NCBI RefSeq assembly: GCF_000377405.1
Contig: NZ_KB905024.1
Span: 62,001 to 126,000 of the forward strand
Source of the DNA: Thioalkalivibrio sp. ALE31
GTDB lineage: Bacteria; Pseudomonadota; Gammaproteobacteria; Ectothiorhodospirales; Ectothiorhodospiraceae
Length of the DNA stretch: 64,000 nucleotides
Direction of reading: 5' to 3'
Positions 1 to 64,000 of the stretch are shown here, one piece after another. Below the pieces are notes generated by a model that saw only the letters and a list, made by a program, of their open reading frames with translations, had not been told where the DNA came from and ran no database searches. A program made the translations under genes and the position numbers. The stretch's first letter is position 1, and each line of letters opens with the position of its first letter.

Positions 1-774
1 CCCCTCATCTAATGGCTTTGCTTTTATCGGCACCACATCGCCCCTATGGCGCTCGTGCCATATGAGAATACCCACACCGTGATCCATCATGTAACGCGCG
101 CGCGCGGCGCGTTCTTCCTCCGATGGGCAGTTGGGGTGATGTGCCGGACGGCGCCACCAGCCACACCCCTTCTGGTATTGGTCATAACTGGCCTGGCGTG
201 TCGTACACCCGAGGAGCTCCCAATACCGGCCCCGAAAACCGGCCCAACGCCGATACCATCGTGTCCTGAGATCCACAGCCGCAGTCTGGCCGGGCTTTAA
301 CTGGTCGAAGCGGGTTGCCATCTTGGTCAGCAACGGCATTCGGACAATCAGATCCGAATGCCAGAAAGCGAGGCGATCATCTACGAACAGAAATGCCAGC
401 TCCAACGGGAACATCATCGACATCGAGGGCAATTGCAGCTTCTCGTTGAAGTCAATCAAGACGCCGCCCTTGATCACCGGTGGGGGCCCGACCCGGGGGT
501 CGAAGCCGACCACTGGAGTCCAGCCCAGGTGCGCGGCCATCCGTTGTTGAACAAGACACCAGTCAGCATCCACGTTCCAACACAGCCACGGCCGTTCAAC
601 TCCCCGCAAAGCAGGCGACCATCGCTCCTCCGCATCGACCAGGGCAACGTGGAGTTCCTCCCTCGTAAGAGCCGCCCAGCTGCCTCTTCCTGCAGCCAAA
701 CGTCGCTGAGTGTCGTCTTTGAACAGGCTCTTGGCGAGACCAGTGGCCGGTTCTGCATTCATGTAACGATCCAT
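1..774 (-). CDS. Hypothetical protein, C-terminus off the left edge
   Basis: The frame stays open for 258 codons and leaves the window without a stop, so the C-terminus is not seen. The first ATG is at 774 (MDRYMNAEP), with a second in-frame ATG at 762; neither has a clear ribosome binding site. The visible part has no signal peptide or membrane span. It is rich in Trp, Arg and His, with a Cys/His-containing stretch (CGWWRRPAHHPNC) near the visible end. I do not recognise the family. It lies 78 bp downstream of the ABC exporter in the same direction and is probably on the same transcript, so a role in surface glycan metabolism is possible but only by association. Confidence 0.7.
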   Translation of the reverse strand, partial: MDRYMNAEPATGLAKSLFKDDTQRRLAAGRGSWAALTREELHVALVDAEERWSPALRGVERPWLCWNVDADWCLVQQRMAAHLGWTPVVGFDPRVGPPPVIKGGVLIDFNEKLQLPSMSMMFPLELAFLFVDDRLAFWHSDLIVRMPLLTKMATRFDQLKPGQTAAVDLRTRWYRRWAGFRGRYWELLGCTTRQASYDQYQKGCGWWRRPAHHPNCPSEEERAARARYMMDHGVGILIWHERHRGDVVPIKAKPLDEG

Positions 775-852
775 GGTTTAACGGTACAGCCAAGGCGACT
801 CTCGGCGGCTGAGCGATACACAACGCTCGCCTGAAAGCCCTGAAAGTCCTTC

Positions 853-2679
853 TCAGGCGGCACCGGCAGCCAGTCTTTGGAACGACGCGCTCCTGCCTGA
901 AAGATCTTCCCAGACCCCCTCGTCCATAAGATGTCCTTGCTCGAAGACGAAAATTCGAGAACAGGGGCGCACAGTGCTCAGGCGATGCGCGATGAGTACG
1001 ACCGTCTTTTGGCCGGACAGGTTGTGGAGAGCGTCCATAACGGCACGTTCAGTGGCGTTGTCCAGCGCACTGGTGGCTTCGTCGAAGAAGAGCACATCGG
1101 GATCGCGATAGAGCGCTCGGGCGATGCCGATTCGCTGGCGCTGGCCGCCAGAGAGACGGGTGCCGCGCTCCCCGATTATGGTGGCATAGCCACGCGGCAG
1201 TTCAGTCGTCACGAAGTTGTGCAAATTAGCGAGGCGAGCGGCCCTCTCTACAGCGGCCTGGTCGATCCTGTCCTCGGGTACTCCCAGGGCGATGTTCGCG
1301 GCGACACTCTGATCCGCCAGAAAAATATGCTGCGGTACATAGCCCAGTGCCGCCTGCCAGTTGCGAGCGTTATTACGTGTCAGTGGCTCACCGTCGATGA
1401 GGATTTGTCCTTCGTCAGGCTCCAGAAGGCCCAAAAGGAGATCAACCAGAGTGCTCTTACCCGCCCCGGAGGAACCCACAAATCCCACGGTGGTTCGTGC
1501 GGGGATCTCCAGCGAAACATCCTTGAGGGCCGGTTGTTCATGACCTGGGTAGTGATAGGAAAGGCCCTTCACCTCGATGGACATGGACGGTGCGAGGGGC
1601 TTCGGCTGGTCATGGCGCTCGATCATGGGTGTGCTGTCGGGGCGACTCCCCAGATCCTTCAGAATGTTGTCCACCGCCGCGGTATTGAAGCGAAGCGAAG
1701 CGATCTGCTGGAAGATTTTCTGGAATGCGGGGATGAGCTGCCGCCCAGCGAGCGCATAGAGGCCGATCAACGGCAAAGCCTGGGCAAGTCCTCCGTCACC
1801 TGCCATTAGGAAAAGGACGAGAAGAAGCACCCCGCCAAAGGCAATGGCCTCGATCGCATACTGAGGAAGGTTTTGCAGCAGCATTGCGTTCGCCTGGTGA
1901 CTGGCAAAGCGCTTGGATGGGTGGCGATAGCGCTCCAGATAGTCGCGCTCCCGCCCCAGCAGGCGGATTTCCTTTGCACCTGCGAAGGCTTCCGCTGCAG
2001 CCGTAAAGCGTTCGCGGTTCGCCTCCACGCGGTCCTCACCGATGCGGTTCAGCCAGGTGCGCGCCAGAACGTAAATGCCCCCGTAGATGCCACCAAGGCT
2101 AACGGCCACGATCTTGGCCAGCCAGGGTTGCGCCGCGACCAACAGGCCGATGATGAAAAGAGCCAGCAAGCCCTGGCTGACCAATCGCAGCATCGGCAGT
2201 AAAGCGCCATTGATGGCCTGGGTCGTCTCCTGCAGAACGGTCTTGGCAAGGTCGCCGGAGTTGCGGTTGAGAAAGAACGTGAAGGGCCGTGCTAGATAGT
2301 CGCCCATCAGTCGCCGCGAAAGCTCGTACTGCTGCATGTGCGTGAACCGAGTGATGGCCCACTGGTTAAGAGCCTGGAGCGCGGTTCCGGTCACAAAGAG
2401 CACAAACGCCGCCAGCCCCAGGAAGTACAGAAAGCTGCTGGTGGATTCGAACCCCAGCCAGTCGTACGCGATGCGCAGCATGTCGTTGTCGTGGACCATG
2501 GCTGGGTCAGATAGCACGGCGAGGAAGGGCATCACCGAAGCGATACCCACGGTCTGCATGAAGGCGGTCACGATCATCAGGATCGCCAACAGTCCGACCT
2601 TCCCGCGGTCGCGGGGGTCCAGCAGGGCATTCAGCTTGCGCAGGGTTTCCAGCATGTCGCGCCGACCCGGATCCTTCAT
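853..2679 (-). CDS. ABC exporter, fused permease and ATPase (PglK/MsbA-like)
   Basis: About 608 residues: an N-terminal six-helix membrane domain (residues ~20-330) followed by a full nucleotide-binding domain. The Walker A (GSSGAGKST, ~400), Q-loop (YVPQH), signature (LSGGQRQR, ~510), Walker B ending DEATSALD and switch His (IAHRLST) are all intact. The N-terminus resembles PglK/WlaB flippases, which move lipid-linked oligosaccharides across the inner membrane. That role fits an exopolysaccharide locus, but lipid or peptide export is also possible. The frame is open further upstream; I chose the ATG at 2679 (MKDPGRR) because the upstream residues look non-coding. ATG 2655 (MLETLRKL) is an equally good start. 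The adenylation enzyme diverges from it across about 230 bp. Confidence 0.85.
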   Translation of the reverse strand: MKDPGRRDMLETLRKLNALLDPRDRGKVGLLAILMIVTAFMQTVGIASVMPFLAVLSDPAMVHDNDMLRIAYDWLGFESTSSFLYFLGLAAFVLFVTGTALQALNQWAITRFTHMQQYELSRRLMGDYLARPFTFFLNRNSGDLAKTVLQETTQAINGALLPMLRLVSQGLLALFIIGLLVAAQPWLAKIVAVSLGGIYGGIYVLARTWLNRIGEDRVEANRERFTAAAEAFAGAKEIRLLGRERDYLERYRHPSKRFASHQANAMLLQNLPQYAIEAIAFGGVLLLVLFLMAGDGGLAQALPLIGLYALAGRQLIPAFQKIFQQIASLRFNTAAVDNILKDLGSRPDSTPMIERHDQPKPLAPSMSIEVKGLSYHYPGHEQPALKDVSLEIPARTTVGFVGSSGAGKSTLVDLLLGLLEPDEGQILIDGEPLTRNNARNWQAALGYVPQHIFLADQSVAANIALGVPEDRIDQAAVERAARLANLHNFVTTELPRGYATIIGERGTRLSGGQRQRIGIARALYRDPDVLFFDEATSALDNATERAVMDALHNLSGQKTVVLIAHRLSTVRPCSRIFVFEQGHLMDEGVWEDLSGRSASFQRLAAGAA

Positions 2680-2912
2680 GCGAGGGCCATTGGCGGCCCA
2701 AAGGGGAACCGCCATCAGGCAGCCGTTAGCCAGGCCATGCGGCCTGTAGATGCACTCGATTGTACGAGATGCGCCGATCACGGAAGCTTGTCGGGAAGCG
2801 TTCAGGGCGTTCCGGGGCGCGGCAAGCTGCGAGGGCTTCGCGCCACAAGTGGCTGGAAGGCTCGGCAAGCCGCGCGGATAAAGGATTTTCGAGCAAAGCG
2901 GGGGCCGCAACA

Positions 2913-4526
2913 GTGCCAAACGCCAGGCTAACGAACGGATTGCTGAGCGGCTTCCTGCGCTCGGTAGAACAATTCCCGGAGCGCCCGGCCCTGGATGTGG
3001 AGGGTCAGGTACTCAGCTACGGGGAGTTGTTCGAGACTGCTGCCGCAACCGCCCACGCGCTGCAGCAGTCCGTCGATTGCGATGGCACGCCCTGCCGTAT
3101 CGGCGTGCTGGCCCAGCGCTCGCTGGCGATGTACCAGGGGCTTCTGGGTACGCTGCTGGCCGGACATACTCTCGTGCCGCTGAATCCGGGCTTCCCGACG
3201 GAGCGCACACTGGCGATGGCCGAACAGGCGGATCTGTCGGCGCTGTTGGTGGATGATCAGGGGTTGGAGCGGCTCGATGACCTGTTGAGCGCATTCTCCC
3301 GCCCGCTCGTGATCCTGTTGCCCGATGCCGAGCGGCTGGACGAGCTCCAGGCGGGCTGGCCCGGGCACGGCTTTCGGGTAGCCGGAGGCGCCCCTCTACC
3401 GACAGACTGGGTACCGTCAGCTGTATCACCCGATGACCTGGCCTGTCTCTTCTTCACCTCGGGCAGCACGGGCATACCCAAGGGCGTGGGCGTACTCCAG
3501 CGCAATGCGGCGCGGTTTGTGGAGATGTCGCTGGAGCGGTACCGGGACTTCGGCATCCACGAGACCGACCGCTTCTCGCAGTTCTACGACATCACCTTCG
3601 ACTCGTCGATGTTCGATCTGTACGTCTCGTGGGCCTTTGGCGCCTGCCTGTGCTGCCCGTCCGCGAAGGAGTGGTTCAATCCCAACCGCTACATCGCGGA
3701 CAAGGCGCTTACGGTGATCGACATCACCCCCTCGGCCGGGCACGGGATGAACCGTCGCAACGGCTGGGCGCCGGGGCGTTTTCCGGACCTGCGCTTGTGC
3801 CGCTTTGGCGGCGAGGCCCTGTCGGCGGAACTGGCCGAGGCAATGGCCGTTGCCGCGCCCAACGCCTGGATCGACAACGCCTACGGCCCTACCGAATGCA
3901 CGGTGGATGCCTGCTTTTACCGCTGGGACCCGGCGCAGTCACCGGCGGAATGCGAACACGGCATGGTCCCGATCGGCTATCCGGGCAACCAGGTGGAGCT
4001 GCGGGTGGCGGACGAGGCCCTGCGGGAGGTACCCATCGGGGCCGAGGGCGAATTACTGATCAGCGGCCCACAGGTGACCCCTGGCTACTGGAAGGATCCT
4101 GAGCGCACGGCGCAGGCCTTCGTGCAACTGGAGGACGGTCGCGTCCACTACCGGACCGGCGACCTGGTGCGCCGCCCGGGCCCGGGCGAGCCGATCATTT
4201 TCCTCGGGCGCCTGGACCATCAGATCAAGATCGGCGGGGTACGCATCGAGCTCGGCGAGGTGGAGGCGGCGCTGCGCGAGGCCGCCGGCACGGACCAGGC
4301 GGTGGCCGTTGGATGGCCACGAACGGAAAGCGGCGCCTCCGGGATCGTGGCCTTCGTGGTCGCGGAACGAGTCGACGAGGCAGCCCTGCGCGACCGGCTC
4401 CGCCAGCGCCTGCCCGCCGTGATGGTCCCGCGAACCATTCACTCGCTCGAGAATCTGCCGCTCAATGCGAATGGCAAGGTCGACCGCAAGGCGCTGATCG
4501 CGCGCCTTGCGTCTGCAGACGCGTAA
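2913..4526 (+). CDS. Stand-alone amino-acid/acyl adenylation enzyme (AMP-binding)
   Basis: An ANL-superfamily ligase of 537 residues with every adenylation core motif: the A3 loop FTSGSTGIPKG (~180), A5 NAYGPTECT (~321), A7 YRTGDLV (~412), A8 around LGRLDHQIKIGG, and the A10 lysine in NANGKVDRKAL (~518). It activates a carboxylate as acyl- or aminoacyl-AMP. The motifs are closer to NRPS adenylation domains and DltA than to acyl-CoA synthetases. It has no carrier domain of its own; the free-standing acyl carrier protein at 8146-8394 is the obvious partner (inference). The start is GTG 2913, behind a GGGGG run. XrtA loci commonly carry an AMP-forming ligase (TIGR03098); whether this is that subfamily or a DltA-like paralogue needs a profile search. 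Confidence 0.82.
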   Translation: MPNARLTNGLLSGFLRSVEQFPERPALDVEGQVLSYGELFETAAATAHALQQSVDCDGTPCRIGVLAQRSLAMYQGLLGTLLAGHTLVPLNPGFPTERTLAMAEQADLSALLVDDQGLERLDDLLSAFSRPLVILLPDAERLDELQAGWPGHGFRVAGGAPLPTDWVPSAVSPDDLACLFFTSGSTGIPKGVGVLQRNAARFVEMSLERYRDFGIHETDRFSQFYDITFDSSMFDLYVSWAFGACLCCPSAKEWFNPNRYIADKALTVIDITPSAGHGMNRRNGWAPGRFPDLRLCRFGGEALSAELAEAMAVAAPNAWIDNAYGPTECTVDACFYRWDPAQSPAECEHGMVPIGYPGNQVELRVADEALREVPIGAEGELLISGPQVTPGYWKDPERTAQAFVQLEDGRVHYRTGDLVRRPGPGEPIIFLGRLDHQIKIGGVRIELGEVEAALREAAGTDQAVAVGWPRTESGASGIVAFVVAERVDEAALRDRLRQRLPAVMVPRTIHSLENLPLNANGKVDRKALIARLASADA

Positions 4527-4560
4527 CGCACGCTCCATTGCGCAGGGCGAGCGACTCCAG

Positions 4561-5385
4561 CTACGCGGCCTTAACCACCCCCGGAACCGCCAGGTAGCTG
4601 TGCCGTTCATGCACGACCCGGAAACCTTTACGTAGGTGGTTCCGGTAAGAGGGATCGGGCTTGGCCTCGGTTCCGATCGCCGTATCCGAAACGACCCAGC
4701 TGCATCCGTGTTGGGCCGCATCCTGGATCCGGGCAGAGACGATGGCTCCGTGGAGTCCGCGACCTCGATATTCCGGCTGAGTGGCCGCCCAACCGGTCCA
4801 CGCAAGCCCTTCGCCAAGATAAAGCAGCCCGGTTGCCACAACCTTCCCCGCATCGAGCACCAGCCACTGGCGCCATCTCGGAGCATGCGGGAGCGCCGCC
4901 AGAAGTGCCGTTACCTCCTCTGGAACGGAGAAGGTTTGCGCGGCCAACGCGGCGGCCGCATCGTTGTCTTCCGGCTGCCAGGGGCGAATCTCAAGGTCGG
5001 TTGTGACCTCGGGAATATCGTGGGTGGAGCGGACTAGAACCGCCGAAGGCGCACCACGGCGAATCCTGCGATCCCGCAACCATTGGGGGATGGGCTCGGG
5101 GCAGGCATGGGGGCTGAGCTCCACTGCCCAGGGAAGCTCATGCGGCGCGTACAGGGCCGCGAGTTCGTCAATGTAGTCTTCGCTTGCCGGCTCCGAGACA
5201 CCCAGTGCCAGCACCCGGTTAAAAACCAGGATCTTCTTCAGCCCCGGCGCAACGAGCGCGAGGCCCGAGCGACTACGAACGGCCCGAAACCCCGGAATGC
5301 CTGCGGTCTCGGCCACCCTCATCATGCTCTCGTAGGCTTCGGCCTCGATCAGCTCGGCCTGTTCGGGAGTGGGTTCCGCATTCAT
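4561..5385 (-). CDS. GNAT-family N-acetyltransferase
   Basis: A protein of 274 residues. The C-terminal half (~130-265) carries a GNAT fold: a conserved acetyl-CoA binding segment reads YRGRGLHGAIV (the Q/RxxGxG/A type), followed by a YRNHLRKGFRVV helix-strand near the end. The N-terminal half is a second, degenerate GNAT-like or substrate domain. It probably acetylates a small molecule or sugar amine, and the substrate is unknown. The start is well supported by an AAGGAGG Shine-Dalgarno eight bases before the ATG. It is the last gene of the leftward ACP-hydrolase-glycosyltransferase run and converges on the adenylation gene with only 34 bp between stops. Confidence 0.8.
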   Translation of the reverse strand: MNAEPTPEQAELIEAEAYESMMRVAETAGIPGFRAVRSRSGLALVAPGLKKILVFNRVLALGVSEPASEDYIDELAALYAPHELPWAVELSPHACPEPIPQWLRDRRIRRGAPSAVLVRSTHDIPEVTTDLEIRPWQPEDNDAAAALAAQTFSVPEEVTALLAALPHAPRWRQWLVLDAGKVVATGLLYLGEGLAWTGWAATQPEYRGRGLHGAIVSARIQDAAQHGCSWVVSDTAIGTEAKPDPSYRNHLRKGFRVVHERHSYLAVPGVVKAA

Positions 5386-5491
5386 GGGATACCTCCTTGC
5401 ATCGGCGACGGTTCGCCGGAGAAAACGTTCTTCGATCGAGTGAAATCTCTCAATCGCCCCCGGACGATTCGGAGCGCAGGCATCCAGTCAT

Positions 5492-6460
5492 TCAGTGGGC
5501 CTTGCGACCGACACTTTTCCAGGCGCTCAGGGCAAGATACGCCCAGGCAGAAGCGGACCAGGGATACCGGAGCGCCGACTGACGAAAAGACCGCAGTGCC
5601 AGTCTCGGGTCCCCCTCCCAGTAGTGGTGATAGCCGAAACTGAAGCATGTCTGCGCAAGTCGCCGACGGATTGCACCGAGCGATGTCTTCTCTCCGCGCG
5701 GACCAAGCCGCCCCCAACGACGCAGCGCCTTGCTGACCACCTCGTATTCATAGTTCGTATCGGGATACTTGGTAATACAGCCTTCGCCATGCAGGCGGTA
5801 CAGGGCGGTCACGAGGTTCAACTGGTGGATTTCGGTCAGTCTCGAAGCCCGCAGCCAGTAATCGTAGTCCTGACCCCTCTTGAGTTCGGGGTCGAACTGT
5901 CCAACGCGTTCGACCAGATCGCGCCGCATCATCACCGTAATGGTATGGGGGAGCGAACCGAAGAGCAGACGGTTGTACAACCAGCCGGATCCACGCTCCA
6001 CAAGCGATTTCCCATCGGGGTTCTTCGGGTGCACGCCCTCGGCTGAATCGGGTTTCAGAAACGTCCCGGATGGATCGGGCTTCCAGTTATGCCAGGCCGT
6101 GAAGGTCATCCCGATCTGGGGATGCTGGTCCATGTAGCCCACCTGCGCCGCGAGCTTTCCCGGCAACCAGACATCGTCGGAATCGATGAACGCGATGTAG
6201 TCGCCGGAGGCGGCGGCGATGCCCGCATTGCGGGCCACGGCCGCGCCCTGGTTCTGCTGGGTCAGCAGCGTCAGGCGGTCGCCATATGCGCGCAGGATCT
6301 CGATTGTCCCGTCGGTCGAGCCGTCGTCCACCACGATCAACTCGACGCTGGGATAATCCTGGTCCAGAACACTGTCGACGGACTCGGCAATGTATGCGGC
6401 CGTGTTGTAGGCCGGCATGATGACCGACACCAGCGGCTTCTCGAGGTCCCGCGTTGTCAT
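5492..6460 (-). CDS. Family 2 glycosyltransferase
   Basis: A protein of 322 residues with a GT-A fold of family GT2. The nucleotide-sugar motif VSVIMPAYNTAAYI is at ~10, VVDDGSTDGT at ~43, and the metal-binding DxD motif appears as FIDSDDVWL at ~92. A GQDYDYWLRA segment near 200 matches the acceptor-side ED/QxxxRW region. It should transfer a sugar from a nucleotide donor to the growing lipid-linked glycan on the cytoplasmic side. Its ATG overlaps the stop of hydrolase 1 by four bases (ATGA), so the two are translationally coupled. Confidence 0.88.
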   Translation of the reverse strand: MTTRDLEKPLVSVIMPAYNTAAYIAESVDSVLDQDYPSVELIVVDDGSTDGTIEILRAYGDRLTLLTQQNQGAAVARNAGIAAASGDYIAFIDSDDVWLPGKLAAQVGYMDQHPQIGMTFTAWHNWKPDPSGTFLKPDSAEGVHPKNPDGKSLVERGSGWLYNRLLFGSLPHTITVMMRRDLVERVGQFDPELKRGQDYDYWLRASRLTEIHQLNLVTALYRLHGEGCITKYPDTNYEYEVVSKALRRWGRLGPRGEKTSLGAIRRRLAQTCFSFGYHHYWEGDPRLALRSFRQSALRYPWSASAWAYLALSAWKSVGRKAH

Positions 6461-7338
6461 GGTTCTGTGCCTGTCACCGGAAGGCCGCGTACCCAGTCAT
6501 CGGTCCAGTTCGCCACCTGATCGCGCCACTCGCGTCGGGAGAAGGTGTGGTTGGCGCTGGGCAGCTCGTGCAGGGTCACCCGTGGCTCCTGCAGCAGCCC
6601 GCTCCATGCCGGTGTATTGGTCGCCACATCGCGAAACTCGGCGGCGGTCAGGTCGTCGCCACTCAGGATCACGAGGATCGGTCCCTGAAAGCGCTGCCAG
6701 CCCGCCGCCATCCGATCCGGAAGGGGGCCATGGTCCGTATCGGAGCCCCTGCCCTGAGAACCCGAATTGGGGGCTTGGGGACGCAGGGCGGCCTTGGTCA
6801 TGCCCGCGAGGGATTTCACCGAGTTCCACGGGTTCAGTCGCCCGCGCAGGGCCCCGTTCCAGAAGTCGCGACTGGCCAGGCGCTGAAGGTAGTAAGTCTT
6901 CAGGTAGGCCCGCGCCAGCCCGTCACTGGTTCGCACCCAGGGATTCACCAGGACCAGGCCTGCCACCCGGTCATCCCGCCAGGCATAGAACAGGCCGGCC
7001 GAAGCGGCGCCACAAAGCCCCCAAATCACGACCTCGCGCATCTCCGGCGCCTCGGCCGAAAAGGTATCCATCGCCGCCCGCATGTCGTCATGGACCTCCT
7101 TGAACGTCCGCTGACGACCGGAAGAGTCCCCCATGCCGCGAAAGTCGAAGCGGAACACGGGTATCCCCTGCGCCGCCAGGTGTCGAGCCAGGAGCAGGAA
7201 CTGGCGGTGGCTGCCCACGCGGTACTGCGGCCCGCCCACGGCAATCAGCACACCACGCCGGGCGCCCTCCGCGCCGGGGTGCAGGATACCCAGCAGTTCC
7301 TCCTCCCCCACCCGGAAGACAACGGCGCGCTCGCTCAT
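6457..7338 (-). CDS. XrtA-associated alpha/beta hydrolase 1 (TIGR03100 type)
   Basis: A protein of 293 residues with an alpha/beta hydrolase core: strand and turn VLIAVGGPQYRVGSHRQF (~30), FRFDFRGMGDS (~65) and the nucleophile elbow WGLCGAASAG (~105). The nucleophile position holds Cys instead of the usual Ser, and an acid and a C-terminal His (ANHTF, ~270) are present. Its length and the SHRQF and FRGMGDS segments match the exosortase A-associated hydrolase 1 family, whose substrate is unknown. It overlaps hydrolase 2 upstream and the glycosyltransferase downstream by four bases each, so the three form one coupled unit. Confidence 0.85.
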   Translation of the reverse strand: MSERAVVFRVGEEELLGILHPGAEGARRGVLIAVGGPQYRVGSHRQFLLLARHLAAQGIPVFRFDFRGMGDSSGRQRTFKEVHDDMRAAMDTFSAEAPEMREVVIWGLCGAASAGLFYAWRDDRVAGLVLVNPWVRTSDGLARAYLKTYYLQRLASRDFWNGALRGRLNPWNSVKSLAGMTKAALRPQAPNSGSQGRGSDTDHGPLPDRMAAGWQRFQGPILVILSGDDLTAAEFRDVATNTPAWSGLLQEPRVTLHELPSANHTFSRREWRDQVANWTDDWVRGLPVTGTEP

Positions 7339-8138
7339 GCCAGGGCCTCCAGGCGCTGCGTGGTCGCCTCCAGCAATTGCGGCACCTCGATGATGTCCTG
7401 GGTGGACCAGAAGGCGTCGCCACCCACGATCGTTGCGGTTACGGCCGCCTCATCTTCGCGCCAGCGCTCGATCAGGCGTTCGGCCGCCGGCGGCAGCGGG
7501 GCATCGTCCTGTGCTGCGATGTCGAGCCAGGCGACGGATGCCGCCCGGGGCTGCTCGAGGCGGGCGGTGGCAAGGCGCTCGGCCAGGGCAGGCGCCAGGG
7601 TGTAGCCCGCCACCTCCAGCGCTTCGCCATCCCGCAGCCGCGAACGCAGATCACCGGTGGATTCCTTCTGCCCGCCCATCATGCCGGCGGCCATGCGCAG
7701 GCGCAGGAACTGGGTCAGGTGTTGTTCGCCATTGGTGACGGGCGCCCAGTAGATCGCGGCGGCGGCCTGTTCGGCACGCGCGGCCAGGAAATCGCCCGCC
7801 AGCAGACAGCCGGCGCGCAAGCCCCAGACCAGAAGGGGGGCCGGGCAGCAGGCCTCGAGGTGGTCATTACAGCGGGCGAGGTCATCCAGCCAGAGGTCCC
7901 AGTCGGCATCGCCGAAGTCGCCGCCACTGTCGCCGCATCCGTAGAGATCCGGGATCAGCACCGCATACCCGGCCTGCGCCATGCGGCGAGCCTGCAGGTT
8001 CACCATGCGGCGGGACTTGTTGAGCTCTTCGGCGAACGGCGGGAAAAACAGCACACGGCCACGGACGGAAGGGCCTTCCGGTCGATGCAGCACATGGAAC
8101 ACCGGTCCGGCCTTGCCCTCCAGGAACCCGGCTTCCAT
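7335..8138 (-). CDS. XrtA-associated alpha/beta hydrolase 2 (TIGR03101 type)
   Basis: A protein of 267 residues starting at MEAGFLEGKAG. The open frame extends upstream into the ACP gene, which I exclude. It shows the hallmark FFPPFAEELNKSRRM segment (~35) and the DLYGCGDSGGD turn (~68). The nucleophile elbow position reads WGLRAGCLLAG (~110), so the normal Ser is replaced by Arg and the enzyme may work differently or be a structural partner of hydrolase 1. It begins 7 bp after the ACP stop and overlaps hydrolase 1 by four bases. The trio ACP-hydrolase 2-hydrolase 1 is a recurrent feature of XrtA loci. Confidence 0.85.
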   Translation of the reverse strand: MEAGFLEGKAGPVFHVLHRPEGPSVRGRVLFFPPFAEELNKSRRMVNLQARRMAQAGYAVLIPDLYGCGDSGGDFGDADWDLWLDDLARCNDHLEACCPAPLLVWGLRAGCLLAGDFLAARAEQAAAAIYWAPVTNGEQHLTQFLRLRMAAGMMGGQKESTGDLRSRLRDGEALEVAGYTLAPALAERLATARLEQPRAASVAWLDIAAQDDAPLPPAAERLIERWREDEAAVTATIVGGDAFWSTQDIIEVPQLLEATTQRLEALA

Positions 8139-8145
8139 GACCGAG

Positions 8146-8394
8146 CTAGTCGAGTTTGGCGTCGATGAAATCAGCGAGGGTGCCAACCGTCTCGAAGGTC
8201 TCGGCGCTGACGTCGTCGTCATCGATCACAATGTCGAAGTGGCTCTCGATCGCGGTGATCAGCGAGACGACTGCCATGGAGTCCAGTTCGGGGACGCCGC
8301 CCAGCAGCGTGGTGTTGCGGTCGAACTGCTGAGCGCGTCCGTTCAGGCTGAGGGCGCTGTCCAGCAGATTGCGGGTGTGATCGAGGGTCGACAT
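8146..8394 (-). CDS. Acyl carrier protein
   Basis: An 82-residue acidic four-helix carrier protein. The phosphopantetheine attachment serine lies in ELDSMAVVSL (~residue 39), and an acidic recognition helix (VIDDDDV) follows. The start MSTLDHTR is chosen because the longer open frame upstream has no carrier similarity. Its partners in the window are the stand-alone adenylation enzyme (2913-4526) and possibly the two N-acyltransferases at 31.5-33.2 kb, whose fold normally takes acyl groups from acyl-ACP (inference). It heads the leftward operon ACP-hydrolase 2-hydrolase 1-GT2-GNAT. The 268-bp gap to the divergent asparagine-synthase-like gene must hold its promoter; I see no clear -35/-10 pair there. 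Confidence 0.9.
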   Translation of the reverse strand: MSTLDHTRNLLDSALSLNGRAQQFDRNTTLLGGVPELDSMAVVSLITAIESHFDIVIDDDDVSAETFETVGTLADFIDAKLD

Positions 8395-8662
8395 ATGAAG
8401 GTTCCTGAAGGCGGGTATCCGTGCCCGACCGGAGATGCGGGTTACCCGGCAGGTTACCGTATCTGCACAGGCTGTCCAGATCGTCCCCGACAGGCCGCGG
8501 GCCCCGCGTGATCGGCTCGTTAACCTCCTGCACCCGGCCCGCCTTCGAACGCCCGACCCCGGACGTAGAATGGGGACCCATACGGCACGGATCGCCGGGC
8601 CCACGCCCGGGTGCGTACATCAACCAGCGTTTCCCTGGACCGACCAGGCAGCAGGCGGACGG

Positions 8663-10486
8663 ATGGCGGGACTTTGTGGATGGTTCGCGGTGAATGCCGC
8701 ATCCCCGGGCGACGCCCTCGAGGCCCAGGGAGCGGCCCTCACGGGGCTCCCCGGGGCACGTGAATCCCGGTGCACGAACCGCCTGGGTGGTTGCCTTGTA
8801 CGGGGCGGCTGGACCGCGCAGGAAGGGGACGTCATCGCCGCGATCACCGGCCACCCGCAATGGCGCAAACCCGCGCTGGCGGAGTGTGCGCGCGAACGCG
8901 ACCCCGCGCAGGCTCTGCTGGAGGCCTGGCGGCAACAGGGCAGCGGCCTGTTCGAACAGATAACCGGCGACTTCGCGCTGGTCATCGTGGATGCAGGCCA
9001 GGGGCACCTGGTAGCCGGCACCGATCGTCTGGGCCAGACGCCTTTGCACTTTGCACGGCTGAATGGCGGCATAGCCTTCGGCACCAGCGCGGGGAGCGTG
9101 ATTGCCCATCCAGCGGTCGCCACCGAGGTGACGCGCGAGGGGCTCTACCACTACTGCTTCTTCCACATGCTGCCAGCCCCGGTCAGTCTGTTTGCCGGAC
9201 TGGAAAAGCTGCCCGCGGCGCACTGCCTGATCCACAACGGCGACCGGGCCGAAGTGAACGCCTACTGGCGCCCCGTCTTCGCGGAGGACGGCAGCGCCGC
9301 GCCGGCAGCGCTGGAACAGGAGCTTCGCGAACGGGTACAAATCGCGGTGGACCGGCGCGCGGACTCGCCGCGAACCGGCGCCTTCCTGAGCGGCGGCCTG
9401 GACAGCTCCACGGTCACCGGCATGCTCGCCGGCATCCAGCCCGGGGCGGACAGCTTCAGCATCGGCTTCAACGCGCCCGGCTACGACGAGATGGAGTATG
9501 CGCGCATCGCCGCGCAGCACTTCGGCACCCAGGCACACGAGTACTACGTGACGCCGGAAGACGTCGTCGAGGCCGTGCCCCGGATCGCCGCCAGCTACGA
9601 CGAGCCCTTCGGCAACTCCTCCGCGCTGCCGGCCTACTTCTGCGCCCGCATGGCAAAGGACGCCGGCGTCACCCGGTTGCTCGCCGGCGACGGTGGTGAC
9701 GAACTGTTCGCCGGGAATGCGCGGTACGCCAAGCAGGGTGTGTTCGAACACTGGGGGCGCATCCCCGCGCCTTTGCGGCGAAACCTGCTGGACCCGCTGT
9801 TTACCCGCCTTCCGCGCTCGGTCCCTGTGCTCGGCAAGGCCCGCAGCTATGTGGAACAGGCCCGCATCCCGCTGCCGGACCGCCTGCAGACCTACAACTA
9901 CCTGCACCGCCTGGCGCCGGAGGCGATGTTCCAACCGGAGTTCCTGGCGGCGGTGGACACCGAAGCCCCCTGGGAGCTGATGCGGCGGATCTACTCGGAG
10001 CCGGAATCGGCGTCATCCCTCAACCGCATGATGTACCTGGACTGGCAGCAGACCCTGGCCGACAACGACCTGCGCAAGGTCGCGGAGATGTGCCAGCTGG
10101 CCGGGGTAGACGTCGCCTTCCCGATGCTGGACGACGACCTGGTGGAGTTCTCCTGTCGCGTGCCGTCGGACCTCAAGCTGAAGAACGGTCGCCTGCGCCA
10201 CTTTTACAAGGAGGCGTTCACCGGCTTTCTGCCCGACGCCATCATCGACAAGAAGAAGCACGGCTTCGGCCTGCCGTTCGGCGTCTGGATGCAGGAGCAC
10301 GCCCCATTACAGGAACTGGCCTACGACAGCCTGTTACGCCTGAAAGGCCGCGATTTCCTGCGCGACGACTTCATCGACGAACTGATCCGTCTGCACCGCG
10401 AAGGCCACGCGGCCTATTACGGCGACTTCGTCTGGATCCTGATGATGCTGGACCTCTGGCTGGAGTCGCACCCCGCCGCCCGCTAG
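8663..10486 (+). CDS. Asparagine-synthase-like amide ligase with degenerate glutaminase domain
   Basis: A protein of 607 residues. The C-terminal ATP-pyrophosphatase domain is intact, with the PP-loop SGGLDSS (~245) and LLAGDGGDELFAG (~345), and the family's C-terminal KKHGFGLPFG (~530). The N-terminal Ntn-glutaminase domain is abnormal. The protein starts MAGLCGWF, so Cys is the fifth residue and not N-terminal after Met removal, and no in-frame start abuts it. The NGEIYN motif seen in the sibling at 16604-18499 is absent. It is therefore unlikely to use glutamine in the normal way and may join another amine to an adenylated carboxylate, as beta-lactam synthetases do (inference). It diverges from the ACP operon. 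Confidence 0.85.
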   Translation: MAGLCGWFAVNAASPGDALEAQGAALTGLPGARESRCTNRLGGCLVRGGWTAQEGDVIAAITGHPQWRKPALAECARERDPAQALLEAWRQQGSGLFEQITGDFALVIVDAGQGHLVAGTDRLGQTPLHFARLNGGIAFGTSAGSVIAHPAVATEVTREGLYHYCFFHMLPAPVSLFAGLEKLPAAHCLIHNGDRAEVNAYWRPVFAEDGSAAPAALEQELRERVQIAVDRRADSPRTGAFLSGGLDSSTVTGMLAGIQPGADSFSIGFNAPGYDEMEYARIAAQHFGTQAHEYYVTPEDVVEAVPRIAASYDEPFGNSSALPAYFCARMAKDAGVTRLLAGDGGDELFAGNARYAKQGVFEHWGRIPAPLRRNLLDPLFTRLPRSVPVLGKARSYVEQARIPLPDRLQTYNYLHRLAPEAMFQPEFLAAVDTEAPWELMRRIYSEPESASSLNRMMYLDWQQTLADNDLRKVAEMCQLAGVDVAFPMLDDDLVEFSCRVPSDLKLKNGRLRHFYKEAFTGFLPDAIIDKKKHGFGLPFGVWMQEHAPLQELAYDSLLRLKGRDFLRDDFIDELIRLHREGHAAYYGDFVWILMMLDLWLESHPAAR

Positions 10487-10506
10487 CCGCCTGCGCTCGC
10501 TATTTG

Positions 10507-10725
10507 TTCACCACGAAGCGCACGAAGGCACGAAGAAGGGCAAGGTCAAGGACGGTTACACCACGGAGGACACGGAGGACACAGAGGGCACGGAGAAGGG
10601 CTGGATTAGGGTTGGTAGGTCTGGTGATCGCGTCCTGTCTGACACTGTCCGGCACCGGGGTGTCGCAGGCATGCTGTAAAGACAGCACAAGAATTTCTTC
10701 GTGCCTTCGTGCGCTTCGTGGTGAA
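10507..10725. mobile_element. MITE-like palindromic element A, copy 1
   Basis: A 219-bp non-coding element bounded by perfect 31-bp terminal inverted repeats: it starts TTCACCACGAAGCGCACG and ends with the reverse complement. The interior has shorter repeats of the same flavour (ACCACGGAGGACACGGAGG) and is nearly identical to the copy at 11442-11650. It lies just after the asparagine-synthase-like gene. A further partly inverted stretch (10726-10770, ending CTCTGTGGTGAAAC) belongs to the same mosaic repeat family. No target-site duplication is obvious. Open frames in it translate into repetitive His/Glu/Gly/Thr-rich peptides and are not genes. Confidence 0.8.
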
Positions 10726-10839
10726 CCCGGTCTTTTCCCTCTGCGCACTCCGTGCACTCTGTGGTGAAACAACCTCTTCAGGGCACCTGATTAGCAACGA
10801 GAGCCAGCCAGTCGCAGGAACCAGACGGGCTGTCTGCCA

Positions 10840-11106
10840 TTAATCGTAAACCTCTTTCTGGTGTCCAATCCGCACAACCAGTACCACCAATGACTCGTCA
10901 CGCAGCTCGCAGATCACACGGTAGTCCCCAACCCGATAACGCCATAACTGGGTGAACCGCCCCTTGAGCGGTTTCCCGAGCTCTCGCGGATCGTCCAGTT
11001 GAGCTACACGCTCCTCCAGATAGTGGCGTATACGCTGGCGGGCCTTCCGGTCGAGTTTCTGCACCGACTTCCGGGTCGAATGAGCGTACTCAATCCTCCA
11101 GGTCAC
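10840..11106 (-). CDS. RelE/ParE-family toxin
   Basis: An 88-residue protein with a RelE/ParE fold. It starts [19 protein letters not shown], and the core [25 protein letters not shown] (split here around its Arg/Tyr residues) is typical of RelE mRNA-cleaving toxins, as is the ending [12 protein letters not shown]. The toxin gene follows its antitoxin and overlaps it by 17 bp, the usual arrangement for coupled expression. The whole TA unit sits between two direct copies of MITE-like element A. The gene looks intact. Confidence 0.9.
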
Positions 11107-11335
11107 GCCAGAACTCCTGGGAACTGATTACGTCTTCCTCGCCGCTCCGGATACGTTCCAGCGTTTGCTCGGCCAGGTAGATGTCCTCCAGGTCTTCCAG
11201 GTGCTCCTCGATGGCTTCTCGAATGTAGTATGTGGTCGTGCGGCCCGTCTTTTCGGCCAGAGCTTTCAGGCGCCCATACGTCTCTTTCGGGAGCCGGACA
11301 GCCGTTTGACGGGTATCTCCTGTACGTATGGTCAT
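11090..11335 (-). CDS. Ribbon-helix-helix antitoxin
   Basis: An 81-residue antitoxin. The N-terminal segment [23 protein letters not shown] (shown in part) is a ribbon-helix-helix DNA-binding domain of the RelB/DinJ/TraY kind. The C-terminal acidic tail ([14 protein letters not shown] onward) is the expected toxin-wrapping part. The start is MTIRTG at 11335. Directly upstream is a perfect palindrome that should be its operator. It neutralises the RelE-like toxin and represses the operon. Confidence 0.88.
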
Positions 11336-11350
11336 AATGGAATATCCAGT

Positions 11351-11394
11351 GGTATGCGCGCATACCATAGTACATCACAGCCCGTTTTTATCAA
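11351..11394 (-). promoter_or_regulatory. Promoter and operator of the RelE/RHH TA operon
   Basis: On the minus strand TTGATA (11389-11394) and TACTAT (11367-11372) are separated by 16 bp, a plausible sigma-70 promoter. Immediately downstream is the perfect 16-bp palindrome GGTATGCGCGCATACC (11351-11366), 15 bp before the antitoxin start. That is the expected position for an RHH operator. A hairpin CCCGTTTTT-ATC-AAAAACGGG (11381-11401) overlaps the -35 region and could end leftward transcription arriving from upstream. Confidence 0.6.
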
Positions 11395-11441
11395 AAACGG
11401 GCGCGCGGACGTGCGATTAAATCAGCGTCTGCCTGGATGTG

Positions 11442-11650
11442 TTCACCACGAAGCGCACGAAGGCACGAAGAAGGGCAAGGTCAAGGGCGGTTACACCACG
11501 GAGGACACAGAGGGCACGGAGAAGGGCTGGATTAAGGTGGGTAGGTCTGGTGATCGCGTCCTGTATGGCACTGTCCGGCACCGGGGTGTCGCAGCGTGCT
11601 GTAAGGTCATCACAAGAATTTCTTCGTGCCTTCGTGCGCTTCGTGGTGAA
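11442..11650. mobile_element. MITE-like palindromic element A, copy 2
   Basis: A 209-bp element with the same perfect 31-bp terminal inverted repeats as copy 1 and a nearly identical interior, including the shared GGTAGGTCTGGTGATCGCG. It is in the same orientation, so copies 1 and 2 are direct repeats that bracket the RelE/RHH locus. The size difference comes mainly from a 9-bp GGAGGACAC repeat unit that is single here and doubled in copy 1. Confidence 0.8.
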
Positions 11651-11680
11651 TTCAATCCCTGCAGGCCAAGGTCGGGTCGC

Positions 11681-11813
11681 AGGAAGACGGGAAGTGCGGG
11701 AAGGCTTTGGACGGCAAAAAACTTTCATGCTTGCCGCAGCGCACCACCATCGTCATCCCGGCCGCAGCGCAGCGGAGAGCCGGGATCTCCGGACCATGGC
11801 ACCCACGCTACGC
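11681..11813. repeat. Direct repeat flanking higBA, left copy
   Basis: A 133-bp sequence beginning AGGAAGACGGGAAG. It is nearly identical to 12271-12403, with a constant offset of 590 bp. It includes the left half of a REP-like element (GTCATCCCGGCCGCAGCGC). Its right end lies just before the surviving 3' end of higB, so it has replaced the 5' part of that gene. Confidence 0.8.
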
Positions 11814-11835
11814 CCTCTTCCGGTTTTGGCATAGC

Positions 11836-11916
11836 ATGAAAAACGAGCAGTATCGGGTCTGCTTTGCCTGGACAGACGCCGGGCCCGACCAGGTCGAAAT
11901 CACGGATTACCACTGA
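11836..11916 (+). pseudogene. 3' remnant of higB-like toxin
   Basis: Only the last 26 codons survive: KNEQYRVCFAWTDAGPDQV and then EITDYH. This is the standard C-terminus of HigB/RelE-type toxins, ending in the D-Y-H signature. The upstream part of the gene is replaced by repeat and REP-like DNA at 11681-11813. The remnant ends 9 bp before the intact higA, matching the usual toxin-first order. The toxin cannot be functional. Confidence 0.8.
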
Positions 11917-11925
11917 GGCAGAATC

Positions 11926-12243
11926 ATGGTCCGCATCCCTACCTACCGGCAGCCGACTCACCCCGGTGAGATGCTGGCGAAAGAGTTCCTGGAGCCGATG
12001 CAGATCTCCCAGCGCCAACTGGCGGATGCGCTCCATGTTCCGTATCAGCGCATCAACGAGCTGGTGAACCAGAAGCGCGGCATTACCCCAAGCACGGCGC
12101 TGCGTCTGGCACGCTTTTTCGGCATGTCGCCCGATTTCTGGCTGAATCTTCAGGTGCGGTGGGATTTATTCAAGGCCCAGCAATCGGAACAGACGGAACT
12201 GGAACAAATCCGCGAATTCAGCTCATGGAAACAGACTGCCTGA
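11926..12243 (+). CDS. higA: HigA-family antitoxin
   Basis: A 105-residue helix-turn-helix antitoxin of the HigA addiction-module family. The N-terminal THPGEMLAKEFLEPM leads into the XRE helix-turn-helix (SQRQLADALHVPYQRINELV). The family's C-terminal FFGMSPDFWLNLQ follows. It is intact although its toxin partner is truncated, so it is an orphan that may persist as an anti-addiction gene or as a stray regulator. It is flanked by the 133-bp direct repeats. Confidence 0.9.
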   Translation: MVRIPTYRQPTHPGEMLAKEFLEPMQISQRQLADALHVPYQRINELVNQKRGITPSTALRLARFFGMSPDFWLNLQVRWDLFKAQQSEQTELEQIREFSSWKQTA

Positions 12244-12270
12244 GCCGGGTTCGCCGCAAGGACGGGTAAC

Positions 12271-12403
12271 AGGAAGACGGGAAGAGCGGGAAGGCTTTGG
12301 ACGGAAAGAAGCTGTCATGCTTGCCGCAGCGCACCACCATCGTCATCCCGGCCGCAGCGCAGCGGAGAGCCGGGACCTCCAGGCCCTGGCACCCACGCTG
12401 CGC
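12271..12403. repeat. Direct repeat flanking higBA, right copy
   Basis: The right-hand copy of the 133-bp repeat at 11681-11813. It continues into a complete REP-like unit that runs to about 12451 and closes with CCGGGATGACG, the inverse of its left end CGTCATCCCGG at 12349. That REP unit is the same family as those at 40743-40852 and 41021-41142. Confidence 0.78.
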
Positions 12404-12753
12404 AACCCCCAACGAGATCCCGGATAACCGCTGCGCGGTTTCCGGGATGACGGCACCGGGTACGCAGTAGCGGGCAGGATGCCTTTAGCGCAACAAAACG
12501 CATCGCGGCCTCGACCACGTCCACGCACAAGACACCGGCTTCGCAGCTCACCTGCATACGTCGCGCGGGTGGTTACCCCGCTCACCCGGCATACCCCGGT
12601 ACCACTCTCACAAATCTTCCCTTCTTCCCTCGCTTCCTGTGAACGAGCCCTTCTTCGTGCCTTCGTGCGCTTCGTGGTGAACCCAATCTTTCCCCTCCGT
12701 GTGCTCCATGCCCTCTGTGGTGCAAAAAATCCACGTCGGCACGGGGAACGACA
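12404..12753. other. Intergenic stretch with repeat ends, no gene
   Basis: This 350-bp gap holds the right half of a REP-like unit (to 12451). At 12651-12681 there is a solitary, perfect copy of the 31-bp right terminal repeat of MITE-like element A (TTCTTCGTGCCTTCGTGC at its start), followed by degenerate CACCACAGAG-type repeat. I see no coding signal. The open frames that cross it overlap the repeats. Confidence 0.65.
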
Positions 12754-14118
12754 TCACCCGGATCGATCGGGGGCGGGAACGCGGCAGACGACGTGGCGGT
12801 GCTTGCCGTTGGGCTCCGGGGGGATGACATCCACGACGTGGACCTCCACATGGATCGCCTGGCCCAGTGCGTCGACAATCGCGTGGCGCAGTCGCTCCTC
12901 CACCTCGGTCGGCAATGGAGCGGCCAGGTTCAGCAGAACCTCGACGCGATTCCGGTCGTGCTGGATGACCTTGTAAGCGCGCAGGCCCGGCAACTCGCGC
13001 ATCAGGTAGTTGAAGCGGCTGCCGTGCACCCAGGCACCGTCCGCCGCGATCAGGCCATCGTTGGCGCGACCTTCGACGTCGCGCAGCAGCGGCAGGCCGC
13101 GTCCGCAGGGGCAGAGTCGCGGGTCCAGGGTGCCCCGATCTCCGGTGCGGTAGCGGATGAACGGAAACTCCGGCCCGGTCAGGTTGGTGACGACGATGTT
13201 GCCGGACTCCCCCGGGGGCACCGGCCGGCCCTCGTCGTCGAGGATCTCGACAATCAGGGCCTCGGCCGTGATGTGCATCCCACCCGCCGGACACTCACGG
13301 GCGATGAACCCCGCGTCGCGCGCACCGTATTCGTTGGCCACCCCGCAGCCCAGCACATCGCCGATCACCTCGCGCCACTCCGGCCGCAGGACCTCCGAGG
13401 TGGTGAAGGCGACGCGGATCCCGAGGTCGTCCAGCCGCTGCCCGCGCTCGCGCGCGCGCCAGACGACGCGGGACAGCACCGACGGATAGCCGAACAGCAT
13501 GCGAGGGCGCCGCTGGCGGATCTGCTCGATGATCCGGTCGAGCCGATCCGGATTCAGGTCACGGGCTGGCACCAGATGCGAACGGAACAGGCGATCGCGC
13601 CAGGCACGTACGCGATTCTGGGCCTCGTTCTCGACGGCGGAACCCCACAGCACGAGTTCGCGATCACCCACATCCACGCCCCACCAGCGCGTCGCCCGCC
13701 AGCGAGCGGCAATGTCCATCCCGATACGATCGGCGCCCAGCCAGAAGCTCAGTGGCTCACCGGATGATCCGCTGGTGCGCTGCGCTTCCAGGTTCCCCGC
13801 GCCTTCCGCGCGCCAGGCCTCCCCCTGTTCGCGGATCAGCACCTTGTCGACGACCGGGAGGCGCTGGAGATCATCGATGCCAGAGAAATCGGCTGGCGCC
13901 CCTCCCTGCTGCGCCCACCACTCCCGATAGAATGGCACCTGCCGTGCAACCTGCTCCACGAGGTGCCGCAGCCGCTGGTCCTGCAGGTGCCGCAGGCCCT
14001 CAGCTGTCCACCACTGGCTTGCCTCCAGGGCCCGCAGGTGGCGCACGGTTGGGTGGCCCTTGAGCCGTTCCTGCAGCGGGAACAGCCCCCGCGCGACGCA
14101 TTGCGTGTAGAGCCCCAT
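12754..14118 (-). CDS. Phenylacetate-CoA ligase/CapK-like adenylating enzyme
   Basis: A 454-residue ANL-type protein of the PaaK/CapK branch. The phosphate-binding loop is QRTSGSSGEPLSF (~115). EYGARDAGFIARECP (~260) matches the acyl-adenylate motif, and FPFIRYRTGDRG (~325) the hinge. PaaK-like proteins in capsule and EPS loci activate a carboxylate, but the substrate here is unknown. It follows the upstream glycosyltransferase with a 2-bp gap. It is the most downstream gene of the leftward glycosyltransferase block before the repeat island, so the island may have been inserted at the operon's end. Confidence 0.85.
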   Translation of the reverse strand: MGLYTQCVARGLFPLQERLKGHPTVRHLRALEASQWWTAEGLRHLQDQRLRHLVEQVARQVPFYREWWAQQGGAPADFSGIDDLQRLPVVDKVLIREQGEAWRAEGAGNLEAQRTSGSSGEPLSFWLGADRIGMDIAARWRATRWWGVDVGDRELVLWGSAVENEAQNRVRAWRDRLFRSHLVPARDLNPDRLDRIIEQIRQRRPRMLFGYPSVLSRVVWRARERGQRLDDLGIRVAFTTSEVLRPEWREVIGDVLGCGVANEYGARDAGFIARECPAGGMHITAEALIVEILDDEGRPVPPGESGNIVVTNLTGPEFPFIRYRTGDRGTLDPRLCPCGRGLPLLRDVEGRANDGLIAADGAWVHGSRFNYLMRELPGLRAYKVIQHDRNRVEVLLNLAAPLPTEVEERLRHAIVDALGQAIHVEVHVVDVIPPEPNGKHRHVVCRVPAPDRSG

Positions 14119-14120
14119 GT

Positions 14121-15383
14121 TCAGCCGGAGCGCGCGGCCCCGGGGGCCGCAGCACGATCTGGGGCCACGATCTGCTCGAAGGCTGCGACCAGTTGCGGGA
14201 TGCGCGTCTCCCAGGCGTTCTCCCGCGCATGCGCCAGGATGGCCTTGCGATCCCAGTCGCGTTCAAGGGCCTCCTTGAGAGCGCCACGCAGCGCGTCATG
14301 GTCACCGTACGGGACCACGATGCCGACCTGATCGGAATTCACCACCTCGGCGTTGCCACCGACACGAGTGGTCACGATCGGCAGGCCACAGGCGGAGGCC
14401 TCCAGGAAGACGTTGGCCCAGCCCTCGAACCGGGTGGCCAGGACAAACACATCGCCCGCCGAATAGACGAAGCGCAGATCGTCGGGCGCCACCTGCCCCA
14501 GGAACCACACCCGCGCCTCCAGACCCAGCGTCCGCACCTGCTCACGCAACTCCGCCTCGTTGTTGCCCTCGGGCGTCGCCCCGCCCGCAATCACCAGATG
14601 CAGGTCGGGCTGCGTGTGCAGCAATTCGGGCAGCGTCGCGATCACCCGGTGAAAACCCTTGCGCTCGGTCAGCCCGCCCACCGACACCAGGAAACGGCCT
14701 TCCTGCGGCAGACCCAGACGCTGCCGGGCCGCGGCCCGGTCCTCGGGGCGGAAACGCGCCAGGTCCGCGCCGTTGCCGACCACCTGGACATGTCCGGGCG
14801 CCTGCCCCCAGGCAATCGCATCCTGGCGTAGCGAGTCCGCCACCGAGAACACGCGGGCGGCCGCGCTCAGCGCCCGGTTGATCTGGCGCCGATGCAGGGC
14901 GCTACCCGCAAAGCGCGTCAGGCTCCCACGCAGGGTGATGGTGTAGGGCCGGCGCAGCCAGCGCGCCAGCCAGCGCGCCGCCACGCCGTCGGGGTAGACG
15001 AAGTGGGCGTCGATAAGATCAAAGCGGAATTCGCGCCGCAACCGGCGCAGCAGCCGCAGACTGCCCAGCGCCAGGAAGAACCCATCGGTCCATTTGAGTA
15101 CGCCGGGAACACAGAAAAATCGCGGATGGTAGACCGTGATTCCGTCCTGCTGCTCGGACCGGGGCGGCAACGGCGGACGCGAGTGGGGGCTCAGCCGCCC
15201 CAGCAGGCCCTGGAACGGGAACCACGGGGCCGGCGCCACCACGACCAGGTCCAGGTGCCCGGCCACCCGCCGCATGCGCTCGCGCACAAACAGGCCGAGG
15301 TTGGGCTGTACCGCGTTCGGGTAGACACGCGTGAACACCACCAGGCGCGGGCGTCGATCGGAGCGATGCGGATCACCGGGCAT
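14121..15383 (-). CDS. Family 4 glycosyltransferase
   Basis: A 420-residue GT-B enzyme. The N-terminal acceptor domain starts RPRLVVFTRVYPNAVQPNLG, a segment typical of GT4 enzymes that use surface-glycan acceptors. The donor domain has VSVGGLTERKGFHRVI (~215) and the E-x7-E donor loop around FEGWANVFLEASACGLPI (~305). The start MPGDPHRS at 15383 overlaps the end of the preceding gene by 11 bp; the open frame extends further upstream without support. It transfers a sugar from a nucleotide donor to the growing EPS unit, with unknown specificity. Confidence 0.87.
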   Translation of the reverse strand: MPGDPHRSDRRPRLVVFTRVYPNAVQPNLGLFVRERMRRVAGHLDLVVVAPAPWFPFQGLLGRLSPHSRPPLPPRSEQQDGITVYHPRFFCVPGVLKWTDGFFLALGSLRLLRRLRREFRFDLIDAHFVYPDGVAARWLARWLRRPYTITLRGSLTRFAGSALHRRQINRALSAAARVFSVADSLRQDAIAWGQAPGHVQVVGNGADLARFRPEDRAAARQRLGLPQEGRFLVSVGGLTERKGFHRVIATLPELLHTQPDLHLVIAGGATPEGNNEAELREQVRTLGLEARVWFLGQVAPDDLRFVYSAGDVFVLATRFEGWANVFLEASACGLPIVTTRVGGNAEVVNSDQVGIVVPYGDHDALRGALKEALERDWDRKAILAHARENAWETRIPQLVAAFEQIVAPDRAAAPGAARSG

Positions 15384-16596
15384 GGGCGGGCTCCACAACA
15401 CCCCGCAGACGTTCGTAAATCGCCTGGTAACGGGCCACGCTCCTCGCCCAGGTCCGCTCCTGCTCCACAAAGCGGCGCCCCGCGGCACGCACCGCATCCC
15501 ACTCGGGCTCGCGGGCCAGGGTGTCCAGCACCGTGTTTGCCAGCGCTTCCGGGTCGTCGGCCGGGAACAGCCAGCCGGTCTCGCCGTGCCGGATCAGTTC
15601 CTGGTGGCCGCCCACGTCCGAGGCCACCAGCAGTCGCCCCTGGGCCATCGCCTCCAGCGGCTTGAGCGGGGTGACCAGTTCGGTCAGTCGCATCGAGTGG
15701 CGTGGGTACACGAGGAGATCGACGAGATCGTAGTAGCGCTGCACCTGGTCATGCGGCACCCGACCGGCAAAGACGACCTGATCGGCGATCCCCAGGCGCC
15801 GGGCCTGCTCCTGCAGGCGTTCCGCCTGCGGGCCACCACCCACCAGCAGGATACGCACATCGGGCGCCTGCTCGCGGATGCGCGGATACGCCTCCAGCAG
15901 CAGGTCCAGCCCCTCGTAGGCATAGAACGAGCCGATAAAACCGAGCACGCGGGCGTCTCCCAGCCCCAGTTGCGCCTTCAGCTCGGCATCCGGCGCCCCG
16001 CCCAGGCGGAAGGCCTCGGCATCCACGGCATTGGGGATCACGGTGACCCGGTCCGGAGGGATGCCCCGGGCGACGATGTCCTGGCGCAGGCCTTCGCAGA
16101 TGGTGGTCACATGGTCCACCCGGCGAAACACGTGTGTCTCGAAGCCGCGCGTCAGGCGGTAACGCAGCCCGTGTTCGCGGCTGGTCCCGTGATCCACCGC
16201 GGCGTCCTCCCAGAAGGCCCGGACTTCGTAGACCACCGGGATGCCGAGACGTCGGCCAACCCGCAGCGCCGGCAGCGCGTTGAGGACCGGGGAATGGGCA
16301 TGCAGCACATCCGGCTGCACCTGTCGCGCCACGGCCTCAAGGCGCCGGGTCAGGGCGCGCATCAAGCCCCACTCGCCAAGCCCGGGGAGCTTTCCGGGGC
16401 GGTAGCGCGTGCGGTAGAAGTGCAGGCCGTCGACATCCTCCTCGTCCGCATCCACCGCCCCCTGCTTGGGGCTGGTCAGATGAAACGTCTCCCAGCCCAG
16501 CCGGTGCTGCTCGCGCAGGATGGCGGCGGTGCGGAAGGTATACCCGCTGTGCAGCGGGATAGAGTGATCAAGGACGTGCAGGATTTTCATCATCAC
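15373..16596 (-). CDS. XrtA-associated family 4 glycosyltransferase (TIGR04063 type)
   Basis: A 407-residue GT-B enzyme. The N-terminal ILHVLDHSIPLHSGYTFR is the hallmark of the PEP-CTERM/exosortase A-associated glycosyltransferase family (Daro_2409 type). The donor domain carries GFIGSFYAYEGLDLLL (~230) and the loop ELVTPLKPLEAMAQG (~315). It sits between the amidotransferase (7-bp gap) and another GT4 (11-bp overlap), so it belongs to the same transcript. It builds the exopolysaccharide repeat unit. Confidence 0.9.
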   Translation of the reverse strand: MMMKILHVLDHSIPLHSGYTFRTAAILREQHRLGWETFHLTSPKQGAVDADEEDVDGLHFYRTRYRPGKLPGLGEWGLMRALTRRLEAVARQVQPDVLHAHSPVLNALPALRVGRRLGIPVVYEVRAFWEDAAVDHGTSREHGLRYRLTRGFETHVFRRVDHVTTICEGLRQDIVARGIPPDRVTVIPNAVDAEAFRLGGAPDAELKAQLGLGDARVLGFIGSFYAYEGLDLLLEAYPRIREQAPDVRILLVGGGPQAERLQEQARRLGIADQVVFAGRVPHDQVQRYYDLVDLLVYPRHSMRLTELVTPLKPLEAMAQGRLLVASDVGGHQELIRHGETGWLFPADDPEALANTVLDTLAREPEWDAVRAAGRRFVEQERTWARSVARYQAIYERLRGVVEPAHAR

Positions 16597-16603
16597 CCCC
16601 GCA

Positions 16604-18499
16604 TCAGGCCGCCGAGCGCGCCAGAAAGCCCTCGAACATCAGCAGCGACCACAGTGCCGGGCTGTGGTCGCGGGCGCCGCTGACGTGCTGGTTCACGAGG
16701 GTCTTGAGGAAATCCATGTCGAAGATGCCGGAGTCGGCGATGCGCGGGCCGAGGACCTGGGCCTGCATGCGTTCGCGCAACGGGCCGCGGAACCATTCCG
16801 CCACCGGGACGGAGAACCCCTTCTTGCGGCGATACAGGATCTCCTCCGGCAGGTAGGGCTCCATGGCCTTCTTGAACACGAACTTGCCCTCGGGGCCGCG
16901 CAGCTTGAGTTCCGGCGGCAGCCCCGAGATCCACTCGACCAGCTGGTGGTCGAGAATGGGGACCCGCACCTCCAGTGCATGCGCCATGCTGGCACGGTCG
17001 ACCTTGGTCAGGATATCCCCCGGCAGGTACGTCTTCATGTCCAGGTACTGCACCAGGGACAGGGGGTGCTCCGTGGGCGCGCGTTCCGCGTGCCGGCGCA
17101 GGACCTCCACTGCGCCGTAGCCCTGCAGCGAGCGCCGGAATGCCGGGGAAAACAGGTGCGCGCGCAGGTCGTCGCGCAGGATGGAGACACCCTGGAAATA
17201 GCCTTCGACCGAATCCCTGGCCAGCGCCTGAAAGGTCGCCTTCGCGCGCAGCGGGCGCGGCGCCCAGTCCGCCTTGGGATAGAGGTGCGCGAGCGTGCCG
17301 AACAGCGGGCGCCGCAGCCCCAGCGGCAACGGTGCGCGCAGACGCTCCTCGGCGAGATGGTGGCGATAGCGGCGGTAGCCCGCCAGGTTCTCGTCGCCGC
17401 CATCCCCCGACAGGGCCACCACCACCTGCCGGCGCGCCTGCTCGCAGACGCGGTAGGTCGGCAGCGCGGAGCTGTCGGCAAACGGTTCGTCGTACAGCCC
17501 GCTCAGCCGGTCCAGCAGCGCGAAGTCATCGGGATCGACCTCCTGCGTGTGGTGATCGGTGTGGTAGCGCTCGGCCACCATCTGGGCGTAGCGGGACTCG
17601 TCGTAGGCCGGATCGGCAAAGCCGATGGAACTGGTGCGCACCGGGTCGTCGGACAGCCCCGCCATCATCGCGACCACCGCACTGGAGTCGACCCCGCCGG
17701 AGAGAAACGCACCCAGCGGGACGTCCGCCACCATGCGGATGTCCACCGCCTCGCGCAGGCGGGCGGTGAGTTCCTCGGCGGCCGTATCCAGGTGCGTGAC
17801 GCCGTTATCCGCGAACGGCACGTCCCAGTATTCGCGCGGTTCGTTCAGGTTGCCCTGCCCGCGATGCACGGTCAGCGTGTGGCCGGGCGGCAGCTTGTGC
17901 ACGCCGCGGAAGATGCTGCGCGGCTCCGGCACGTAACCGAAGGCGAAGTAGTCCTCCACCGCGTGCGGGTCCATGCGCCGGGGCAGCCCCGGATGCGCCA
18001 TCAGCGCCTTGAGCTCCGAACCGAAGATTAGCTGCCCGTCGGCCAGCGCGCTGTAATACAGCGGCTTGATCCCGAGACGATCGCGGGCCAGGAACAGGGT
18101 ATCCCGGTTGCGGTCCCAGACGGCGAAGGCAAACATGCCGCGAAAGCGCTGCACACAGGACTCGCCCCACTCCTCCCAGGCATGCACGATCACCTCGGTA
18201 TCGCAGTGCGAGCGGAAGCGATGGCCCGCCTGCTGCAGCTCGGCGGTCAACTCGGGGAAGTTGTAGATCTCGCCGTTGTAGGTCACGACGACGGTCTCGT
18301 CCTCGTTGAACAGTGGCTGCTGCCCGCTCGCAAGATCGATGATCGACAGGCGCCGATGCGCCAGCCCCACACCCGGCTCCAGATGCACACCCCCCTCGTC
18401 CGGACCCCGGTGAAACTGGGTCTCGTTCATCGCCTCCAGCAGGGACCGATTGACCGGCCGCCGGTCGCGCAGATCGAAGATGCCGGTAATGCCGCACAT
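16604..18499 (-). CDS. XrtA-associated asparagine synthase-type amidotransferase (TIGR03108)
   Basis: A 631-residue glutamine-dependent amidotransferase. The start MCGITGIFDL puts the catalytic Cys at position 2. The glutaminase domain has the full FHRGPD and YNGEIYNFPEL motifs. The synthetase domain has the PP-loop AFLSGGVDSSA (~265), SGDGGDE (~370) and RRKKGFSVPVAEW (~570). Family members occur in exosortase A loci and probably amidate a uronic-acid or similar sugar on the EPS (inference). An AGGA motif precedes the chosen ATG. The gene contrasts directly with the glutaminase-degenerate relative at 8663-10486. Confidence 0.93.
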   Translation of the reverse strand: MCGITGIFDLRDRRPVNRSLLEAMNETQFHRGPDEGGVHLEPGVGLAHRRLSIIDLASGQQPLFNEDETVVVTYNGEIYNFPELTAELQQAGHRFRSHCDTEVIVHAWEEWGESCVQRFRGMFAFAVWDRNRDTLFLARDRLGIKPLYYSALADGQLIFGSELKALMAHPGLPRRMDPHAVEDYFAFGYVPEPRSIFRGVHKLPPGHTLTVHRGQGNLNEPREYWDVPFADNGVTHLDTAAEELTARLREAVDIRMVADVPLGAFLSGGVDSSAVVAMMAGLSDDPVRTSSIGFADPAYDESRYAQMVAERYHTDHHTQEVDPDDFALLDRLSGLYDEPFADSSALPTYRVCEQARRQVVVALSGDGGDENLAGYRRYRHHLAEERLRAPLPLGLRRPLFGTLAHLYPKADWAPRPLRAKATFQALARDSVEGYFQGVSILRDDLRAHLFSPAFRRSLQGYGAVEVLRRHAERAPTEHPLSLVQYLDMKTYLPGDILTKVDRASMAHALEVRVPILDHQLVEWISGLPPELKLRGPEGKFVFKKAMEPYLPEEILYRRKKGFSVPVAEWFRGPLRERMQAQVLGPRIADSGIFDMDFLKTLVNQHVSGARDHSPALWSLLMFEGFLARSAA

Positions 18500-18701
18500 G
18501 TAGGGATCCTGATTGCTTCCTTGCCTGGGCGTCGGTCGCATTCGGGCGATCCACGGCCAGGTCGACACTGGGCGGTGCCGCCGGGCGGACACCGGTTCGG
18601 GCCGGGCCCTCGCACCATCACGGAAAATCCAGAATAAACGACAACCCCGCCACCGAGCGCCCGCGATTCGCGCCGTGGGGCGGCTGGCGTTAGCGCCACA
18701 A

Positions 18702-19877
18702 CTAACGCCGGGCCAGCACCCGGTCGTAGACCGCCATGTAGCCCGTGACCATCGCCTCCATGCTGAACGCCGCCTCGGCCCGGGCGCGGGCGGCCTGTCC
18801 CTCGCGTGCGGTCCGCGCGGGATCGGCGGGATAGGCCATCAGCGCGCGGGCCATCGCGTCGGGATCCCCCGCCGGCACCAGTGCCCCGGTCACCCCGGGC
18901 TGTACCAGATCGGGGTTGCCCCCGACATCCGTCGCGACCACCGGCAGGCCGGTCGCCATCGCCTCGAGGATGGTGTTGCAGATGCCCTCGGCCAGCGACG
19001 GCAACACGAACAGGTCCAGCGCCCGCAGGCAGTCGGCGACGTCTTCCCGGGCGCCGGGGAGCCAGGCCTGGTCCGCGACCCCGGCCTGCTCCAGGAACTG
19101 AACGACCTCGGCACGCAAAGGCCCATCCCCGATCATCACCAGGCGCAGGCGCGGAAAGGCCTCCGGCAGGAGCTCGCGCAGCGCGACAAAGGCCCGCGCC
19201 AGATCCTGCGGCGCCTTGACCGCCTGCATCCGCATAACCGAACCGATCACGAACGTGCCGGGGTCCCGAAATGCCTGCGGCAACGGGGACACAAAGCCCT
19301 CGCGCGGCGGCGCGAAGCGGCCGGTATCCACACCATTGAAGATGTGCGACAGGCGTGCCGCCGGCACCGCGATGGCCTCCCGCAGATAGCCCTTCTGGTG
19401 CTGCGACAGGGCGATGTAATGCCCCACCAGTGGCCGCACCAGGCGGCGCAGGCGGCGGTTGCGGTCACGTGTGCCGTCGAGGTCCCCGACATCCCAGCCG
19501 TGCTCGCCGTGCACCCGCGCCCGCACCCCGGCGAGCGCGGCGGTCACCTGCGCCTCCAGCGTGCCGAAGTTGCGGGTATGCACGATGTCCGGTTGCAGGC
19601 GGCGCAGCAGCCGCCACAGGCGGAGGTGCACCCGCGGATCCTTGCCTTCGCGCTTGTGCAGGGCGTGCAGGCTGACATCATCCCGCTGGAGGCGTCGGCG
19701 AAAGTCGGTGTAGTCCGTCATGCAGATGATCGCGTGGCGGAAGCGATCGGCCGGCATGTGATTGATCAGGTTGACCAGCCCGTTCTCCATCCCGCCGATA
19801 TCCAGGCGATGGATGATGTGCGCCACACAGGGGCGCTGATCACCCTCCCGGGCCACGGGTACGGAGGCGCCCGTCAC
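18702..19877 (-). CDS. XrtA-associated sugar transferase, TIGR03088 type
   Basis: A 391-residue GT4 enzyme. The N-terminal HIIHRLDIGGMENGLVNLIN is the family hallmark, and HTRNFGTLEAQ (~100) is shared by the subfamily. The donor domain has GSVMRMQAVKAPQDL (~215) and PSLAEGICNTILEAMATGLPV (in part) near 305. Its ATG overlaps the XrtA stop by four bases, which links its translation to XrtA. About 200 bp separate its stop from the downstream amidotransferase. That gap contains the inverted pair GGCGTTAG/CTAACGCC at the stop codon and no T-tract. Confidence 0.92.
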   Translation of the reverse strand: MTGASVPVAREGDQRPCVAHIIHRLDIGGMENGLVNLINHMPADRFRHAIICMTDYTDFRRRLQRDDVSLHALHKREGKDPRVHLRLWRLLRRLQPDIVHTRNFGTLEAQVTAALAGVRARVHGEHGWDVGDLDGTRDRNRRLRRLVRPLVGHYIALSQHQKGYLREAIAVPAARLSHIFNGVDTGRFAPPREGFVSPLPQAFRDPGTFVIGSVMRMQAVKAPQDLARAFVALRELLPEAFPRLRLVMIGDGPLRAEVVQFLEQAGVADQAWLPGAREDVADCLRALDLFVLPSLAEGICNTILEAMATGLPVVATDVGGNPDLVQPGVTGALVPAGDPDAMARALMAYPADPARTAREGQAARARAEAAFSMEAMVTGYMAVYDRVLARR

Positions 19878-21433
19878 TGCCGCGCGACGTGGTCGAGCTG
19901 TTCGAGCAGCTCGGGCAGGGCATCCGCGGCGTAGGTCCGCAATGCCGCCTCCGCCGCATCGGTGCCGTTGTCGAACTCGAGCGGCGCATACAGCACCACC
20001 AGCGCGGCATCGTCCCGACCACCGAATAACCGGTTCAGCGCCTCCCGCGCCTTGACCTCATGCGGCCGGGTAGTCAGGCGGCCATCCACCCAGTACCAGC
20101 GCCACACCAGGAACCGCTGCCCGGGGCCGTTCAGCAGGAAGCGTTCCGGGTTGGGGTATCCCTCCAGCGTGGCCCGGCCGCGACGCGACTGCGACCATTC
20201 CAGCGCCCGATCGCGCCCGGCCAGGGTATTGCTCCAGCCCACCATGTTCCCGTGCCGGTACTGCTCGCGGTAGAACAGCACATGCATACCCACCGGCTCG
20301 CCGCCGTCGGCGGCCGTCACCAGGCCGCCGCGACCGTCGCGGGCGCCACGATACCCCGGCTCCCAGGCGGCATCCTGTTCCTCCAGGACCTGCCAGCCTG
20401 CTGGTGCCAGCGGGCCCGTACCCAGGCCCGCCACGGGGCCGAGATCACGCTGGTTCATCCACTCGGCATACAGCGGCGCCGCACTGGCCAGGACGACCGT
20501 CAGCACCGCGGCGGCAACGAACGAACCCGCCTGCGCGGAGCGCCCGGGTTGCGCGGGAGGCACCGTCGGGGTCGGCAACGGCTCCATGTCCTCGCGCCAC
20601 AACGCACCGATCGCGAACATCAGCGCGATGACCACGCCGAAGAAGATCCAGCCATAGATCAGGTGATCCACCCCGGCCGCATGCTCCATGTCGCTCAGGT
20701 GGCCGATCATCACGATCATGTAGGCGCGCAGGCCGTTGGCAACGATCGGGACCACGATCGACACGCCGACAAACACGATCCGCCGCCAGGGACTGCGGTA
20801 CATGAGATAGGCATACAGCGTGCCCAGCGCGACCGACGCGATCAGGTAGCGCACGCCACTGCAGGCCTCGATCACCGACCAGCGGCCGGTGGGCAGATCG
20901 AAATACAGCCCGTCGCGATAGACCGGGATCCCGGTCAGCTGCACGGCGGTCACCGTGAAATCCGCGGTCAGATCCATCATCGGCGGCACCAGGAACTCGC
21001 CGAACGGGACCGCGAACAGCAGATACGCCAGGGGGAACTGCAGGCGCCAGGTGATCGCGTTGCCCAGCACCAGCCAGAACAGCGCGGGGATCATCAGCAC
21101 GGCCGCGAACTGGCGCACCGACACCACATCCACCAACTCCCCCGCCACCCAGACGAGGGACAGCCCCACCAGGGGCAACAGCGCCCACCAGGATGGCCGC
21201 GGCTCCAGCGCAAGCACCTCCTGACGCTTGAGAAACAGCAGGAACAGGACGATGGGGACGATCAGGAAGCCGTGCGCAAAGGTGTCCGAGCGGTTCCAGA
21301 TCGCAACGATGGAGGCGAATGTCGGGTAGAACATCCACCCCAGCACGACCAGGCCCAGCACCAGGACCGGCGCGGCAAACCACCAGGAGGAACCGCGGGC
21401 GCGTGTTCGGGCATTCAGCGCGTCAGCGACCAT
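19874..21433 (-). CDS. xrtA: Exosortase A fused to EpsI domain
   Basis: A 519-residue inner-membrane transpeptidase-like protease that cuts the PEP-CTERM sorting signal. Eight or so membrane helices span residues ~18-285. The three catalytic residues are visible: Cys191 in EACSGVRYL, Arg236 in ANGLRAYMIV and His257 in VDHLIYGW. Residues ~300-519 form the EpsI/DUF3485 periplasmic domain often fused to XrtA. The start MVADALNA overlaps the end of the upstream sugar transferase gene by 11 bp. Its only visible substrate in the window is the PEP-CTERM protein at 39517-40485. Confidence 0.95.
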   Translation of the reverse strand: MVADALNARTRARGSSWWFAAPVLVLGLVVLGWMFYPTFASIVAIWNRSDTFAHGFLIVPIVLFLLFLKRQEVLALEPRPSWWALLPLVGLSLVWVAGELVDVVSVRQFAAVLMIPALFWLVLGNAITWRLQFPLAYLLFAVPFGEFLVPPMMDLTADFTVTAVQLTGIPVYRDGLYFDLPTGRWSVIEACSGVRYLIASVALGTLYAYLMYRSPWRRIVFVGVSIVVPIVANGLRAYMIVMIGHLSDMEHAAGVDHLIYGWIFFGVVIALMFAIGALWREDMEPLPTPTVPPAQPGRSAQAGSFVAAAVLTVVLASAAPLYAEWMNQRDLGPVAGLGTGPLAPAGWQVLEEQDAAWEPGYRGARDGRGGLVTAADGGEPVGMHVLFYREQYRHGNMVGWSNTLAGRDRALEWSQSRRGRATLEGYPNPERFLLNGPGQRFLVWRWYWVDGRLTTRPHEVKAREALNRLFGGRDDAALVVLYAPLEFDNGTDAAEAALRTYAADALPELLEQLDHVARQ

Positions 21434-22673
21434 GTGCGGCCTCCTCGATCGACACCGTACCGGGCACACGGCCCGGGCGACGCCGCAGGATCTCGCCCAG
21501 GTGCGCGAGATTGCGCGCCCAGTCGTAGTCCGCCAGTACGCGGGCGCGGGCCGCCTGCCCCAGCGCCGGGTCCGGGGCGCGCAGGTACCCGGAGACCGCC
21601 TCCAGGAACGCGCGCGGCTCGGCGTCCGCCGCGACGACCTCGTGCCCGGGGGTCGCGGTCAGCCCCTCCAGGGCCTGCGGGCTGGCCACGACCGGACGCC
21701 CCAGCGCCATCGCCTCCAGGACCTTGTTCTGCACGCCACGGGCGATGCGCAGCGGCGCGACCGCGAGCGTGGCGTGCGCGATCCAGGGACGCACATCGTC
21801 CACGAATCCGGTGACCGTCACGCCGGGCCGGCCCGCCAGGGCCGCCACCTCGGGCGCCGGCCGGCTGCCGACGATGCAGAACTCCACACCCGGGTGTTCC
21901 GCGCGCAAGCCGGGCAGGACGTGATCGGCGAACCACACCACCGCATCGACGTTGGGCCAGTAATCCATCGCGCCCGAAAACACGATGGTGCGGACGCCGG
22001 CGGCATAGGGGTTGGAACCCGCCACCGCCTCGGGTGCGAAGAAGGCGGCATCGACGCCATTGTTCAGCGCATGCACCCGGTCCGCCGCCTCCGGGGCGCG
22101 CTGGCGGAAGCTGTCTGCTTCGGCCGGCGACACGAACAGACTGGCATCGCTGGCCTGCGCGACCTGGCGCTCGTAGTCCAGCAGCCGGCGGCCCTCGCGC
22201 CGATACACCGCGCTCATGGGCCAGCGCCGCGTCGGGGCGTACTGCGTCCACTTGTCGGAATCGACGTCCACGAAGTCGACCACCCGGGTTCGCCCGCCCC
22301 CTTCCGGCAGGTACTGGGCCATCGCCGAGGAAAAGGCCACGGCACAGGCGACCGGCTGGCGGATCAGCGTGGTCCTAACCCAACGTGCCAGTTCGCGGTC
22401 GCGATACCACGGCACCGTCAGCGGCTCGCCGCTCAGGAAGCCGGTCAGCGCGCGCAACTGGGCCCGCCGGCGCGGCAGCGGACGCGCACAGACCGTCGTG
22501 CAAATGCGCTTGAGCTCGGGCAGATACGCCGCATCCGCCGGGTCATCGATGAACGTACCCAGGTGCACACGATAGTGCTGCGCCAGATAGCGCAGGATGT
22601 GGTGCGAACGAATCTTGTCGCCCTTGTTCGGCGGCCACGGAATCCGATGCACCAGATAAAGAAGATCATCCAT
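21423..22673 (-). CDS. XrtA-associated sugar transferase, TIGR03087 type
   Basis: A 416-residue GT4 enzyme. It begins DDLLYLVHRIPWPPNKGDKIR, the hallmark of the PEP-CTERM/EpsH1-associated stp1 family. FVDVDSDKWTQYA (~135) and the donor segment FSGAMDYWPNVDAVVWF (~235) are also family features. It is first in the coupled series stp1-xrtA-stp2. Upstream lies repeat DNA and the GxxExxY gene, so its promoter must be within the 50-bp gap or farther upstream; I see no clear one. Confidence 0.92.
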   Translation of the reverse strand: MDDLLYLVHRIPWPPNKGDKIRSHHILRYLAQHYRVHLGTFIDDPADAAYLPELKRICTTVCARPLPRRRAQLRALTGFLSGEPLTVPWYRDRELARWVRTTLIRQPVACAVAFSSAMAQYLPEGGGRTRVVDFVDVDSDKWTQYAPTRRWPMSAVYRREGRRLLDYERQVAQASDASLFVSPAEADSFRQRAPEAADRVHALNNGVDAAFFAPEAVAGSNPYAAGVRTIVFSGAMDYWPNVDAVVWFADHVLPGLRAEHPGVEFCIVGSRPAPEVAALAGRPGVTVTGFVDDVRPWIAHATLAVAPLRIARGVQNKVLEAMALGRPVVASPQALEGLTATPGHEVVAADAEPRAFLEAVSGYLRAPDPALGQAARARVLADYDWARNLAHLGEILRRRPGRVPGTVSIEEAAHGR

Positions 22674-22681
22674 AGGGCGTA

Positions 22682-22714
22682 TTCACCACGAAGGTCACGA
22701 AGGCACGAAGAAGG
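22682..22714. repeat. Left terminal-repeat relative of MITE-like element A
   Basis: The sequence TTCACCACGAAGGTCACG and what follows match the 31-bp end of element A with two changes (GGT for GCG). It lies between the stp1 start and the stop of the GxxExxY gene. Together with the degenerate inverse end at 23125-23144 it brackets that gene. Confidence 0.65.
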
Positions 22715-22723
22715 GCCTTCACT

Positions 22724-23095
22724 TCAAAGGACTAGTCGTTTGAGACCGTCTTTCAGGCGCACATTGTTGAAGTTGATCAACAGCGCTTGCGGAACATTCG
22801 CGAGCTTCATGTATGTGAGGGTTTGGGCCTCGTGAATCCTTTGCAGGGCGTCCACACTTTTCAGCTCCAGCATCAGTCTGTCCTCGACCAGGATGTCGAT
22901 ACGGTAGCCACAATCCAGCTCCCGCCCTTTGTACGTGACCGGGATCGGAACCTGGGACACGCAGTACAGGCCGGATTCCAGCATTTCGTGCACCAGGCAT
23001 TTCTCGTAAACCGACTCCAAGAGCCCCGGCCCAAGCTCGCGATGTACCTCGATCGCCAATCCAATGGCCTTCTTCGATAGCGGGTCGAATTCCAT
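22724..23095 (-). CDS. GxxExxY protein (PD-(D/E)xK nuclease-like)
   Basis: A 123-residue small protein with the name-giving motif GLLESVYE (~25). Behind it is a predicted PD-(D/E)xK core: the Asp in YRIDILVEDRL (~68) and the E-x-K in LMLELKSVDAL (~76). It ends with YMKLANVPQALLINFN, also diagnostic. The family (TIGR04256, PDDEXK_3) has no settled function. The gene interrupts the otherwise continuous XrtA locus between stp1 and FemAB. It is bracketed by sequences related to the ends of MITE-like element A and looks intact. Confidence 0.9.
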   Translation of the reverse strand: MEFDPLSKKAIGLAIEVHRELGPGLLESVYEKCLVHEMLESGLYCVSQVPIPVTYKGRELDCGYRIDILVEDRLMLELKSVDALQRIHEAQTLTYMKLANVPQALLINFNNVRLKDGLKRLVL

Positions 23096-23124
23096 TTCTC
23101 CCCCATAATCACTTTCTGGTTCCC

Positions 23125-23389
23125 CTTCGTGCCTTCGCGGTCAACCCGCTCTTGCAGTCGCCGCTCTCCGTGTGCCCCATGGCCCCGGTGGCAAGCCCTG
23201 CTCTGCATTTGAACTTGCCTTGGCATTCCTTCGTGTCTTCGTGTTCTTCGTGGTAAATCCGCCCTTGACCCCGCTCTTGCAATCACCCCCCTCTCCGTGT
23301 ACCCCGTGGCAAGGCCTGCTCTGCATTTGAACTTGCCCTGGCATGCCTTCGTGTCTTCGTGTTCTTCGTGGTGAATCCGCCCTTGACCT
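23125..23389. repeat. Tandem CTTCGTG-type repeat array upstream of GxxExxY
   Basis: A degenerate copy of the element A right end (CTTCGTGCCTTCGCGGTCAA, 23125-23144) is followed by two tandem units of about 118-125 bp. Each runs from CCGCTCTTGCA to CCGCCCTTGACC and contains CTTCGTGTCTTCGTGTTCTT. The rest of the 339-bp gap to the FemAB gene (23390-23434) shows nothing. It is not a CRISPR array, because the units are adjoining and imperfect. Confidence 0.75.
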
Positions 23390-23434
23390 TGACCTGCTCG
23401 GTGTTGGCTGTGGCCTCGGTGGCGGGAAGGCCCT

Positions 23435-24508
23435 TCAACCGAGGGAGCGGGAGAGTTTGGGGCCGAGCCAGTTGGCGACGGGCAGGGGCAGGCGCTGCCA
23501 GGCCTTGATGAAATAGCGGTACTTGGGGTTGAGCGGGTTTACGTCGGGCATCTCGCGCGCTCGCACCAGGTGATACTCGTAGTACAGCGGCTGCGGCTCG
23601 AAGCCCCAGTTCTTCTTGAAACTGAACGAGCCGGTATCGCGCTTGCTGCGACCGAAGTCGTAGATGCGGTAACCGTCCTCGCAGGCGTGGCGCATCAGCT
23701 CCCAGTAGAGAAAGTCATAGCCCGCGACCTGGCGCGCCTCGGGCGTACCTGCGCCGTAGTACGGCAGCACCTCTTCGCGGAAGAAAAAGGTCACGACGCT
23801 GGCGACCGGATCACCGTCGTGCAGCGCCGTGAGCACCCGGCATTCGTCGCCGAACACGTCGAGCAGAGTCTCGAAGTAGCGACGACTGAAGACCGGCGTC
23901 CCCATGCGGCGCACATTGGCCGCGAAAATCGGGTAGAAGCGCTCGATATCGGACTCGAATTCACTGGTCAGCCCGGCCTTGATCCCCTTGCGCACCATGC
24001 GGCGCTGCTTGCGGGGGATCGCATTCATGTTGGCCTCGACCTCCGGCTCCATGACCTTGCGGAAGGTGAAATAGAGATCGTCCTTGGTTGGCCAGTCCGG
24101 GTGCTGCGGTTCCAGGTGACGGTATTCGAGATAATCCACCCCTAGCTCTTCGGCAAGCGCCCGGGCACGCCGATCCAGGGCCTCGAAGGCCGTGGGCGTC
24201 TGCGCGGCAATGCCGCCGTAAACGCCGAACGGGATCGAGGCCAGGGCATCGCCAAACAGGCGCGAGCGCACCCGCACCAGCGGCAGCACGCCCTGGATAA
24301 CCCCGTTCTGTTCCGCGTAGAAAAACCAGACGGGATGCCCGAAGGCGCGCTGCATGACCGTTGCCCAGCCGGCGCGGTGGAAGAACGTGGCCTGCGGGCA
24401 GCCATCGACGAAGGCATCCCAGCGCCCATGCCCGGTCGCGTCGAGTGTGCACACTTGCATGGGCAGCGTAGCCGCCATCCGTTCCTGGTCTTCAGGCGAC
24501 TGATACAC
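23435..24508 (-). CDS. FemAB-related protein, PEP-CTERM system-associated (TIGR03019)
   Basis: A 357-residue protein of the FemAB/GNAT-like superfamily. Segments WATVMQRAFGHPVWFFYAE (~50) and PRKQRRMVRKGIKAGL (~165) are recognisable, as is YDFGRSKRDTGSFSFKKNWGF (shown in part, ~300). FemAB proteins move aminoacyl groups from tRNA; in XrtA loci the acceptor is unknown and may be the exported glycan. The first ATG is used, but MAATLPMQ at residue 11 could be the start. It overlaps the deacetylase gene by 17 bp. Confidence 0.9.
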   Translation of the reverse strand: MYQSPEDQERMAATLPMQVCTLDATGHGRWDAFVDGCPQATFFHRAGWATVMQRAFGHPVWFFYAEQNGVIQGVLPLVRVRSRLFGDALASIPFGVYGGIAAQTPTAFEALDRRARALAEELGVDYLEYRHLEPQHPDWPTKDDLYFTFRKVMEPEVEANMNAIPRKQRRMVRKGIKAGLTSEFESDIERFYPIFAANVRRMGTPVFSRRYFETLLDVFGDECRVLTALHDGDPVASVVTFFFREEVLPYYGAGTPEARQVAGYDFLYWELMRHACEDGYRIYDFGRSKRDTGSFSFKKNWGFEPQPLYYEYHLVRAREMPDVNPLNPKYRYFIKAWQRLPLPVANWLGPKLSRSLG

Positions 24509-25397
24509 GGGCGCCCTCCGAGGACGTCAGGGCGGGGGCCTGCAAATCGAGGGGGACAGCGAATACGCGATCCATTCGATCCCAGGTGAAGTCCTGCAGC
24601 AGGCGATCCAGACGCGCCTCCATACGGTGCAGATTCACGTAGTGCCGGAAACGCGTCTTGGCGGTAATGCCGGGAATACGCGGCTGGCCGGGGTCGATCT
24701 CCCAGGGGTGGAAATAGAACACCGCGGGCATCGCATCCACCTGCTCGATCCGACGCAGGGCGCGCCGCGAGATGGCGTAGGGCAGGAGACGAAAGTAACC
24801 GCCGCCGGCCGCCGGCAGATTTCGGCCGCCCATGCGCAGGGTGGCGGGCGGCAGTTCCAGGATACCGCCTTCCAACGGGCGATGGGGCTCGCGCGGGGCG
24901 TCCGGCATGCCGTAGTGGTCGTGGCGAACCGGATAAATGCTCGAGCTGTAGTCATGCCCTGTCTCGTCCAGAATTCTGAGCGCCCACAGGTTGCCCTCCC
25001 CAATGGAAAAGCTCGGCGCGCGATAGCCCCGGATGGGGGAACCGGAAAGATCCTCCAGTATCCCGCGCGCGCGGGTAACGTCAGCGCGGAAGGCTTCGGG
25101 ACTGAGGTCGGTTACCCGCTGGTGGCCATAGCCATGGCTGGCGAGTTCGTGCCCGGCCTCGACGATACGCCGGATGGCCTGAGGGTAACGTTCGGCAATC
25201 CAGCCCAGGGTAAAGAAGGTGGCGTGCGCCCCACGGCGCTCGAACAGGTCGAGGATGCGATCGAGGTTCCGCTCAATACGGCACTCACGACAATCCCAGG
25301 AGTCGCGCGGGATCTGCGGCGCCAGCGCGGAGACCTGGAAGTAGTCTTCGACATCGACGGTCAGAGCATTGGGCCGATGGGCGTTTTTCGGCTGCAT
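24492..25397 (-). CDS. XrtA-associated polysaccharide deacetylase (TIGR03006)
   Basis: A 301-residue NodB-type carbohydrate esterase 4. The metal and catalytic motifs are TVDVEDYFQVSAL (~14), HELASHGYGHQRV (~85) and RGYRAPSFSIG (~125), with WEIDPGQPR (~230) towards the end. It has no obvious signal peptide, so it may act in the cytoplasm or as part of a complex. It removes acetyl groups from N-acetyl sugars. It is separated by 15 bp from the secretion ATPase and overlaps FemAB. Confidence 0.92.
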   Translation of the reverse strand: MQPKNAHRPNALTVDVEDYFQVSALAPQIPRDSWDCRECRIERNLDRILDLFERRGAHATFFTLGWIAERYPQAIRRIVEAGHELASHGYGHQRVTDLSPEAFRADVTRARGILEDLSGSPIRGYRAPSFSIGEGNLWALRILDETGHDYSSSIYPVRHDHYGMPDAPREPHRPLEGGILELPPATLRMGGRNLPAAGGGYFRLLPYAISRRALRRIEQVDAMPAVFYFHPWEIDPGQPRIPGITAKTRFRHYVNLHRMEARLDRLLQDFTWDRMDRVFAVPLDLQAPALTSSEGARVSVA

Positions 25398-25412
25398 GAC
25401 GAGGCTCCGCCC

Positions 25413-26519
25413 CTACGACCGTACGGCGCTGGGAACCGGGGACAAGGACTCCGGCTCGTAGCCCTCGTCGCGCACGATTTTGAGCACCTCCTGGGTCACG
25501 CGGAAGTTGACCAGGAGGTTGCGCTCGATCCGGTGCAGGCGTTCTTCCAGCGCCTCGAGATCCTGTTCGATGCGCAGCATGGAGACCTGGCTGGCGACGG
25601 CCTGATCCGGGTCGCCCTGGTCGCCCTGGTCGTCCGTGCCCGCGTGCGCCTCCCGGCGCGGCCCCGATGAACCGGCGGCGGGGGGCGTCTCGTCCAGCAG
25701 CACGCCCTCCAGATCCTCCTCGATCTCGTCGATCACCTGCTGCGCCCGCGCCGCATCCAGATCGGCACATTCCTCCAGATACCCCATCAGCAGCAGGCGG
25801 TCGCAGAAGGTGTTCACCTTGCGCGGGATGCCGCCGGTGTAGTCGTGGATGCGCGGCCAGATGTCAGCGTCGAAATGCGGCCGGCCATTCCAGCCCACGC
25901 GTGCCAGACGGTGCTCGATGTAGGCGCGCGTATCGTCCTCGTCCATCGGGCCGAGGTGGTAGGTCGCGATCACCCGCTGGCGCAGCTGCTGCATGTTCTC
26001 GCTGCGCAGCAGGCGCCGGAACTCCGGCTGACCGAGCAGAAAGCTCTGCAGCAGGGGGCCGTCCTCGCCCTGGAAGTTGGACAGCATGCGCAGTTCTTCC
26101 ACGGCGTCAGGGCCCAGGTTCTGTGCCTCGTCGACCACCAGCAGCGCGCGCTGGCCCCGGGCCCGCGTGTCGTGCAGGAAGGACTCCAGGCGGCGCAACT
26201 GACCGGCCTTGTGATTCGGGGCATCCTCCAGCCCAAAGGCGAGACAGACCGAGCGCAGCAGGTCTTCGGCATCCAGCTGTGTACTCACCAGCTGGGCCGC
26301 CACCAGGGGCTTGTCGCTCAGGGTCTCGAACAGGCTGCGCACCAGGGTGGTCTTGCCGGCCCCGACCTCGCCGGTGATGACGATGAAGCCTTCCTCCAGC
26401 TGCACGCCGTATTCCAGATAGGCCATCGCCCGGCTGTGGCCCTTGCTCGCGTAGAAGAACCGCGGATCGGGGCTCAGCGCGAAGGGCCGGCCGGTGAAAC
26501 CATAGAATTCCTCGTACAT
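25413..26519 (-). CDS. Secretion ATPase, PEP-CTERM locus subfamily (TIGR03015)
   Basis: A 368-residue AAA+ ATPase of the ExeA/GspA-like kind. MYEEFYGFTGRPFALSPDP at the start is the typical N-terminus. Walker A GEVGAGKTTLVRSL (~50), Walker B LLVVDEAQNL (~125) and sensor residues in GGIPRKVNTFCDRLL (~230) are visible. The C-terminal ~100 residues are a charged, coiled-coil-like tail (LEALEERLHRIERNLL). It probably powers assembly or regulation of EPS export. It ends 15 bp before the deacetylase gene. Confidence 0.92.
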   Translation of the reverse strand: MYEEFYGFTGRPFALSPDPRFFYASKGHSRAMAYLEYGVQLEEGFIVITGEVGAGKTTLVRSLFETLSDKPLVAAQLVSTQLDAEDLLRSVCLAFGLEDAPNHKAGQLRRLESFLHDTRARGQRALLVVDEAQNLGPDAVEELRMLSNFQGEDGPLLQSFLLGQPEFRRLLRSENMQQLRQRVIATYHLGPMDEDDTRAYIEHRLARVGWNGRPHFDADIWPRIHDYTGGIPRKVNTFCDRLLLMGYLEECADLDAARAQQVIDEIEEDLEGVLLDETPPAAGSSGPRREAHAGTDDQGDQGDPDQAVASQVSMLRIEQDLEALEERLHRIERNLLVNFRVTQEVLKIVRDEGYEPESLSPVPSAVRS

Positions 26520-26522
26520 GCC

Positions 26523-28037
26523 TCAGAACTCCCGTGTCAGCGTGCCGATGATCGCGTTCTCGCGGTACTCGTTGGCCGCGGCGTTCGAATCCCGGCGCTG
26601 GTGCCGGTAGGCCAGGCTGGCGCTGGTATCCGGCGTCAGCTGACGACTGACGCTGGCGCGCAGGAACCAGAGGTCATCCTCGCGATCGCTGTCGGTGAAG
26701 TCGGTCCGGCTGATGCCGGTGGTCAGCAGGGTCGTCGTGCGCGGACCGTAGCGCCATTGCCAGAACGCGCTGGCCCCGCGCTGGGTGCGGTTGTCCTCGA
26801 ACAGGCCGACGTTGGTCTGAGTCTCGGATTCGCGCTCGGTCTGGATCAGGTTGACGCCGAACACACTGCGACCGGTGTCGTAACTCCAGCCGGCGCGCCA
26901 GGTTCGGGTCAGGTAGAAGCCTTCCACGAATGCCTCGTCGCCCAGCTCCGGGTTCAGCAGAAACAGGAAGATCTCTTCCGGGGAGTAGTTGTCCAGAAGT
27001 TCGTCGACGGACATGAACTGGATGTCCTCCGCGAGCTGGGCAAAGGGCCCGTCGCGCCGCTGCCGGGTCGAACTCACGCCCTCGTTGTAGCTGAGGCGGT
27101 AGGTGGCGCGGCGGCTGCGGTGGTCGACCGCCAACGACCGGTTCTTGCCGAAGTAGCGTTCGCCGTAGCGGGCCTCGATGTTGGTGACCCTCGTCGGGGC
27201 CCAGCCCGCCCCCACCTGCCAGAAGCCGCCGTCATCGTCCTCGCGGGTGGTCGCATAGTCGTTGAACTCTTCGCCAACCACGCCGAACAGGCGCAGGGAC
27301 CGCCCGAACCGGTAGCCCAGGGTCCCGCTGACCTGTCCGAACTCGCCCTCCAGGCCATCCTCGAAGCGCTCTTTCTCGTAGAACCCGGCGAGCTGCCAGA
27401 AGGGACGGTTGAAGGCGGCCCCGCTGTCGAGGACGTATTCACCCCGGTGGAAGTCGCTGTCCTGGCGGTTGCTGCGGTGGTAGAGATTCTCGCCGTAGGT
27501 GTAGCGGATCTCCTGAGTGGCGAAACTGCCGTAGCGGGTGCGCAGCATCGGCGAGACGCTGTAGGTGGTGGTCTCCTGCAGGTTCTCGCGCGGGGTGCTG
27601 CCCCCGATGCCGACCGGCCCGAGGATCGAGGCCGCCTGCTCGGTACGCGAGGCCCCGGCGTCGACGAAAAAGGTATCGTCCACCAGCTCCCAGTTCGTGC
27701 GGCCGCGCAGGGTGTGGGTCGTGCGGTCCTGGCGTGTATCGTCGGCATAGAAGCGCGAGTTCATGCGGTAGTCGATGCGGGTGTCGCTGCGCGCGCCTTC
27801 GCCGCGCAGCGTGAACCCGGGCGCGACCGTGCCGATCAGGTCGGCCTCCTCCTGCCCCCGCGGGGCCAGGCGGGCGTTGTCAGTCACCTCCGCGGATACC
27901 GTGACCCGGGGGGTGAACGTCCAGTCGACGGCCTTCGCACTACCGGGCACCGCCAGCACGACCGCGGCCGCGCCGATCCACCACCGACGGGCCACCGCCG
28001 GGCCCCGGGGCCTAGCGGGACGGGGCGCCGGCGACAT
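26523..28037 (-). CDS. XrtA-system outer-membrane beta-barrel protein (TIGR03016)
   Basis: About 504 residues. A signal peptide (WWIGAAAVVLAVPGSAKA) is followed by a long series of alternating beta-strand segments rich in aromatic and charged residues, ending SLAYRHQRRDSNAAANEYR and a terminal Phe. This is typical of an outer-membrane barrel. It matches the PEP-CTERM outer-membrane family and probably forms part of the EPS exit path. The start MSPAPRPA at 28037 overlaps the kinase gene by 26 bp; ATG 28055 is an alternative. Confidence 0.88.
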   Translation of the reverse strand: MSPAPRPARPRGPAVARRWWIGAAAVVLAVPGSAKAVDWTFTPRVTVSAEVTDNARLAPRGQEEADLIGTVAPGFTLRGEGARSDTRIDYRMNSRFYADDTRQDRTTHTLRGRTNWELVDDTFFVDAGASRTEQAASILGPVGIGGSTPRENLQETTTYSVSPMLRTRYGSFATQEIRYTYGENLYHRSNRQDSDFHRGEYVLDSGAAFNRPFWQLAGFYEKERFEDGLEGEFGQVSGTLGYRFGRSLRLFGVVGEEFNDYATTREDDDGGFWQVGAGWAPTRVTNIEARYGERYFGKNRSLAVDHRSRRATYRLSYNEGVSSTRQRRDGPFAQLAEDIQFMSVDELLDNYSPEEIFLFLLNPELGDEAFVEGFYLTRTWRAGWSYDTGRSVFGVNLIQTERESETQTNVGLFEDNRTQRGASAFWQWRYGPRTTTLLTTGISRTDFTDSDREDDLWFLRASVSRQLTPDTSASLAYRHQRRDSNAAANEYRENAIIGTLTREF

Positions 28038-28908
28038 GATCACGCTCGCTGCCATAGTAGCTGCCCCCGTAGTACTGCCCCCCCATGCCAATACCGGGCG
28101 TCGCGCGGTTGAGAGAGGTGAGTACGACCCCGCAGGAATCCAGTTGATGCATGGCCCGCTCCACCGTGGTGGCCGGCGTGCGATCGGCCTCGACCACCAT
28201 CACCACCTGTCCCATGTGAGTCGCCAGCACGCCCGGCTCGCTGGTCGCCAGCAGGGGCGGGGAGTCGAACAGGATGATCCGGTCCTCGTAGCGATCGTGC
28301 AGGTCATCGACCAGATCCCGCATCACGTCGCTCGCCAGGATCTCGGTCGAACGCCCGTGCGGACGGCCCGCGGGCAGAACGGTCAGGTTCTCCACGTTGG
28401 TGCGCAGCAGCACATCGGGGATCTGGATATCCGGCTCGCTGAGGACATCCATAAGTCCAAGGTCGGCCTTGAAACCCAGCGTGCGGGGGATCGCCGGTCG
28501 CGCCACGTCGGCATCCACCAGCAGCACCGTGCGTTCCAGCTCCATCGCCATGCTCAGGGCCAGGTTCACACTGGTGAAGGTCTTGCCTTCCCCTGGCAGG
28601 GCGCTGGTGATCATGATCAGCCGACCACGGGGCACGCGCATTGCCGCGTGGCGCCCGAAGGCGTTGTTCAGCAACGGGCGCTTCATCATGCGGAACTCTT
28701 CCGCCACGCTGGAGCGTTGATCCCCGGGCACGATGAGCCCCTGCTTGCGCAGCCAGGCAAAATCGATGCTGACTTCCTGTGATACCGGTGCCCGTTGAGG
28801 TTCGGGCTCGGGCGTCGCGGTTTCGGGGGCCGGCGCCTGTTCCGCCCTGGCTTCGGGGACCGGCTGTCGCGCCCGGTTCTTGTCCAGTGCCTTCTCGATA
28901 ATGCTCAT
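28012..28908 (-). CDS. XrtA-associated tyrosine autokinase (TIGR03018)
   Basis: A 298-residue BY-kinase-type ATPase. It begins MSIIEKALDKNRA, the family start, then a Pro/Glu-rich linker. Walker A reads TSALPGEGKTFTSVNLA (~110), Walker A' VLLVDADVARP (~140) and Walker B IILFDSPPLL (~225). The C-terminal tyrosine cluster GQYYGGSYYGSE (~280) is the autophosphorylation region. It pairs with the chain-length protein 115 bp upstream to control EPS polymer length. Confidence 0.93.
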   Translation of the reverse strand: MSIIEKALDKNRARQPVPEARAEQAPAPETATPEPEPQRAPVSQEVSIDFAWLRKQGLIVPGDQRSSVAEEFRMMKRPLLNNAFGRHAAMRVPRGRLIMITSALPGEGKTFTSVNLALSMAMELERTVLLVDADVARPAIPRTLGFKADLGLMDVLSEPDIQIPDVLLRTNVENLTVLPAGRPHGRSTEILASDVMRDLVDDLHDRYEDRIILFDSPPLLATSEPGVLATHMGQVVMVVEADRTPATTVERAMHQLDSCGVVLTSLNRATPGIGMGGQYYGGSYYGSERDHVAGAPSR

Positions 28909-29023
28909 CGCGCTGTCTGCCCCCTGCTGGCAACCGATTGCGTCGAATCGGCCCGTTCCCTGAAAGATAGTCGGTGCGCCCGGCGATGACCGGAAACGTG
29001 CCCGGCGAACCCGCCCGGCACCC

Positions 29024-30568
29024 TCATCGCAGCCATCCCATGAGCTCGTCCAGAAGGAACTCGGACCCCGTCGCGTAGAGCCCCATGACCACGGCATAGA
29101 CCAGCACCAGGGTCCCCAGCGCCGCCGCAAACACGGCCAGCTCGGACAACCGCCGGTGCCGGGTCATCGGGGTGCGCACGCGCGAGACACTGCCGAGGAC
29201 CGGCCGGCCGGTCACCGCCGCCAGCTGCTGGCTGCTGCTGATGGTTCGCCGCAGCTGCGACAGCAGGAAGGCAAATCCGGTGCCCGCCCCCAGGCCGACC
29301 AGCAGGACGGCGGTGGCCAGCATGGGCCGATCCGGCGAGGCCGGCGCCGTGGGCTGGCGCGGTGGCTCCAGCACCCGGAAATCGACCGCGTCGGTCTGGC
29401 TCTCCACGGCCTCGGACATCACCGCCTGCTCGCGACGGTCCTGCAGCTGGCGGTAGGAATTGCGCAGCACGTCGTAGTTGCGGGTCAGGGAAGTCAGCTC
29501 GGACTCCACCGCCGGCGCGCGGTCCACATCGCCCTCCAGCCGCGCCACCCGCTCCTCGAACTCGGCAATGCGGGTGGTCAGCGAGGCGATCTCGCTTTCG
29601 GTTTCGGAGATCGCGTTCTGCAGCGCCTCGTTGCTGCTGCCCGGGCGCTGGATGGCCTGCGGGTTGCGCGCGAACTCCTGCGCCTCCCGTTCCCGGCGCT
29701 CCTCCAGCTCGACGAGGATGCGGCGCGACGACACCACGTCCGGGTGTTCATCGGTGTAGCGCAGCCGCATCGCGTCGATGTTCTCCTGCAATTCGCTGAT
29801 GCGCCGGTCCAGTTCCGAGTTCTCGTAGCCCCCCAGGCCACTGGCCCGGCCTTCACGGGCCCGCCGCTCCAGTGTCTGCAACCGGCTCTCGGCCTCGCGG
29901 CGCTGCAGCCGGGCCTGCTGCAGCTGGTCACGGGTGCGCTCGAGCCGCGAGTAGAAGTTGCCATCGCCACTGAGGAAGCGCGCGTTGTCGCGCTTGAACT
30001 GCTCGATCTCGGCCTCCTTCTCCTGCAGCTGCTGTTCGTAGTTCTCCAGCTGACGCTCGATGAACTGCTGCGAAGTGGTGAGGTCGAGGCGCGAGTCGCC
30101 CATGCCGCGGGCCATGAACAGGTCGACTGTCTCGCGGACCACGCGGTAGGCGACCTCGGGGTTGCTGTGGCGGAAGCGGACGCTGTAGATGTTGTCGCGC
30201 TCGCCCCCCTCCAGGGTCAGCCGCGATCGCAGCAATGCCACCTGGGCATCCAGGCTGGCGTTTCCGGTCAGCACATCGAGATCGCTCTCGCGGGCGATCT
30301 CCTCGAGGTTGTCGCGGCTGAGCAGGGTGCGCGTGATCATGCGCAGGCGCTGCTCGGTGTTCGGGCGTACCGTCATCCCGCGCAGCAGCGGGTCCAGCAC
30401 CGACTGGGTGTTCACGTAGATCCGGGCATCCGCCTGGTAGGTATCCGGCAGGTTGTGGGCGTAGGCCCAGCCACCGATACAGACCAGCCAGGCAATTGGC
30501 AGGATCCACCAGCGCTTGCGCCAGGTGCCCCGCACATGCTGCCAGAGCTCTTGAACGATCTTTTCCAT
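29024..30568 (-). CDS. XrtA-system chain-length determinant, Wzz-like (TIGR03007)
   Basis: A 514-residue polysaccharide co-polymerase. The first membrane helix (WWILPIAWLVCIGGWAYA) is at ~20. A long periplasmic coiled coil spans ~155-390 (ENYEQQLQEKEAEIEQFKR and similar). The Pro-rich segment FRVLEPPRQPTAPASPDRP leads into a second membrane helix at ~430, and a third hydrophobic helix lies near the end (~485). It sets chain length together with the adjacent kinase. The start MEKIVQEL at 30568 is the family start. Confidence 0.92.
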   Translation of the reverse strand: MEKIVQELWQHVRGTWRKRWWILPIAWLVCIGGWAYAHNLPDTYQADARIYVNTQSVLDPLLRGMTVRPNTEQRLRMITRTLLSRDNLEEIARESDLDVLTGNASLDAQVALLRSRLTLEGGERDNIYSVRFRHSNPEVAYRVVRETVDLFMARGMGDSRLDLTTSQQFIERQLENYEQQLQEKEAEIEQFKRDNARFLSGDGNFYSRLERTRDQLQQARLQRREAESRLQTLERRAREGRASGLGGYENSELDRRISELQENIDAMRLRYTDEHPDVVSSRRILVELEERREREAQEFARNPQAIQRPGSSNEALQNAISETESEIASLTTRIAEFEERVARLEGDVDRAPAVESELTSLTRNYDVLRNSYRQLQDRREQAVMSEAVESQTDAVDFRVLEPPRQPTAPASPDRPMLATAVLLVGLGAGTGFAFLLSQLRRTISSSQQLAAVTGRPVLGSVSRVRTPMTRHRRLSELAVFAAALGTLVLVYAVVMGLYATGSEFLLDELMGWLR

Positions 30569-30931
30569 ACGGCCCAGCTTCCCGCCGACCGCACTGGCGC
30601 ATGGGAGCGCCCGCGGGCCGATCTGCAGCGAATACCTGTCCCCCGGACGCGCCTGCGTTGCGCCGGGACCACCCGGCTCTGGCACCGTCGTGCCGGTCCC
30701 GCCGGGTTTGGGGAAATCCCAGGTTCATTCAAGTGGGTTTGCGCACACCTGTCCACAGATGTCGGGATTGTTTACATACGGCGAACTGACGCGCAGATCA
30801 CGGCGCGGGCGATCGCACGGAGGCGGATGAATCCCGGGCGGTTCTGTGAACTGGTACAGGGTTTGCTACCGGGTCACTGGGTAGAGTCGTAAGCCTGCAG
30901 CGGCCCCTGCACCGACCCTCAAGGATCGCTG
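30569..30931. other. Divergent intergenic region
   Basis: This 363-bp region separates the leftward chain-length/autokinase operon from the rightward PilZ operon and should hold both promoters. It has an AT-richer patch around TTGTTTACATACGG (30769-30782) but no convincing -35/-10 pair. I find no sigma-54 element with the required 10-bp GG-GC spacing. No gene is seen. Confidence 0.5.
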
Positions 30932-31504
30932 ATGAGTCACGAAAAGTTGGCACTGGAGCTCGCGGACTTCTGGTTCCCGGCGATCGCGGATCAACCCTGG
31001 GAGGAACGCCTGCGCATCCTGGACGAGGTCCACGGCCAGCTGTACCAGGATCTGGAGACCGTCGGCGAGTATGAACAGGTCTCCGCCAGCTTCGTGGCGG
31101 CCTTGATCGACCGACTGGGGTCACCCCCGATCACGCATCCGGCGCAGGCACAGATCTACGCCAGCTCGTCGGAGGAACGGCACTGGGGCGCGGCCATGGC
31201 ATGGCAGTTCGGCGAGGGACAGGACGCCGGGGCAACCACCCCGATGCCTGAGGAACGGCGGCGCTGGCCGCGCGAGATCGTCAACCGACTCACCGAGATG
31301 TGGGTGCAGGGACGACCGGCGCGCTGCCGGCTGGTGGACATCTCGCGCTACGGCGCACGCGTCATGCCGCTGCGCTACCAGCCGCGACTGCCCCCGGGAA
31401 CGCCCATCCGGGTCATGGTGGCGGAGGGCAGCGTGCGCGACGGCGTGGTGGTGTTTTCCAGTCCGCGCGGGGTCGGTCTGCAGTTCGCGAATGCCGCGCA
31501 CTGA
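30932..31504 (+). CDS. PilZ-domain protein
   Basis: A 190-residue protein. The C-terminal half (~105-188) is a PilZ domain with both c-di-GMP motifs: the Arg-rich ERRRWPRE at ~107 and DISRYGARV at ~137 (the D-x-S-x-x-G type). The N-terminal ~100 residues are helical and unassigned. It probably senses cyclic di-GMP and adjusts EPS production or the downstream operon. It ends about 25 bp before the first N-acyltransferase and is likely first in that transcript. Confidence 0.88.
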   Translation: MSHEKLALELADFWFPAIADQPWEERLRILDEVHGQLYQDLETVGEYEQVSASFVAALIDRLGSPPITHPAQAQIYASSSEERHWGAAMAWQFGEGQDAGATTPMPEERRRWPREIVNRLTEMWVQGRPARCRLVDISRYGARVMPLRYQPRLPPGTPIRVMVAEGSVRDGVVVFSSPRGVGLQFANAAH

Positions 31505-31529
31505 ACGGTGCGGCATTCAATCTCGGACC

Positions 31530-32354
31530 ATGGGAGCAGAAACATGCATTATCCGAATACGGACTCGACACCCAACCGAAGTACAGACACACCCCCTCGA
31601 CCGCCCGCCGCATCCGGTTCCGGATGCGGCTCTGCGCGTGAATAGGGCCGGACGGTTCCGCGCCTATCTCGCACGCTCGGAGGCCGCCCGACGGATCCAT
31701 TTCCGCCTGCGCTACGAGGTGTACTGCCGCGAAACCGGTTTCGAACCCGCCGAACAGCACCCGGAAGGCATCGAGCGCGATGCCTACGACGAGCATGCCG
31801 AGCATTTCCTGATCAGCCACGAAGGCCGCCCGCCGGACGCTCGCTGGGTGGGCGCCATGCGCCTGATCCTGCCGGGGAACCAACCCCTGCCGACCACGGC
31901 GAACTGCCGGCTGTTTCCCGAGGTGGCAGCCCAGTCCTGGGAACCCGCGCTGGAGGTGTCGCGCCTGATCGTGCGCGGGGCTTCGCCCGAGGTGCTCTAT
32001 CACCTGTGCCAGGCCTCCCAGGAGTACGCGCGGCGCCACGGCTACCGCCGGATGTTCTTCCTGGTGCGCCCGGCGCTCGTGCGACTGCTGCGACGCCACG
32101 GCCTGCCCATCGAGGTGTGCGGCGCCCCCCACCGTCATCGTGGTACCCGCATCCCGTGCCTCGCGCACACGGAGGCCGCGGGCAAGGCCCTGCGCGCCTG
32201 GCGAGCGCGCCTGCAACTCCCGGCAGCGGCGGAGATTCCCCACTACACTGCGTGGGAAGAACCCGCCACGGGCGGGGCGCCGCATCCGACGGAGGTGCCC
32301 GCCGCGTGGGGGCCGCCACCGGACGTGGCGGGGCTTGCAGCAGGAGGAAACTAG
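31530..32354 (+). CDS. XrtA-associated N-acyltransferase 1 (TIGR03694-like, AHL-synthase fold)
   Basis: An autoinducer-synthase-like N-acyltransferase. The conserved set is visible: FRLRYEVYCRETGFE, then DAYDEHAEHFLI, GAMRLI and EVSRLIV, matching the invariant Arg, Asp/His, Arg and Glu-x-x-Arg positions of LuxI-fold enzymes. These enzymes move an acyl chain from acyl-ACP to an amine. The start is uncertain. ATG 31530 gives 274 residues but has no ribosome binding site. GTG 31638 (VNRAGRF) gives 238 and begins where homology begins. A GTG-started second copy follows after 2 bp. The C-terminal ~50 residues are Pro/Ala-rich. Confidence 0.85.
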   Translation: MGAETCIIRIRTRHPTEVQTHPLDRPPHPVPDAALRVNRAGRFRAYLARSEAARRIHFRLRYEVYCRETGFEPAEQHPEGIERDAYDEHAEHFLISHEGRPPDARWVGAMRLILPGNQPLPTTANCRLFPEVAAQSWEPALEVSRLIVRGASPEVLYHLCQASQEYARRHGYRRMFFLVRPALVRLLRRHGLPIEVCGAPHRHRGTRIPCLAHTEAAGKALRAWRARLQLPAAAEIPHYTAWEEPATGGAPHPTEVPAAWGPPPDVAGLAAGGN

Positions 32355-32356
32355 TC

Positions 32357-33232
32357 GTGGAAAGCGACTCGATCGTCAGCGGGTTCAAGCGGTACTTCGA
32401 CCTCTCCCAGCGCACCGGGGAACACCTGGAGGACATCCAGCATCTTCGCTACCAGGTGTACTGCAAGGAGTTCGGCTTCGAGCGGGAGGAGGATTGCCCG
32501 GGCCACAAGGAGGTCGACGCGTACGACGCCCAGGCCTGGCACTGCCTGCTGGAGCACAAGCCCAGCGGGATGGCCGCCGGCTGTGTGCGCGTAGTGCATG
32601 TCGACACCCGGGACCCGATCGGACAGCTGCCCATGGAGCGCCATTGCCACGACAGCTTTTTCGACACCCCCTGGCGCCCGGACCGGCTGGAGCGCGACAA
32701 CGTCTGCGAGGTGTCCCGGCTCGCCGTGCACAGCATGTTCCGCCGCCGCAACGGCGAGGCCGCCACCCCGATCGGGGACATCGAGGCCCTGAAACTCTCG
32801 CCCGACCAGATCCGCGTGTTCCCGATCCTCGCGGTCAGCCTGTTCGTGGCCGCAACCCTGCTCTGCGTGCACTACCGCAAGCAGCATGCCTTCGCGATGA
32901 TGGAGCCGGCCCTCGCCCGCATCCTGCGGCATACCGGGCTGGAGTTCACCCAGATCGGCGAGGTCGTGCACTATCATGGCAAGCGCGCGGCGTTCTACAT
33001 CGACTCCGGCGAGGCACACGAAAGCATCCAGCGATCGAGTGCCCTGAGCGAGCTGTGCCGGCACGTGGAGTCGACCTTGCTGCGCGCCCCGCGTGTTCCC
33101 CCGGCGGTGACATCCGCGCAGATGCTCCGCTTCCCGGGCGCTGCCGGGTGCCCTGTCGTCCGCCCGACCGGCCGGACACGCCTGCCGCTACCGGCACGCT
33201 CGCAACCGGGACTCAACGGGTTGGCGCATTGA
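32357..33232 (+). CDS. XrtA-associated N-acyltransferase 2 (TIGR03694 type)
   Basis: A 291-residue protein from GTG 32357, which has a strong AGGAGG nine bases upstream. The AHL-synthase-fold motifs are clear: FKRYFDLSQ, then HLRYQVYCKEFGFE (~30), VDAYDAQAWHCLL (~57), AGCVRVV and CEVSRLAV (~120). It is the better family match of the two adjacent transferases. The C-terminal ~60 residues after the core are low-complexity. It should take acyl-ACP and an amino acceptor, and neither substrate is known. Its stop overlaps the E1-like start (TTGA), so the two are translationally coupled. Confidence 0.88.
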   Translation: MESDSIVSGFKRYFDLSQRTGEHLEDIQHLRYQVYCKEFGFEREEDCPGHKEVDAYDAQAWHCLLEHKPSGMAAGCVRVVHVDTRDPIGQLPMERHCHDSFFDTPWRPDRLERDNVCEVSRLAVHSMFRRRNGEAATPIGDIEALKLSPDQIRVFPILAVSLFVAATLLCVHYRKQHAFAMMEPALARILRHTGLEFTQIGEVVHYHGKRAAFYIDSGEAHESIQRSSALSELCRHVESTLLRAPRVPPAVTSAQMLRFPGAAGCPVVRPTGRTRLPLPARSQPGLNGLAH

Positions 33233-34131
33233 GTTCCGGGTTCGACTACCAGACGGCCTTCGCCCGAACGGTTGGCTGGGTGACGCCGGCCGAACTGCAG
33301 CGGCTGCGCGGCGCCCGCATCGCGATCGCCGGTCTTGGCGGGGTCGGCGGCGCCCACCTGCTGACCCTGGTGCGCCTCGGTATCGGCCATTTCCGCATCG
33401 CCGACCCCGACATCTTCGAGCTGCACAACATGAACCGCCAGGTCGGCGCGGCCCTGTCGCGGCTGGACCGCCCCAAGGTCGAGGTGCTGGAGGAGATGGC
33501 CCGGGACATCAACCCGGAACTCGAGATCGACGCCTTTGCGCAGGGCGTCCACGCCGACAACCTGGAGGCCTTCCTCGACGGCGTGGATGTCTACGTGGAC
33601 GGCCTCGACTTCTTCGCCTTCGACATCCGGCGCCAGGTCTTCCGGGCCTGTGCCGAGCGCGGCATCCCCGCCGTCACGGTGGCCCCGCTCGGCATGGGGG
33701 CCGCCCTGCTGAACTTCCGCCCCGACGGGATGAGCTTCGACGCCTACTTCGACCTGCACGACGACCTGGACGACGAGGAACTGGCCCTGCGCTTCATGAT
33801 CGGCCTGGCGCCCGCGATGCTGCAGATGGGCTACCTGGCCGACCCGACAGCCGTCGACCTGGCGGCACGCCGCGGCCCCTCCACGCCGATGGCCTGCGAC
33901 CTGTGCGCCGGGGTCATGGGCACCGAGGTGCTCAAGCTGCTGCTGGGGCGCGGCGCGCAAACCTGGGCCCCGCGGGGCGTGCACTTCGACGCCTACCGCC
34001 AGCGCCTCGCCCGCACCTGGCGCCCCGGGGGCAATCGCAACCCGCTCCACCGCCTGCTGATCCGGATCGCCCGCCGGCGACTGCGCGCCCAGCGCGCGCA
34101 CCAGCGGGCCGCGAACCCGGAGGTACAATGA
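33229..34131 (+). CDS. E1/ThiF-family adenylyltransferase
   Basis: A 300-residue protein from TTG 33229, which overlaps the preceding stop. The Rossmann ATP-binding loop GLGGVGG is at 35-41. IADPDIFELHNMNRQVG (~64) has the conserved Asp and Arg of E1/MoeB/ThiF, RPKVEVLEEM (~82) the lysine, and VYVDGLDFF (~120) the second Asp. Near the end MACDLCAGVMGTEVLK carries two Cys, but no full CxxC-x-CxxC zinc site is seen. Such enzymes adenylate a C-terminal Gly or a carboxylate. No ThiS, MoaD or other ubiquitin-like partner is in the operon, so the target is unknown and may be the acyl product. Confidence 0.88.
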   Translation: MSSGFDYQTAFARTVGWVTPAELQRLRGARIAIAGLGGVGGAHLLTLVRLGIGHFRIADPDIFELHNMNRQVGAALSRLDRPKVEVLEEMARDINPELEIDAFAQGVHADNLEAFLDGVDVYVDGLDFFAFDIRRQVFRACAERGIPAVTVAPLGMGAALLNFRPDGMSFDAYFDLHDDLDDEELALRFMIGLAPAMLQMGYLADPTAVDLAARRGPSTPMACDLCAGVMGTEVLKLLLGRGAQTWAPRGVHFDAYRQRLARTWRPGGNRNPLHRLLIRIARRRLRAQRAHQRAANPEVQ

Positions 34132-34135
34132 CGCC

Positions 34136-34951
34136 ATGATGAACCGCACCGCCATGTTCCTCGGCGCGGGCCTCCTGCTCGCGGTCGCCACCCTGCCCGC
34201 CGCGGCGCTGGCGGAGGAATCCGCGGCGCGCGAGCTGGCACGCGCCGTCCACGAGCGCCCGGACGGGGACGATGCCGTCACCCGGGGGATCATGACACTC
34301 ACCGGGGGCGGCCGCCGCGAGCGTGTGCGCGAAAGCTACGAATATCGGCTGGATGGCGAGGAGCCCGGTGCCAGCCGCAACCTCATTCGCTTTACGTCGC
34401 CGCGCAACATTGCCGACACGGCCATACTGGTCCACAACCACCCGGGCGGCGATGTCGACCAGTGGCTCTACCTGCCCGCGATCCAGCGCGAGCGCCGCAT
34501 CAGCAGCGAGAACCGGGGCGGCAGCTTCGTGCAGTCCGAGCTCTACTTCGAGGACCTGGAAGACCGCGAACCGCACAAGGACCACCATCGCATCCTGGGC
34601 GAGGACGCCTACGAGGGCACCCCGGTCACCGTGCTCGAGAGCGTGCCCGTGGACAGCGGCAACTCCGTCTACAGCAAGCGGGTCAGCTGGATCCACGAGG
34701 AGACCCTCCTGCCGCTGCGTATCGACCTGTACGAAGGGGGCGAAGAGCCCGCGAAGCGCCTGGAGGTACAGCGGATCGAGGAGATCCAGGGCTACTGGAC
34801 GGTAACCCGCAGCTCCATGACCGATCTTGCCAGCGGCCGCACCACCATCCTCGAGGTCGAGGACGTGACCTACAACAGCGGTCTCCCGGACGAGCTATTC
34901 ACCCTCCGCGGCCTGTCGGACCCGAGCCTTGCGCGCCCCTATCGCCCATGA
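34136..34951 (+). CDS. Periplasmic LolA-like outer-membrane lipoprotein-sorting protein
   Basis: A 271-residue secreted protein. It has a signal peptide (MFLGAGLLLAVATLPAAALA) and a LolA/LolB-like half-barrel region. Segments RNLIRFTSPRNIADTAILV (~82), DQWLYLPAIQRERRIS (~105) and FTLRGLSDPS near the end match the outer-membrane lipoprotein-sorting family (PF17131). A GGAGG sits 12 bp before the ATG. This family commonly travels with RND/MMPL transporters and is thought to carry a lipid-like cargo across the periplasm. It starts 4 bp after the E1-like stop. Confidence 0.87.
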   Translation: MMNRTAMFLGAGLLLAVATLPAAALAEESAARELARAVHERPDGDDAVTRGIMTLTGGGRRERVRESYEYRLDGEEPGASRNLIRFTSPRNIADTAILVHNHPGGDVDQWLYLPAIQRERRISSENRGGSFVQSELYFEDLEDREPHKDHHRILGEDAYEGTPVTVLESVPVDSGNSVYSKRVSWIHEETLLPLRIDLYEGGEEPAKRLEVQRIEEIQGYWTVTRSSMTDLASGRTTILEVEDVTYNSGLPDELFTLRGLSDPSLARPYRP

Positions 34952-36878
34952 AGCGCCCACGCCCCGGCCCGGGGGATGGCGCGCCACGGTGCTCGCCGGG
35001 CTGCTGGTGCTGGGGCCAATGCCGCTGGCCGCCGCGGCGCCGGCCCCCTATACCGTGCAGCCGGGCGACACCCTCTGGAGCATCGCCCGCGATCTGCGCC
35101 CCGATCCGTCCGTCCGCATCCAGGCCATGGCGCAGGCGCTGTATGCCCGCAACCCGGATGCCTTTGACGGCGGACCCGAGGGCCTGAAGGCCGGGGCGAC
35201 GCTCCAGCCGCCCGCGCCGGACGAGCTTGCGCGCACCGAACCCGCGCCCATCCCGGGCGCCGGCAACTACTACACCGTGCGCGCCAGCGACACCCTGTGG
35301 AGCGTGGCCGAGCGCCTGCGCCCGGACCCGCGCATCCCCACTCGGGAGATGGTCCAGCGCCTGTTCGAACACAATCCGCACGCCTTCGACGGCGACGTGC
35401 ATACCCTGCGCGCCGGCGCGGTGCTGCAGGTCCCGGACATGCCCACGGCTGGGTCCGCCGCTGCGCCCGTCGCCGTCGCCGACGCATCCTCCGCTCCCGC
35501 GAGCGACGCCGCGCCTGACACTCCGGCACCGTCGCGCGACACCCCAAACGGTGATGCCGAAGACGAAGCACAGCGCGCGTTCGTATTCGGCGAGGAGTCG
35601 GCCGAGGATGCGGACGCGGACACCCAGACCGGCGCCGCCGCCTGGGACCTGCGGGTAGAGGACGCCCGCATCGAACTGGGCGTGCTGGGCACATCCGGGC
35701 GCCCCGTGGACCATGTGCAGCACGGTCGCGGCGTGGTCAGTGCCCGCCGCGACCTGAACGAGGCCTGGGAGCTGCGCCTGGGCGCGCGCGCGGACATCCA
35801 GGCCCAGCAGGGCGGCGACTACCCGAGCACCACCCGCGCACGCGCCGACTATGACGAAAATTTCCTGCGCTACCGGGGCGATCGTACGCGCGTCACCGTG
35901 GGCACCCAGCGCATCCTGTGGGGACGGGTGGACGAGATCCCGCCCACCGACCGGCTCAGCACCAAGGACCTGACCCGCTTCGGCCTGGACCCGTACGGCG
36001 AACGGCGCCGCGCGAACCCGGCGATCCGCGCGGAATTCTTCCAGGGGCCGTGGCATGCCGACCTGGTCTTCCTGCCCCTGTTCCGGCCGGCGGAGCTGCC
36101 TGACCGTGACAGCCTCTGGCACCCGGTGGACCGCAACCGCGGACGCCTGCTGGGGCTTCCACAGGACCCGGCGCTGGCGCCGGTGATCCAGCAGGCCGCG
36201 CTGGACGACGATGTCTCCGGCAACGGCGGCGCCGGCGTGCGCCTGGGGCGCTCCGGCCGCGGCGCCGATTTCGCCGTCACCGTCCAGCGGGCCCGGCATT
36301 CGCAGCCCTACTACCGCTTCGATACCGACACCCGCCAGGCCATCCTGGCCGGCCAGCCACCCGGGGACCCGACGCTGGAGGCCGTCCACCCGCGCACCTG
36401 GGTGGTGGGCGGCGACACCGCCTTTGCCACCGGCGCCTGGACCTGGCGCGCCGAGGCCGCCTGGCTGAGCGACGTGCCGGTGACCCGCGCGGATGACCTG
36501 CGCCAGACCACGGTGGAGGGGGTCGACTGGGTGGTCGGCGCCGAGGGCTTCCCCGGAGACGGGGACTTCCGCATGACCACCCAGTTGGCGGGCCAGCACC
36601 TGCTGAACGCCGGCGACATGCTGGATGCGCGCGAAAGCTACTTCCTGACCGGAGAACTGGAGAGCCCGTTTGCCGACTACAACTGGCGCGCCCGCCTGCG
36701 CTATTCGATCGGGCTCAACCGGCGCGACGTCTATCTGAACCCGGAACTGGCATGGATCGCCCGCGAACCCATGGAATTCTATATCGGCCTGCACTGGCTG
36801 GACGGGGCCGAGGGCACGGCCGGGGGCTTCTACCGCGATAACCGCATGCTCGTCACCGGCTGGCGGGGGCAGTTCTGA
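34929..36878 (+). CDS. LysM-repeat/outer-membrane barrel fusion (DUF1302-like)
   Basis: A 649-residue protein from TTG 34929, overlapping the previous gene by 23 bp. A signal peptide (VLAGLLVLGPMPLAAAA) is followed by two FimV-like LysM repeats, each about 55 residues: YTVQPGDTLWSIARDLRPDP and YTVRASDTLWSVAERLRPDP. An acidic linker (~165-225) follows, then a C-terminal ~420-residue strand-rich domain. Segments TRVTVGTQRILWGRVDEIP and RYSIGLNRRDVYLNPELAW there resemble DUF1302/porin-type barrels, and the protein ends in Phe. It probably binds peptidoglycan and spans the outer membrane, forming the exit for the transporter that follows. Confidence 0.8.
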   Translation: MRAPIAHEAPTPRPGGWRATVLAGLLVLGPMPLAAAAPAPYTVQPGDTLWSIARDLRPDPSVRIQAMAQALYARNPDAFDGGPEGLKAGATLQPPAPDELARTEPAPIPGAGNYYTVRASDTLWSVAERLRPDPRIPTREMVQRLFEHNPHAFDGDVHTLRAGAVLQVPDMPTAGSAAAPVAVADASSAPASDAAPDTPAPSRDTPNGDAEDEAQRAFVFGEESAEDADADTQTGAAAWDLRVEDARIELGVLGTSGRPVDHVQHGRGVVSARRDLNEAWELRLGARADIQAQQGGDYPSTTRARADYDENFLRYRGDRTRVTVGTQRILWGRVDEIPPTDRLSTKDLTRFGLDPYGERRRANPAIRAEFFQGPWHADLVFLPLFRPAELPDRDSLWHPVDRNRGRLLGLPQDPALAPVIQQAALDDDVSGNGGAGVRLGRSGRGADFAVTVQRARHSQPYYRFDTDTRQAILAGQPPGDPTLEAVHPRTWVVGGDTAFATGAWTWRAEAAWLSDVPVTRADDLRQTTVEGVDWVVGAEGFPGDGDFRMTTQLAGQHLLNAGDMLDARESYFLTGELESPFADYNWRARLRYSIGLNRRDVYLNPELAWIAREPMEFYIGLHWLDGAEGTAGGFYRDNRMLVTGWRGQF

Positions 36879-39136
36879 TGCGCTGGCTGCTGGGGCGCCC
36901 GCGACTGGCACTGGGCATCCTGGCCCTGCTGCTCTTCCTGCCCGGCCCGGTTCTCCTGCAGGTCAACCTGGATAACGCCCCCGAGTCCTATTTCCCCGAG
37001 GACGCCGCCGCCGTCACCTTCGATCGCGAACTGCGCGAACGCTTCCCTCAAGATCAGGTACTGGTCGGCCTGTTTACCGGCAGCGAGCTGTTCGAGGCCG
37101 ATTTCCTGCAACGCATCGACGCGCTGGTGCGCGACATGGAGGCCGACCCGAGCGTCGAACGGGTCCTGTCGGTCACCACCCTGGACCACATTCGGGCCAC
37201 GACCGACGGCTTCACCGTGGACCGCCTGGTGGACGGCCGCGCGCTGGACGAACGCACGGCCGATGAATGGCGCGAGCGGGTCTTGCGTGACCGCTTCGCC
37301 CCCGGCCTGGTAGCCGGCCCCGGCGGCGAGGCGCTGGCGGTGGTCGTGCGCCCGCACGCGCTGGAAAACAGCCTGCAGCGCCTGCAGCTGGAACGCCTGC
37401 TCCGCGACCGGATCGCCGAGCACGACCTGGAAGGCGATCTGACCGCCATCGCCGGCCATATCGCCCTGGATGTCGCGCAGCTCCGGGCGATGGTCAAGGA
37501 CCTCGCCTTCCTGGTTCCGGGCACCATGACCATCAGCCTCCTGCTGCTGTGGTGGCTGTTCCGGCGCCCGCTGGTGGTCGTGCTGTCCGCTGCCACGATC
37601 AGCGCGGTCACCGGGCCCGCGATCGCCCTGCTGATCCTGCTCGACCGGCCGTTCACACTGATCTCCGCCATCCTGCCGCCCCTGCTGACCGCATTGACGG
37701 TGGCGATGCTGATGCACTTCTTCAACGCCCTGCTGCATGCCGCGCAGCGCGGCCACCGGGGGCGCGCGCGCGTGGAGGCGGCGCTGGCCGCCGTGGCCCG
37801 TCCCACCGCGTTCATGGCGCTGACCACCGCGGCGGGGCTGGCGTCGCTGCAGGTCAGCAGCATCCGGCCGATCGAGACCTTCGGTCTGATCGGGGCCTTC
37901 GGCGTGCTCCTCGCCGCGGCGGTCGTACTGCTGCTCCTGCCGGCGATCATGGTGCGCTGGGATCGCGGCGACTGGCTCGCGCCGCAGCGCGGCCTGCGCC
38001 TGCTCGACCGCTTCACCGCGCGGGCGGCACACCTGGCGATCCGCCGCGCCGGCTGGGTCCTGCTGGCCACCGCCATCCTGGTGGCCCTGGCGATCCCGCA
38101 GATCCGGCAGGTCGAGGTCGAAACCGACCTCTACGCCTTCTTCGACGACGACCACTCGATCACCCAGGCGACCCGCGCAGTGGAGCGCGAACTCTCCGGG
38201 GTGATGGCGCTGGAGGTGGTGTTCGACGGGCCGGACTGGGACAGCCTGCAGGACCCGGAGCGCATGCAGGCCATCCAGCGGGTGCAGAACTGGCTGGACC
38301 AGCGCCCCGAGGTGGACTATAGCCTGTCCCTGCCGGATCTCGTCGCCGAGATGCACTGGGCCTTCAACGAGGAAGACCCGACCTTCCGGCACATCCCGGA
38401 CGACCCCAACCTGGTCGCCCAGTACCTGTTCATCTACGACGGCCGCGACCTGTTCGATGCCGTCGACCGCGACTTCGAACGCAGCCGCATCCTGCTCAAC
38501 CTGAACGCCCTCGGGGCGCGGGCCATCAACGCACTGATGGACGACCTGCGCGGCCACCTGGAAGCCAACCCGCCGGCCGACCTGGAATGGGACATGGCCG
38601 GGATGGCCCGACTTTTTGCGGATCAGGAACGCCTGCTGATCGAGGGGCAGCTGCACAGCCTGTATGCCGTGGCCGCGATGATCACGCTGCTGATGCTGCT
38701 GATGTGGCGCTCGATCCCGCTGACGCTGCTCAGCATGATCCCCAACCTGGCACCGGTGGCGATGATCTTCGCCCTGATGGGCCTGCTCGGCATCTGGCTG
38801 GACATGGCCACGGCCATGATTGCCAGTGTCGCCATCGGCATCGCCGTGGACGACACCATCCACATCCTGCACAACTATCGCCAGCGCCGCGGGCGGGGCA
38901 GTCCGGTCGCCTGGGCGCTCGCCCGCAGCTTCCGCCGAAGCGGGCGCGCGATCACCGCCACCACCATCGTGCTGGTGGGCCAGTTCCTGCTGCTAGCCCT
39001 GTCCGACTTCCAGCCCACGGCCGCCTTTGGCTGGTTGACCGCCTTCGGGCTGATCGCGGCGCTACTGTTCGACCTGCTGGTACTACCGGCCCTGCTGGTC
39101 GTCGGGCACCGGCTCGCGCGGGCCCGCACGGCCTGA
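36878..39136 (+). CDS. RND/MMPL-family transporter
   Basis: A 752-residue inner-membrane exporter. It has two sets of helices: TM1 near 10-28, a ~150-residue periplasmic loop, then TM2-6 (~210-365), and the same pattern repeated from ~395 to the end. The family motif GIAVDDTIHILHNY lies in the second bundle (~665). It resembles hopanoid-transporter or MMPL-like single-subunit RND proteins that move lipids. Its ATG overlaps the stop of the barrel gene by one base. It is last in the coupled six-gene operon, and a 380-bp gap follows. Confidence 0.9.
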   Translation: MRWLLGRPRLALGILALLLFLPGPVLLQVNLDNAPESYFPEDAAAVTFDRELRERFPQDQVLVGLFTGSELFEADFLQRIDALVRDMEADPSVERVLSVTTLDHIRATTDGFTVDRLVDGRALDERTADEWRERVLRDRFAPGLVAGPGGEALAVVVRPHALENSLQRLQLERLLRDRIAEHDLEGDLTAIAGHIALDVAQLRAMVKDLAFLVPGTMTISLLLLWWLFRRPLVVVLSAATISAVTGPAIALLILLDRPFTLISAILPPLLTALTVAMLMHFFNALLHAAQRGHRGRARVEAALAAVARPTAFMALTTAAGLASLQVSSIRPIETFGLIGAFGVLLAAAVVLLLLPAIMVRWDRGDWLAPQRGLRLLDRFTARAAHLAIRRAGWVLLATAILVALAIPQIRQVEVETDLYAFFDDDHSITQATRAVERELSGVMALEVVFDGPDWDSLQDPERMQAIQRVQNWLDQRPEVDYSLSLPDLVAEMHWAFNEEDPTFRHIPDDPNLVAQYLFIYDGRDLFDAVDRDFERSRILLNLNALGARAINALMDDLRGHLEANPPADLEWDMAGMARLFADQERLLIEGQLHSLYAVAAMITLLMLLMWRSIPLTLLSMIPNLAPVAMIFALMGLLGIWLDMATAMIASVAIGIAVDDTIHILHNYRQRRGRGSPVAWALARSFRRSGRAITATTIVLVGQFLLLALSDFQPTAAFGWLTAFGLIAALLFDLLVLPALLVVGHRLARARTA

Positions 39137-39178
39137 CCGAGCCCCGGCCGCGCCTCTGGCGACCGGCCTGTCGAGATG

Positions 39179-39296
39179 CTTTACAAGCCAAGTAATCCGC
39201 ACAACCCTATGTTTTTGCACATTCTTTACCGGTTTCTCCGGTTTCGGGCGTCCTGACGGCCTCATCCAGCCGGCCCGCTCGTCGACACCCTTTACA
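39179..39296 (+). promoter_or_regulatory. Three CTTTAC repeats, candidate activator sites
   Basis: The motif CTTTAC(A/C) occurs at 39179-39185, 39224-39230 and 39290-39296, all upstream of the sigma-54 element. Sigma-54 activators such as PrsR bind 80-200 bp upstream of the promoter, which is where these lie. The link to PrsR is inference. In the rest of 39137-39516 I see no gene. Confidence 0.35.
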
Positions 39297-39410
39297 GTTC
39301 CCCGGCCACAAGACCCTCCTGCGATCACGCGGTCCATGGCCCAGCAGCTGACCCCCAATTTTCTCCCTTCTTTTCAATGCCTTGCGACCCATCCGCCCTG
39401 AGCCTGGAAA

Positions 39411-39428
39411 TTGGCACGGAGCCTGCTT
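39411..39428 (+). promoter_or_regulatory. Sigma-54 (RpoN) promoter of the PEP-CTERM gene
   Basis: TTGGCACGGAGCCTGCTTT fits the -24/-12 consensus: the GG at 39413-39414 and the GC at 39425-39426 have exactly 10 bp between them, and TGGCACG is a perfect -24 box. It lies about 90 bp before the PEP-CTERM gene start. PEP-CTERM genes are known to depend on RpoN and the PrsK/PrsR pair, both of which are encoded a few kb downstream here. Confidence 0.75.
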
Positions 39429-39516
39429 TGTATTCAACCGAAAGCAACAGACACGGCCACCAGGCCAGACCCCGGCGATGGTTGAATCGCTGTAAATTGA
39501 GCATCAGGAGAGCCCC

Positions 39517-40485
39517 ATGAACGCGAAAAAAGTACTTCTCGCTTCGCTCTTTGTCGGCATGTTCGCCGCCGGCGCGAGCACGGCGACAGCGGCAGAGATC
39601 ATCGACTTCGACATCAACCTCGACGCCACCGCGGACTACAGCGGTTCGGTCGAGAACATTCGCCGCATCCAGTTCGACCTGAACACCCAGACCTTCCAGT
39701 ACGTTCAGGACCCGGACAGCCCGGTTCAGGTCGGCGATGTCTTCTATGACCGCGGCTACGGCGATGCATCGGGGTTCCGCACCTCGCTCAATACCGCTGC
39801 GCCTCGGACCGGGGACCGATTGGGTGAGGACTACTCCATGGGGCTCCTCTGGGATGAACTGCGCGGGGTGGTCACCGGGACCGATACCGTCGGCGGCAAC
39901 TACGCGGTCAACGCCAACTACACCTCGGTAGGCACCGACAACTTCCAGCTCTTCGTCTCCGACCTGAACCCCGGATTCGGTCAGGACTATGAAGCCGCGG
40001 CGGCCCACTTCAGCGCTGGCGAACAGGTGATGGAGCTGGCACTGGTGTCCGGCAACAGCATCCTGGAGTTCGACAGCGCGGGCGGCGCTTTCATCGAAGG
40101 GACCTTCACCTTCGAATTCCAGGTCGTGAACGTACTGCCGGGCTTCTGGTTCACCGCCGACGGCATCGACTTCGCCGATCTGCTGGAGGACGAGGAAGGC
40201 GCCCCGACGTTCATCGTCTCGGCCTTCGCCAGCGCCGGCACCATCCAGGAACCGGGTCCCGTGACCTTCTTCGGCGAAGACGCCAACAACGTCTACGGCG
40301 ACGAGCGCGAAGGGCAGACCCTCTTCAGCGAGACCCAGTCCACCCACGACGGCAGCCTGCGCTTCGCGGTGCCGGAGCCGGGCACCCTGGCGCTGATGGG
40401 CCTGTCCCTGCTGATCCTGGCGGGCTTCATCGGGGTCGGTGGCATGCGCCGCCGCTCCAACAGCACCCACCGCCAGGCCGCATAA
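39517..40485 (+). CDS. PEP-CTERM sorting-domain protein (XrtA substrate)
   Basis: A 322-residue secreted protein. The N-terminal signal peptide is KKVLLASLFVGMFAAGASTA. The body is acidic, Asp/Asn/Gly-rich and strand-like, with no Cys. The C-terminal sorting signal is complete: VPEPG at ~285, a hydrophobic stretch LALMGLSLLILAGFIGVGG, then basic MRRRS. XrtA should cut it at the membrane; the mature protein is probably matrix- or floc-associated and may be glycosylated. AGGAG precedes the ATG. It is monocistronic, with a sigma-54 promoter and its own terminator. Confidence 0.95.
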   Translation: MNAKKVLLASLFVGMFAAGASTATAAEIIDFDINLDATADYSGSVENIRRIQFDLNTQTFQYVQDPDSPVQVGDVFYDRGYGDASGFRTSLNTAAPRTGDRLGEDYSMGLLWDELRGVVTGTDTVGGNYAVNANYTSVGTDNFQLFVSDLNPGFGQDYEAAAAHFSAGEQVMELALVSGNSILEFDSAGGAFIEGTFTFEFQVVNVLPGFWFTADGIDFADLLEDEEGAPTFIVSAFASAGTIQEPGPVTFFGEDANNVYGDEREGQTLFSETQSTHDGSLRFAVPEPGTLALMGLSLLILAGFIGVGGMRRRSNSTHRQAA

Positions 40486-40505
40486 CACGCACCACCAACA
40501 GCCTT

Positions 40506-40567
40506 GGTGACCCACTCCCCCCTGTGGGGTCACCGAGTTAAGGGCTCCCTCCGCGGAGCCCTTTTTT
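40506..40567 (+). terminator. Terminator after the PEP-CTERM gene
   Basis: Two hairpins in series follow the gene: GGTGACCC/GGGGTCACC (40506-40534), then GGGCTCC-CTCCGC-GGAGCCC (40542-40561) followed by six T (40562-40567). The second is a standard Rho-independent terminator. Confidence 0.85.
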
Positions 40568-40742
40568 CTGCCCGGCCCCGGCCCATACGGCAACCCCACG
40601 CCCAGCCCTGGGCATACCAACCATCACGCACCACCATCATCTACACCCCAGTCAGAGCCTTCCCCCACGCCCGTCAATCCGCCCCGGACACCACGCCCCC
40701 ACACACCCGCGTCACCCCAGGTCCAGCGCTCCCCCACACCTC

Positions 40743-41252
40743 GTCATCCCAGCCGCAGCAAAGCGAAGAGCCGGGATCTCCCGACGCTGCCACCAACGCC
40801 ACGCCAGCCCTGAAGATCCCGGATACCCGCTACGCGGTTTCCGGGATGACGAACAGGGAGGTGCGCGGTGGAAACATCCTTGTAGGAACCTGCTTGCAGG
40901 CGAAGCCCCTGCCAGAGTCGGGCACGGGCAGGAGCATTCGCCTGCAAGCAGGCTCCCACAGGGGTCAAGGGGTCACATCAGGACATCCGGATTCCCCACC
41001 GCTGCACTCCCCCACACTCCGCCATCCCGGCCGTAGCGAAGCGAAGAGCCGGGATCTCCCACCCCCGCCACCGACGCCGCGCCAGCCCCCGGCAGATCCC
41101 GGCAGATCCCGGATAACCGCTGCGCGGTCTCCAGGATGACGACAGAGGGGTGCGCGGTGGAAACATCCTTGTGGGAGCCTGCTTGCAGGCGAAGCTCCTG
41201 CCAGAGCCGGACGCGGGCAGGGGCATTCGCCTGCGAGCAGGCTCCTACAGGG
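40743..41252. repeat. Duplicated composite REP/BIME array
   Basis: Two REP families alternate twice. Family 1 is bounded by CGTCATCCC(A/G)G and CCGGGATGACG and occurs at 40743-40852 and, slightly degenerate, at 41021-41142. Family 2 is a palindrome with CCTGCTTGCAGGCGAA on one arm and TTCGCCTGC(A/G)AGCAGG on the other; it occurs at 40881-40961 and 41171-41252. The linker GTGCGCGGTGGAAACATCC is shared, so a whole composite unit was duplicated. The rest of 40568-41333 shows no gene. Confidence 0.8.
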
Positions 41253-41333
41253 GGCGGAACAGGGCATCCAGATTCCCGGCCTCATACCCCCACACACCGT
41301 CATCCCCGCCGTGCAGGCGTGCGGGCAGGCATG

Positions 41334-41362
41334 AAAAAAGGGGCTGCCTGTGGCAGCCCCTT
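41334..41362 (-). terminator. Terminator after prsT
   Basis: Read on the minus strand, AAGGGGCTGCC-ACA-GGCAGCCCC is followed by six T (41339-41334). It lies 23 bp beyond the prsT stop and is a strong Rho-independent terminator for the prsK-prsR-prsT transcript. Confidence 0.88.
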
Positions 41363-41384
41363 CGAACGTCGGACGTCTTCGGGC

Positions 41385-44243
41385 TTACAGGCGCTCGAGC
41401 AAGGCCTCGGCGTCCGCCCGCTGCGGGAATGCCTCGTGCGCCTCCAGCAGTTGCTGCAGACGCTCCGCGGCAGCTGCGGACTCGCCCTGTTCGCTTTCCG
41501 CCCAGGCCAGGTGGTACTGGATGCCCGGATCCTCCGGAGCCAGTTCGTGCGCGCGACCCAGGATATCCGCGGCCTCGGCCGGCTCGCCTGCGTGGATCAG
41601 CACCACGGCCAGCGTATCCAGCACCGGGGGCGCCTCCGGGGCCAGTTCGGCGGCCCGGCGCGCGTGCCCGAGCGCCTCTTCGGTCTCGCGTTCACGCAAG
41701 GTCCAGGCCAGGTTGTTGAGGGCAATCACGTCGTCCGCATCCTGCTCGACGATGCGGCGGTACGAGGCCACGGCGCCCGACTCGTCGCCCGTTGCCATTT
41801 GCTGCGCCGCATAGATGTGCCGGGTGGCCAGATCCTGCGGGTGCTCGTCGAGCCAGTCTTCCAGCGTGGCCTGGCCGGCCTCGAACTCGCCGGATTCCCG
41901 TTGCGCTCGGGCCAGTTCATGGACCCAGTCCCGGCGCTGGCCACCCGGGTCCGCCAGCGCGGCCCGGTAATGCCGCACGGCGGCCGCGGGATCATCCCGC
42001 TGCAGGGCCGCACGTCCCAGCAGGGCCTGGACCTCGCTACGATCCTCGAAGCGTTCTTCCAGCCGCTGCAGATGCGGCCGGGCGTCCTCCGTGCGCTCCT
42101 GGTTGACCAGCCCTCGAGCCAGCAGCACGCGGGCCCGGTAATGTTCCGGTTGGCGTTCCAGCAGCTCGCGCAGCGTGGCCTCGGTGGCGGCCTCGTCACC
42201 GGCCTGCGCATGCGCGCGGGCCAGGGCAAGCCGAAGGTTCACATTGTCCGGCGCCTGCCCGACGGCCGCCTCGAGACTGGCGACCGCGGCATCGGGCCGA
42301 TTGAGCGTCTGCTGGACATCGGCCAGCGCATACAGCAGGTCGGGATTGTCCGGATGATGTTCACTCGCGGCCTCGAGCGTCTCCAGTGCCTGCTCGGGGC
42401 GGCCGCCCTGGAGCTGGATCTGGGCCAGCGCGAGATGCGGTGGCAGCATCTCGGGCTGTGACTCGATCGCCACCCGAAACCAGCGGGCGGCGCCCTGCTG
42501 GTCCCCGTCCTGGAGACTCAGATTGGCCAGGCGCTGCGCGGAGCGGGCATGCCCGGGGTGGCGATCCTGAATCGCTTCCAGGACCTCCCGTGCCGCGCCA
42601 CGGTTGCCGGCCTGCAATTCCAGGCTGGCAAGGTTCATCGCCACGGAGATATCGTCCGGGTCACGTTCGACCCCTTCGCGGAACGCGGCGCGCGCCTCGT
42701 CGGTCCGGCCCAGTCCCATCAGGGCGGCGCCCTGGAGACTCAGCGGGCCGGCGGCCTCCGGCTGCAGCTCCTGCAGGCGCTGGGCGCGTTCCAGCGCCTC
42801 GTCATAGCGACCCGCCTGCAGCAGGTAGAGCACCATGGTGGTATCGACCTGTTGCGCCGTAACCTCCCCGCCACCGGCGGCACGCATCACGTCCAGGCCT
42901 TCCTCGGTCTCGCCACCCCGGAGCAGCGCCACCGCCAGGAGTTCCTGCAGGCCCTGAGAGCCGGGGCTCGCGGCCACGGCATCGCGCAAGGCCTCGATCC
43001 CGGCATCGGAGTCACCGGCCACCAGCAGCAGGCGCCCGCGCAGCTCCGCCATGTCGGCGGAATCGCCGGTGTAGTCGCGGCTGACCCGGTCCACGAACCG
43101 CAGCGCATCCTCCACCCGATCCTGTTCCAGATAGATCGCGGTCAGGGTACGGATGCCCTGCAGCGATCCCGGGCTCTCCTGCACATGGCGGTTCAGGTTG
43201 TGCTCGGCCTGCTCCAGATTGCCCAGGCTGCGATGCGCCAGGCCAAGCCCCAGCAATGCGGGGCTGTAGGTGCGATTGCCGGCCACGGCCCGTTCGAAAC
43301 TCGCGCGCGCGTCGCTGTAGCGTTCCTCCTGCATCAGGAGCATCCCGTCCAGGTAATGCACGCCGGGATGCGACGAGCCACCCTGCATCAGGCCGTCGAC
43401 GTCCGCCCGCGCCCCTTCATAATCGCCGGCATTCAGGCGCACCATCGCGCGCGCCATGTAGTCACGTCCGGAAGCCGGGCGCACCTCGATGGCCCGGGTG
43501 AAGGCCTCTTCCGCGCCCTCGGGGTCGCCGGTAATACGGCGGTATTCACCCAGCAGGCTCCAGGCATGCGCCAGCTCGGGGTCCTGATCGAGCGCCTGTT
43601 CGAGCGACGCCATCGCCCGATCGGCATCACCCTCGGCCATCGCCAGATGAGCATGCGCCAGGGCCTGCAGCGGCGCCTGTTCGGCCGCATCGACCTGTGC
43701 CAGCTCGGCCTCCGCGGCGTCGCGCTCGCCCACGGCGGCAAAGGCGACCGCCCGCAGCGCGTGCAGCCGTGGCCGCTCCTCGGCGGCGAGATCCTCCGGC
43801 ACCGACTGCGCCCGGATCCGCGCGAAGCGGTCGGTCGCGAACCACGCCTCGGCCAGCGGCAGCGCCACCTGCGCCTCCGGGATACCGAGCGACTGCGCCC
43901 GTTCCAGCTGGCGGCGGGCCTCCTCGGGGTTGTCCAGCTGCAGATACACCACGCCAAGGCTGCGGCGCGTGGCCGGGGCATCGGTGTTCAGTTGCAGGGC
44001 GTTGCGATACTCGATGCGGGCGCCCCGGTAGTCCCCCTGCTCCTGCAGGGCCTGGGCACGGTCGAGGTAGTCCTGTTCGCTGGCCGTCCCGATCTGGTCA
44101 CAGCCCGCCAGGCCCACGCCGGTGGCCAGGACCACCGCCAGCGCCAGCGGCTTCAGGCGTCCCGGCAGTATCCCATTGTGACGGGACCGGGCCGGGCCGG
44201 ATGCTTGTTTCGTGTATCGGGTAGTCACCATGGTGTGCCTCAT
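41385..44243 (-). CDS. prsT: PEP-CTERM system TPR-repeat lipoprotein PrsT (TIGR02917)
   Basis: A 952-residue lipoprotein. A basic N-terminus leads to a lipobox LAGC with Cys48, then about 25 tetratricopeptide repeats fill the rest of the protein (for example EQDYLDRAQALQEQGDYRGA at the first). Family members are very large periplasmic TPR scaffolds in XrtA loci, assumed to hold EPS or PEP-CTERM assembly factors. The start ATG overlaps the prsR stop by four bases (ATGA). A nearer ATG (44231) gives a shorter n-region. A strong terminator follows. Confidence 0.93.
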   Translation of the reverse strand: MRHTMVTTRYTKQASGPARSRHNGILPGRLKPLALAVVLATGVGLAGCDQIGTASEQDYLDRAQALQEQGDYRGARIEYRNALQLNTDAPATRRSLGVVYLQLDNPEEARRQLERAQSLGIPEAQVALPLAEAWFATDRFARIRAQSVPEDLAAEERPRLHALRAVAFAAVGERDAAEAELAQVDAAEQAPLQALAHAHLAMAEGDADRAMASLEQALDQDPELAHAWSLLGEYRRITGDPEGAEEAFTRAIEVRPASGRDYMARAMVRLNAGDYEGARADVDGLMQGGSSHPGVHYLDGMLLMQEERYSDARASFERAVAGNRTYSPALLGLGLAHRSLGNLEQAEHNLNRHVQESPGSLQGIRTLTAIYLEQDRVEDALRFVDRVSRDYTGDSADMAELRGRLLLVAGDSDAGIEALRDAVAASPGSQGLQELLAVALLRGGETEEGLDVMRAAGGGEVTAQQVDTTMVLYLLQAGRYDEALERAQRLQELQPEAAGPLSLQGAALMGLGRTDEARAAFREGVERDPDDISVAMNLASLELQAGNRGAAREVLEAIQDRHPGHARSAQRLANLSLQDGDQQGAARWFRVAIESQPEMLPPHLALAQIQLQGGRPEQALETLEAASEHHPDNPDLLYALADVQQTLNRPDAAVASLEAAVGQAPDNVNLRLALARAHAQAGDEAATEATLRELLERQPEHYRARVLLARGLVNQERTEDARPHLQRLEERFEDRSEVQALLGRAALQRDDPAAAVRHYRAALADPGGQRRDWVHELARAQRESGEFEAGQATLEDWLDEHPQDLATRHIYAAQQMATGDESGAVASYRRIVEQDADDVIALNNLAWTLRERETEEALGHARRAAELAPEAPPVLDTLAVVLIHAGEPAEAADILGRAHELAPEDPGIQYHLAWAESEQGESAAAAERLQQLLEAHEAFPQRADAEALLERL

Positions 44244-45586
44244 CTGAGCCCGTACTTGTCGAGCAGGCCGTAGAGCGTTGGACGGGTAATGCCGAGGGTA
44301 TCGGCCGCCTGGGCGATGTTGCCGTTGCAGCGGCCCATCGCCTTGATCACGGACTGGTATTCGGCCCGGTCACGGGCCTCGCGCAGACGCTCCGGCGGCG
44401 CTTCCTGGTCGTGGTCCTCGAGCCCGAGGTCCTCCGCGGTCACCAGGTTGCCGTCGGCCATGATCACGGCGCGCCGGATCAGGTTTTCCATCTCGCGCAC
44501 ATTGCCGGGCCAAGGGTGGCCCTCGATCGCGCGCAGCGCGTCGGCGGTAAAACCGCGGCGCGGCTTGCCCTGCTCGCGCGCGAAGCGCTCCAGCAGGGCG
44601 TGGGCCAGCAGGGTCGCATCCCCCTGGCGTTCGCGCACCGGCGGGATGTCGATACTGATCTCGCTGATGCGATAGAACAGGTCTTCGCGGAAGTCGCCCG
44701 CCCGGATCAGGGCCTGGAGGTCCTGGTTGGTGGCGCCGATGATGCGGACATCCACCGGGATCTCGTTGCGCCCGCCGAGGCGCTCGACCGTGCGCTCCTG
44801 CAGGAAGCGCAGCAGCTTGGCCTGCAGGCTCTGCGGCAGGTCGCCGATCTCGTCCAGGAACAGCGTGCCCTTGTCGGCATGCTCGATCTTGCCAATGGTC
44901 TGGCGCGTCGCGCCGGTGAAGGCGCCCTTCTCGTAGCCGAACAGCTCGCTCTCCAGGAGGTTCTCCGGGATCGCGGCGCAGTTGATCGCGACGAAGCGCT
45001 CCTTCGCGCGGTTGCTGAGGTCGTGGACGGCGCGCGCCAGGACCTCTTTGCCGGTCCCGCTGTCGCCCAGCAGCAGGACGGTCGCGTCGGAGGGCGCCAC
45101 GCGCTCCACCATGCGGCAGACCTGCAGCATTTGCGGATCCGAGGTGATGATTCCGGACAGCGAAGAGGTGCTGCCACGGGCCAGCCGGCGGTTCTCCTCC
45201 TCGAGTTCGTACAAGCGAGCGGCGCGGTCCACGATCAGGCGCAGGAGCTCGGCATCCACGGGCTTGATGTAGAAATCGTAGGCCCCCAGGGCGACGGCCT
45301 TCAGCGCGTTCTCGCGATCGTCATTGCCGGTGACCACGATCACCTTGACCCCGGGGTTGAACGCCAGGATCTCCTCCAGCAGCGCGAGGCCCTCGGTGGC
45401 GTTGGCCGGGTCGGGGGGCAGGCCGAGGTCCAGGGTGACCAGCTCGGGCTCGTGCCGGCGCATATGCGCCATCGCGCTCGCGCGATCCTGGGCCTGCAGG
45501 ATCTCGTAGCCGTCCAGGCACCAGCGCAACTGGCTTTGCAGGCCGGCGTCATCCTCGACAATCAGCAGCTTGAGCATCGACTCCAT
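44240..45586 (-). CDS. prsR: Sigma-54-dependent response regulator PrsR (TIGR02915)
   Basis: A 448-residue NtrC-type activator. The receiver domain has the acidic pair in LLIVEDDAG (~12), the phosphoacceptor Asp53 in TLDLGLPP and the conserved Lys in FYIKPVD. The AAA+ domain has Walker A GDSGTGKEVLA (~170) and the sigma-54 contact loop GAFTGA (~225). The C-terminal Fis-type helix-turn-helix (NIAQAADTLGITRPTLYGLL) binds DNA. It should activate the RpoN promoter at 39411-39428. Starts at 45586 (MESM) and 45577 (MLKLL) are both plausible. Confidence 0.95.
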   Translation of the reverse strand: MESMLKLLIVEDDAGLQSQLRWCLDGYEILQAQDRASAMAHMRRHEPELVTLDLGLPPDPANATEGLALLEEILAFNPGVKVIVVTGNDDRENALKAVALGAYDFYIKPVDAELLRLIVDRAARLYELEEENRRLARGSTSSLSGIITSDPQMLQVCRMVERVAPSDATVLLLGDSGTGKEVLARAVHDLSNRAKERFVAINCAAIPENLLESELFGYEKGAFTGATRQTIGKIEHADKGTLFLDEIGDLPQSLQAKLLRFLQERTVERLGGRNEIPVDVRIIGATNQDLQALIRAGDFREDLFYRISEISIDIPPVRERQGDATLLAHALLERFAREQGKPRRGFTADALRAIEGHPWPGNVREMENLIRRAVIMADGNLVTAEDLGLEDHDQEAPPERLREARDRAEYQSVIKAMGRCNGNIAQAADTLGITRPTLYGLLDKYGLR

Positions 45587-45638
45587 TACTTTGCACCCGG
45601 CCCCGCGAGGACGTGATGGTGAACGGCACGAAGACGCC

Positions 45639-47690
45639 TCATGTGCCGTACCGTGGCAGACGCAGCGTGAAGGCGGTCCCCTCGCCAACGCGGCTGGATA
45701 CATCGATCCGCCCACCCATCCGGACCACCAGGTCCCGGGCCTCGTACAGGCCAATGCCCATGCCGGCGTTTCCCTTGGTGGTCTGGAAGGGGCGGAAGAG
45801 CCGCCGCCGGACGAAGTCCTCGTCCATGCCCGCCCCGTTGTCCTCGATTTCGATGATGGCCCATTGATCCCGGGTTTTCAGGGTCATGGTTATATCGCCG
45901 TTATCCGGCGTGGCCTCCTGTGCATTCCGCACCAGGTGCAGCAGCACATTCCGCAGTGCGTCGCGGTTTCCGAGGACTCCGGCGCTGGCCTCGACCGTGA
46001 CCCGGGGCACCGGCCGAACCTCGCGGCTGTCGTGCGCGACCTCCTCCAGCAGGGCGTCCACCTCGATCGCCTGACGCGGGCTGTCGGCCCCCGGCTGGGC
46101 CTTGCGCAGCTGGGCCAGGGTGCGCTCCAGGCGCTCGCGGGCATGGCCCACGGTGCGGAAGGCATCCGCCACGAACTCGGGATTGTCGCGGTGGCGCTCG
46201 GCGTTGGCGCTGATCAGGGACAACTGGGCGGAGACGTTCTTGAGGTCGTGGACCAGGAACGCCGCCAGTCGATGGAAGGTCTCGAACTGGCGTGCCTCCA
46301 GCAGGGCCTCGTCGGTCTGGACCAGCGCCACGTACACCGCGAGCTGGCGACCCGCGGTCTTCAGCAGATCGCGCTCCTCCCAGTCGATGCGATGCCGCGC
46401 CCGCGGCTGGGCCAGCACGACAAACCCCTCCAGGCCATCGCTTTTCAGCAGCGGCACCACGGCCCAGTGGCGCGGGTTGTCCACCAGCCAGGCCGGCAGC
46501 TCCAGCCCGTGATAGAACGCCGGATCGCGGCGAAACTCGTCGATGTCGATCACCCAGCCGGAGCGCATCAGGAATGCCACCAGGGGATCGTCCGGTTCCA
46601 GCGCCGGGTACTCCGGCTCGCCCAGGTTCAGCACGCCGTCGAGGGCAAAGCGGCCGTCGTCGCGATGGACCCAGAGCAGGCCACCGGGGCTCTCGACCAG
46701 CTCGCCGATGGCCTGGATCGCCCGCTGCCGGAACGGGGTCTCGTCATCGGTCTGCGCGAGGGTTCCGGTAAAGCGCAGCCATTCCTGGCGGTAGTCGTAG
46801 CGGTAGTTGAAGAAGTGCTTGGCCAGCCATACCCGCAGCTGGGCGCGGACGCTGCCGGAGAAGAGCACCACCGCCAGCAGCAGCACCGCCCCGAACAGGA
46901 GGGTCACCTGCAGCAGGGCACCCAGGTCGCCCCCGTGGTGGCGCAGGTAGTAGCCCGCGCCGCCGACCGCCAGCAGGTACAGCCCGGCCCCGATCAGCGA
47001 CGCGGTGTGAAACAGCAGGTGGCGCGAAACCGTGGGCCCCTCGCGCTGCGGCAGGCGCCGGCTCACCGAAATTGCCAGTAGCGGGACCACCAGCGCATTC
47101 ACGAACCCGCGGGCCTGCCAGGACGGGCTGTCGATGGTCTGGAACAGCACCAGGTCCGCGAACAGGAACAGGTCGAAGGCGAACAGGCCGCCCAGGCCCA
47201 GGCACAGGAACTTGATCTCCCAGCGATTCTGCGGCGGCGTGTTGCGGTAAACCTGCTCCACCAGCACCAGCCCGGCGATCGCCATCAGCAATGTGGCCAG
47301 CCCCGGCCAGATCGCGCCCAGCAACTGCGGCCACAGCATCGGCACCAGGATGAACAGCAGAAAGGCCGCAACACCACTGGCCCACCAGCGCAGGGCGCGC
47401 GGATCGACCCCCGGGCGGCTTCCACTGCCCGCGAGCAACGCCAGCAGGAGTGCGAACCAGCCGGCATTGCGCGCCACCTCCATCACGCCGCCGGAGATCG
47501 CCGCGCTGGTCCCGTACTGCCAGGCGAGAAAACCGAGGTAGCCCGCCCAGCCCACCGACAGCAACGCGGCCAGGACCACCCACAGGCCCGAGGGCCGGTT
47601 GCGCCAGCGCACCAGCGTCACCACCGCCAGCACCAGGAACGCCAGTGCCGCTGTCAGGTAGCCGATCGCGGCCAGGGGAACACTGGTCAT
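45639..47690 (-). CDS. prsK: PEP-CTERM system sensor histidine kinase PrsK (TIGR02916)
   Basis: A 683-residue membrane kinase. About nine hydrophobic helices fill residues 1-290. A GAF-like domain follows (~310-460), then the H-box FLVHDLKNVSAQL (~485). The ATPase has the N-box HLVRNAQEA (~585), DNGAGMD (~625) and GNAGMGIGLYEARDL (~650). It phosphorylates PrsR; the signal is unknown. It starts 7 bp after the sugar transferase stop and lies 52 bp before prsR, so the chain sugar transferase-prsK-prsR-prsT is one operon. Confidence 0.94.
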   Translation of the reverse strand: MTSVPLAAIGYLTAALAFLVLAVVTLVRWRNRPSGLWVVLAALLSVGWAGYLGFLAWQYGTSAAISGGVMEVARNAGWFALLLALLAGSGSRPGVDPRALRWWASGVAAFLLFILVPMLWPQLLGAIWPGLATLLMAIAGLVLVEQVYRNTPPQNRWEIKFLCLGLGGLFAFDLFLFADLVLFQTIDSPSWQARGFVNALVVPLLAISVSRRLPQREGPTVSRHLLFHTASLIGAGLYLLAVGGAGYYLRHHGGDLGALLQVTLLFGAVLLLAVVLFSGSVRAQLRVWLAKHFFNYRYDYRQEWLRFTGTLAQTDDETPFRQRAIQAIGELVESPGGLLWVHRDDGRFALDGVLNLGEPEYPALEPDDPLVAFLMRSGWVIDIDEFRRDPAFYHGLELPAWLVDNPRHWAVVPLLKSDGLEGFVVLAQPRARHRIDWEERDLLKTAGRQLAVYVALVQTDEALLEARQFETFHRLAAFLVHDLKNVSAQLSLISANAERHRDNPEFVADAFRTVGHARERLERTLAQLRKAQPGADSPRQAIEVDALLEEVAHDSREVRPVPRVTVEASAGVLGNRDALRNVLLHLVRNAQEATPDNGDITMTLKTRDQWAIIEIEDNGAGMDEDFVRRRLFRPFQTTKGNAGMGIGLYEARDLVVRMGGRIDVSSRVGEGTAFTLRLPRYGT

Positions 47691-47697
47691 TACGGGA

Positions 47698-49092
47698 TCA
47701 GCGCGCGCCGCGGCCGAACAGGACGACCTTGACCGTCTCGATCAGGATCAGGACATCCAGGAACAGGGTGTGATTCTTCACGTAGTAAAGGTCGTACTGC
47801 AGCTTCTGCCGCGCGTCCTCGACCGAGGCCCCGTAGGGGTAGCGCACCTGCGCCCAGCCGGTAATGCCGGGGCGGATCGAGTGGCGCGCCGGGAAATAGG
47901 GAATCTGCTCGGTCAGTTGCTCGACGAACACGGGCCGCTCCGGGCGCGGCCCGACGAACGACATGCTGCCCTGGAACACGTTGATCACCTGCGGCAGCTC
48001 GTCGATACGCAGCTTGCGGATAATGCGCCCCACGCGGGTCACGCGGTCGTCGTCGCGCACCGCCCAGCGCGCCACGCCATCGACTTCGGCGTCTTCGCGC
48101 ATGCTGCGGAACTTGCAGACCTCGAATGGCACATTCCCCAGCCCCACGCGCGTCTGCCAGTAGAACACCGGGCCGCGGCTTTCCAGCTTGATGGCCAGGG
48201 CGGTGACCAGCATCACCGGCAGGGTGGCCAGCAGCAGCGTCGAACTGGCCAGCACGTCGAAGGTCCGCTTGATGGCGTTGCGGGACCAGTGCTGGCGGAA
48301 CCCCTCGCCGAAGATCAGCCAGCTGGCGTTCAGCGAGTCCAGTTGCACCCGCTGCTGTTCACGCTCGAAGAAACTGGACACATCGGTGACAGCCACCCCG
48401 TTCAGCTTGCACTCGAGCAGCTGCCGGACGGGCAGGTTGCCCCGTCGGTCGCGGATGGCGACCACGATCTCGTGGGCCCGAAACTCGCGCGCCATCTCCA
48501 GCAGACTCGCATCGCAGCCCAGCTGTAACTGGCGCGCCGGATCCTGCGCGCAGTCCTTCTCGCCCTCGGTGGCGATGTAGCCCAGCACCCGGAACGGCAG
48601 GTCGTCCGGGGCCTTGTCCGCGTGGACCGTCTCGATCGCGCGGGCCCGGCTGCCGGTACCCAGCACCAGGATGCGGCGCTTGAAGGCGTCGGCGTCGGAG
48701 AAATTGCACCAGAGGGTGCGCTCGGCAACCAGCCCGGTCAGCAACAGCAGCACGCCGCCGCCGACCGCCGTTGGCGAAAAGAGCGCCGCCGGCACCAGGG
48801 CCCCATACAGGAGCAGCAGCCCGCCCACGAACAGCAGCGCCGGCACCAGGCGCAACAGGGAGCGCAGCGTGCTGCGGGTGGCCAGATAGTCCGACTCGTA
48901 CAGGCCCGCCAGGGTGAGCACCAGCAGGACGACCAGCGTCGCCGCCACCAGCTCCGGGTCCAGCAGGCTGAGGGCCTCCGGCTGAAAGGGTGGCAAGGTC
49001 AGCACCAGGTACAGGCACAGATACGCCACCAGCAGTTCGGCGGCCGCGAGCATCAGCACGCGGCGGCGTATGTAGTGACCGAAGATGCGCAC
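47698..49092 (-). CDS. Initiating polyprenyl-phosphate sugar transferase, PEP-CTERM associated (TIGR03013)
   Basis: A 464-residue WbaP/EpsB-type phosphoglycosyl transferase. Four N-terminal membrane helices (~10-125) precede a CoA-binding-like Rossmann domain (VLGTGSRARAIE, ~145). A further membrane segment (TLLLATLPVMLVTALAIKL, ~285) leads into the catalytic domain, with YWQTRVGLGN, CKFRSMREDAE (~325) and LPQVINVFQGSMSFVGPRP (~375). It loads the first sugar phosphate onto undecaprenyl phosphate and so starts the EPS unit. Confidence 0.94.
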   Translation of the reverse strand: MRIFGHYIRRRVLMLAAAELLVAYLCLYLVLTLPPFQPEALSLLDPELVAATLVVLLVLTLAGLYESDYLATRSTLRSLLRLVPALLFVGGLLLLYGALVPAALFSPTAVGGGVLLLLTGLVAERTLWCNFSDADAFKRRILVLGTGSRARAIETVHADKAPDDLPFRVLGYIATEGEKDCAQDPARQLQLGCDASLLEMAREFRAHEIVVAIRDRRGNLPVRQLLECKLNGVAVTDVSSFFEREQQRVQLDSLNASWLIFGEGFRQHWSRNAIKRTFDVLASSTLLLATLPVMLVTALAIKLESRGPVFYWQTRVGLGNVPFEVCKFRSMREDAEVDGVARWAVRDDDRVTRVGRIIRKLRIDELPQVINVFQGSMSFVGPRPERPVFVEQLTEQIPYFPARHSIRPGITGWAQVRYPYGASVEDARQKLQYDLYYVKNHTLFLDVLILIETVKVVLFGRGAR

Positions 49093-49250
49093 AACTAGCC
49101 CTCTCGCCGAGGCGCTTGCGCAGCGGGGTTGTGCGTCCTTGTCAGGGGGTCCATGTCTACCGTCCCCGATCCCGCAGCGTGGCGGCGACGGCTCCCCGGC
49201 GGCGCCTCAGCGCCGCGCGCCCGGAACCCGCCCGTCGCGCCCCGGGCTCG

Positions 49251-49886
49251 TCAGAAGCGTCGTTCCGGAATGATCAGCGTGTCGCCGGGCAGCATGTCCA
49301 CGTTGGCCGAGATGTCGCCGCCGTTCACCAGGTCGTCCAGGCGCACCCGGTACTGCTTGCGCTCGCCGTCCTCGTTGCGCACGATCACCGCGCGATTGCC
49401 GGCCGCGAAGTCGGTGATACCGCCCACCGCGATCATCACGTCCATCACGCTCATCTCCTCGCGGTACTGCAGCGCCTGCGGCTCCGCAGCCTGCCCGATC
49501 ACCCGGATCTGGCGGCTGTAGGGCCCGGCGAAGCCGGTCACCATCACCGTGACGATCGGATCGCGCAGGAACCGGGAGAGCTCCTCCTCCATCGCCCGCG
49601 CCAGTTCGGTGGGCGTCTGGCCGCTGGCCTGGACATCCTCGACCAGCGGGGTGGTGATCTGCCCGTCCGGGCGTACGGATACGCCGGTGGAGAGATCCGG
49701 ATTGCCACGCACAGACACCTGCAGGGAGTCCCCGGGACCGATGATGTACTGCTCGATCACCGTGCGCTCGATGGAGGTCGGGGCATCCGGAAAATCGGTC
49801 GTGGCGCAGCCACCCAGGATCAGGGCCGGCAGCAGGAAGGCGAACCCGAACTTCGGCCCGACCTTTGAAGCATGGATCAGGGACAT
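49251..49886 (-). CDS. Polysaccharide export lipoprotein, XrtA system (TIGR03027, Wza-like)
   Basis: A 211-residue lipoprotein with lipobox LGGC at Cys27. The poly-export domain starts QYIIGPGDSLQVSVRGNPDLS (in part, ~50), and SLBB-type beta-grasp repeats follow (VIGQAAEPQALQYREEMSVM). It is the outer-membrane or periplasmic part of the EPS export channel. It is the first gene of the leftward block but is separated by 158 bp from the sugar transferase. The 252-bp gap to the divergent ydcF gene should hold its promoter; I find no sigma-54 element there. Confidence 0.92.
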   Translation of the reverse strand: MSLIHASKVGPKFGFAFLLPALILGGCATTDFPDAPTSIERTVIEQYIIGPGDSLQVSVRGNPDLSTGVSVRPDGQITTPLVEDVQASGQTPTELARAMEEELSRFLRDPIVTVMVTGFAGPYSRQIRVIGQAAEPQALQYREEMSVMDVMIAVGGITDFAAGNRAVIVRNEDGERKQYRVRLDDLVNGGDISANVDMLPGDTLIIPERRF

Positions 49887-50138
49887 CGCGACTCCCCCTT
49901 GGACATTTCTGGCGGTTGTTTGGAGGCTTCACCCGACCGGGAACCGGGCCCGCACCGCACCCCGAAGGCCGCGATACCTGGCTACGCTTACCGGGAATAC
50001 CGGATTCCACAAGCAACTTGATGTTAGGCCCCGGTTGTGAACAGAGTCCACGTAAGGCCTTCATTCCCGGCGGCTCCTGACTAACGTTCGTGTTACGGCG
50101 CCGCCGGGCCGTCCTGCTACCGCCAACAAGGATGCCCC

Positions 50139-50915
50139 GTGGATTTTCTGTCGCTGCGTTTTCTGGCCGACTGGCTGCTGCTCCCGCCCAGCGGGCCGCT
50201 GCTGCTGGCCCTGGCGGGCCTGCTGCTGATGCGCACCCTCGCGGGCAAGGCGCTGCTGATCACCGGGCTCCTGCTGACCTACGCCTTCAGCCTCCCGCCC
50301 GTCAGCCACGCCCTGATGGCCCCGTTGCAGGCGCCGTGGTCACCCCCCGACGCGGCGGCGCTGGAACGCGCCGAGGCGATCGTCGTGCTGGGCGCCGGCT
50401 ACCGCAGCGGTGCCGTCGAGTTCTCCGGCGAGACGGTGAACGACCTGGCCCTGGTGCGCCTGCGCTATGCCGCGGCCCTGCACCGGCGCACCGGCCTGCC
50501 GGTGGTCGCCACCGGCGGCGGCCCGGACGATCGGGAACCGGAGGCCCGCTGGATGGCCGAGGTGCTGGAGGAGTTCGGGGTATCGCCGGTGTGGCAGGAA
50601 CCTCAGGCGCGCGACACGCAAGGCAATGCCCGCCACTCGGCCGCGCTGCTGCAGGAACACGGCCTGCAACGCGTGCTGCTGGTCACCCATGCCCACCACC
50701 TGCCGCGCGCCACGGCCGCGTTCGAACGCGCCGGGCTGGAGCCCATCCCGGCGCCAACCGGGGCGTTCGTCGCGCATGACACGCGGCTGTCGTTAGGCGC
50801 CTTCAAACCCCAGGCTAACGCCATGCGCACGAGCTGGCTCGCCATGCACGAGTACCTCGGTATTCTGTGGTATCGCTGGCAATACGGCCGTCACCCGGCA
50901 CCATCCGGCCCCTGA
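50139..50915 (+). CDS. YdcF/ElyC-family DUF218 membrane protein
   Basis: A 258-residue protein. Two N-terminal membrane helices (~10-55) are followed by a DUF218 domain: AIVVLGAGYRSG (~83), PVVATGGGPDD (~125) and RNLRRATxGN-type ARDTQGNARHSA (~165), then VLLVTHAHHLPRA. ElyC and related proteins affect peptidoglycan and the undecaprenyl-phosphate pool, which would fit an EPS locus (inference). The enzyme activity is not established. Confidence 0.85.
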   Translation: MDFLSLRFLADWLLLPPSGPLLLALAGLLLMRTLAGKALLITGLLLTYAFSLPPVSHALMAPLQAPWSPPDAAALERAEAIVVLGAGYRSGAVEFSGETVNDLALVRLRYAAALHRRTGLPVVATGGGPDDREPEARWMAEVLEEFGVSPVWQEPQARDTQGNARHSAALLQEHGLQRVLLVTHAHHLPRATAAFERAGLEPIPAPTGAFVAHDTRLSLGAFKPQANAMRTSWLAMHEYLGILWYRWQYGRHPAPSGP

Positions 50916-50957
50916 CGCGCCCCGCCAGCCCCAACCCACAGCGACCGGGGGCAATGG

Positions 50958-51938
50958 ATGAAACTGCTGGTAACGGGCGGGGCCGGCTATATCGGCAGCC
51001 ATGTCCTGCAGCACCTGCGCAGGGCGGGGCACAAGGTCACCGTGTACGACAACCTCAGCACCGGCCACGCCTGGGCTGTGGGGGATGCCGAGCTGGTCGT
51101 CGGCGACCTGGCCGATACCGAAGGTCTGCGCGACACCCTCGAACGCGGCTTCGACGGCGTGCTCCACTTCGCCGCGCATATCGTCGTGCCCGAGTCGGTT
51201 GCCGACCCGCTCAAGTATTACGGCAACAACACCCGCAACACCCTCAACCTGCTACAGGCCTGTGCCGACACCGGCGTGCGCCATTTCGTGTTTTCCTCCA
51301 CCGCCGCGGTCTACGGCATCCCCGACACCGTCTCGGTTGCGGAAGACGCACCGCTGCAGCCGATCAACCCCTACGGCGCCTCCAAGATGATGTCCGAGCG
51401 CATGCTGATGGACCTGGGCGCCGCCTCGGACCTGCGCTACGTCAGCCTGCGCTACTTCAACGTGGCCGGCGCCGCTCCCGACGGCCACCTGGGGCAGGCC
51501 ACGCCCGACGCCACCCACCTGATCAAGGTCGCCTGCCAGGCCGCGACCGGCCAGCGCGACGGCATCACCGTATTCGGCACCGACTACGACACCCGCGACG
51601 GCACCTGCGAACGCGACTACATCCACGTGGAAGACCTGGCCGCCGCCCACGTCCGCGCCCTGGAACACCTCGACGGCGGCGGCGACTCTCAGGTGCTCAA
51701 CTGCGGCTACGGTCACGCCTACAGCGTGCTCGAGGTGATCGACGCCGTGAAACGCGCCAGCGGTGTGGATTTCCCCGTCACCCTCGGCCCGCGCCGCGAA
51801 GGCGACCCGCCCGCCCTGATGGCCGACGCCCGCCGCATCCGCAAGACCCTCGCCTGGGAACCGCAATACGCCGACCTCGACCAGATCGTCCGCCACGCCC
51901 TCGCCTGGGAACAGAAGACCGCGCTACAGACCGCCTGA
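50958..51938 (+). CDS. galE: UDP-glucose 4-epimerase
   Basis: A 326-residue extended short-chain dehydrogenase. The NAD loop GGAGYIGSH is at 7, the catalytic Ser is in FSSTAAVYG (~115), the Tyr-x3-Lys is in NPYGASKMM (~142), and GTDYDTRDGTCERDYIHVED (~205) is typical of GalE. It interconverts UDP-glucose and UDP-galactose, feeding sugar donors to the EPS. It starts 42 bp after the ydcF stop, so the two may be co-transcribed, and it marks the end of the EPS-related block. Confidence 0.95.
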   Translation: MKLLVTGGAGYIGSHVLQHLRRAGHKVTVYDNLSTGHAWAVGDAELVVGDLADTEGLRDTLERGFDGVLHFAAHIVVPESVADPLKYYGNNTRNTLNLLQACADTGVRHFVFSSTAAVYGIPDTVSVAEDAPLQPINPYGASKMMSERMLMDLGAASDLRYVSLRYFNVAGAAPDGHLGQATPDATHLIKVACQAATGQRDGITVFGTDYDTRDGTCERDYIHVEDLAAAHVRALEHLDGGGDSQVLNCGYGHAYSVLEVIDAVKRASGVDFPVTLGPRREGDPPALMADARRIRKTLAWEPQYADLDQIVRHALAWEQKTALQTA

Positions 51939-51958
51939 TCCGCGTTTCCCCAGCCGCG

Positions 51959-53670
51959 TTACAGGACCGTGCGGCGGGCGAGGTGCAGGAGCCGGGCGGG
52001 CAGTTCGTACTCCAGCTCCCAGATGATGCTCATCGGCTTGCTGCCCTCGTGGTGCTGGTAACGCACCGGGCCGCAGAAGGTGAATGGCTCGCTGAGGCCC
52101 GTCGCATCACGCTTAGCCCGCCGAATGAACAGCATGGGGGTGTAGCCACGTGCCTCGTGGTGGATGTAGCGCTGCCCGGTTTCCGAGGTGGGGGAGGTGC
52201 CGGACTGTGACTGCCAGTGGAACCGACGCTCGTTGAGGGCGTAGTCCTCGTACATGGTGGTGGGGGAGAACTCCTGCTCGGATTTCTCCAGGGTGACGAA
52301 CAACGCATCGACCCGCCGCTCCGGTACGTGCCGCACACCCTCCTGCTGGGTGATCGGCTTCTCCAGGCTGCCAAGTCCCAGCGCCAGAAGGATCTGCTCG
52401 CGGGTGTAGGACGCGTGCAGTTCCAGCGGCCCCGTCTGCTCTGGGAAGGTGATGCCGCTGGCGGGGACGATACACTCGTGTCGCCAGGCGGCGACTTCCT
52501 GGATGTCCCGGTACAGGGGGCGCTGTTCGCGGACGAAGGCATCCACGGCGGATAGGTCCCCGTCCCCCGGCCGCGTCTTGCCCCATAGGGTGCTGTGGAC
52601 GAGTGCCAGCCGGAGCCGATCTTCTTCGGCAAGCTGCTCCACGTTCGCGGCCGGCTGCGCCAGATGGGTCTGCAGGGTTTCCAGCAACTGGTGATCGTCA
52701 CACCGCGCTAAGCGCTGCAGCCCACGTTTGAGGCTGCTGACATAGGGTCCCAGCGCTTCGGTCGACTCGCCTCCGCAGTCCGCGCGCAGCCGGGAGGGCA
52801 GGTCCTTGCGCAGCAGGTCTTCCGCATCATCCATATGCAGGCAGTCGAGCATCTTGGACAGGCTGGCGGAGTCGATGTCCTCCCGGAAACAGTCCTTCAG
52901 CTCGCGCACGATCTGCGGTCGCTGGCGGTTGATCTGCGAACGGATGTTGTCGAGCACGTGCTGGGTGGCCAAGCGGTCGAGGTGGATCAGGCAGCCGCTG
53001 GGTAACCAGGGGAAGCCTTCCTGGATCTGGTGATCCACCCGCTTCTCCGGCCGCGCGCTCAGGGCCCGGAACCGAGCGGCATAACGAAAACGCCGATCCT
53101 GTGGCGCGACGAAATCCAGCACGGTCAGGTGCGGCTTGCCCTCGTGCAAGCGCAGGCCGCGGCCCATCTGCTGTAGGTAGACCGTCAGGCTCTCGGTCGG
53201 GCGCAGCAGCAAGACGGTGTCCACCTCCGGCAGGTCCACGCCTTCGTTGTAGAGGTCCACTGTAAAGATGAAGCGGATGCGCCCCTCGCGCAGGTCGCGC
53301 TGTACCGAAAGCCGCTCGTGATCCGGGCTTTCGCCAGTCAGCACCGCGCTGGGCACCTGCTTGGCCGAGAAATGCTCGGCCATGAATCGGGCATGGTCGC
53401 AGCTGATGCAGAAACCCAAGCCCCTGACCGAGCCTAGATCCGTGGCGTGTTCATGGGCCTGCTGCAGGACCCAATCGGCGCGCGCCCGGTTGCCAGTGAA
53501 CACCCCTTCCAGTTCTTCGGCGTCATAGCGCCCGCGCTGCCAACTCACCCGGCTCAGATCCACGGACTCATGGTCGGCCACGCCAAAGTAATGGAACGGC
53601 ACCAACAGGCGACGCTCGATCGCATCCGGCAGGCGGATCTCATGGGTGTAACGTTGGCCGAAGCGCAACC
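51959..53670 (-). pseudogene. 5'-truncated superfamily 2 helicase with DUF3427 domain
   Basis: About 570 codons of a DUF3427-type helicase, intact at the 3' end. The helicase C-terminal lobe is present: FIFTVDLYNEGVDLPEVDT (motif V) and TVYLQQMGRGLRLHEGK (motif VI). The remainder is the DUF3427 region ending LLHLARRTVL. The Walker A, DEAH box and any N-terminal PLD-like nuclease domain are missing. The frame starts in EIRLPDAIERRLLVPFHYFGV, mid-protein. The break falls at the edge of the repeat at 53671-53860. It is likely a decayed defence-type helicase. Confidence 0.8.
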
Positions 53671-53977
53671 CCGGGGTCAAACCTTGCCTTTTGCCCTGCG
53701 GTGTCCCACCGTGTGAAGCATTATCACCATGCGAGCGGTGATAGACCGCACGAATCCTTCCCTGTCACCACCGGGGTCACCTTTGACCGCTGCAGGGGCG
53801 GCGTCTAGCGTCAAAGGGGAAGGGCCGGGCATGGTCCGGTGATCCTCGACGAGAGTGCCGAACACGCAACGCTCGGCTGCGTTGTCTACCGATTCGACAG
53901 TGCCTCCCCATCCTGCCTGGGTCGGGTGCTCCGGGGTAGTGAGGACGCCCCCCCTGAAGGGGGACCTCACACCGCTC
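53671..53977. repeat. GGTCAAACCTTGCC-type repeat, copy 1
   Basis: It begins CCGGGGTCAAACCTTGCC at the broken end of the helicase. It runs to about 53860 through the marks AAGCATTATCACCATGCGAG, GGGGTCACCTTTGACCGC and TCTAGCGTCAAAGG. The same order is found at 56578-56760 and 57227-57420. This copy has no small gene behind it. The rest (53861-53977) contains a short inverted pair (CCTCACAC/GTGTGGCG region) and no gene. Confidence 0.7.
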
Positions 53978-54472
53978 TCAGTGTGGCGTGAAATACCTGA
54001 TTGTCATGTCGCGCTGCGCCGAGTGCAATCCGAATGGCCAGCCGCTTTTCGCATGGAGGAAAGCCGCTGGGCTCCACCCGTAAGGACGGCCGGCGAGAAG
54101 TAGCATCAGTGGCTCCCAGCGCATATCCGGGGTTTTCCGGGCGATCCGGGACAGTGTCCTGCGGTCCAGCCAGCTCATCTGCGCCTGACCGTCGGGGTGA
54201 GTGTGCCAATCGCCCAAGTAGGTTTCGCGCCCCTGTGTGGCGAAAAACCGTACGTTGATGGCTTCCTGCTGGAAGTCGGCATCCGGGGAAAAGCGGTAGC
54301 GTTGATGCGTGGCCCCCGGGCCGGGGCCAACGATGTCCATAACGACGAAGTCATCGCCAACGGCATAGCCCAAGAGCGAACCGCCTGTCTCTAAAGGGTA
54401 CTGTGCCTCGGCCACTTCGTGGAGCAACCGCGACGCGGGCTCCGCGATCCAAACTGTTGGTGGTTCACTCAT
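53978..54472 (-). CDS. JAMM/MPN isopeptidase, Cap3-like
   Basis: A 164-residue JAB-domain metalloprotease. The complete JAMM motif is present: Glu28 in LETGGSLLG, His90 and His92 in DWHTHPDG, Ser100 and Asp103. Its length and the ETGG...HTHP pattern match the TIGR02256 family that includes CBASS Cap3 (VC0181). Such enzymes cut isopeptide bonds made by the adjacent E2-E1. The start overlaps the E2-E1 stop by 8 bp. No nucleotidyltransferase (CD-NTase) or effector gene is near. Confidence 0.9.
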   Translation of the reverse strand: MSEPPTVWIAEPASRLLHEVAEAQYPLETGGSLLGYAVGDDFVVMDIVGPGPGATHQRYRFSPDADFQQEAINVRFFATQGRETYLGDWHTHPDGQAQMSWLDRRTLSRIARKTPDMRWEPLMLLLAGRPYGWSPAAFLHAKSGWPFGLHSAQRDMTIRYFTPH

Positions 54473-56165
54473 GGTGGGGGCAATCGGGGTGCCGCTCAAG
54501 GCGGATCGTCTTCCATGTGGGCGCAATAGGAGCCCCGCTCAGTTCGTCCCACAGGGAAAGTACGGCGGCATTCCAGTCGAAATCCGGGTAGCCCCCGGCG
54601 GCATCGGCACATAGTGTGGAAGCCACCAGGCGGGTAGCCATCAGCGATACGTGATCCATATCGAAACCCGTGCCGGTGAAGGTGGGGTGGAAGCAACCAG
54701 GAGGCTGGACATCGGCGCCTTTTTCTTGGGGCGGGCGTTTGATGCGGTCATCGTACATGTGGCGCTGAAAACAGTTCCAGCACCCCGGGGTGTGCCCCGG
54801 AGCGACGCGGCCCACCGTGCCGCCCCAGCCGCCCGGTGTGGCGGTGGCCCATACGTACGGGAGCCCGCGCGAGCGAGCGACATCCGAGAGGTAGTGGTTT
54901 ACGGCCCACTCCGCCGTTGTATCAACGATGAGGTCGACGTCTTCGAGCAATTGCTCCAGAAGCTGTTTCGAGTTGATGCCGATCGCACCAATCGAAAAGT
55001 GCCCTACACGGACACCAAGGTAGGGGAACTGCGCCCGAAGAAGTCGTGCAACCGCCTCGGATTTGGGGAGTCCTACTAATTCGATACCACCAATCCAGCG
55101 TACCAAGTTGCCAACTTGAACAAAGTCTCGGTCGACACAGACCAGTTGTCCGAGCCCTGCCCGCCCAAGTTGTAGTGCCAGCGGGGCGCCAAGGGCGCCT
55201 AGCCCAGCGACTAGGACGCGCTTGCCGGCAAGCGGCGAAACCCGAGGGACCCGGGCTTGAAGGGCGTCCCGAGAGAGGACTTCCGCCCATGCGGGGGAGT
55301 GGCTGATGCCCGCGCGGCCTTGATGGGCGACCTTCTTGCGCACAGCAAAGGCCCATGTATCCATCCAGTCGCCCCGATAATCACGCTCCTCGGGAAACAG
55401 CAGGCCGACAACATCTGGGCCGCCTTTGTATTTCGGTGTCGCCAAGCTAGGCCAAATGGCCTTAGCCTCGTCCAGAATGGCCGTGCCCACTTTTTTTGGC
55501 GGAGTGGGGAGGCGCACCCACCGAGCTCGAAGCTTTTTCGTCGACGGTCTCGAGTAGAGCTCGCTCCAGTTTCCGGCGTCCAGCTCCGCGATCCGGGCGC
55601 CGTTGCTGTCGAAAACCTCCGTCACGGCCCCGCGTAAGCGGCCGTTCGGATCAAAGCCCGGATCGAGGGCTATCGTAAGGGTGCCTCGGTCAATATCGGG
55701 GGGGATCTCCCAGGCGCCGACCAGGACTTTGGTGCCCGACGGATAATCGAGATACCAAGAAGAGCGAAGAGCCTCATGCCCTTCGAGTTCGGGTCCGCGC
55801 TCATCGTCTAAATGCGTTTCGAGGATCGCGGGTACCTTCTCTTGGAGGAATCCAGCGAGCGTATCCTCCGAACTGATCCACGCATTTTGCAGGTCGGCCA
55901 ATAGGCACAGATCGTTCCCGTACGGGTGAAGATGGCGCCCAGAGGGAAAAGTCGGCGCGGTGATTCCGAACGGGAAGTAGGGGTACTCCGCGGGGAACGT
56001 GACGGTGAGCAGGTGGGATCGCTCACCGTCTGGATACTGCACATACAGTATGAGGGATCCGGCTTCGAGTTCGGGTTGGTCAACCTCGAACTCAAAGCCT
56101 GCCTCGCGGAGCAGACGAAGCTCTTTTTCGTACCGCTCCGGGAACTCCTGGAACCACGCGGTCAT
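54465..56165 (-). CDS. E2-E1 fusion ubiquitin-transferase-like protein, Cap2-like
   Basis: A 566-residue two-part enzyme. The N-terminal UBC/E2-like domain has TFPAEYPYFPF (~57), HPYGNDLCLLAD with the candidate catalytic Cys87, and Trp96. A linker domain (~130-300) follows. The C-terminal E1 domain has GLGALG (321-326), Asp345 in VDRDFVQVGN, DLIVDTTAEWAV (~412) and the Cys pair in GCWNC (462/465). The architecture and length match CBASS Cap2, which conjugates the CD-NTase C-terminus to targets. Here no CD-NTase precedes it; the gene starts one base inside the stop of a 41-residue protein ending in Gly. Confidence 0.9.
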   Translation of the reverse strand: MTAWFQEFPERYEKELRLLREAGFEFEVDQPELEAGSLILYVQYPDGERSHLLTVTFPAEYPYFPFGITAPTFPSGRHLHPYGNDLCLLADLQNAWISSEDTLAGFLQEKVPAILETHLDDERGPELEGHEALRSSWYLDYPSGTKVLVGAWEIPPDIDRGTLTIALDPGFDPNGRLRGAVTEVFDSNGARIAELDAGNWSELYSRPSTKKLRARWVRLPTPPKKVGTAILDEAKAIWPSLATPKYKGGPDVVGLLFPEERDYRGDWMDTWAFAVRKKVAHQGRAGISHSPAWAEVLSRDALQARVPRVSPLAGKRVLVAGLGALGAPLALQLGRAGLGQLVCVDRDFVQVGNLVRWIGGIELVGLPKSEAVARLLRAQFPYLGVRVGHFSIGAIGINSKQLLEQLLEDVDLIVDTTAEWAVNHYLSDVARSRGLPYVWATATPGGWGGTVGRVAPGHTPGCWNCFQRHMYDDRIKRPPQEKGADVQPPGCFHPTFTGTGFDMDHVSLMATRLVASTLCADAAGGYPDFDWNAAVLSLWDELSGAPIAPTWKTIRLERHPDCPHHE

Positions 56166-56290
56166 TAGCCCACGGGGCGATGCTTCGGTGGGCGCGGCGG
56201 CTCGGACGGTTCTCCCGGCGTCTTTTCGGGAGGGCCCGGCGGAACGTCCGGGCGCTCGGGCTTCTCGGGTTTGTCGTCGGGTTTGGACAT
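56165..56290 (-). CDS. 41-residue proline-rich protein with C-terminal Gly, upstream of the E2-E1
   Basis: A very short protein made almost only of Pro, Glu, Lys, Asp and Arg (MSKPDDKPEKPERPDVPP at the start, ending KHRPVG). It must be disordered. It has a strong AAGGAG seven bases before the ATG and a good promoter. Its TAA overlaps the E2-E1 ATG by one base, so it is expressed and coupled. The terminal Gly is what E1 enzymes adenylate, so it could be the conjugated partner; equally it could be a leader that sets expression of the enzyme. I know of no named family. Longer starts are possible but lack a binding site. Confidence 0.65.
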   Translation of the reverse strand: MSKPDDKPEKPERPDVPPGPPEKTPGEPSEPPRPPKHRPVG

Positions 56291-56327
56291 GGTGCTGCTC
56301 CTTTTCCATTTTCGCTCGACCATGGCC

Positions 56328-56356
56328 AGCATACCGCGCAAATAGCCTAGCAACAA
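56328..56356 (-). promoter_or_regulatory. Promoter of the E2-E1/JAMM operon
   Basis: On the minus strand TTGTTG (56356-56351) and TATGCT (56333-56328) are 17 bp apart, a good sigma-70 arrangement about 38 bp before the ATG of the proline-rich protein. The region beyond (56357-56577) shows nothing further. Confidence 0.5.
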
Positions 56357-56577
56357 GTGTGGGATAACTACATATAGTGCAGCGGGATCGGTTAGCGGCA
56401 TATATATGGGGTTTTCAAGAGGGGTCTCGGGAGTTGCCGATGAAGATCACGGGGCCGGACCACGATAACGAACGGATTTGAAACGGCTTTACCCAGTTTC
56501 GGGACCGATTCAAGTCCTTAAAGGGGGCATTTGAGGCCTCGAAATGATTGGGAGGTTCGGGGCAAACACCCTGCCTT

Positions 56578-56760
56578 GTGCACTGCGGTGTCCCACCTGC
56601 TGAAGCATTCCACCATGCGATCGGTGATGGGCGACACGACCCCTTCCCCATCGCTTCCGGGGTCACCTTTGACCGCCTCGGGAACGGGGTCTAGCGTCAA
56701 AGGACAGGGGCCGAAAACGGTCCGGCGAAATCCGTCGCAACCCCGCGGAATCGCGAAGGA
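56578..56760. repeat. GGTCACCTTTGACC-type repeat, copy 2
   Basis: It carries the same ordered blocks as the copy at 53671: GCGGTGTCCCACC, AAGCATTCCACCATGCGA, GGGGTCACCTTTGACCGC and GGGTCTAGCGTCAAAGG. It runs directly into the AAGGAGG of the 76-residue gene, so it is probably that gene's leader or promoter region. Confidence 0.72.
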
Positions 56761-56768
56761 GGCATACC

Positions 56769-56999
56769 ATGCGCAGCGTAGAAAACATGCCGGTGCTCGA
56801 CTGGCAGGACGGCAAGAACGCCATGCGGGCGAAGTTCCAGGTGATGCACGAGGAGCCGGTGGTCCTGAAGATGCCGGCGGGCATGGACTGGTCGGTGAAC
56901 GAGGGGGAGTTCGGCTGCACGCTGGACGACAGCGGCATGCCGCGTGACTGCGAAGGCAGCAGCCTGCTGCATCGTCTTGCGGAGCTTAATGACACCTGA
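56769..56999 (+). CDS. Small conserved protein of unknown function, copy A
   Basis: A 76-residue acidic soluble protein. It starts MRSVENMPVLDWQDGKNAM and has a compact core MDWSVNEGEFGCTLDDSG with a Cys, then CEGSSLLHRLAELND. A perfect AAGGAGG precedes the ATG. I do not recognise the family. A near-identical paralogue lies 660 bp downstream, and most differences between the two are conservative, so both have probably been translated. Its last codon falls within the presumed end of an IS1595-type remnant. Confidence 0.75.
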   Translation: MRSVENMPVLDWQDGKNAMRAKFQVMHEEPVVLKMPAGMDWSVNEGEFGCTLDDSGMPRDCEGSSLLHRLAELNDT

Positions 57000-57083
57000 T
57001 TAGCGACGAGAGTCAGCCAGGCTCACTGGGTGAGCCACCCCCGGGCGTACGTTGAGGCTACACAGTGAGCGGAGAGTGGCCTT

Positions 57084-57223
57084 ATGGCGCAGAATCGGAT
57101 TCAGTTTCAGCCGGGGATGTCGTTGCCGGCATTCATCGCCCAGTACGGCACCGAGGCCCAGTGCGAGGCGGCGCTGGAGCGGGCCCGATGGCCGGACGGC
57201 TTCCGCTGCCCGCGGCGAGCCAC
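57084..57223 (+). pseudogene. IS1595-type transposase N-terminal remnant
   Basis: About 46 codons match the start of IS1595-family transposases: MAQNRIQFQPGMSLPAFIAQ, YGTEAQCEAALERARWPDGF and FRCPRRA, where the first CPxC zinc knuckle has decayed to CPRR. The frame then runs into the third copy of the repeat. The presumed left end of the element is near 56992 (ACCTGATTAGCGACGAGAG). A related sequence, ACCTGATTAGCAACGAGAG, stands alone at 10785-10803. The transposase is dead. Confidence 0.75.
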
Positions 57224-57226
57224 CGG

Positions 57227-57420
57227 GGTCAGACCTTGCCTTTTGCCCCGCGATAGGCGTGCCTGAAGTATTCCAGCATGCCGTTGATGAGCGGCCGCAC
57301 AGCCCCTTCCCCAACGCCACCGGGGTAACCTTTGACCGCTGCAAGGACGGGGTCTAGCGTCCAGGGTAAGGGGCAGGGAACGGCCCGGCGGAATCCGTTG
57401 CAACCTCGCGGAATCGCGAA
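57227..57420. repeat. GGTCAGACCTTGCC-type repeat, copy 3
   Basis: It begins CACCGGGGTCAGACCTTGCC at the break in the IS1595 remnant and has the same block order as copies 1 and 2, ending GGGTCTAGCGTCCAGGG. It leads into the ribosome binding site of paralogue B. The arrangement repeat-small gene is therefore duplicated as a unit. Confidence 0.72.
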
Positions 57421-57431
57421 GGAGGCACACC

Positions 57432-57680
57432 ATGCGCAGCGTAGACAACATGCCGGTGCTCGACTGGCAGGATGGCAAGAACGCCATGCGGGCGAAGTTC
57501 CAGGTGATGCACGAGGAGCCGGTGGTGCTGAAGATGCCGGCCGACATGGACTGGTCGGTGAACGAGGGCGAGTTCGGCTGCACGCTGGACGAGAACGGCG
57601 TGCCGCACGACTGCGAAGGCGACAGCCTGCTGCATCGTCTGGCGGAGCTTAATGACATGCCCGGACCAGGGAAACACTGA
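57432..57680 (+). CDS. Small conserved protein of unknown function, copy B
   Basis: An 82-residue paralogue of copy A, nearly identical through HRLAELND. It differs at a few positions (for example DENGVPHDCEGDS). It has the same AAGGAGG leader. The last four or five residues (GPGKH region) are encoded by the left end of the MITE-like element B that landed at its 3' end, so the natural C-terminus has been replaced. Function unknown. Confidence 0.72.
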   Translation: MRSVDNMPVLDWQDGKNAMRAKFQVMHEEPVVLKMPADMDWSVNEGEFGCTLDENGVPHDCEGDSLLHRLAELNDMPGPGKH

Positions 57681-57937
57681 CCCATGTACACACTCGCGTT
57701 GGTACCCCAGGTTTTCCGAGGCAAGGCGCGGCGTGCAGCGGGTAGTGGTTCTACCCGCAAGCGGTGCAACGCAGGATCGGGGAACCTGGGGTGCCAACCC
57801 CGAAGGGGCTCGGCCGCTTTTGTGTGCGCACGGCGTTGCGGCTCCCTTGTGCAGAATGACTGCACGGCAGTCACCGCGCCTTGTTCGCACGCAAAAGCGA
57901 CTCGAGCGCGAGCGTGTACATGGGTCAGTGTTTCCCT
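57668..57937. mobile_element. MITE-like element B, copy 1
   Basis: A 270-bp element with imperfect terminal inverted repeats of about 30 bp. The left end is AGGGAAACACTGACCCATG, and the right end is its inverse, ending GTCAGTGTTTCCCT. The inside is non-coding with short hairpins (GTGCAG-AATGA-CTGCAC). It is the same as the copy at 60833-61101 with scattered changes. No clear target-site duplication. Confidence 0.85.
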
Positions 57938-57941
57938 TTAG

Positions 57942-58022
57942 GACATCGCGAAGGCCTGTGCCTACTCCAGCTCGCGCGTGGATATCGACGCCTCGGGCTC
58001 CCGCATCATCGTGCACGACTGA
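57942..58022 (+). pseudogene. Orphan 3' gene fragment at the MITE edge
   Basis: Twenty-six codons (ending VDIDASGSRIIVHD) read cleanly to a TGA, but a TAG stands immediately in front at the MITE border. It looks like the tail of a gene whose upstream part lies across the element or was lost. No family can be named from so short a piece. Confidence 0.35.
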
Positions 58023-58079
58023 TCGGGCCTGGGCCTCCGGGCCTGCCGGCGGCGACCCTGCAACCTCGAGCGGCGGGCG

Positions 58080-58499
58080 ATGTCGGTGATCCACCACGAG
58101 ATGGAAATCGACGCTGCTCCGGAGGCGGTGTTCGAGTTGATGGCCCGGGTGGAGGCGTTCGCCGCCTACAGCGAGGCCATCGAGTCCATCACCTGCGTCG
58201 GGCCCGAGCGCTACCGCTGGCGAGTGCGGGTGGCCGGGGTGCCGCTGACGTTCGACGTGGAGGTGCTGGTCGCGGTCCCGCCGCGCCTGCTCGGCTGGCG
58301 CGCGCTGGCCGGGTTGTCCTGCGAGGGCTGTTACCGGCTGACGCCGAGCGCGCGCGGTACGCATCTGGAACTGGCCGTGCGCTGCGGCGACGAGAATCCC
58401 CTGACCGATGGCCTGCTCGGCCTGGCGGCCCACCCGCTGCTGGATGCGCTGGGGGCGGAGGTGGTGCGCAACGCATGGCCGCGCCTCCACGGGGCGTGA
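58080..58499 (+). CDS. SRPBCC-superfamily protein
   Basis: A 139-residue protein with a START/polyketide-cyclase-like fold. It opens with an IHHEMEIDAAPEAVFELMA strand-helix typical of coenzyme Q-binding and cyclase-like SRPBCC members, and ends in a long helix LLDALGAEVVRNAW. It binds a hydrophobic ligand in a cavity, with unknown specificity. It has no strong ribosome binding site. Nothing around it suggests a pathway. Confidence 0.8.
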   Translation: MSVIHHEMEIDAAPEAVFELMARVEAFAAYSEAIESITCVGPERYRWRVRVAGVPLTFDVEVLVAVPPRLLGWRALAGLSCEGCYRLTPSARGTHLELAVRCGDENPLTDGLLGLAAHPLLDALGAEVVRNAWPRLHGA

Positions 58500-58510
58500 T
58501 CCCTACGCCT

Positions 58511-58596
58511 GCGCGTGGAACTCGCGGTATTCATCGAGGAAGGCGAGGCGGGTAGTTTCGGTGACGCGATCGATGAACAGGGTACCGTCGAGGTGG
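58511..58596 (-). pseudogene. 3'-terminal fragment of peptide deformylase
   Basis: Eighty-six bases closely match the last 29 codons of the def gene at 59390-59941: HLDGTLFIDRVTETTRLAF and then LDEYREFHA. The similarity stops abruptly at the equivalent of the HEIDH metal motif. It has the same orientation as def, so the two def 3' ends are direct repeats that bracket the Phd/YoeB locus. Confidence 0.85.
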
Positions 58597-58715
58597 CCCG
58601 AGGCAGCAGGCTCGCGCCCCGCGCGGTGAACACGGGGTCCACCAGCGTCAGGCGAGTGGCTGTCAGGTAACCGGTATTTCACTCGGCGACGCGATAGCAC
58701 AACCTGCACAGTTGG

Positions 58716-58753
58716 TTGTACATGTGGGCCGGCCGGCCTATACTTGTACAAGT
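58716..58753 (+). promoter_or_regulatory. Promoter and operator of the Phd/YoeB operon
   Basis: TTGTAC (58716-58721) and TATACT (58739-58744) are separated by exactly 17 bp. The perfect palindrome ACTTGTACAAGT (58742-58753) overlaps the -10 box, and a half-site TTGTACA overlaps the -35. This is the usual layout for Phd/YefM autorepression. Confidence 0.75.
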
Positions 58754-58771
58754 CAAGGTACAGGAGGCGCC

Positions 58772-59032
58772 ATGAAGATTGTTTCATTCACCGAGGCTCG
58801 CAACGGTCTCAAGGCCGTACTGGATGGGGTGGTCAACGATGCCGACACCACGGTGATTACGCGCCGTGATTCGGAGGATGCAGTGGTCATGTCACTTGAT
58901 CACTACAACAGCCTGATGGAAACGGTGCATCTTTTGCGTTCCCCTGCCAATGCAGAGCACCTCAACAGGTCCATTACGCAATACAAGGCAGGAAAGGCGA
59001 CCGAGCGTGCGTTGGTAGGTGGGGATGAGTAG
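58772..59032 (+). CDS. Phd/YefM-family antitoxin
   Basis: An 86-residue antitoxin. It starts MKIVSFTEARNGLKAVLDGV and has the family core DTTVITRRDSEDAVVMSLDHY and then LLRSPANAEHL, the typical YefM toxin-binding start. CAGGAGG precedes the ATG. It represses the operon through the palindrome at 58742-58753. It overlaps the toxin by 8 bp. Confidence 0.93.
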   Translation: MKIVSFTEARNGLKAVLDGVVNDADTTVITRRDSEDAVVMSLDHYNSLMETVHLLRSPANAEHLNRSITQYKAGKATERALVGGDE

Positions 59033-59288
59033 TCGGTTGCTTTGCTGGACCGACGAAGCATGGACTGACTACCTCTACTGGCAACGTCAGGACAAGAAGA
59101 CCCTGAAGCGGATCAACAAGTTGATAGAAGACGTGAGGCGGTCTCCATTTGAAGGCATTGGCAAGCCGGAAGCCCTCAAGGTGAACCTGGCGGGTTTCTG
59201 GTCGCGTCGGATTGATGACACCAATCGACTTGTGTATGCGGTGGAGGATTCGTCTATCACGATCATCTCCTGCCGATATCACTATTAA
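59025..59288 (+). CDS. yoeB: YoeB/Txe-family mRNA interferase toxin
   Basis: An 87-residue RelE-fold toxin. WTDEAWTDYLYWQRQDKKTLKRIN (in part) at the start, SPFEGIGKPEALK (~40), WSRRIDDTNRLVY (~60) and the ending SCRYHY are all diagnostic of YoeB, including the catalytic C-terminal His-Tyr. It cleaves mRNA at the ribosome. The gene is intact. Start ATG 59025 overlaps phd; a GTG two codons earlier is possible. The following 100 bp to def hold no gene. Confidence 0.94.
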   Translation: MSSRLLCWTDEAWTDYLYWQRQDKKTLKRINKLIEDVRRSPFEGIGKPEALKVNLAGFWSRRIDDTNRLVYAVEDSSITIISCRYHY

Positions 59289-59389
59289 GTGCGAGGGCGA
59301 CTACCGACGCATCCTGTATCGGCGATCGACGGTACCGTCCTAGTAGCCGGAGGAAGTCGGGCCCATTCGGATGGCCAGCAGGGGCGGGC

Positions 59390-59941
59390 TTACGTGGGCT
59401 TTGACGAGGGTGCCGCGTGGAACTCGCGGTATTCGTCGAGGAAGGCGAGGCGGGTGGTGTCGGTGACGCGGTCGATGAACAGGGTGCCATCGAGGTGGTC
59501 GATCTCGTGCTGGAAGACGGTGGCGAGGAACCCTTCGGGTTCCAGGTGGCGGGGCGTGCCGTCGGGCTCGTAGTAGTCCACGGCGATGTGGCGCGGCCGG
59601 GCAACCTCCCCGCGCAGCCCGGGTACGGACAGGCAGCCTTCCCAGTAGCGTTGCGGGGTTGGGTCCAGCACGGTCACGGTCGGGTTGACGAGGACCAAGC
59701 GGCCGGTCGGCACGGCTCCGGGGTAACGGGTATTGCCCGGCTGGATCTCGATCACGGCTACGCGTAGCGGAACGCCGATCTGGGCAGCAGCCAGGCCGAG
59801 GCCTTCGCTGGCGTGCATGGTATCGACGAGGTCGTCCACCAGGGCGTGCAGCCCAGGGCTGTCAAAGTCCGAGTCGGGTACCGGGTCGCAGACGCGACGC
59901 AGATCGGGGTGCCCCATGCGCAGAATACGGCGAATGCTCAT
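59390..59941 (-). CDS. def: Peptide deformylase
   Basis: A 183-residue metallo-enzyme that removes formyl groups from new proteins. All three motifs are intact: GLGLAAAQIGV (~48), EGCLSVPG (~96) and QHEIDHLDG (~140), giving the Cys and two His metal ligands. The start MSIRRILRMGHPDL is the family start. It has no fmt or other usual def neighbour. It sits alone among TA loci, and copies of its two ends are scattered around, so it is probably an accessory second deformylase. Confidence 0.95.
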   Translation of the reverse strand: MSIRRILRMGHPDLRRVCDPVPDSDFDSPGLHALVDDLVDTMHASEGLGLAAAQIGVPLRVAVIEIQPGNTRYPGAVPTGRLVLVNPTVTVLDPTPQRYWEGCLSVPGLRGEVARPRHIAVDYYEPDGTPRHLEPEGFLATVFQHEIDHLDGTLFIDRVTDTTRLAFLDEYREFHAAPSSKPT

Positions 59942-60006
59942 GGAAACGATGGTGCCACGGCGCCGCATCTTCCGCTGCTGCGGGAGATGCGCGATGGAAT
60001 CGCGTG

Positions 60007-61187
60007 TTAGCTGGAAGGCGTCCAGCCATGCCCGGCATGCCAGGTTTCCCGAAACACCGCACGTTGTTTGATCGCGCGCAGCGGACGCGACAGGAACGCT
60101 CGCAGATCCGTTACTACATCGGAAAGCGGGAGGTGTGCCAGGGTGTTTTTCTTCAGGAATGCCTGCCACTGGATCTGCTTCGATCGGTCCTGTGCGAAGT
60201 CGTCGCTCAGGCCGAACGGGGTACCTTCCGGCAGCGGTGTCATGCGGCGTTCGAATGTCGCGTGAATGGCCTGGTACAGAATTTCGCCTTCGAAATCGGC
60301 ATAACGCGACAAGACCCAGAGATCGAAGTAATCCTTCATACGACTGTTGGCGATGCCAAGCGACACCAGGGCCTCCAGCTTTTCGGCGACAACGGTCGAG
60401 CGGGGATAGGCGCGAAGCCTGGGGGCAGGCATGTCGGGCAAGATCACCGGGAACTCGATGGCGTCGGGGCCTGGTGTCACGGCATCGCCAAAACCCACGT
60501 CGATCTGCGTGTGACAGCGCGCACCGTCCAACAGCCCTATCAACGTGATCCGCACACCGGAGTAGCTGGCCTCCTTGCGAATCGCCTCCGCGCGTACCGA
60601 GTCGGCCTGAAAACGGATTCCATCGTCCTGCTCCACCGAACAGACATCCCGAAACACAGCCTCAAGATGTGGCAGCTCGGCTGACCCAAGGCCCAGGAGG
60701 TCGGCATCACGCGTCGGTCGGTGCGGGATGTCGAACCACAGATCGAACAGCAAGGCGCCCTTGAGAAGGAACTGGTCTGCATGGGAGGAGGTGCTCAGGC
60801 GATAAAGGAACCGTTCAAGGGCATAGCGGGTTAGGGAAACCCTGATCCATGTACACGCTCGCGTTGGTGTCCCAGGTTTTCCGAGACAAGGCGCGGTGCG
60901 CAGCCGGTAGTGGCTCTACCCGCAAGCGGCGTAATGCAGGATCGGGGAACCTGGGGTGCCAACCCCGAGGGGCTCGGCCGCTTTTGCGCGGGAACGGCGT
61001 TGCGGCTCCCTTGTGCAGAATGACTGCACGGCAGTCGCCGCGCCTTGTTCGCACGCAAAAGCGACTCGAGCGCGAGCGTGTACATGGACCAGGGTTTCCC
61101 TGGTACGAGGTTGTAGTCCTGCTTGTGGTTTCGGGCGTTTTCGAGCAGTCGGGCACGCACCGAGGCAGCGGGGTTTTTGGGACTCAC
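60007..61187 (-). pseudogene. abiEii: AbiEii/AbiGii nucleotidyltransferase toxin, split by MITE-like element B
   Basis: The gene starts at GTG 61187, overlapping the abiEi stop (GTGA). It reads SPKNPAASVRARLLENARN and then QDYNLV, and is cut at 61101 by the 269-bp element. On the other side the same protein resumes at TRYALERFLYRL and runs through the nucleotidyltransferase motif PTRDADLLG (Asp-x-Asp) to a normal end. Reading through the element stops within 118 codons (TAA at its edge), so the toxin is inactive. AbiE toxins are type IV nucleotidyltransferases neutralised by AbiEi repression. Confidence 0.88.
60833..61101. mobile_element. MITE-like element B, copy 2, inside abiEii
   Basis: A 269-bp copy of element B with better-matched ends than copy 1. 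The left end is AGGGAAACCCTGATCCATG, and the right end is its inverse with one difference in the first 24 bases. It interrupts abiEii after codon 28. The flanks (GCGGGTT and GGTACG) give no convincing target duplication. No transposase is encoded, so it must be moved by another element's enzyme. Confidence 0.88.
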
Positions 61188-61783
61188 GTCAGGCTCTCCA
61201 GATAAGGGCGCATGACATTGCCGACCCGGCACAGCCTGGCAAACTGCCAGAGTTCGTCCATGCGCACCCGCTTCTCACTCCAGGCCTCGCGCAGGGCCTC
61301 CAGAGCGACATCCAGGCCAATCTTGTTGCGGTACTTGAAACAGTCCGCGACCGTCCTGGCAATACCGGTGACGCGCACCGGAACCCCTTCGATCAAGTAT
61401 TCCTCGACGCCTTCGGCAAGAAGAGGATCGGAAAAGCGGACAATACGCAGGGCCGGGTAGTCGATCCGGGGAGCGCGGGCCTTGTTGGGGATGGCAAGCC
61501 AGACCTCGAATGGCGACTGGGTGGTGAGATTATGGAAACGCAATGCCGAGAGCAGGCACACCACCGCTCGCGGATGCTTGCGCGCGGTCTCGGCCAGCGC
61601 GGTGTGTTCCGAGACAGGACGGTCCGGCAGCGCATAGAGGCCGCGCGCAACCCGCGCGAGCATGCCCTGACGGACGAGACGCGTCAGCGCAACTCTTGGC
61701 AGGCCCAGTGGTTCCAGGTCGCGCGACCGGATCAGTCCGCGTTTGCGCGCGAGATCGAGGATGGCTTCTGCGCTATTGCCCAT
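61184..61783 (-). CDS. abiEi: AbiEi-family antitoxin
   Basis: A 199-residue transcriptional repressor antitoxin. An N-terminal winged helix (SAEAILDLARKRGLIRSRDL) leads into LVRQGMLARVARGLYAL, then the AbiEi C-terminal domain with PFEVWLAIPNKARAPR and GVPVRVTGIARTVADCF. It is intact although the toxin is disrupted. The start MGNSAEA is the family start; a TTG at 61819 would add 12 residues. A candidate operator lies just upstream. Confidence 0.9.
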   Translation of the reverse strand: MGNSAEAILDLARKRGLIRSRDLEPLGLPRVALTRLVRQGMLARVARGLYALPDRPVSEHTALAETARKHPRAVVCLLSALRFHNLTTQSPFEVWLAIPNKARAPRIDYPALRIVRFSDPLLAEGVEEYLIEGVPVRVTGIARTVADCFKYRNKIGLDVALEALREAWSEKRVRMDELWQFARLCRVGNVMRPYLESLT

Positions 61784-61806
61784 GCCGGCATGCTGTTCCG
61801 TTATGC

Positions 61807-61828
61807 CGGTAGAAGTCAATCACTACCG
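61807..61828 (-). promoter_or_regulatory. Inverted repeat upstream of abiEi
   Basis: CGGTAG (61807-61812) and CTACCG (61823-61828) are separated by 10 bp and lie 24 bp before the abiEi start. AbiEi proteins repress their own operon through inverted repeats in the promoter, so this is a likely site. The promoter boxes themselves are unclear. Confidence 0.45.
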
Positions 61829-61876
61829 ACAAAAAGAAACACCCTGATTGTCCACGACCGCGAGCGACGGATACGG

Positions 61877-61961
61877 TGCGGCGTCGCAGATACGACGCAG
61901 ATCACGGTATCCACGGGCAGGATACGGCGGACGCTCATGGGAAGGATGGTGCCACGAAGCC
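61877..61961 (-). pseudogene. 5'-terminal fragment of peptide deformylase, copy 1
   Basis: This segment matches 59882-59964, that is, the first ~20 codons of def and ~20 bp upstream of it. Shared blocks are GACGCAGATC, GGATACGGCG and GCTCATGG, and then GATGGTGCCACG. On the minus strand it reads ATG-AGC-GTC-CGC-CGT-ATC, as in def, and then loses frame by one base. It has the same orientation as def. The following 62-62.1 kb stretch holds no gene. Confidence 0.82.
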
Positions 61962-62111
61962 GAGGCTGACGTTGGTACGGGGATACCTGCCGGAGAGGAA
62001 CGCTGAAACAGGACGTTGCCCAGATGGGGTTATCGGCTGTGCGATGAGGAAGACACCCATCTTTCTGGCTGCCGCCTAGCCGTACTCGGCGCCCGCGTCA
62101 GGAGCCCGACC

Positions 62112-62139
62112 TTGATATACCATATTCAGTATGCATACT
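62112..62139 (+). promoter_or_regulatory. Promoter and operator of the RelE/XRE TA operon
   Basis: TTGATA (62112-62117) and CATACT (62134-62139) are separated by 16 bp. The perfect palindrome AGTATGCATACT (62128-62139) overlaps the -10. A wider inverted pair ATACCA/TGGTAT brackets it. The toxin start is only 10 bp further on. This is a typical autoregulated TA operator. Confidence 0.6.
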
Positions 62140-62148
62140 CTATTTGGT

Positions 62149-62430
62149 ATGTGGGAGATCTTTGAACACAAGAGGGTAGAAAAGAGCCTGGCGGCCGCCC
62201 CTCCAGAAGTTCAGAAGCGGTACGAGAAGTGGAAGGACATCGTCACCATCTCCGGTCCGCAGGGGTTGCGGCATATTCGGGGCTTCAACGACGAAGCCTT
62301 GTCCGGCAAGTGGAAAGGCTTCCGATCGTCTCGACTGAATATCCAGTACCGCGTCATTTACCGGGTGGAGAAAGACAAGGTGCTCGTTGAAGTCGAGAAG
62401 GTAACTCCCCACGATTACGGGAGGGCGTGA
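62149..62430 (+). CDS. RelE/HigB-family toxin
   Basis: A 93-residue RelE-fold protein. It starts MWEIFEHKRVEKSLAAAPP, and the family core SGKWKGFRSSRLNIQYRVIY carries the basic and Tyr residues expected for mRNA cleavage. It ends EVEKVTPHDYGRA, the common HigB C-terminus. The upstream ATG at 62131 lies inside the operator palindrome, so I prefer 62149. Toxin-first order with an XRE antitoxin one base downstream is HigBA-like. Confidence 0.9.
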   Translation: MWEIFEHKRVEKSLAAAPPEVQKRYEKWKDIVTISGPQGLRHIRGFNDEALSGKWKGFRSSRLNIQYRVIYRVEKDKVLVEVEKVTPHDYGRA

Positions 62431-62431
62431 C

Positions 62432-62692
62432 ATGAGTGATTATCGCAAGGCTAAGAAGAGGGTTGAGGTTTCGGTTGGCGAATCGGTCCGGATCCTGCGT
62501 GAGCTTCAGGAAATGAGCCAGAACGATCTGGCGAATGCCTCCGGGATCCCCCAGTCGACCATTTCGGCCATCGAGAATGACCGTGTACGTCTCGGTGTTG
62601 ATCGTGCCAAGGTCCTGGCAAGGGCATTGCGCTGCCACCCCGCCGTACTCGTATTCCCGGGCTGGGATGTCGAGCATGAATCGGCCGCATAG
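62432..62692 (+). CDS. XRE-family antitoxin
   Basis: An 86-residue protein with a helix-turn-helix spanning RILRELQEMSQNDLANASGI and PQSTISAIENDRVRLGVDRA. The ending HPAVLVFPGWD is common in HigA-like antitoxins. It lies one base after the toxin stop (TGACATG). It should repress the operon through the AGTATGCATACT palindrome and neutralise the RelE-like toxin. Confidence 0.92.
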   Translation: MSDYRKAKKRVEVSVGESVRILRELQEMSQNDLANASGIPQSTISAIENDRVRLGVDRAKVLARALRCHPAVLVFPGWDVEHESAA

Positions 62693-62728
62693 CCATCAAG
62701 CCATTCGGGAACACGCAAAGTCAGCAGG

Positions 62729-62812
62729 GCACCAGGTCGCAGACGCGACGCAGCTCGGGCGGCCCATACGCAGACACGGCCAACGCTTATTGATGGGGAG
62801 GATGGTGCTACG
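62729..62812 (-). pseudogene. 5'-terminal fragment of peptide deformylase, copy 2
   Basis: Matches def 59878-59960 with GGTCGCAGACGCGACGCAG identical over 19 bases and the GATGGTGC-TACGG upstream block retained. The start codon area is altered (CTTATTGATGG), so it is dead. It is the third occurrence of the def 5' region and closes the right side of the RelE/XRE TA unit. Confidence 0.82.
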
Positions 62813-62822
62813 GGAAAGATAA

Positions 62823-62871
62823 TGGTGGCCGGGGACGGAATCGAACCGCCGACACGGGGATTTTCAATCCC
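62823..62871 (-). other. 3' fragment of tRNA-Phe, probable attachment site
   Basis: On the minus strand the sequence gives the anticodon arm GGGATTGAAAATCCCC with anticodon GAA. Next come a variable loop, the T-arm with GGTTCGATTCC, the acceptor 3' strand and CCA. The D-arm and 5' acceptor strand are absent; upstream sequence does not fold as a tRNA. A 49-nt tRNA 3' end next to a tyrosine recombinase is the classic att remnant of an integrated element. Confidence 0.85.
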
Positions 62872-63205
62872 TCGCTGATACCGTTTCCTGCGTTAACCGG
62901 AATTAGTCAAAACGCTATATTTCAGTGTTTTACCTGCGTTGCAACCGCAAAGCTAACGCGGGATAATCAACCCGAATTGCCCGAATCTGCTTACACAGTG
63001 CTTACACGGCGCTTACATGACCCCCCGGGGGCGGCCCTGGCGGGGGGCGGGCTCACGGAGCAAGCCCACACCCACCCCCTCGCTCCAGCAGACCCCTTCC
63101 CGAAAATTTCCCGTGAAAATCGGGCAGGGGGGCAAAACGAAAAAGCCCCACCGGTGCGCCAACACCGGCGGGGCTGCTCACCACCGAACCTGTGCGGAGG
63201 TTCCA
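62872..63205. other. Recombinase upstream region with direct repeats
   Basis: It contains three GCTTACA(C/T) repeats at 62989, 63000 and 63011 (period 11 bp), the usual form of integrase arm-binding sites. At 63140-63175 is a G+C-rich hairpin (AGCCCCACCGGTG/CACCGGCGGGGCT) with five A on its left, which would stop leftward transcription. No gene is seen. Confidence 0.55.
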
Positions 63206-64000
63206 ATGGCTACCAGCAATGCTACTCGCGTCCGGCTTACCCGTGAACGGCTGAAGGCGTTCACCTGCCCCCCTGAACGCCGCCAAGCCTTCTTGTGGGA
63301 CTCGGAGGCGCCCGGCCTGGGGCTGCGCGTCACCAAAGCCGGTGCGAAGGCGTACATTTTCCAATCCCGCCTACACGGGCGCTCCCTGCGCGTCACCATC
63401 GGCCCGGTGGGGCACTTCGAGACCGTTGAAGATGCCCGAACCGAGGCCCGGCGGCTGGCGGAGCTGGTGCGGCAGGGGGTGCACCCCGAGGATGACGCGA
63501 AGGCCAAGGCCGCCGAGGCGGAGGCCGCAAGGGCGGAACGCACCCGGGCCACGGTGACACTGGGAGATGCCTGGACGGACTACGTGGCCGAACGGTCGGG
63601 GGAGTGGAGCGAGGCGCACCGGCACGACCATGACCGCGCCATGACGGCACCGGGGCTACCCCGCCGCCGGAGCCGCCAGCCCACCACCGCGGGTGCGTTG
63701 TACAGCCTGCGAGGGGAGCGGCTGCGGGATCTCACCGCCGAGAGGCTGGCCCGGTGGATGGAAACCGAGAGCGCGAAGCGCCCCGCCGTGGCGGCCCGTG
63801 CCTTCCGGCTGCTGCGCACGTTCCTGAACTGGGCCGCCGAGCATCCCGACTATCGAGGGCTGGCGGACACTAGCGCGCTGCTGACCGGTGCGGTGCGGCG
63901 CAAGGTGCCAAGGCAGAAGCCGAGGGATGACGTGCTCCAGCGCGAGCAGTTGGCCCCCTGGTTCGAGGCGGTGCGACGGATCACCAACCCGGTGGCATCC
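63206..64000 (+). CDS. Tyrosine recombinase (phage-type integrase), C-terminus off the right edge
   Basis: The first 265 codons of an integrase with GGAGG six bases before the ATG. The N-terminal DUF4102-type arm-binding domain is clear: FLWDSEAPGLGLRVTKAGAK (~30) and FQSRLHGRSLRVTIGPVG. A core-binding SAM-like domain follows (TLGDAWTDYVAER, ~120, to FLNWAAEHP). The catalytic domain with its Arg, His and Tyr lies beyond the window. It reads away from the tRNA-Phe fragment, so the integrated element extends to the right. Confidence 0.92.
   Translation, partial: MATSNATRVRLTRERLKAFTCPPERRQAFLWDSEAPGLGLRVTKAGAKAYIFQSRLHGRSLRVTIGPVGHFETVEDARTEARRLAELVRQGVHPEDDAKAKAAEAEAARAERTRATVTLGDAWTDYVAERSGEWSEAHRHDHDRAMTAPGLPRRRSRQPTTAGALYSLRGERLRDLTAERLARWMETESAKRPAVAARAFRLLRTFLNWAAEHPDYRGLADTSALLTGAVRRKVPRQKPRDDVLQREQLAPWFEAVRRITNPVAS

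Follow-up and report, generated by a model that had tools for sequence, protein, structure and literature searches.

The 64,000-nucleotide stretch of Thioalkalivibrio sp. ALE31 DNA that we analysed (hereafter the window) carries genes for two N-acyltransferases, AT1 and AT2, followed directly by a gene for an E1/ThiF-family enzyme (E1), and we judge it slightly more probable than even that this AT1-AT2-E1 core constitutes a desaturase-less acyl-oxazolone (azlactone) pathway, belonging to the exosortase A (XrtA)/PEP-CTERM surface system of this salt-loving sulfur bacterium. We infer that one or both transferases, of the LuxI/FeeM fold, would transfer a fatty acyl group, supplied by acyl-ACP or acyl-CoA, onto the amine of an amino acid, that E1, a PRK08223 member, would adenylate the carboxylate of the resulting N-acyl amino acid, and that the amide oxygen would then close on the adenylated carboxylate to give a saturated 2-alkyl-oxazol-5-one. 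As the usual desaturation step, carried out by a flavin-dependent oxidase (FDO), is absent, the product would be a saturated, reactive azlactone or its ring-opened derivative. An HAE3-like RND transporter, a LolA-like protein and a LysM-barrel protein encoded downstream would probably take this lipid out of the inner membrane and through the periplasm to the surface of the cell.

Gene order and the exosortase A connection

All six open reading frames were confirmed in the order proposed by the first-pass annotation, and the tight junctions that it had described, from -23 to +4 bp, held when read directly from the sequence. The AT1 stop is followed by the AT2 GTG start after a gap of +2 bp, AT2 and E1 overlap by TTGA (33229-33232), the LolA-like gene begins after a further gap of +4 bp and overlaps the LysM-barrel gene (TTG start at 34929) by 23 bp (-23 bp), and the LysM-barrel and RND genes are joined by TGATG at 36878. 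Only the start of AT1 is probably to be moved, from ATG 31530 to GTG 31638, because in five of the seven named Thioalkalivibrio loci the frame is open without an earlier start codon and because residues 1-40 of the longer AT1 form are modelled at pLDDT <50.

Upstream of AT1 lies a gene for a PilZ-domain protein (30932..31504, + strand; PF07238 25.1 bits, cut-off 22.5), separated from it by 133 bp if AT1 starts at 31638. Besides the window, 12 of the 16 fetched relatives have it next to AT1, and it is possible that it is the first gene of the transcription unit. All 12 other E1 genomes found in the genus show the order PilZ-AT1-AT2-E1 again, with LolA-barrel-RND next in seven of these 12 as well as in the window. 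This recurrence points to an arrangement beyond chance, and the possibility raised along with the first prediction, that transferase and E1/RND genes might never adjoin in relatives, can be set aside. Downstream of the RND gene we found a gene for a PepA-like PEP-CTERM protein (39517..40485, + strand; NF033554 floc_PepA 59 bits, below the cut-off of 80), with a terminator-like hairpin 3' of it (40540-40563).

The window's best match to the sigma-54 consensus, the -24/-12-like element TGGTACAGGGTTTGCT (30852..30867, + strand), lies 80 bp 5' of the PilZ gene, and an equivalent match occurs at about -67 to -95 in all seven named same-genus relatives checked, whose PilZ starts are approximate. Across the window, 11 such matches were found and 12.1 were expected by chance, that is, without enrichment, so that support for TGGTACAGGGTTTGCT comes from its position and its conservation among close relatives only. 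A second sigma-54-like element, TGGCACGGAGCCTGCT (39412..39427, + strand), with one mismatch to the consensus, precedes the PEP-CTERM gene by 105 bp, and a sigma-70 scan found nothing. Judging by these motifs, it is conceivable that the putative unit is under sigma-54 control.

XrtA itself is encoded within the same window (TIGR03109, 360.8 bits). It is present in 17 of 17 E1 genomes and in 4 of 41 genomes without E1 (Fisher 3e-11, the genomes being related to one another), and it exceeds the cut-off in 39 of the 42 E1 genomes that we chose for this count among the named ones; E1 tracks exosortase A closely. A phenotype has been described in the available part of a report on Methylomonas, where disruption of one such exosortase-linked N-acyl amino acid synthase abolished the usual polysaccharide band and complementation restored it; under those conditions, though, the mutant did not grow either, and the same behaviour was seen in two mutants unrelated to it (PMC11072679).

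Transferases and the E1-type enzyme

The two adjacent TIGR03694-type transferases of the first-pass annotation are well founded, as both AT1 (31638..32354, + strand; 121.8 bits, and 38.0 bits to FeeM PF21926) and AT2 (32357..33232, + strand; 201.4 bits), a PEP-CTERM/exosortase-associated N-acyltransferase, exceed the TIGR03694 cut-off of 111.95, with XrtA in the same window. The suggested AHL-synthase/FeeM fold is supported for AT1 by its predicted structure (pLDDT 80.3), which in Foldseek matches BjaI (E 7.7e-10), TofI, LasI and FeeM (rank 16, E 2.3e-6) with TM-scores of 0.4-0.5, normalised by query. Profile matches and modelled fold together thus point to N-acyl amino acid synthases of the LuxI/FeeM fold, the type used in acyl-oxazolone formation. 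An AHL-type signal synthase was rejected as first choice, since both proteins score higher with TIGR03694 than with Autoind_synth.

Charged residues of catalytic type are kept in both transferases, which are 25-31% identical in the alignments seen; by sequence they are deep paralogues, AT2 grouping on the side of the tree that holds the transferases of most other XrtA loci. A recent tandem duplication is rejected on this identity and the tree. Craig, Cherry and Brady reportedly linked N-acyl amino acid synthases to exosortase systems in 2011, and both window transferases, scoring above the TIGR03694 cut-off, resemble those synthases; unlike in the systems of that account, as far as it is available, the window couples two synthases to E1.

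E1 (33229..34131, + strand) belongs to the PRK08223 family (NF006077 483.8 bits, cut-off 266; Pfam ThiF 146.4 bits). As the first-pass annotation supposed, it appears to be of the adenylating type, for the adenylation residues R70, K83 and D127 are kept in all 85 E1 sequences, as is expected of the ThiF-family cyclase of an acyl-oxazolone pathway. We predict, from its sequence, that it is an ATP-dependent N-acyl amino acid activase/cyclase. NCBIfam names both this family and PRK14851 'hypothetical protein', and we know of no PRK08223 member that has been assayed. Against the E1-FDO model PRK14851 the window E1 scores 317.7 bits (cut-off 1170) and against the TrzS model NF005901 only 62.7 bits, over 18-149 (cut-off 476); in one relative, at 63% identity, the enzyme and a nitroreductase-family FDO form a single fusion protein.

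The ThiF superfamily also includes ThiF, MoeB and the eukaryotic E1s, which activate sulfur-carrier or ubiquitin-like proteins, and E. coli ThiF is the nearest solved structure to E1 by sequence. Such a role is nevertheless extremely improbable here: the positions of the sulfur-relay and zinc cysteines C169, C172 and C184 of ThiF hold no Cys in any of the 85 sequences (most retain another CxxC, at 223/226), the coupled operon is too tightly packed to hold a ThiS-like gene, and E1 relatives pair with FDO and N-acyltransferase genes. We thus rejected ThiF/MoeB-type sulfur transfer.

The FDO partner and its absence

Published acyl-oxazolone sets (OxzAB, TyzABC and TrzAS) consist, in the available parts of their reports, of a transferase, a ThiF-type cyclase and an FDO (PMC10404671, PMC12856293). 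TyzABC and TrzAS of Mycobacterium and OxzAB of Pseudoalteromonas rubra resemble the window in that a LuxI/FeeM-fold synthase adjoins a ThiF-family ATP-dependent cyclase, and MMPL-type mmpL9 flanks tyz as an MMPL-type RND gene accompanies the core here (PMC10404671, PMC12856293). The combination of transferase and E1, thought at first to be without precedent, therefore corresponds to the first two-thirds of the pathway as these sources present it. The window operon differs from all three in that it has no FDO (the genome has only a remote Acg-type gene) and in that it has two diverged transferases, an XrtA locus, and LolA-like and barrel genes. Clusters for kyonggic acid, thalassotalic acid and stieleriacine (NasY, ThiF and nitroreductase) likewise combine a synthase with ThiF, in operon-like order in two producers, and the dehydrotyrosine producers among them, unlike the window, have the nitroreductase; the available text names no export set in these clusters (PMC12479983).

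The normal partner of E1, the FDO oxidase that is absent here, had escaped the first-pass annotation. We surveyed 80 named loci, the best 80 of at least 557 confirmed relatives (71 outside the Thioalkalivibrio/Ectothiorhodospira clade and nine within it), so that the shares do not describe a random sample; since some real genes escaped a simple ORF caller, which at certain loci gave antisense frames in place of AT1, AT2 or E1, all counts rest on profile or tblastn matches. Among the 71 non-clade loci of these best 80 of at least 557, an FDO gene lies within 3 kb of E1 in 63, forming a single ORF with it in 20, and an N-acyltransferase of TIGR03694 or FeeM type lies within 10 kb in 45 (29 within 5 kb by a count that misses FeeM-type synthases; three FeeM-type neighbours score 170-177 bits with PF21926). 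E1 is thus not an orphan. The remaining 26 of the 71 have no such N-acyltransferase within 10 kb, some of these loci ending at contig edges, and eight lack the FDO, three of them near a contig end. Within the window's clade no FDO was found near E1 in any of the nine named loci of the same best 80, and in the window no FDO of the nitroreductase superfamily is fused or adjacent to E1. Against the PRK14852 model (989 aa), a FeeM-type synthase aligns at 81-223, the window E1 at 313-590 and an E1-FDO fusion at 314-796; a single family model thus seems to combine all three activities, and it had 0 matches over its cut-off in 299 genomes. FDOs of E1 loci score 117-119 bits with the Rv1355c (TrzS) model (cut-off 476), and two of the ten rows of our FDO alignment, L092 (22% to the first row) and L109 (28%), are divergent.

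One could suppose that the full dehydro-oxazolone is still made by an FDO encoded elsewhere, as the window genome holds one distant FDO-like gene (G000:C4, L038:1165-2112; 61.8 bits with the FDO profile). We regard this as very unlikely, because the gene falls within the Acg family (NF047509, 255.5 bits against a cut-off of 199), a class not reached by the four XrtA-locus FDOs scanned (108-129 bits). Moreover, a genome-wide search at E 1e-5 found no FDO-like gene in nine of 13 same-genus E1 genomes and only remote matches in the other four (37-48 bits versus 596 for a true FDO), while nine further FDO-less genomes yielded none in six cases and remote matches only in three (48-88 bits).

The FDO is a defining third part of the known sets, and its lack here speaks against a desaturase-less reading. 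According to the available parts of the reports, TrzS forms acyl-tryptazolones by ATP-dependent cyclisation followed by desaturation, and under limiting O2 the cyclised saturated intermediate builds up; on the other hand, when tyz transferase and cyclase were expressed and the FDO was left out, a cyclised product could not be detected (PMC12856293), so that an oxazolone may not be released where E1 acts without an FDO. Oxazolones are also destroyed by acid and by alcohols (PMC12856293). Producers of kyonggic acid, thalassotalic acid and stieleriacine have ThiF and nitroreductase genes, yet no oxazolone was observed from them (PMC12479983).

One might ask whether a second nucleophile opens the acyl-adenylate or azlactone made by E1, perhaps aided by AT1, so that an amide or ester of the N-acyl amino acid forms in place of the free ring. 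We consider such a conjugate synthase unlikely, if deserving of attention, as it would agree with the missing FDO and with two deeply diverged transferases sharing the same conserved charged residues. Within the loci, and with L055, L072 and L116 excluded from these tallies as lying at most 1.5 kb from a contig end, 15 of 19 FDO-less rows have an AT1-type gene (11 of the 15 being the window's clade) versus 3 of 63 FDO rows. However, controlling for phylogeny leaves only four independent pairs on supported branches, a test without power. Genome-wide, with genes called AT1-type where the A6 profile outscored A7 at the same place and the FDO state taken from the locus survey, the figures are 3 of 6 FDO-less versus 4 of 20 FDO-bearing genomes (26 of the 42, chosen by us, five of which supplied rows of the A6 profile). 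AT1 is therefore not a strict replacement of the FDO, and the idea that the one replaced the other is weakened.

The putative export genes and the meaning of the locus

The LolA-like periplasmic protein (34136..34951, + strand) matches PF17131 (LolA_like, 198.2 bits) and DUF1329 (39.5 bits), both above cut-off, and the next gene (34929..36878, + strand) encodes two LysM domains (PF01476; FimV_core 85.1 bits) and a C-terminal outer-membrane-type beta-barrel. The last (36878..39136, + strand) encodes an MMPL/HAE3-like RND transporter (MMPL PF03176 110.8 bits), whose best NCBIfam match is TIGR00921/HAE3 at 167.1 bits, below the cut-off of 351.9. The protein types first proposed for all three are supported, that of the barrel by a model (pLDDT 71.9, pTM 0.57) in which two LysM-like units precede a C-terminus rich in strands, and by its best Foldseek matches, OmpF/OmpC porins (TM 0.5-0.6 by target). 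Among 16 aligned barrel relatives, nine have a match to DUF1302 (PF06980) and six to Wzi, and the window protein has a match to neither. At one locus, named L029 in the tblastn search and L043 in the profile search, the former recovered just the LysM end of this protein and the latter the barrel.

A comparable set is AmeABCD of Castellaniella defragrans, with LolA/DUF1329, DUF1302 and HAE3 RND proteins, which the available part of its report proposes, from deletion phenotypes, to export hydrophobic compounds (PMC6394551). The periplasmic LolA/DUF1329 partner is present in the window as well; its LysM-barrel and RND proteins are candidate counterparts of the other two, the former with a modelled barrel fold and with PF06980 matches in its relatives, not in itself, and the latter with an HAE3 score below the cut-off. 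Unlike AmeABCD, the window's set has no AmeC (COG4447) match among the eight genes scanned, its barrel is fused to LysM domains, and it is coupled to lipid biosynthesis genes.

Export of the azlactone by this set is probable, and it is the weaker link of the proposal, as the set stands beside E1 in eight of 13 same-genus E1 genomes. A complete export route as an obligate part, as first suggested, was not upheld, since it is missing there in the other five, and searches of these five whole genomes yielded remote matches only for the RND and no homologue of the barrel. The set may thus be an independent neighbour that exports another compound of the XrtA system, polysaccharide-linked or hydrophobic, and merely adjoins the lipid genes. 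A same-genus XrtA genome without E1 (G012) keeps both transferases and the export genes, rearranged as AT1-LolA-barrel and AT2-RND, and LolA and barrel genes both lie within 10 kb of E1 in 17 of the 71 non-clade loci (best 80 of at least 557), joined by RND in only three. Even so, we think this distinctly unlikely: the genes are translationally coupled, the set is seen again near AT/E1 genes in both Thioalkalivibrio and Ectothiorhodospira as well as in three more genomes (G035 among them being close to Ectothiorhodospira by AT2), and the E1-less genome still keeps its export genes near the transferases. In the same direction, another same-genus XrtA genome, G026, shows neither transferases nor export set in the 38 kb read and has no E1 over cut-off and, genome-wide, no barrel and only a remote RND.

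A far wider picture, which we hold to be quite improbable as a whole, is that a pathway from N-acyl amino acid to azlactone is an integral part of XrtA/PEP-CTERM systems across the beta- and gammaproteobacteria, and that the Thioalkalivibrio/Ectothiorhodospira branch dropped the desaturase from it. The azlactone, kept saturated and reactive and exported by its own RND/LolA/LysM-barrel route, might then serve as a surface acyl donor attaching lipidated amino acids to exopolysaccharide or surface proteins. Natural cyclase-only operons would reveal what a ThiF-type cyclase does without its oxidase. The link of N-acyl amino acid synthases to the exosortase system was known before; a chemistry for the PRK08223 E1 would give a small-molecule arm to this widespread surface-protein and exopolysaccharide system.

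Layout and conservation of the operon

An XrtA/PEP-CTERM locus is present in the window, and its exosortase A (TIGR03109) scored 360.8 bits in the profile search. The exosortase A, glycosyltransferase, FemAB protein, deacetylase, ATPase, outer-membrane protein, tyrosine kinase and chain-length protein genes of this locus lie on the minus strand, PrsT and a PEP-CTERM-box response regulator lie further right, and between these flanks the plus strand carries genes for PilZ, the N-acyltransferases AT1 and AT2, the ThiF-family adenylating enzyme E1 (PRK08223), a LolA-like protein, a LysM-barrel protein, an RND transporter and a PEP-CTERM protein. The first-pass annotation had described AT1 to RND as a coupled six-gene operon; we confirmed this observation, and its junctions are exact when the sequence is read directly. 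The start of AT1 proposed there, 31530, is less convincing. Because the AT1 frame has no start codon further upstream in 5/7 named Thioalkalivibrio loci, and residues 1-40 of the long form are modelled at pLDDT <50, GTG 31638 is the likelier start of AT1. The closest named relatives of the window (best 80 of 557) are Thioalkalivibrio, and a sigma-54-like element stands upstream of PilZ in the window and in 7/7 named relatives of the genus; this pattern is not enriched across the whole window. On the minus strand, a weak match to the PRK08223 profile (E 5.9e-10) falls within a 614-aa ORF (54465-56309), which perhaps encodes a different Rossmann-fold protein.

Of the 58 relatives, 17 scored above the PRK08223 cut-off, namely the window's genome, 12 more of the same genus and four outside it. 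We examined about 15-17 kb around E1 in each of the other 16 genomes, and a transferase gene accompanies E1 in every stretch. The order PilZ-AT1-AT2-E1 is kept in 12/12 other same-genus loci, and in seven of these the LolA-like, barrel and RND genes (the export set) come after E1. In the remaining five, E1 is followed by genes for a PEP-CTERM protein and a methyltransferase, identified as such in one Thioalkalivibrio locus (L021:8186-9925, where the latter is a SAM methyltransferase) and, in the other four, by ORFs of corresponding length and arrangement. A genome-wide search of these five found no barrel homologue elsewhere, and RND matches at about 30% identity only.

Three loci from more distant genomes (L034, L035, L036) hold the same parts differently ordered. 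In L036 of genome G035 (5312-8606), a 34-residue E1 remnant lies between the LolA-like and RND genes, the place taken by E1 in Ectothiorhodospira; behind RND stands a strongly diverged second E1, 54% identical to the window's. One E1 has apparently been replaced by another. In one relative (L025:13429-16512) the PEP-CTERM PepA-like gene is present twice, apparently through tandem duplication; the extra copy shares 80% identity with the window gene and is preceded by a fragment that matches the final 30 residues of RND.

The E1 enzyme, its transferases and the missing oxidase

R70, K83 and D127 (window numbering), common to E. coli ThiF, are kept in 85/85 E1 sequences, and none of the 85 has a cysteine at the positions of ThiF C169, C172 and C184, which supports adenylation without a sulfur relay. 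AT1 and AT2 form two strongly separated clades in the tree, and both keep R61, E82, D84, D87, R111, E142 and R145 (AT1 numbering from 31530), charged residues which we take to resemble the LuxI-family catalytic set. Structural matches of the AT1 model include the AHL synthases BjaI, TofI and LasI, with FeeM at rank 16.

The usual partner of this E1 is a flavin-dependent oxidase (FDO) of the nitroreductase family. In the named-genome scan (best 80 of 557 relatives; neighbours counted with profiles built from sequences of this analysis), 63/71 loci outside Thioalkalivibrio/Ectothiorhodospira have an FDO no more than 3 kb from E1, 20 of the 71 having both in a single ORF, as against 0/9 loci inside. 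Within the same best 80, a TIGR03694- or FeeM-type N-acyltransferase occurs within 10 kb in 45/71 outside loci (none in 26/71) and in 9/9 inside. FeeM-type N-acyl amino acid synthases are found near E1 in 15/71 of these loci, for example L055:9228-9971 and L064:5612-7342, with PF21926 confirmed for the three scanned; in one of the 15, L065, a TIGR03694-like gene stands alongside. The NCBIfam model PRK14852 covers FeeM-type synthase, E1 and FDO stretches, and no match in 299 genomes exceeded its cut-off. The locus FDOs match the Rv1355c/TrzS model, below cut-off, and in one more distant genome (L033) an E1 63% identical to the window's is fused to a nitroreductase-family domain.

With a positive control at 596 bits, the genome-wide search found no FDO-like gene at E 1e-5 in 9/13 same-genus E1 genomes and remote ones only in 4/13, including the window's (Acg family, NF047509 255.5 bits, L038:1165-2112 on contig G000:C4). 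The latter gene is remote from the operon, and of the 12 other same-genus E1 genomes three show a weak match to the FDO profile. Nine other FDO-less genomes comprised six without an FDO-like gene and three with remote matches only. In the E1 tree, a quick, midpoint-rooted one with many weak forks, all 11 rows from Thioalkalivibrio and Ectothiorhodospira group together (SH-aLRT 98), and since this clade nests among largely FDO-bearing relatives, its FDO-less state reads most simply as a loss. Among positions at least 90% conserved in the remaining sequences, the E1 of this clade has another majority residue at three sites only (14, 23, 68), and it carries a one-residue insertion. FDO-less loci often contain AT1-type genes; an association of AT1 with the absence of FDO does not survive as proof.

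Association with exosortase A

In the profile search of 58 relatives, XrtA exceeded its cut-off in 17/17 genomes with E1 versus 4/41 without it (Fisher 3e-11, kinship of the genomes ignored). Among 42 named E1 genomes, hand-picked from the 80 loci (best 80 of 557), XrtA was over cut-off in 39, gave some match in 41, and had no match at E 1e-30 in one; XrtA-locus markers fall within 35 of these best 80 loci. Among the papers covered by our literature search, to which Craig 2011 and de Rond 2021, the likeliest places, do not belong, none turned up on an oxazolone- or ThiF-exosortase link, nor on PEP-CTERM combined with nitroreductase and acyltransferase. In Methylomonas, where disruption of an N-acyl amino acid synthase has a polysaccharide-band phenotype, two further mutants showed the identical phenotype, according to an excerpt of PMC11072679.

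Proposed chemistry and export

The first-pass annotation proposed that an N-acyl conjugate is made, modified or activated, and exported. This outline is right, but the pairing of transferase and E1 is already known: it is the front end of acyl-oxazolone synthesis. As given in part of PMC12856293, TrzS has been demonstrated to cyclise and desaturate N-acyl tryptophan, and in the available text of PMC10404671 TyzA, TyzB and TyzC carry out equivalent steps on tyrosine as separate proteins. In the window, AT1 and AT2 would most likely perform N-acylation, E1 would activate the product with ATP and close the ring, and export would follow without desaturation. The same portion of PMC12856293 reports that no cyclised product could be detected in cells with the tyz transferase and cyclase but no FDO, and that TrzS accumulates such a product at limited oxygen; with this in mind, we consider that the ring may be reopened by water or a second nucleophile.

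The LolA-like and RND proteins are clear profile matches, and the LysM protein is modelled, at moderate confidence, as a porin-like barrel. A similar set is AmeABCD (DUF1302, LolA/DUF1329, COG4447, HAE3), whose deletion mutant had lower monoterpene tolerance and higher Nile Red accumulation (excerpt of PMC6394551), and mmpL9 adjoins tyz, its authors suggesting that MmpL9 might move lipid (PMC10404671, in part). In G012, a genome with XrtA and without E1, AT1-LolA-barrel (L155:4536-8260) is separate from AT2-RND (L156:6852-11801). AT2 and RND there lie more than 15 kb from AT1-LolA-barrel, with a barrel C-terminus left over; the operon seems to have been rearranged and E1 lost. Because the export set is missing in 5/13 same-genus E1 genomes, and G012 keeps it without E1, transport of the transferase/E1 product by this set is only probable.

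Two aspects seem to be new: how strongly the E1 of the acyl-oxazolone pathway is tied to XrtA, and the existence of a branch in which the desaturase was lost and the cyclase and two transferases were kept, often together with an export set.
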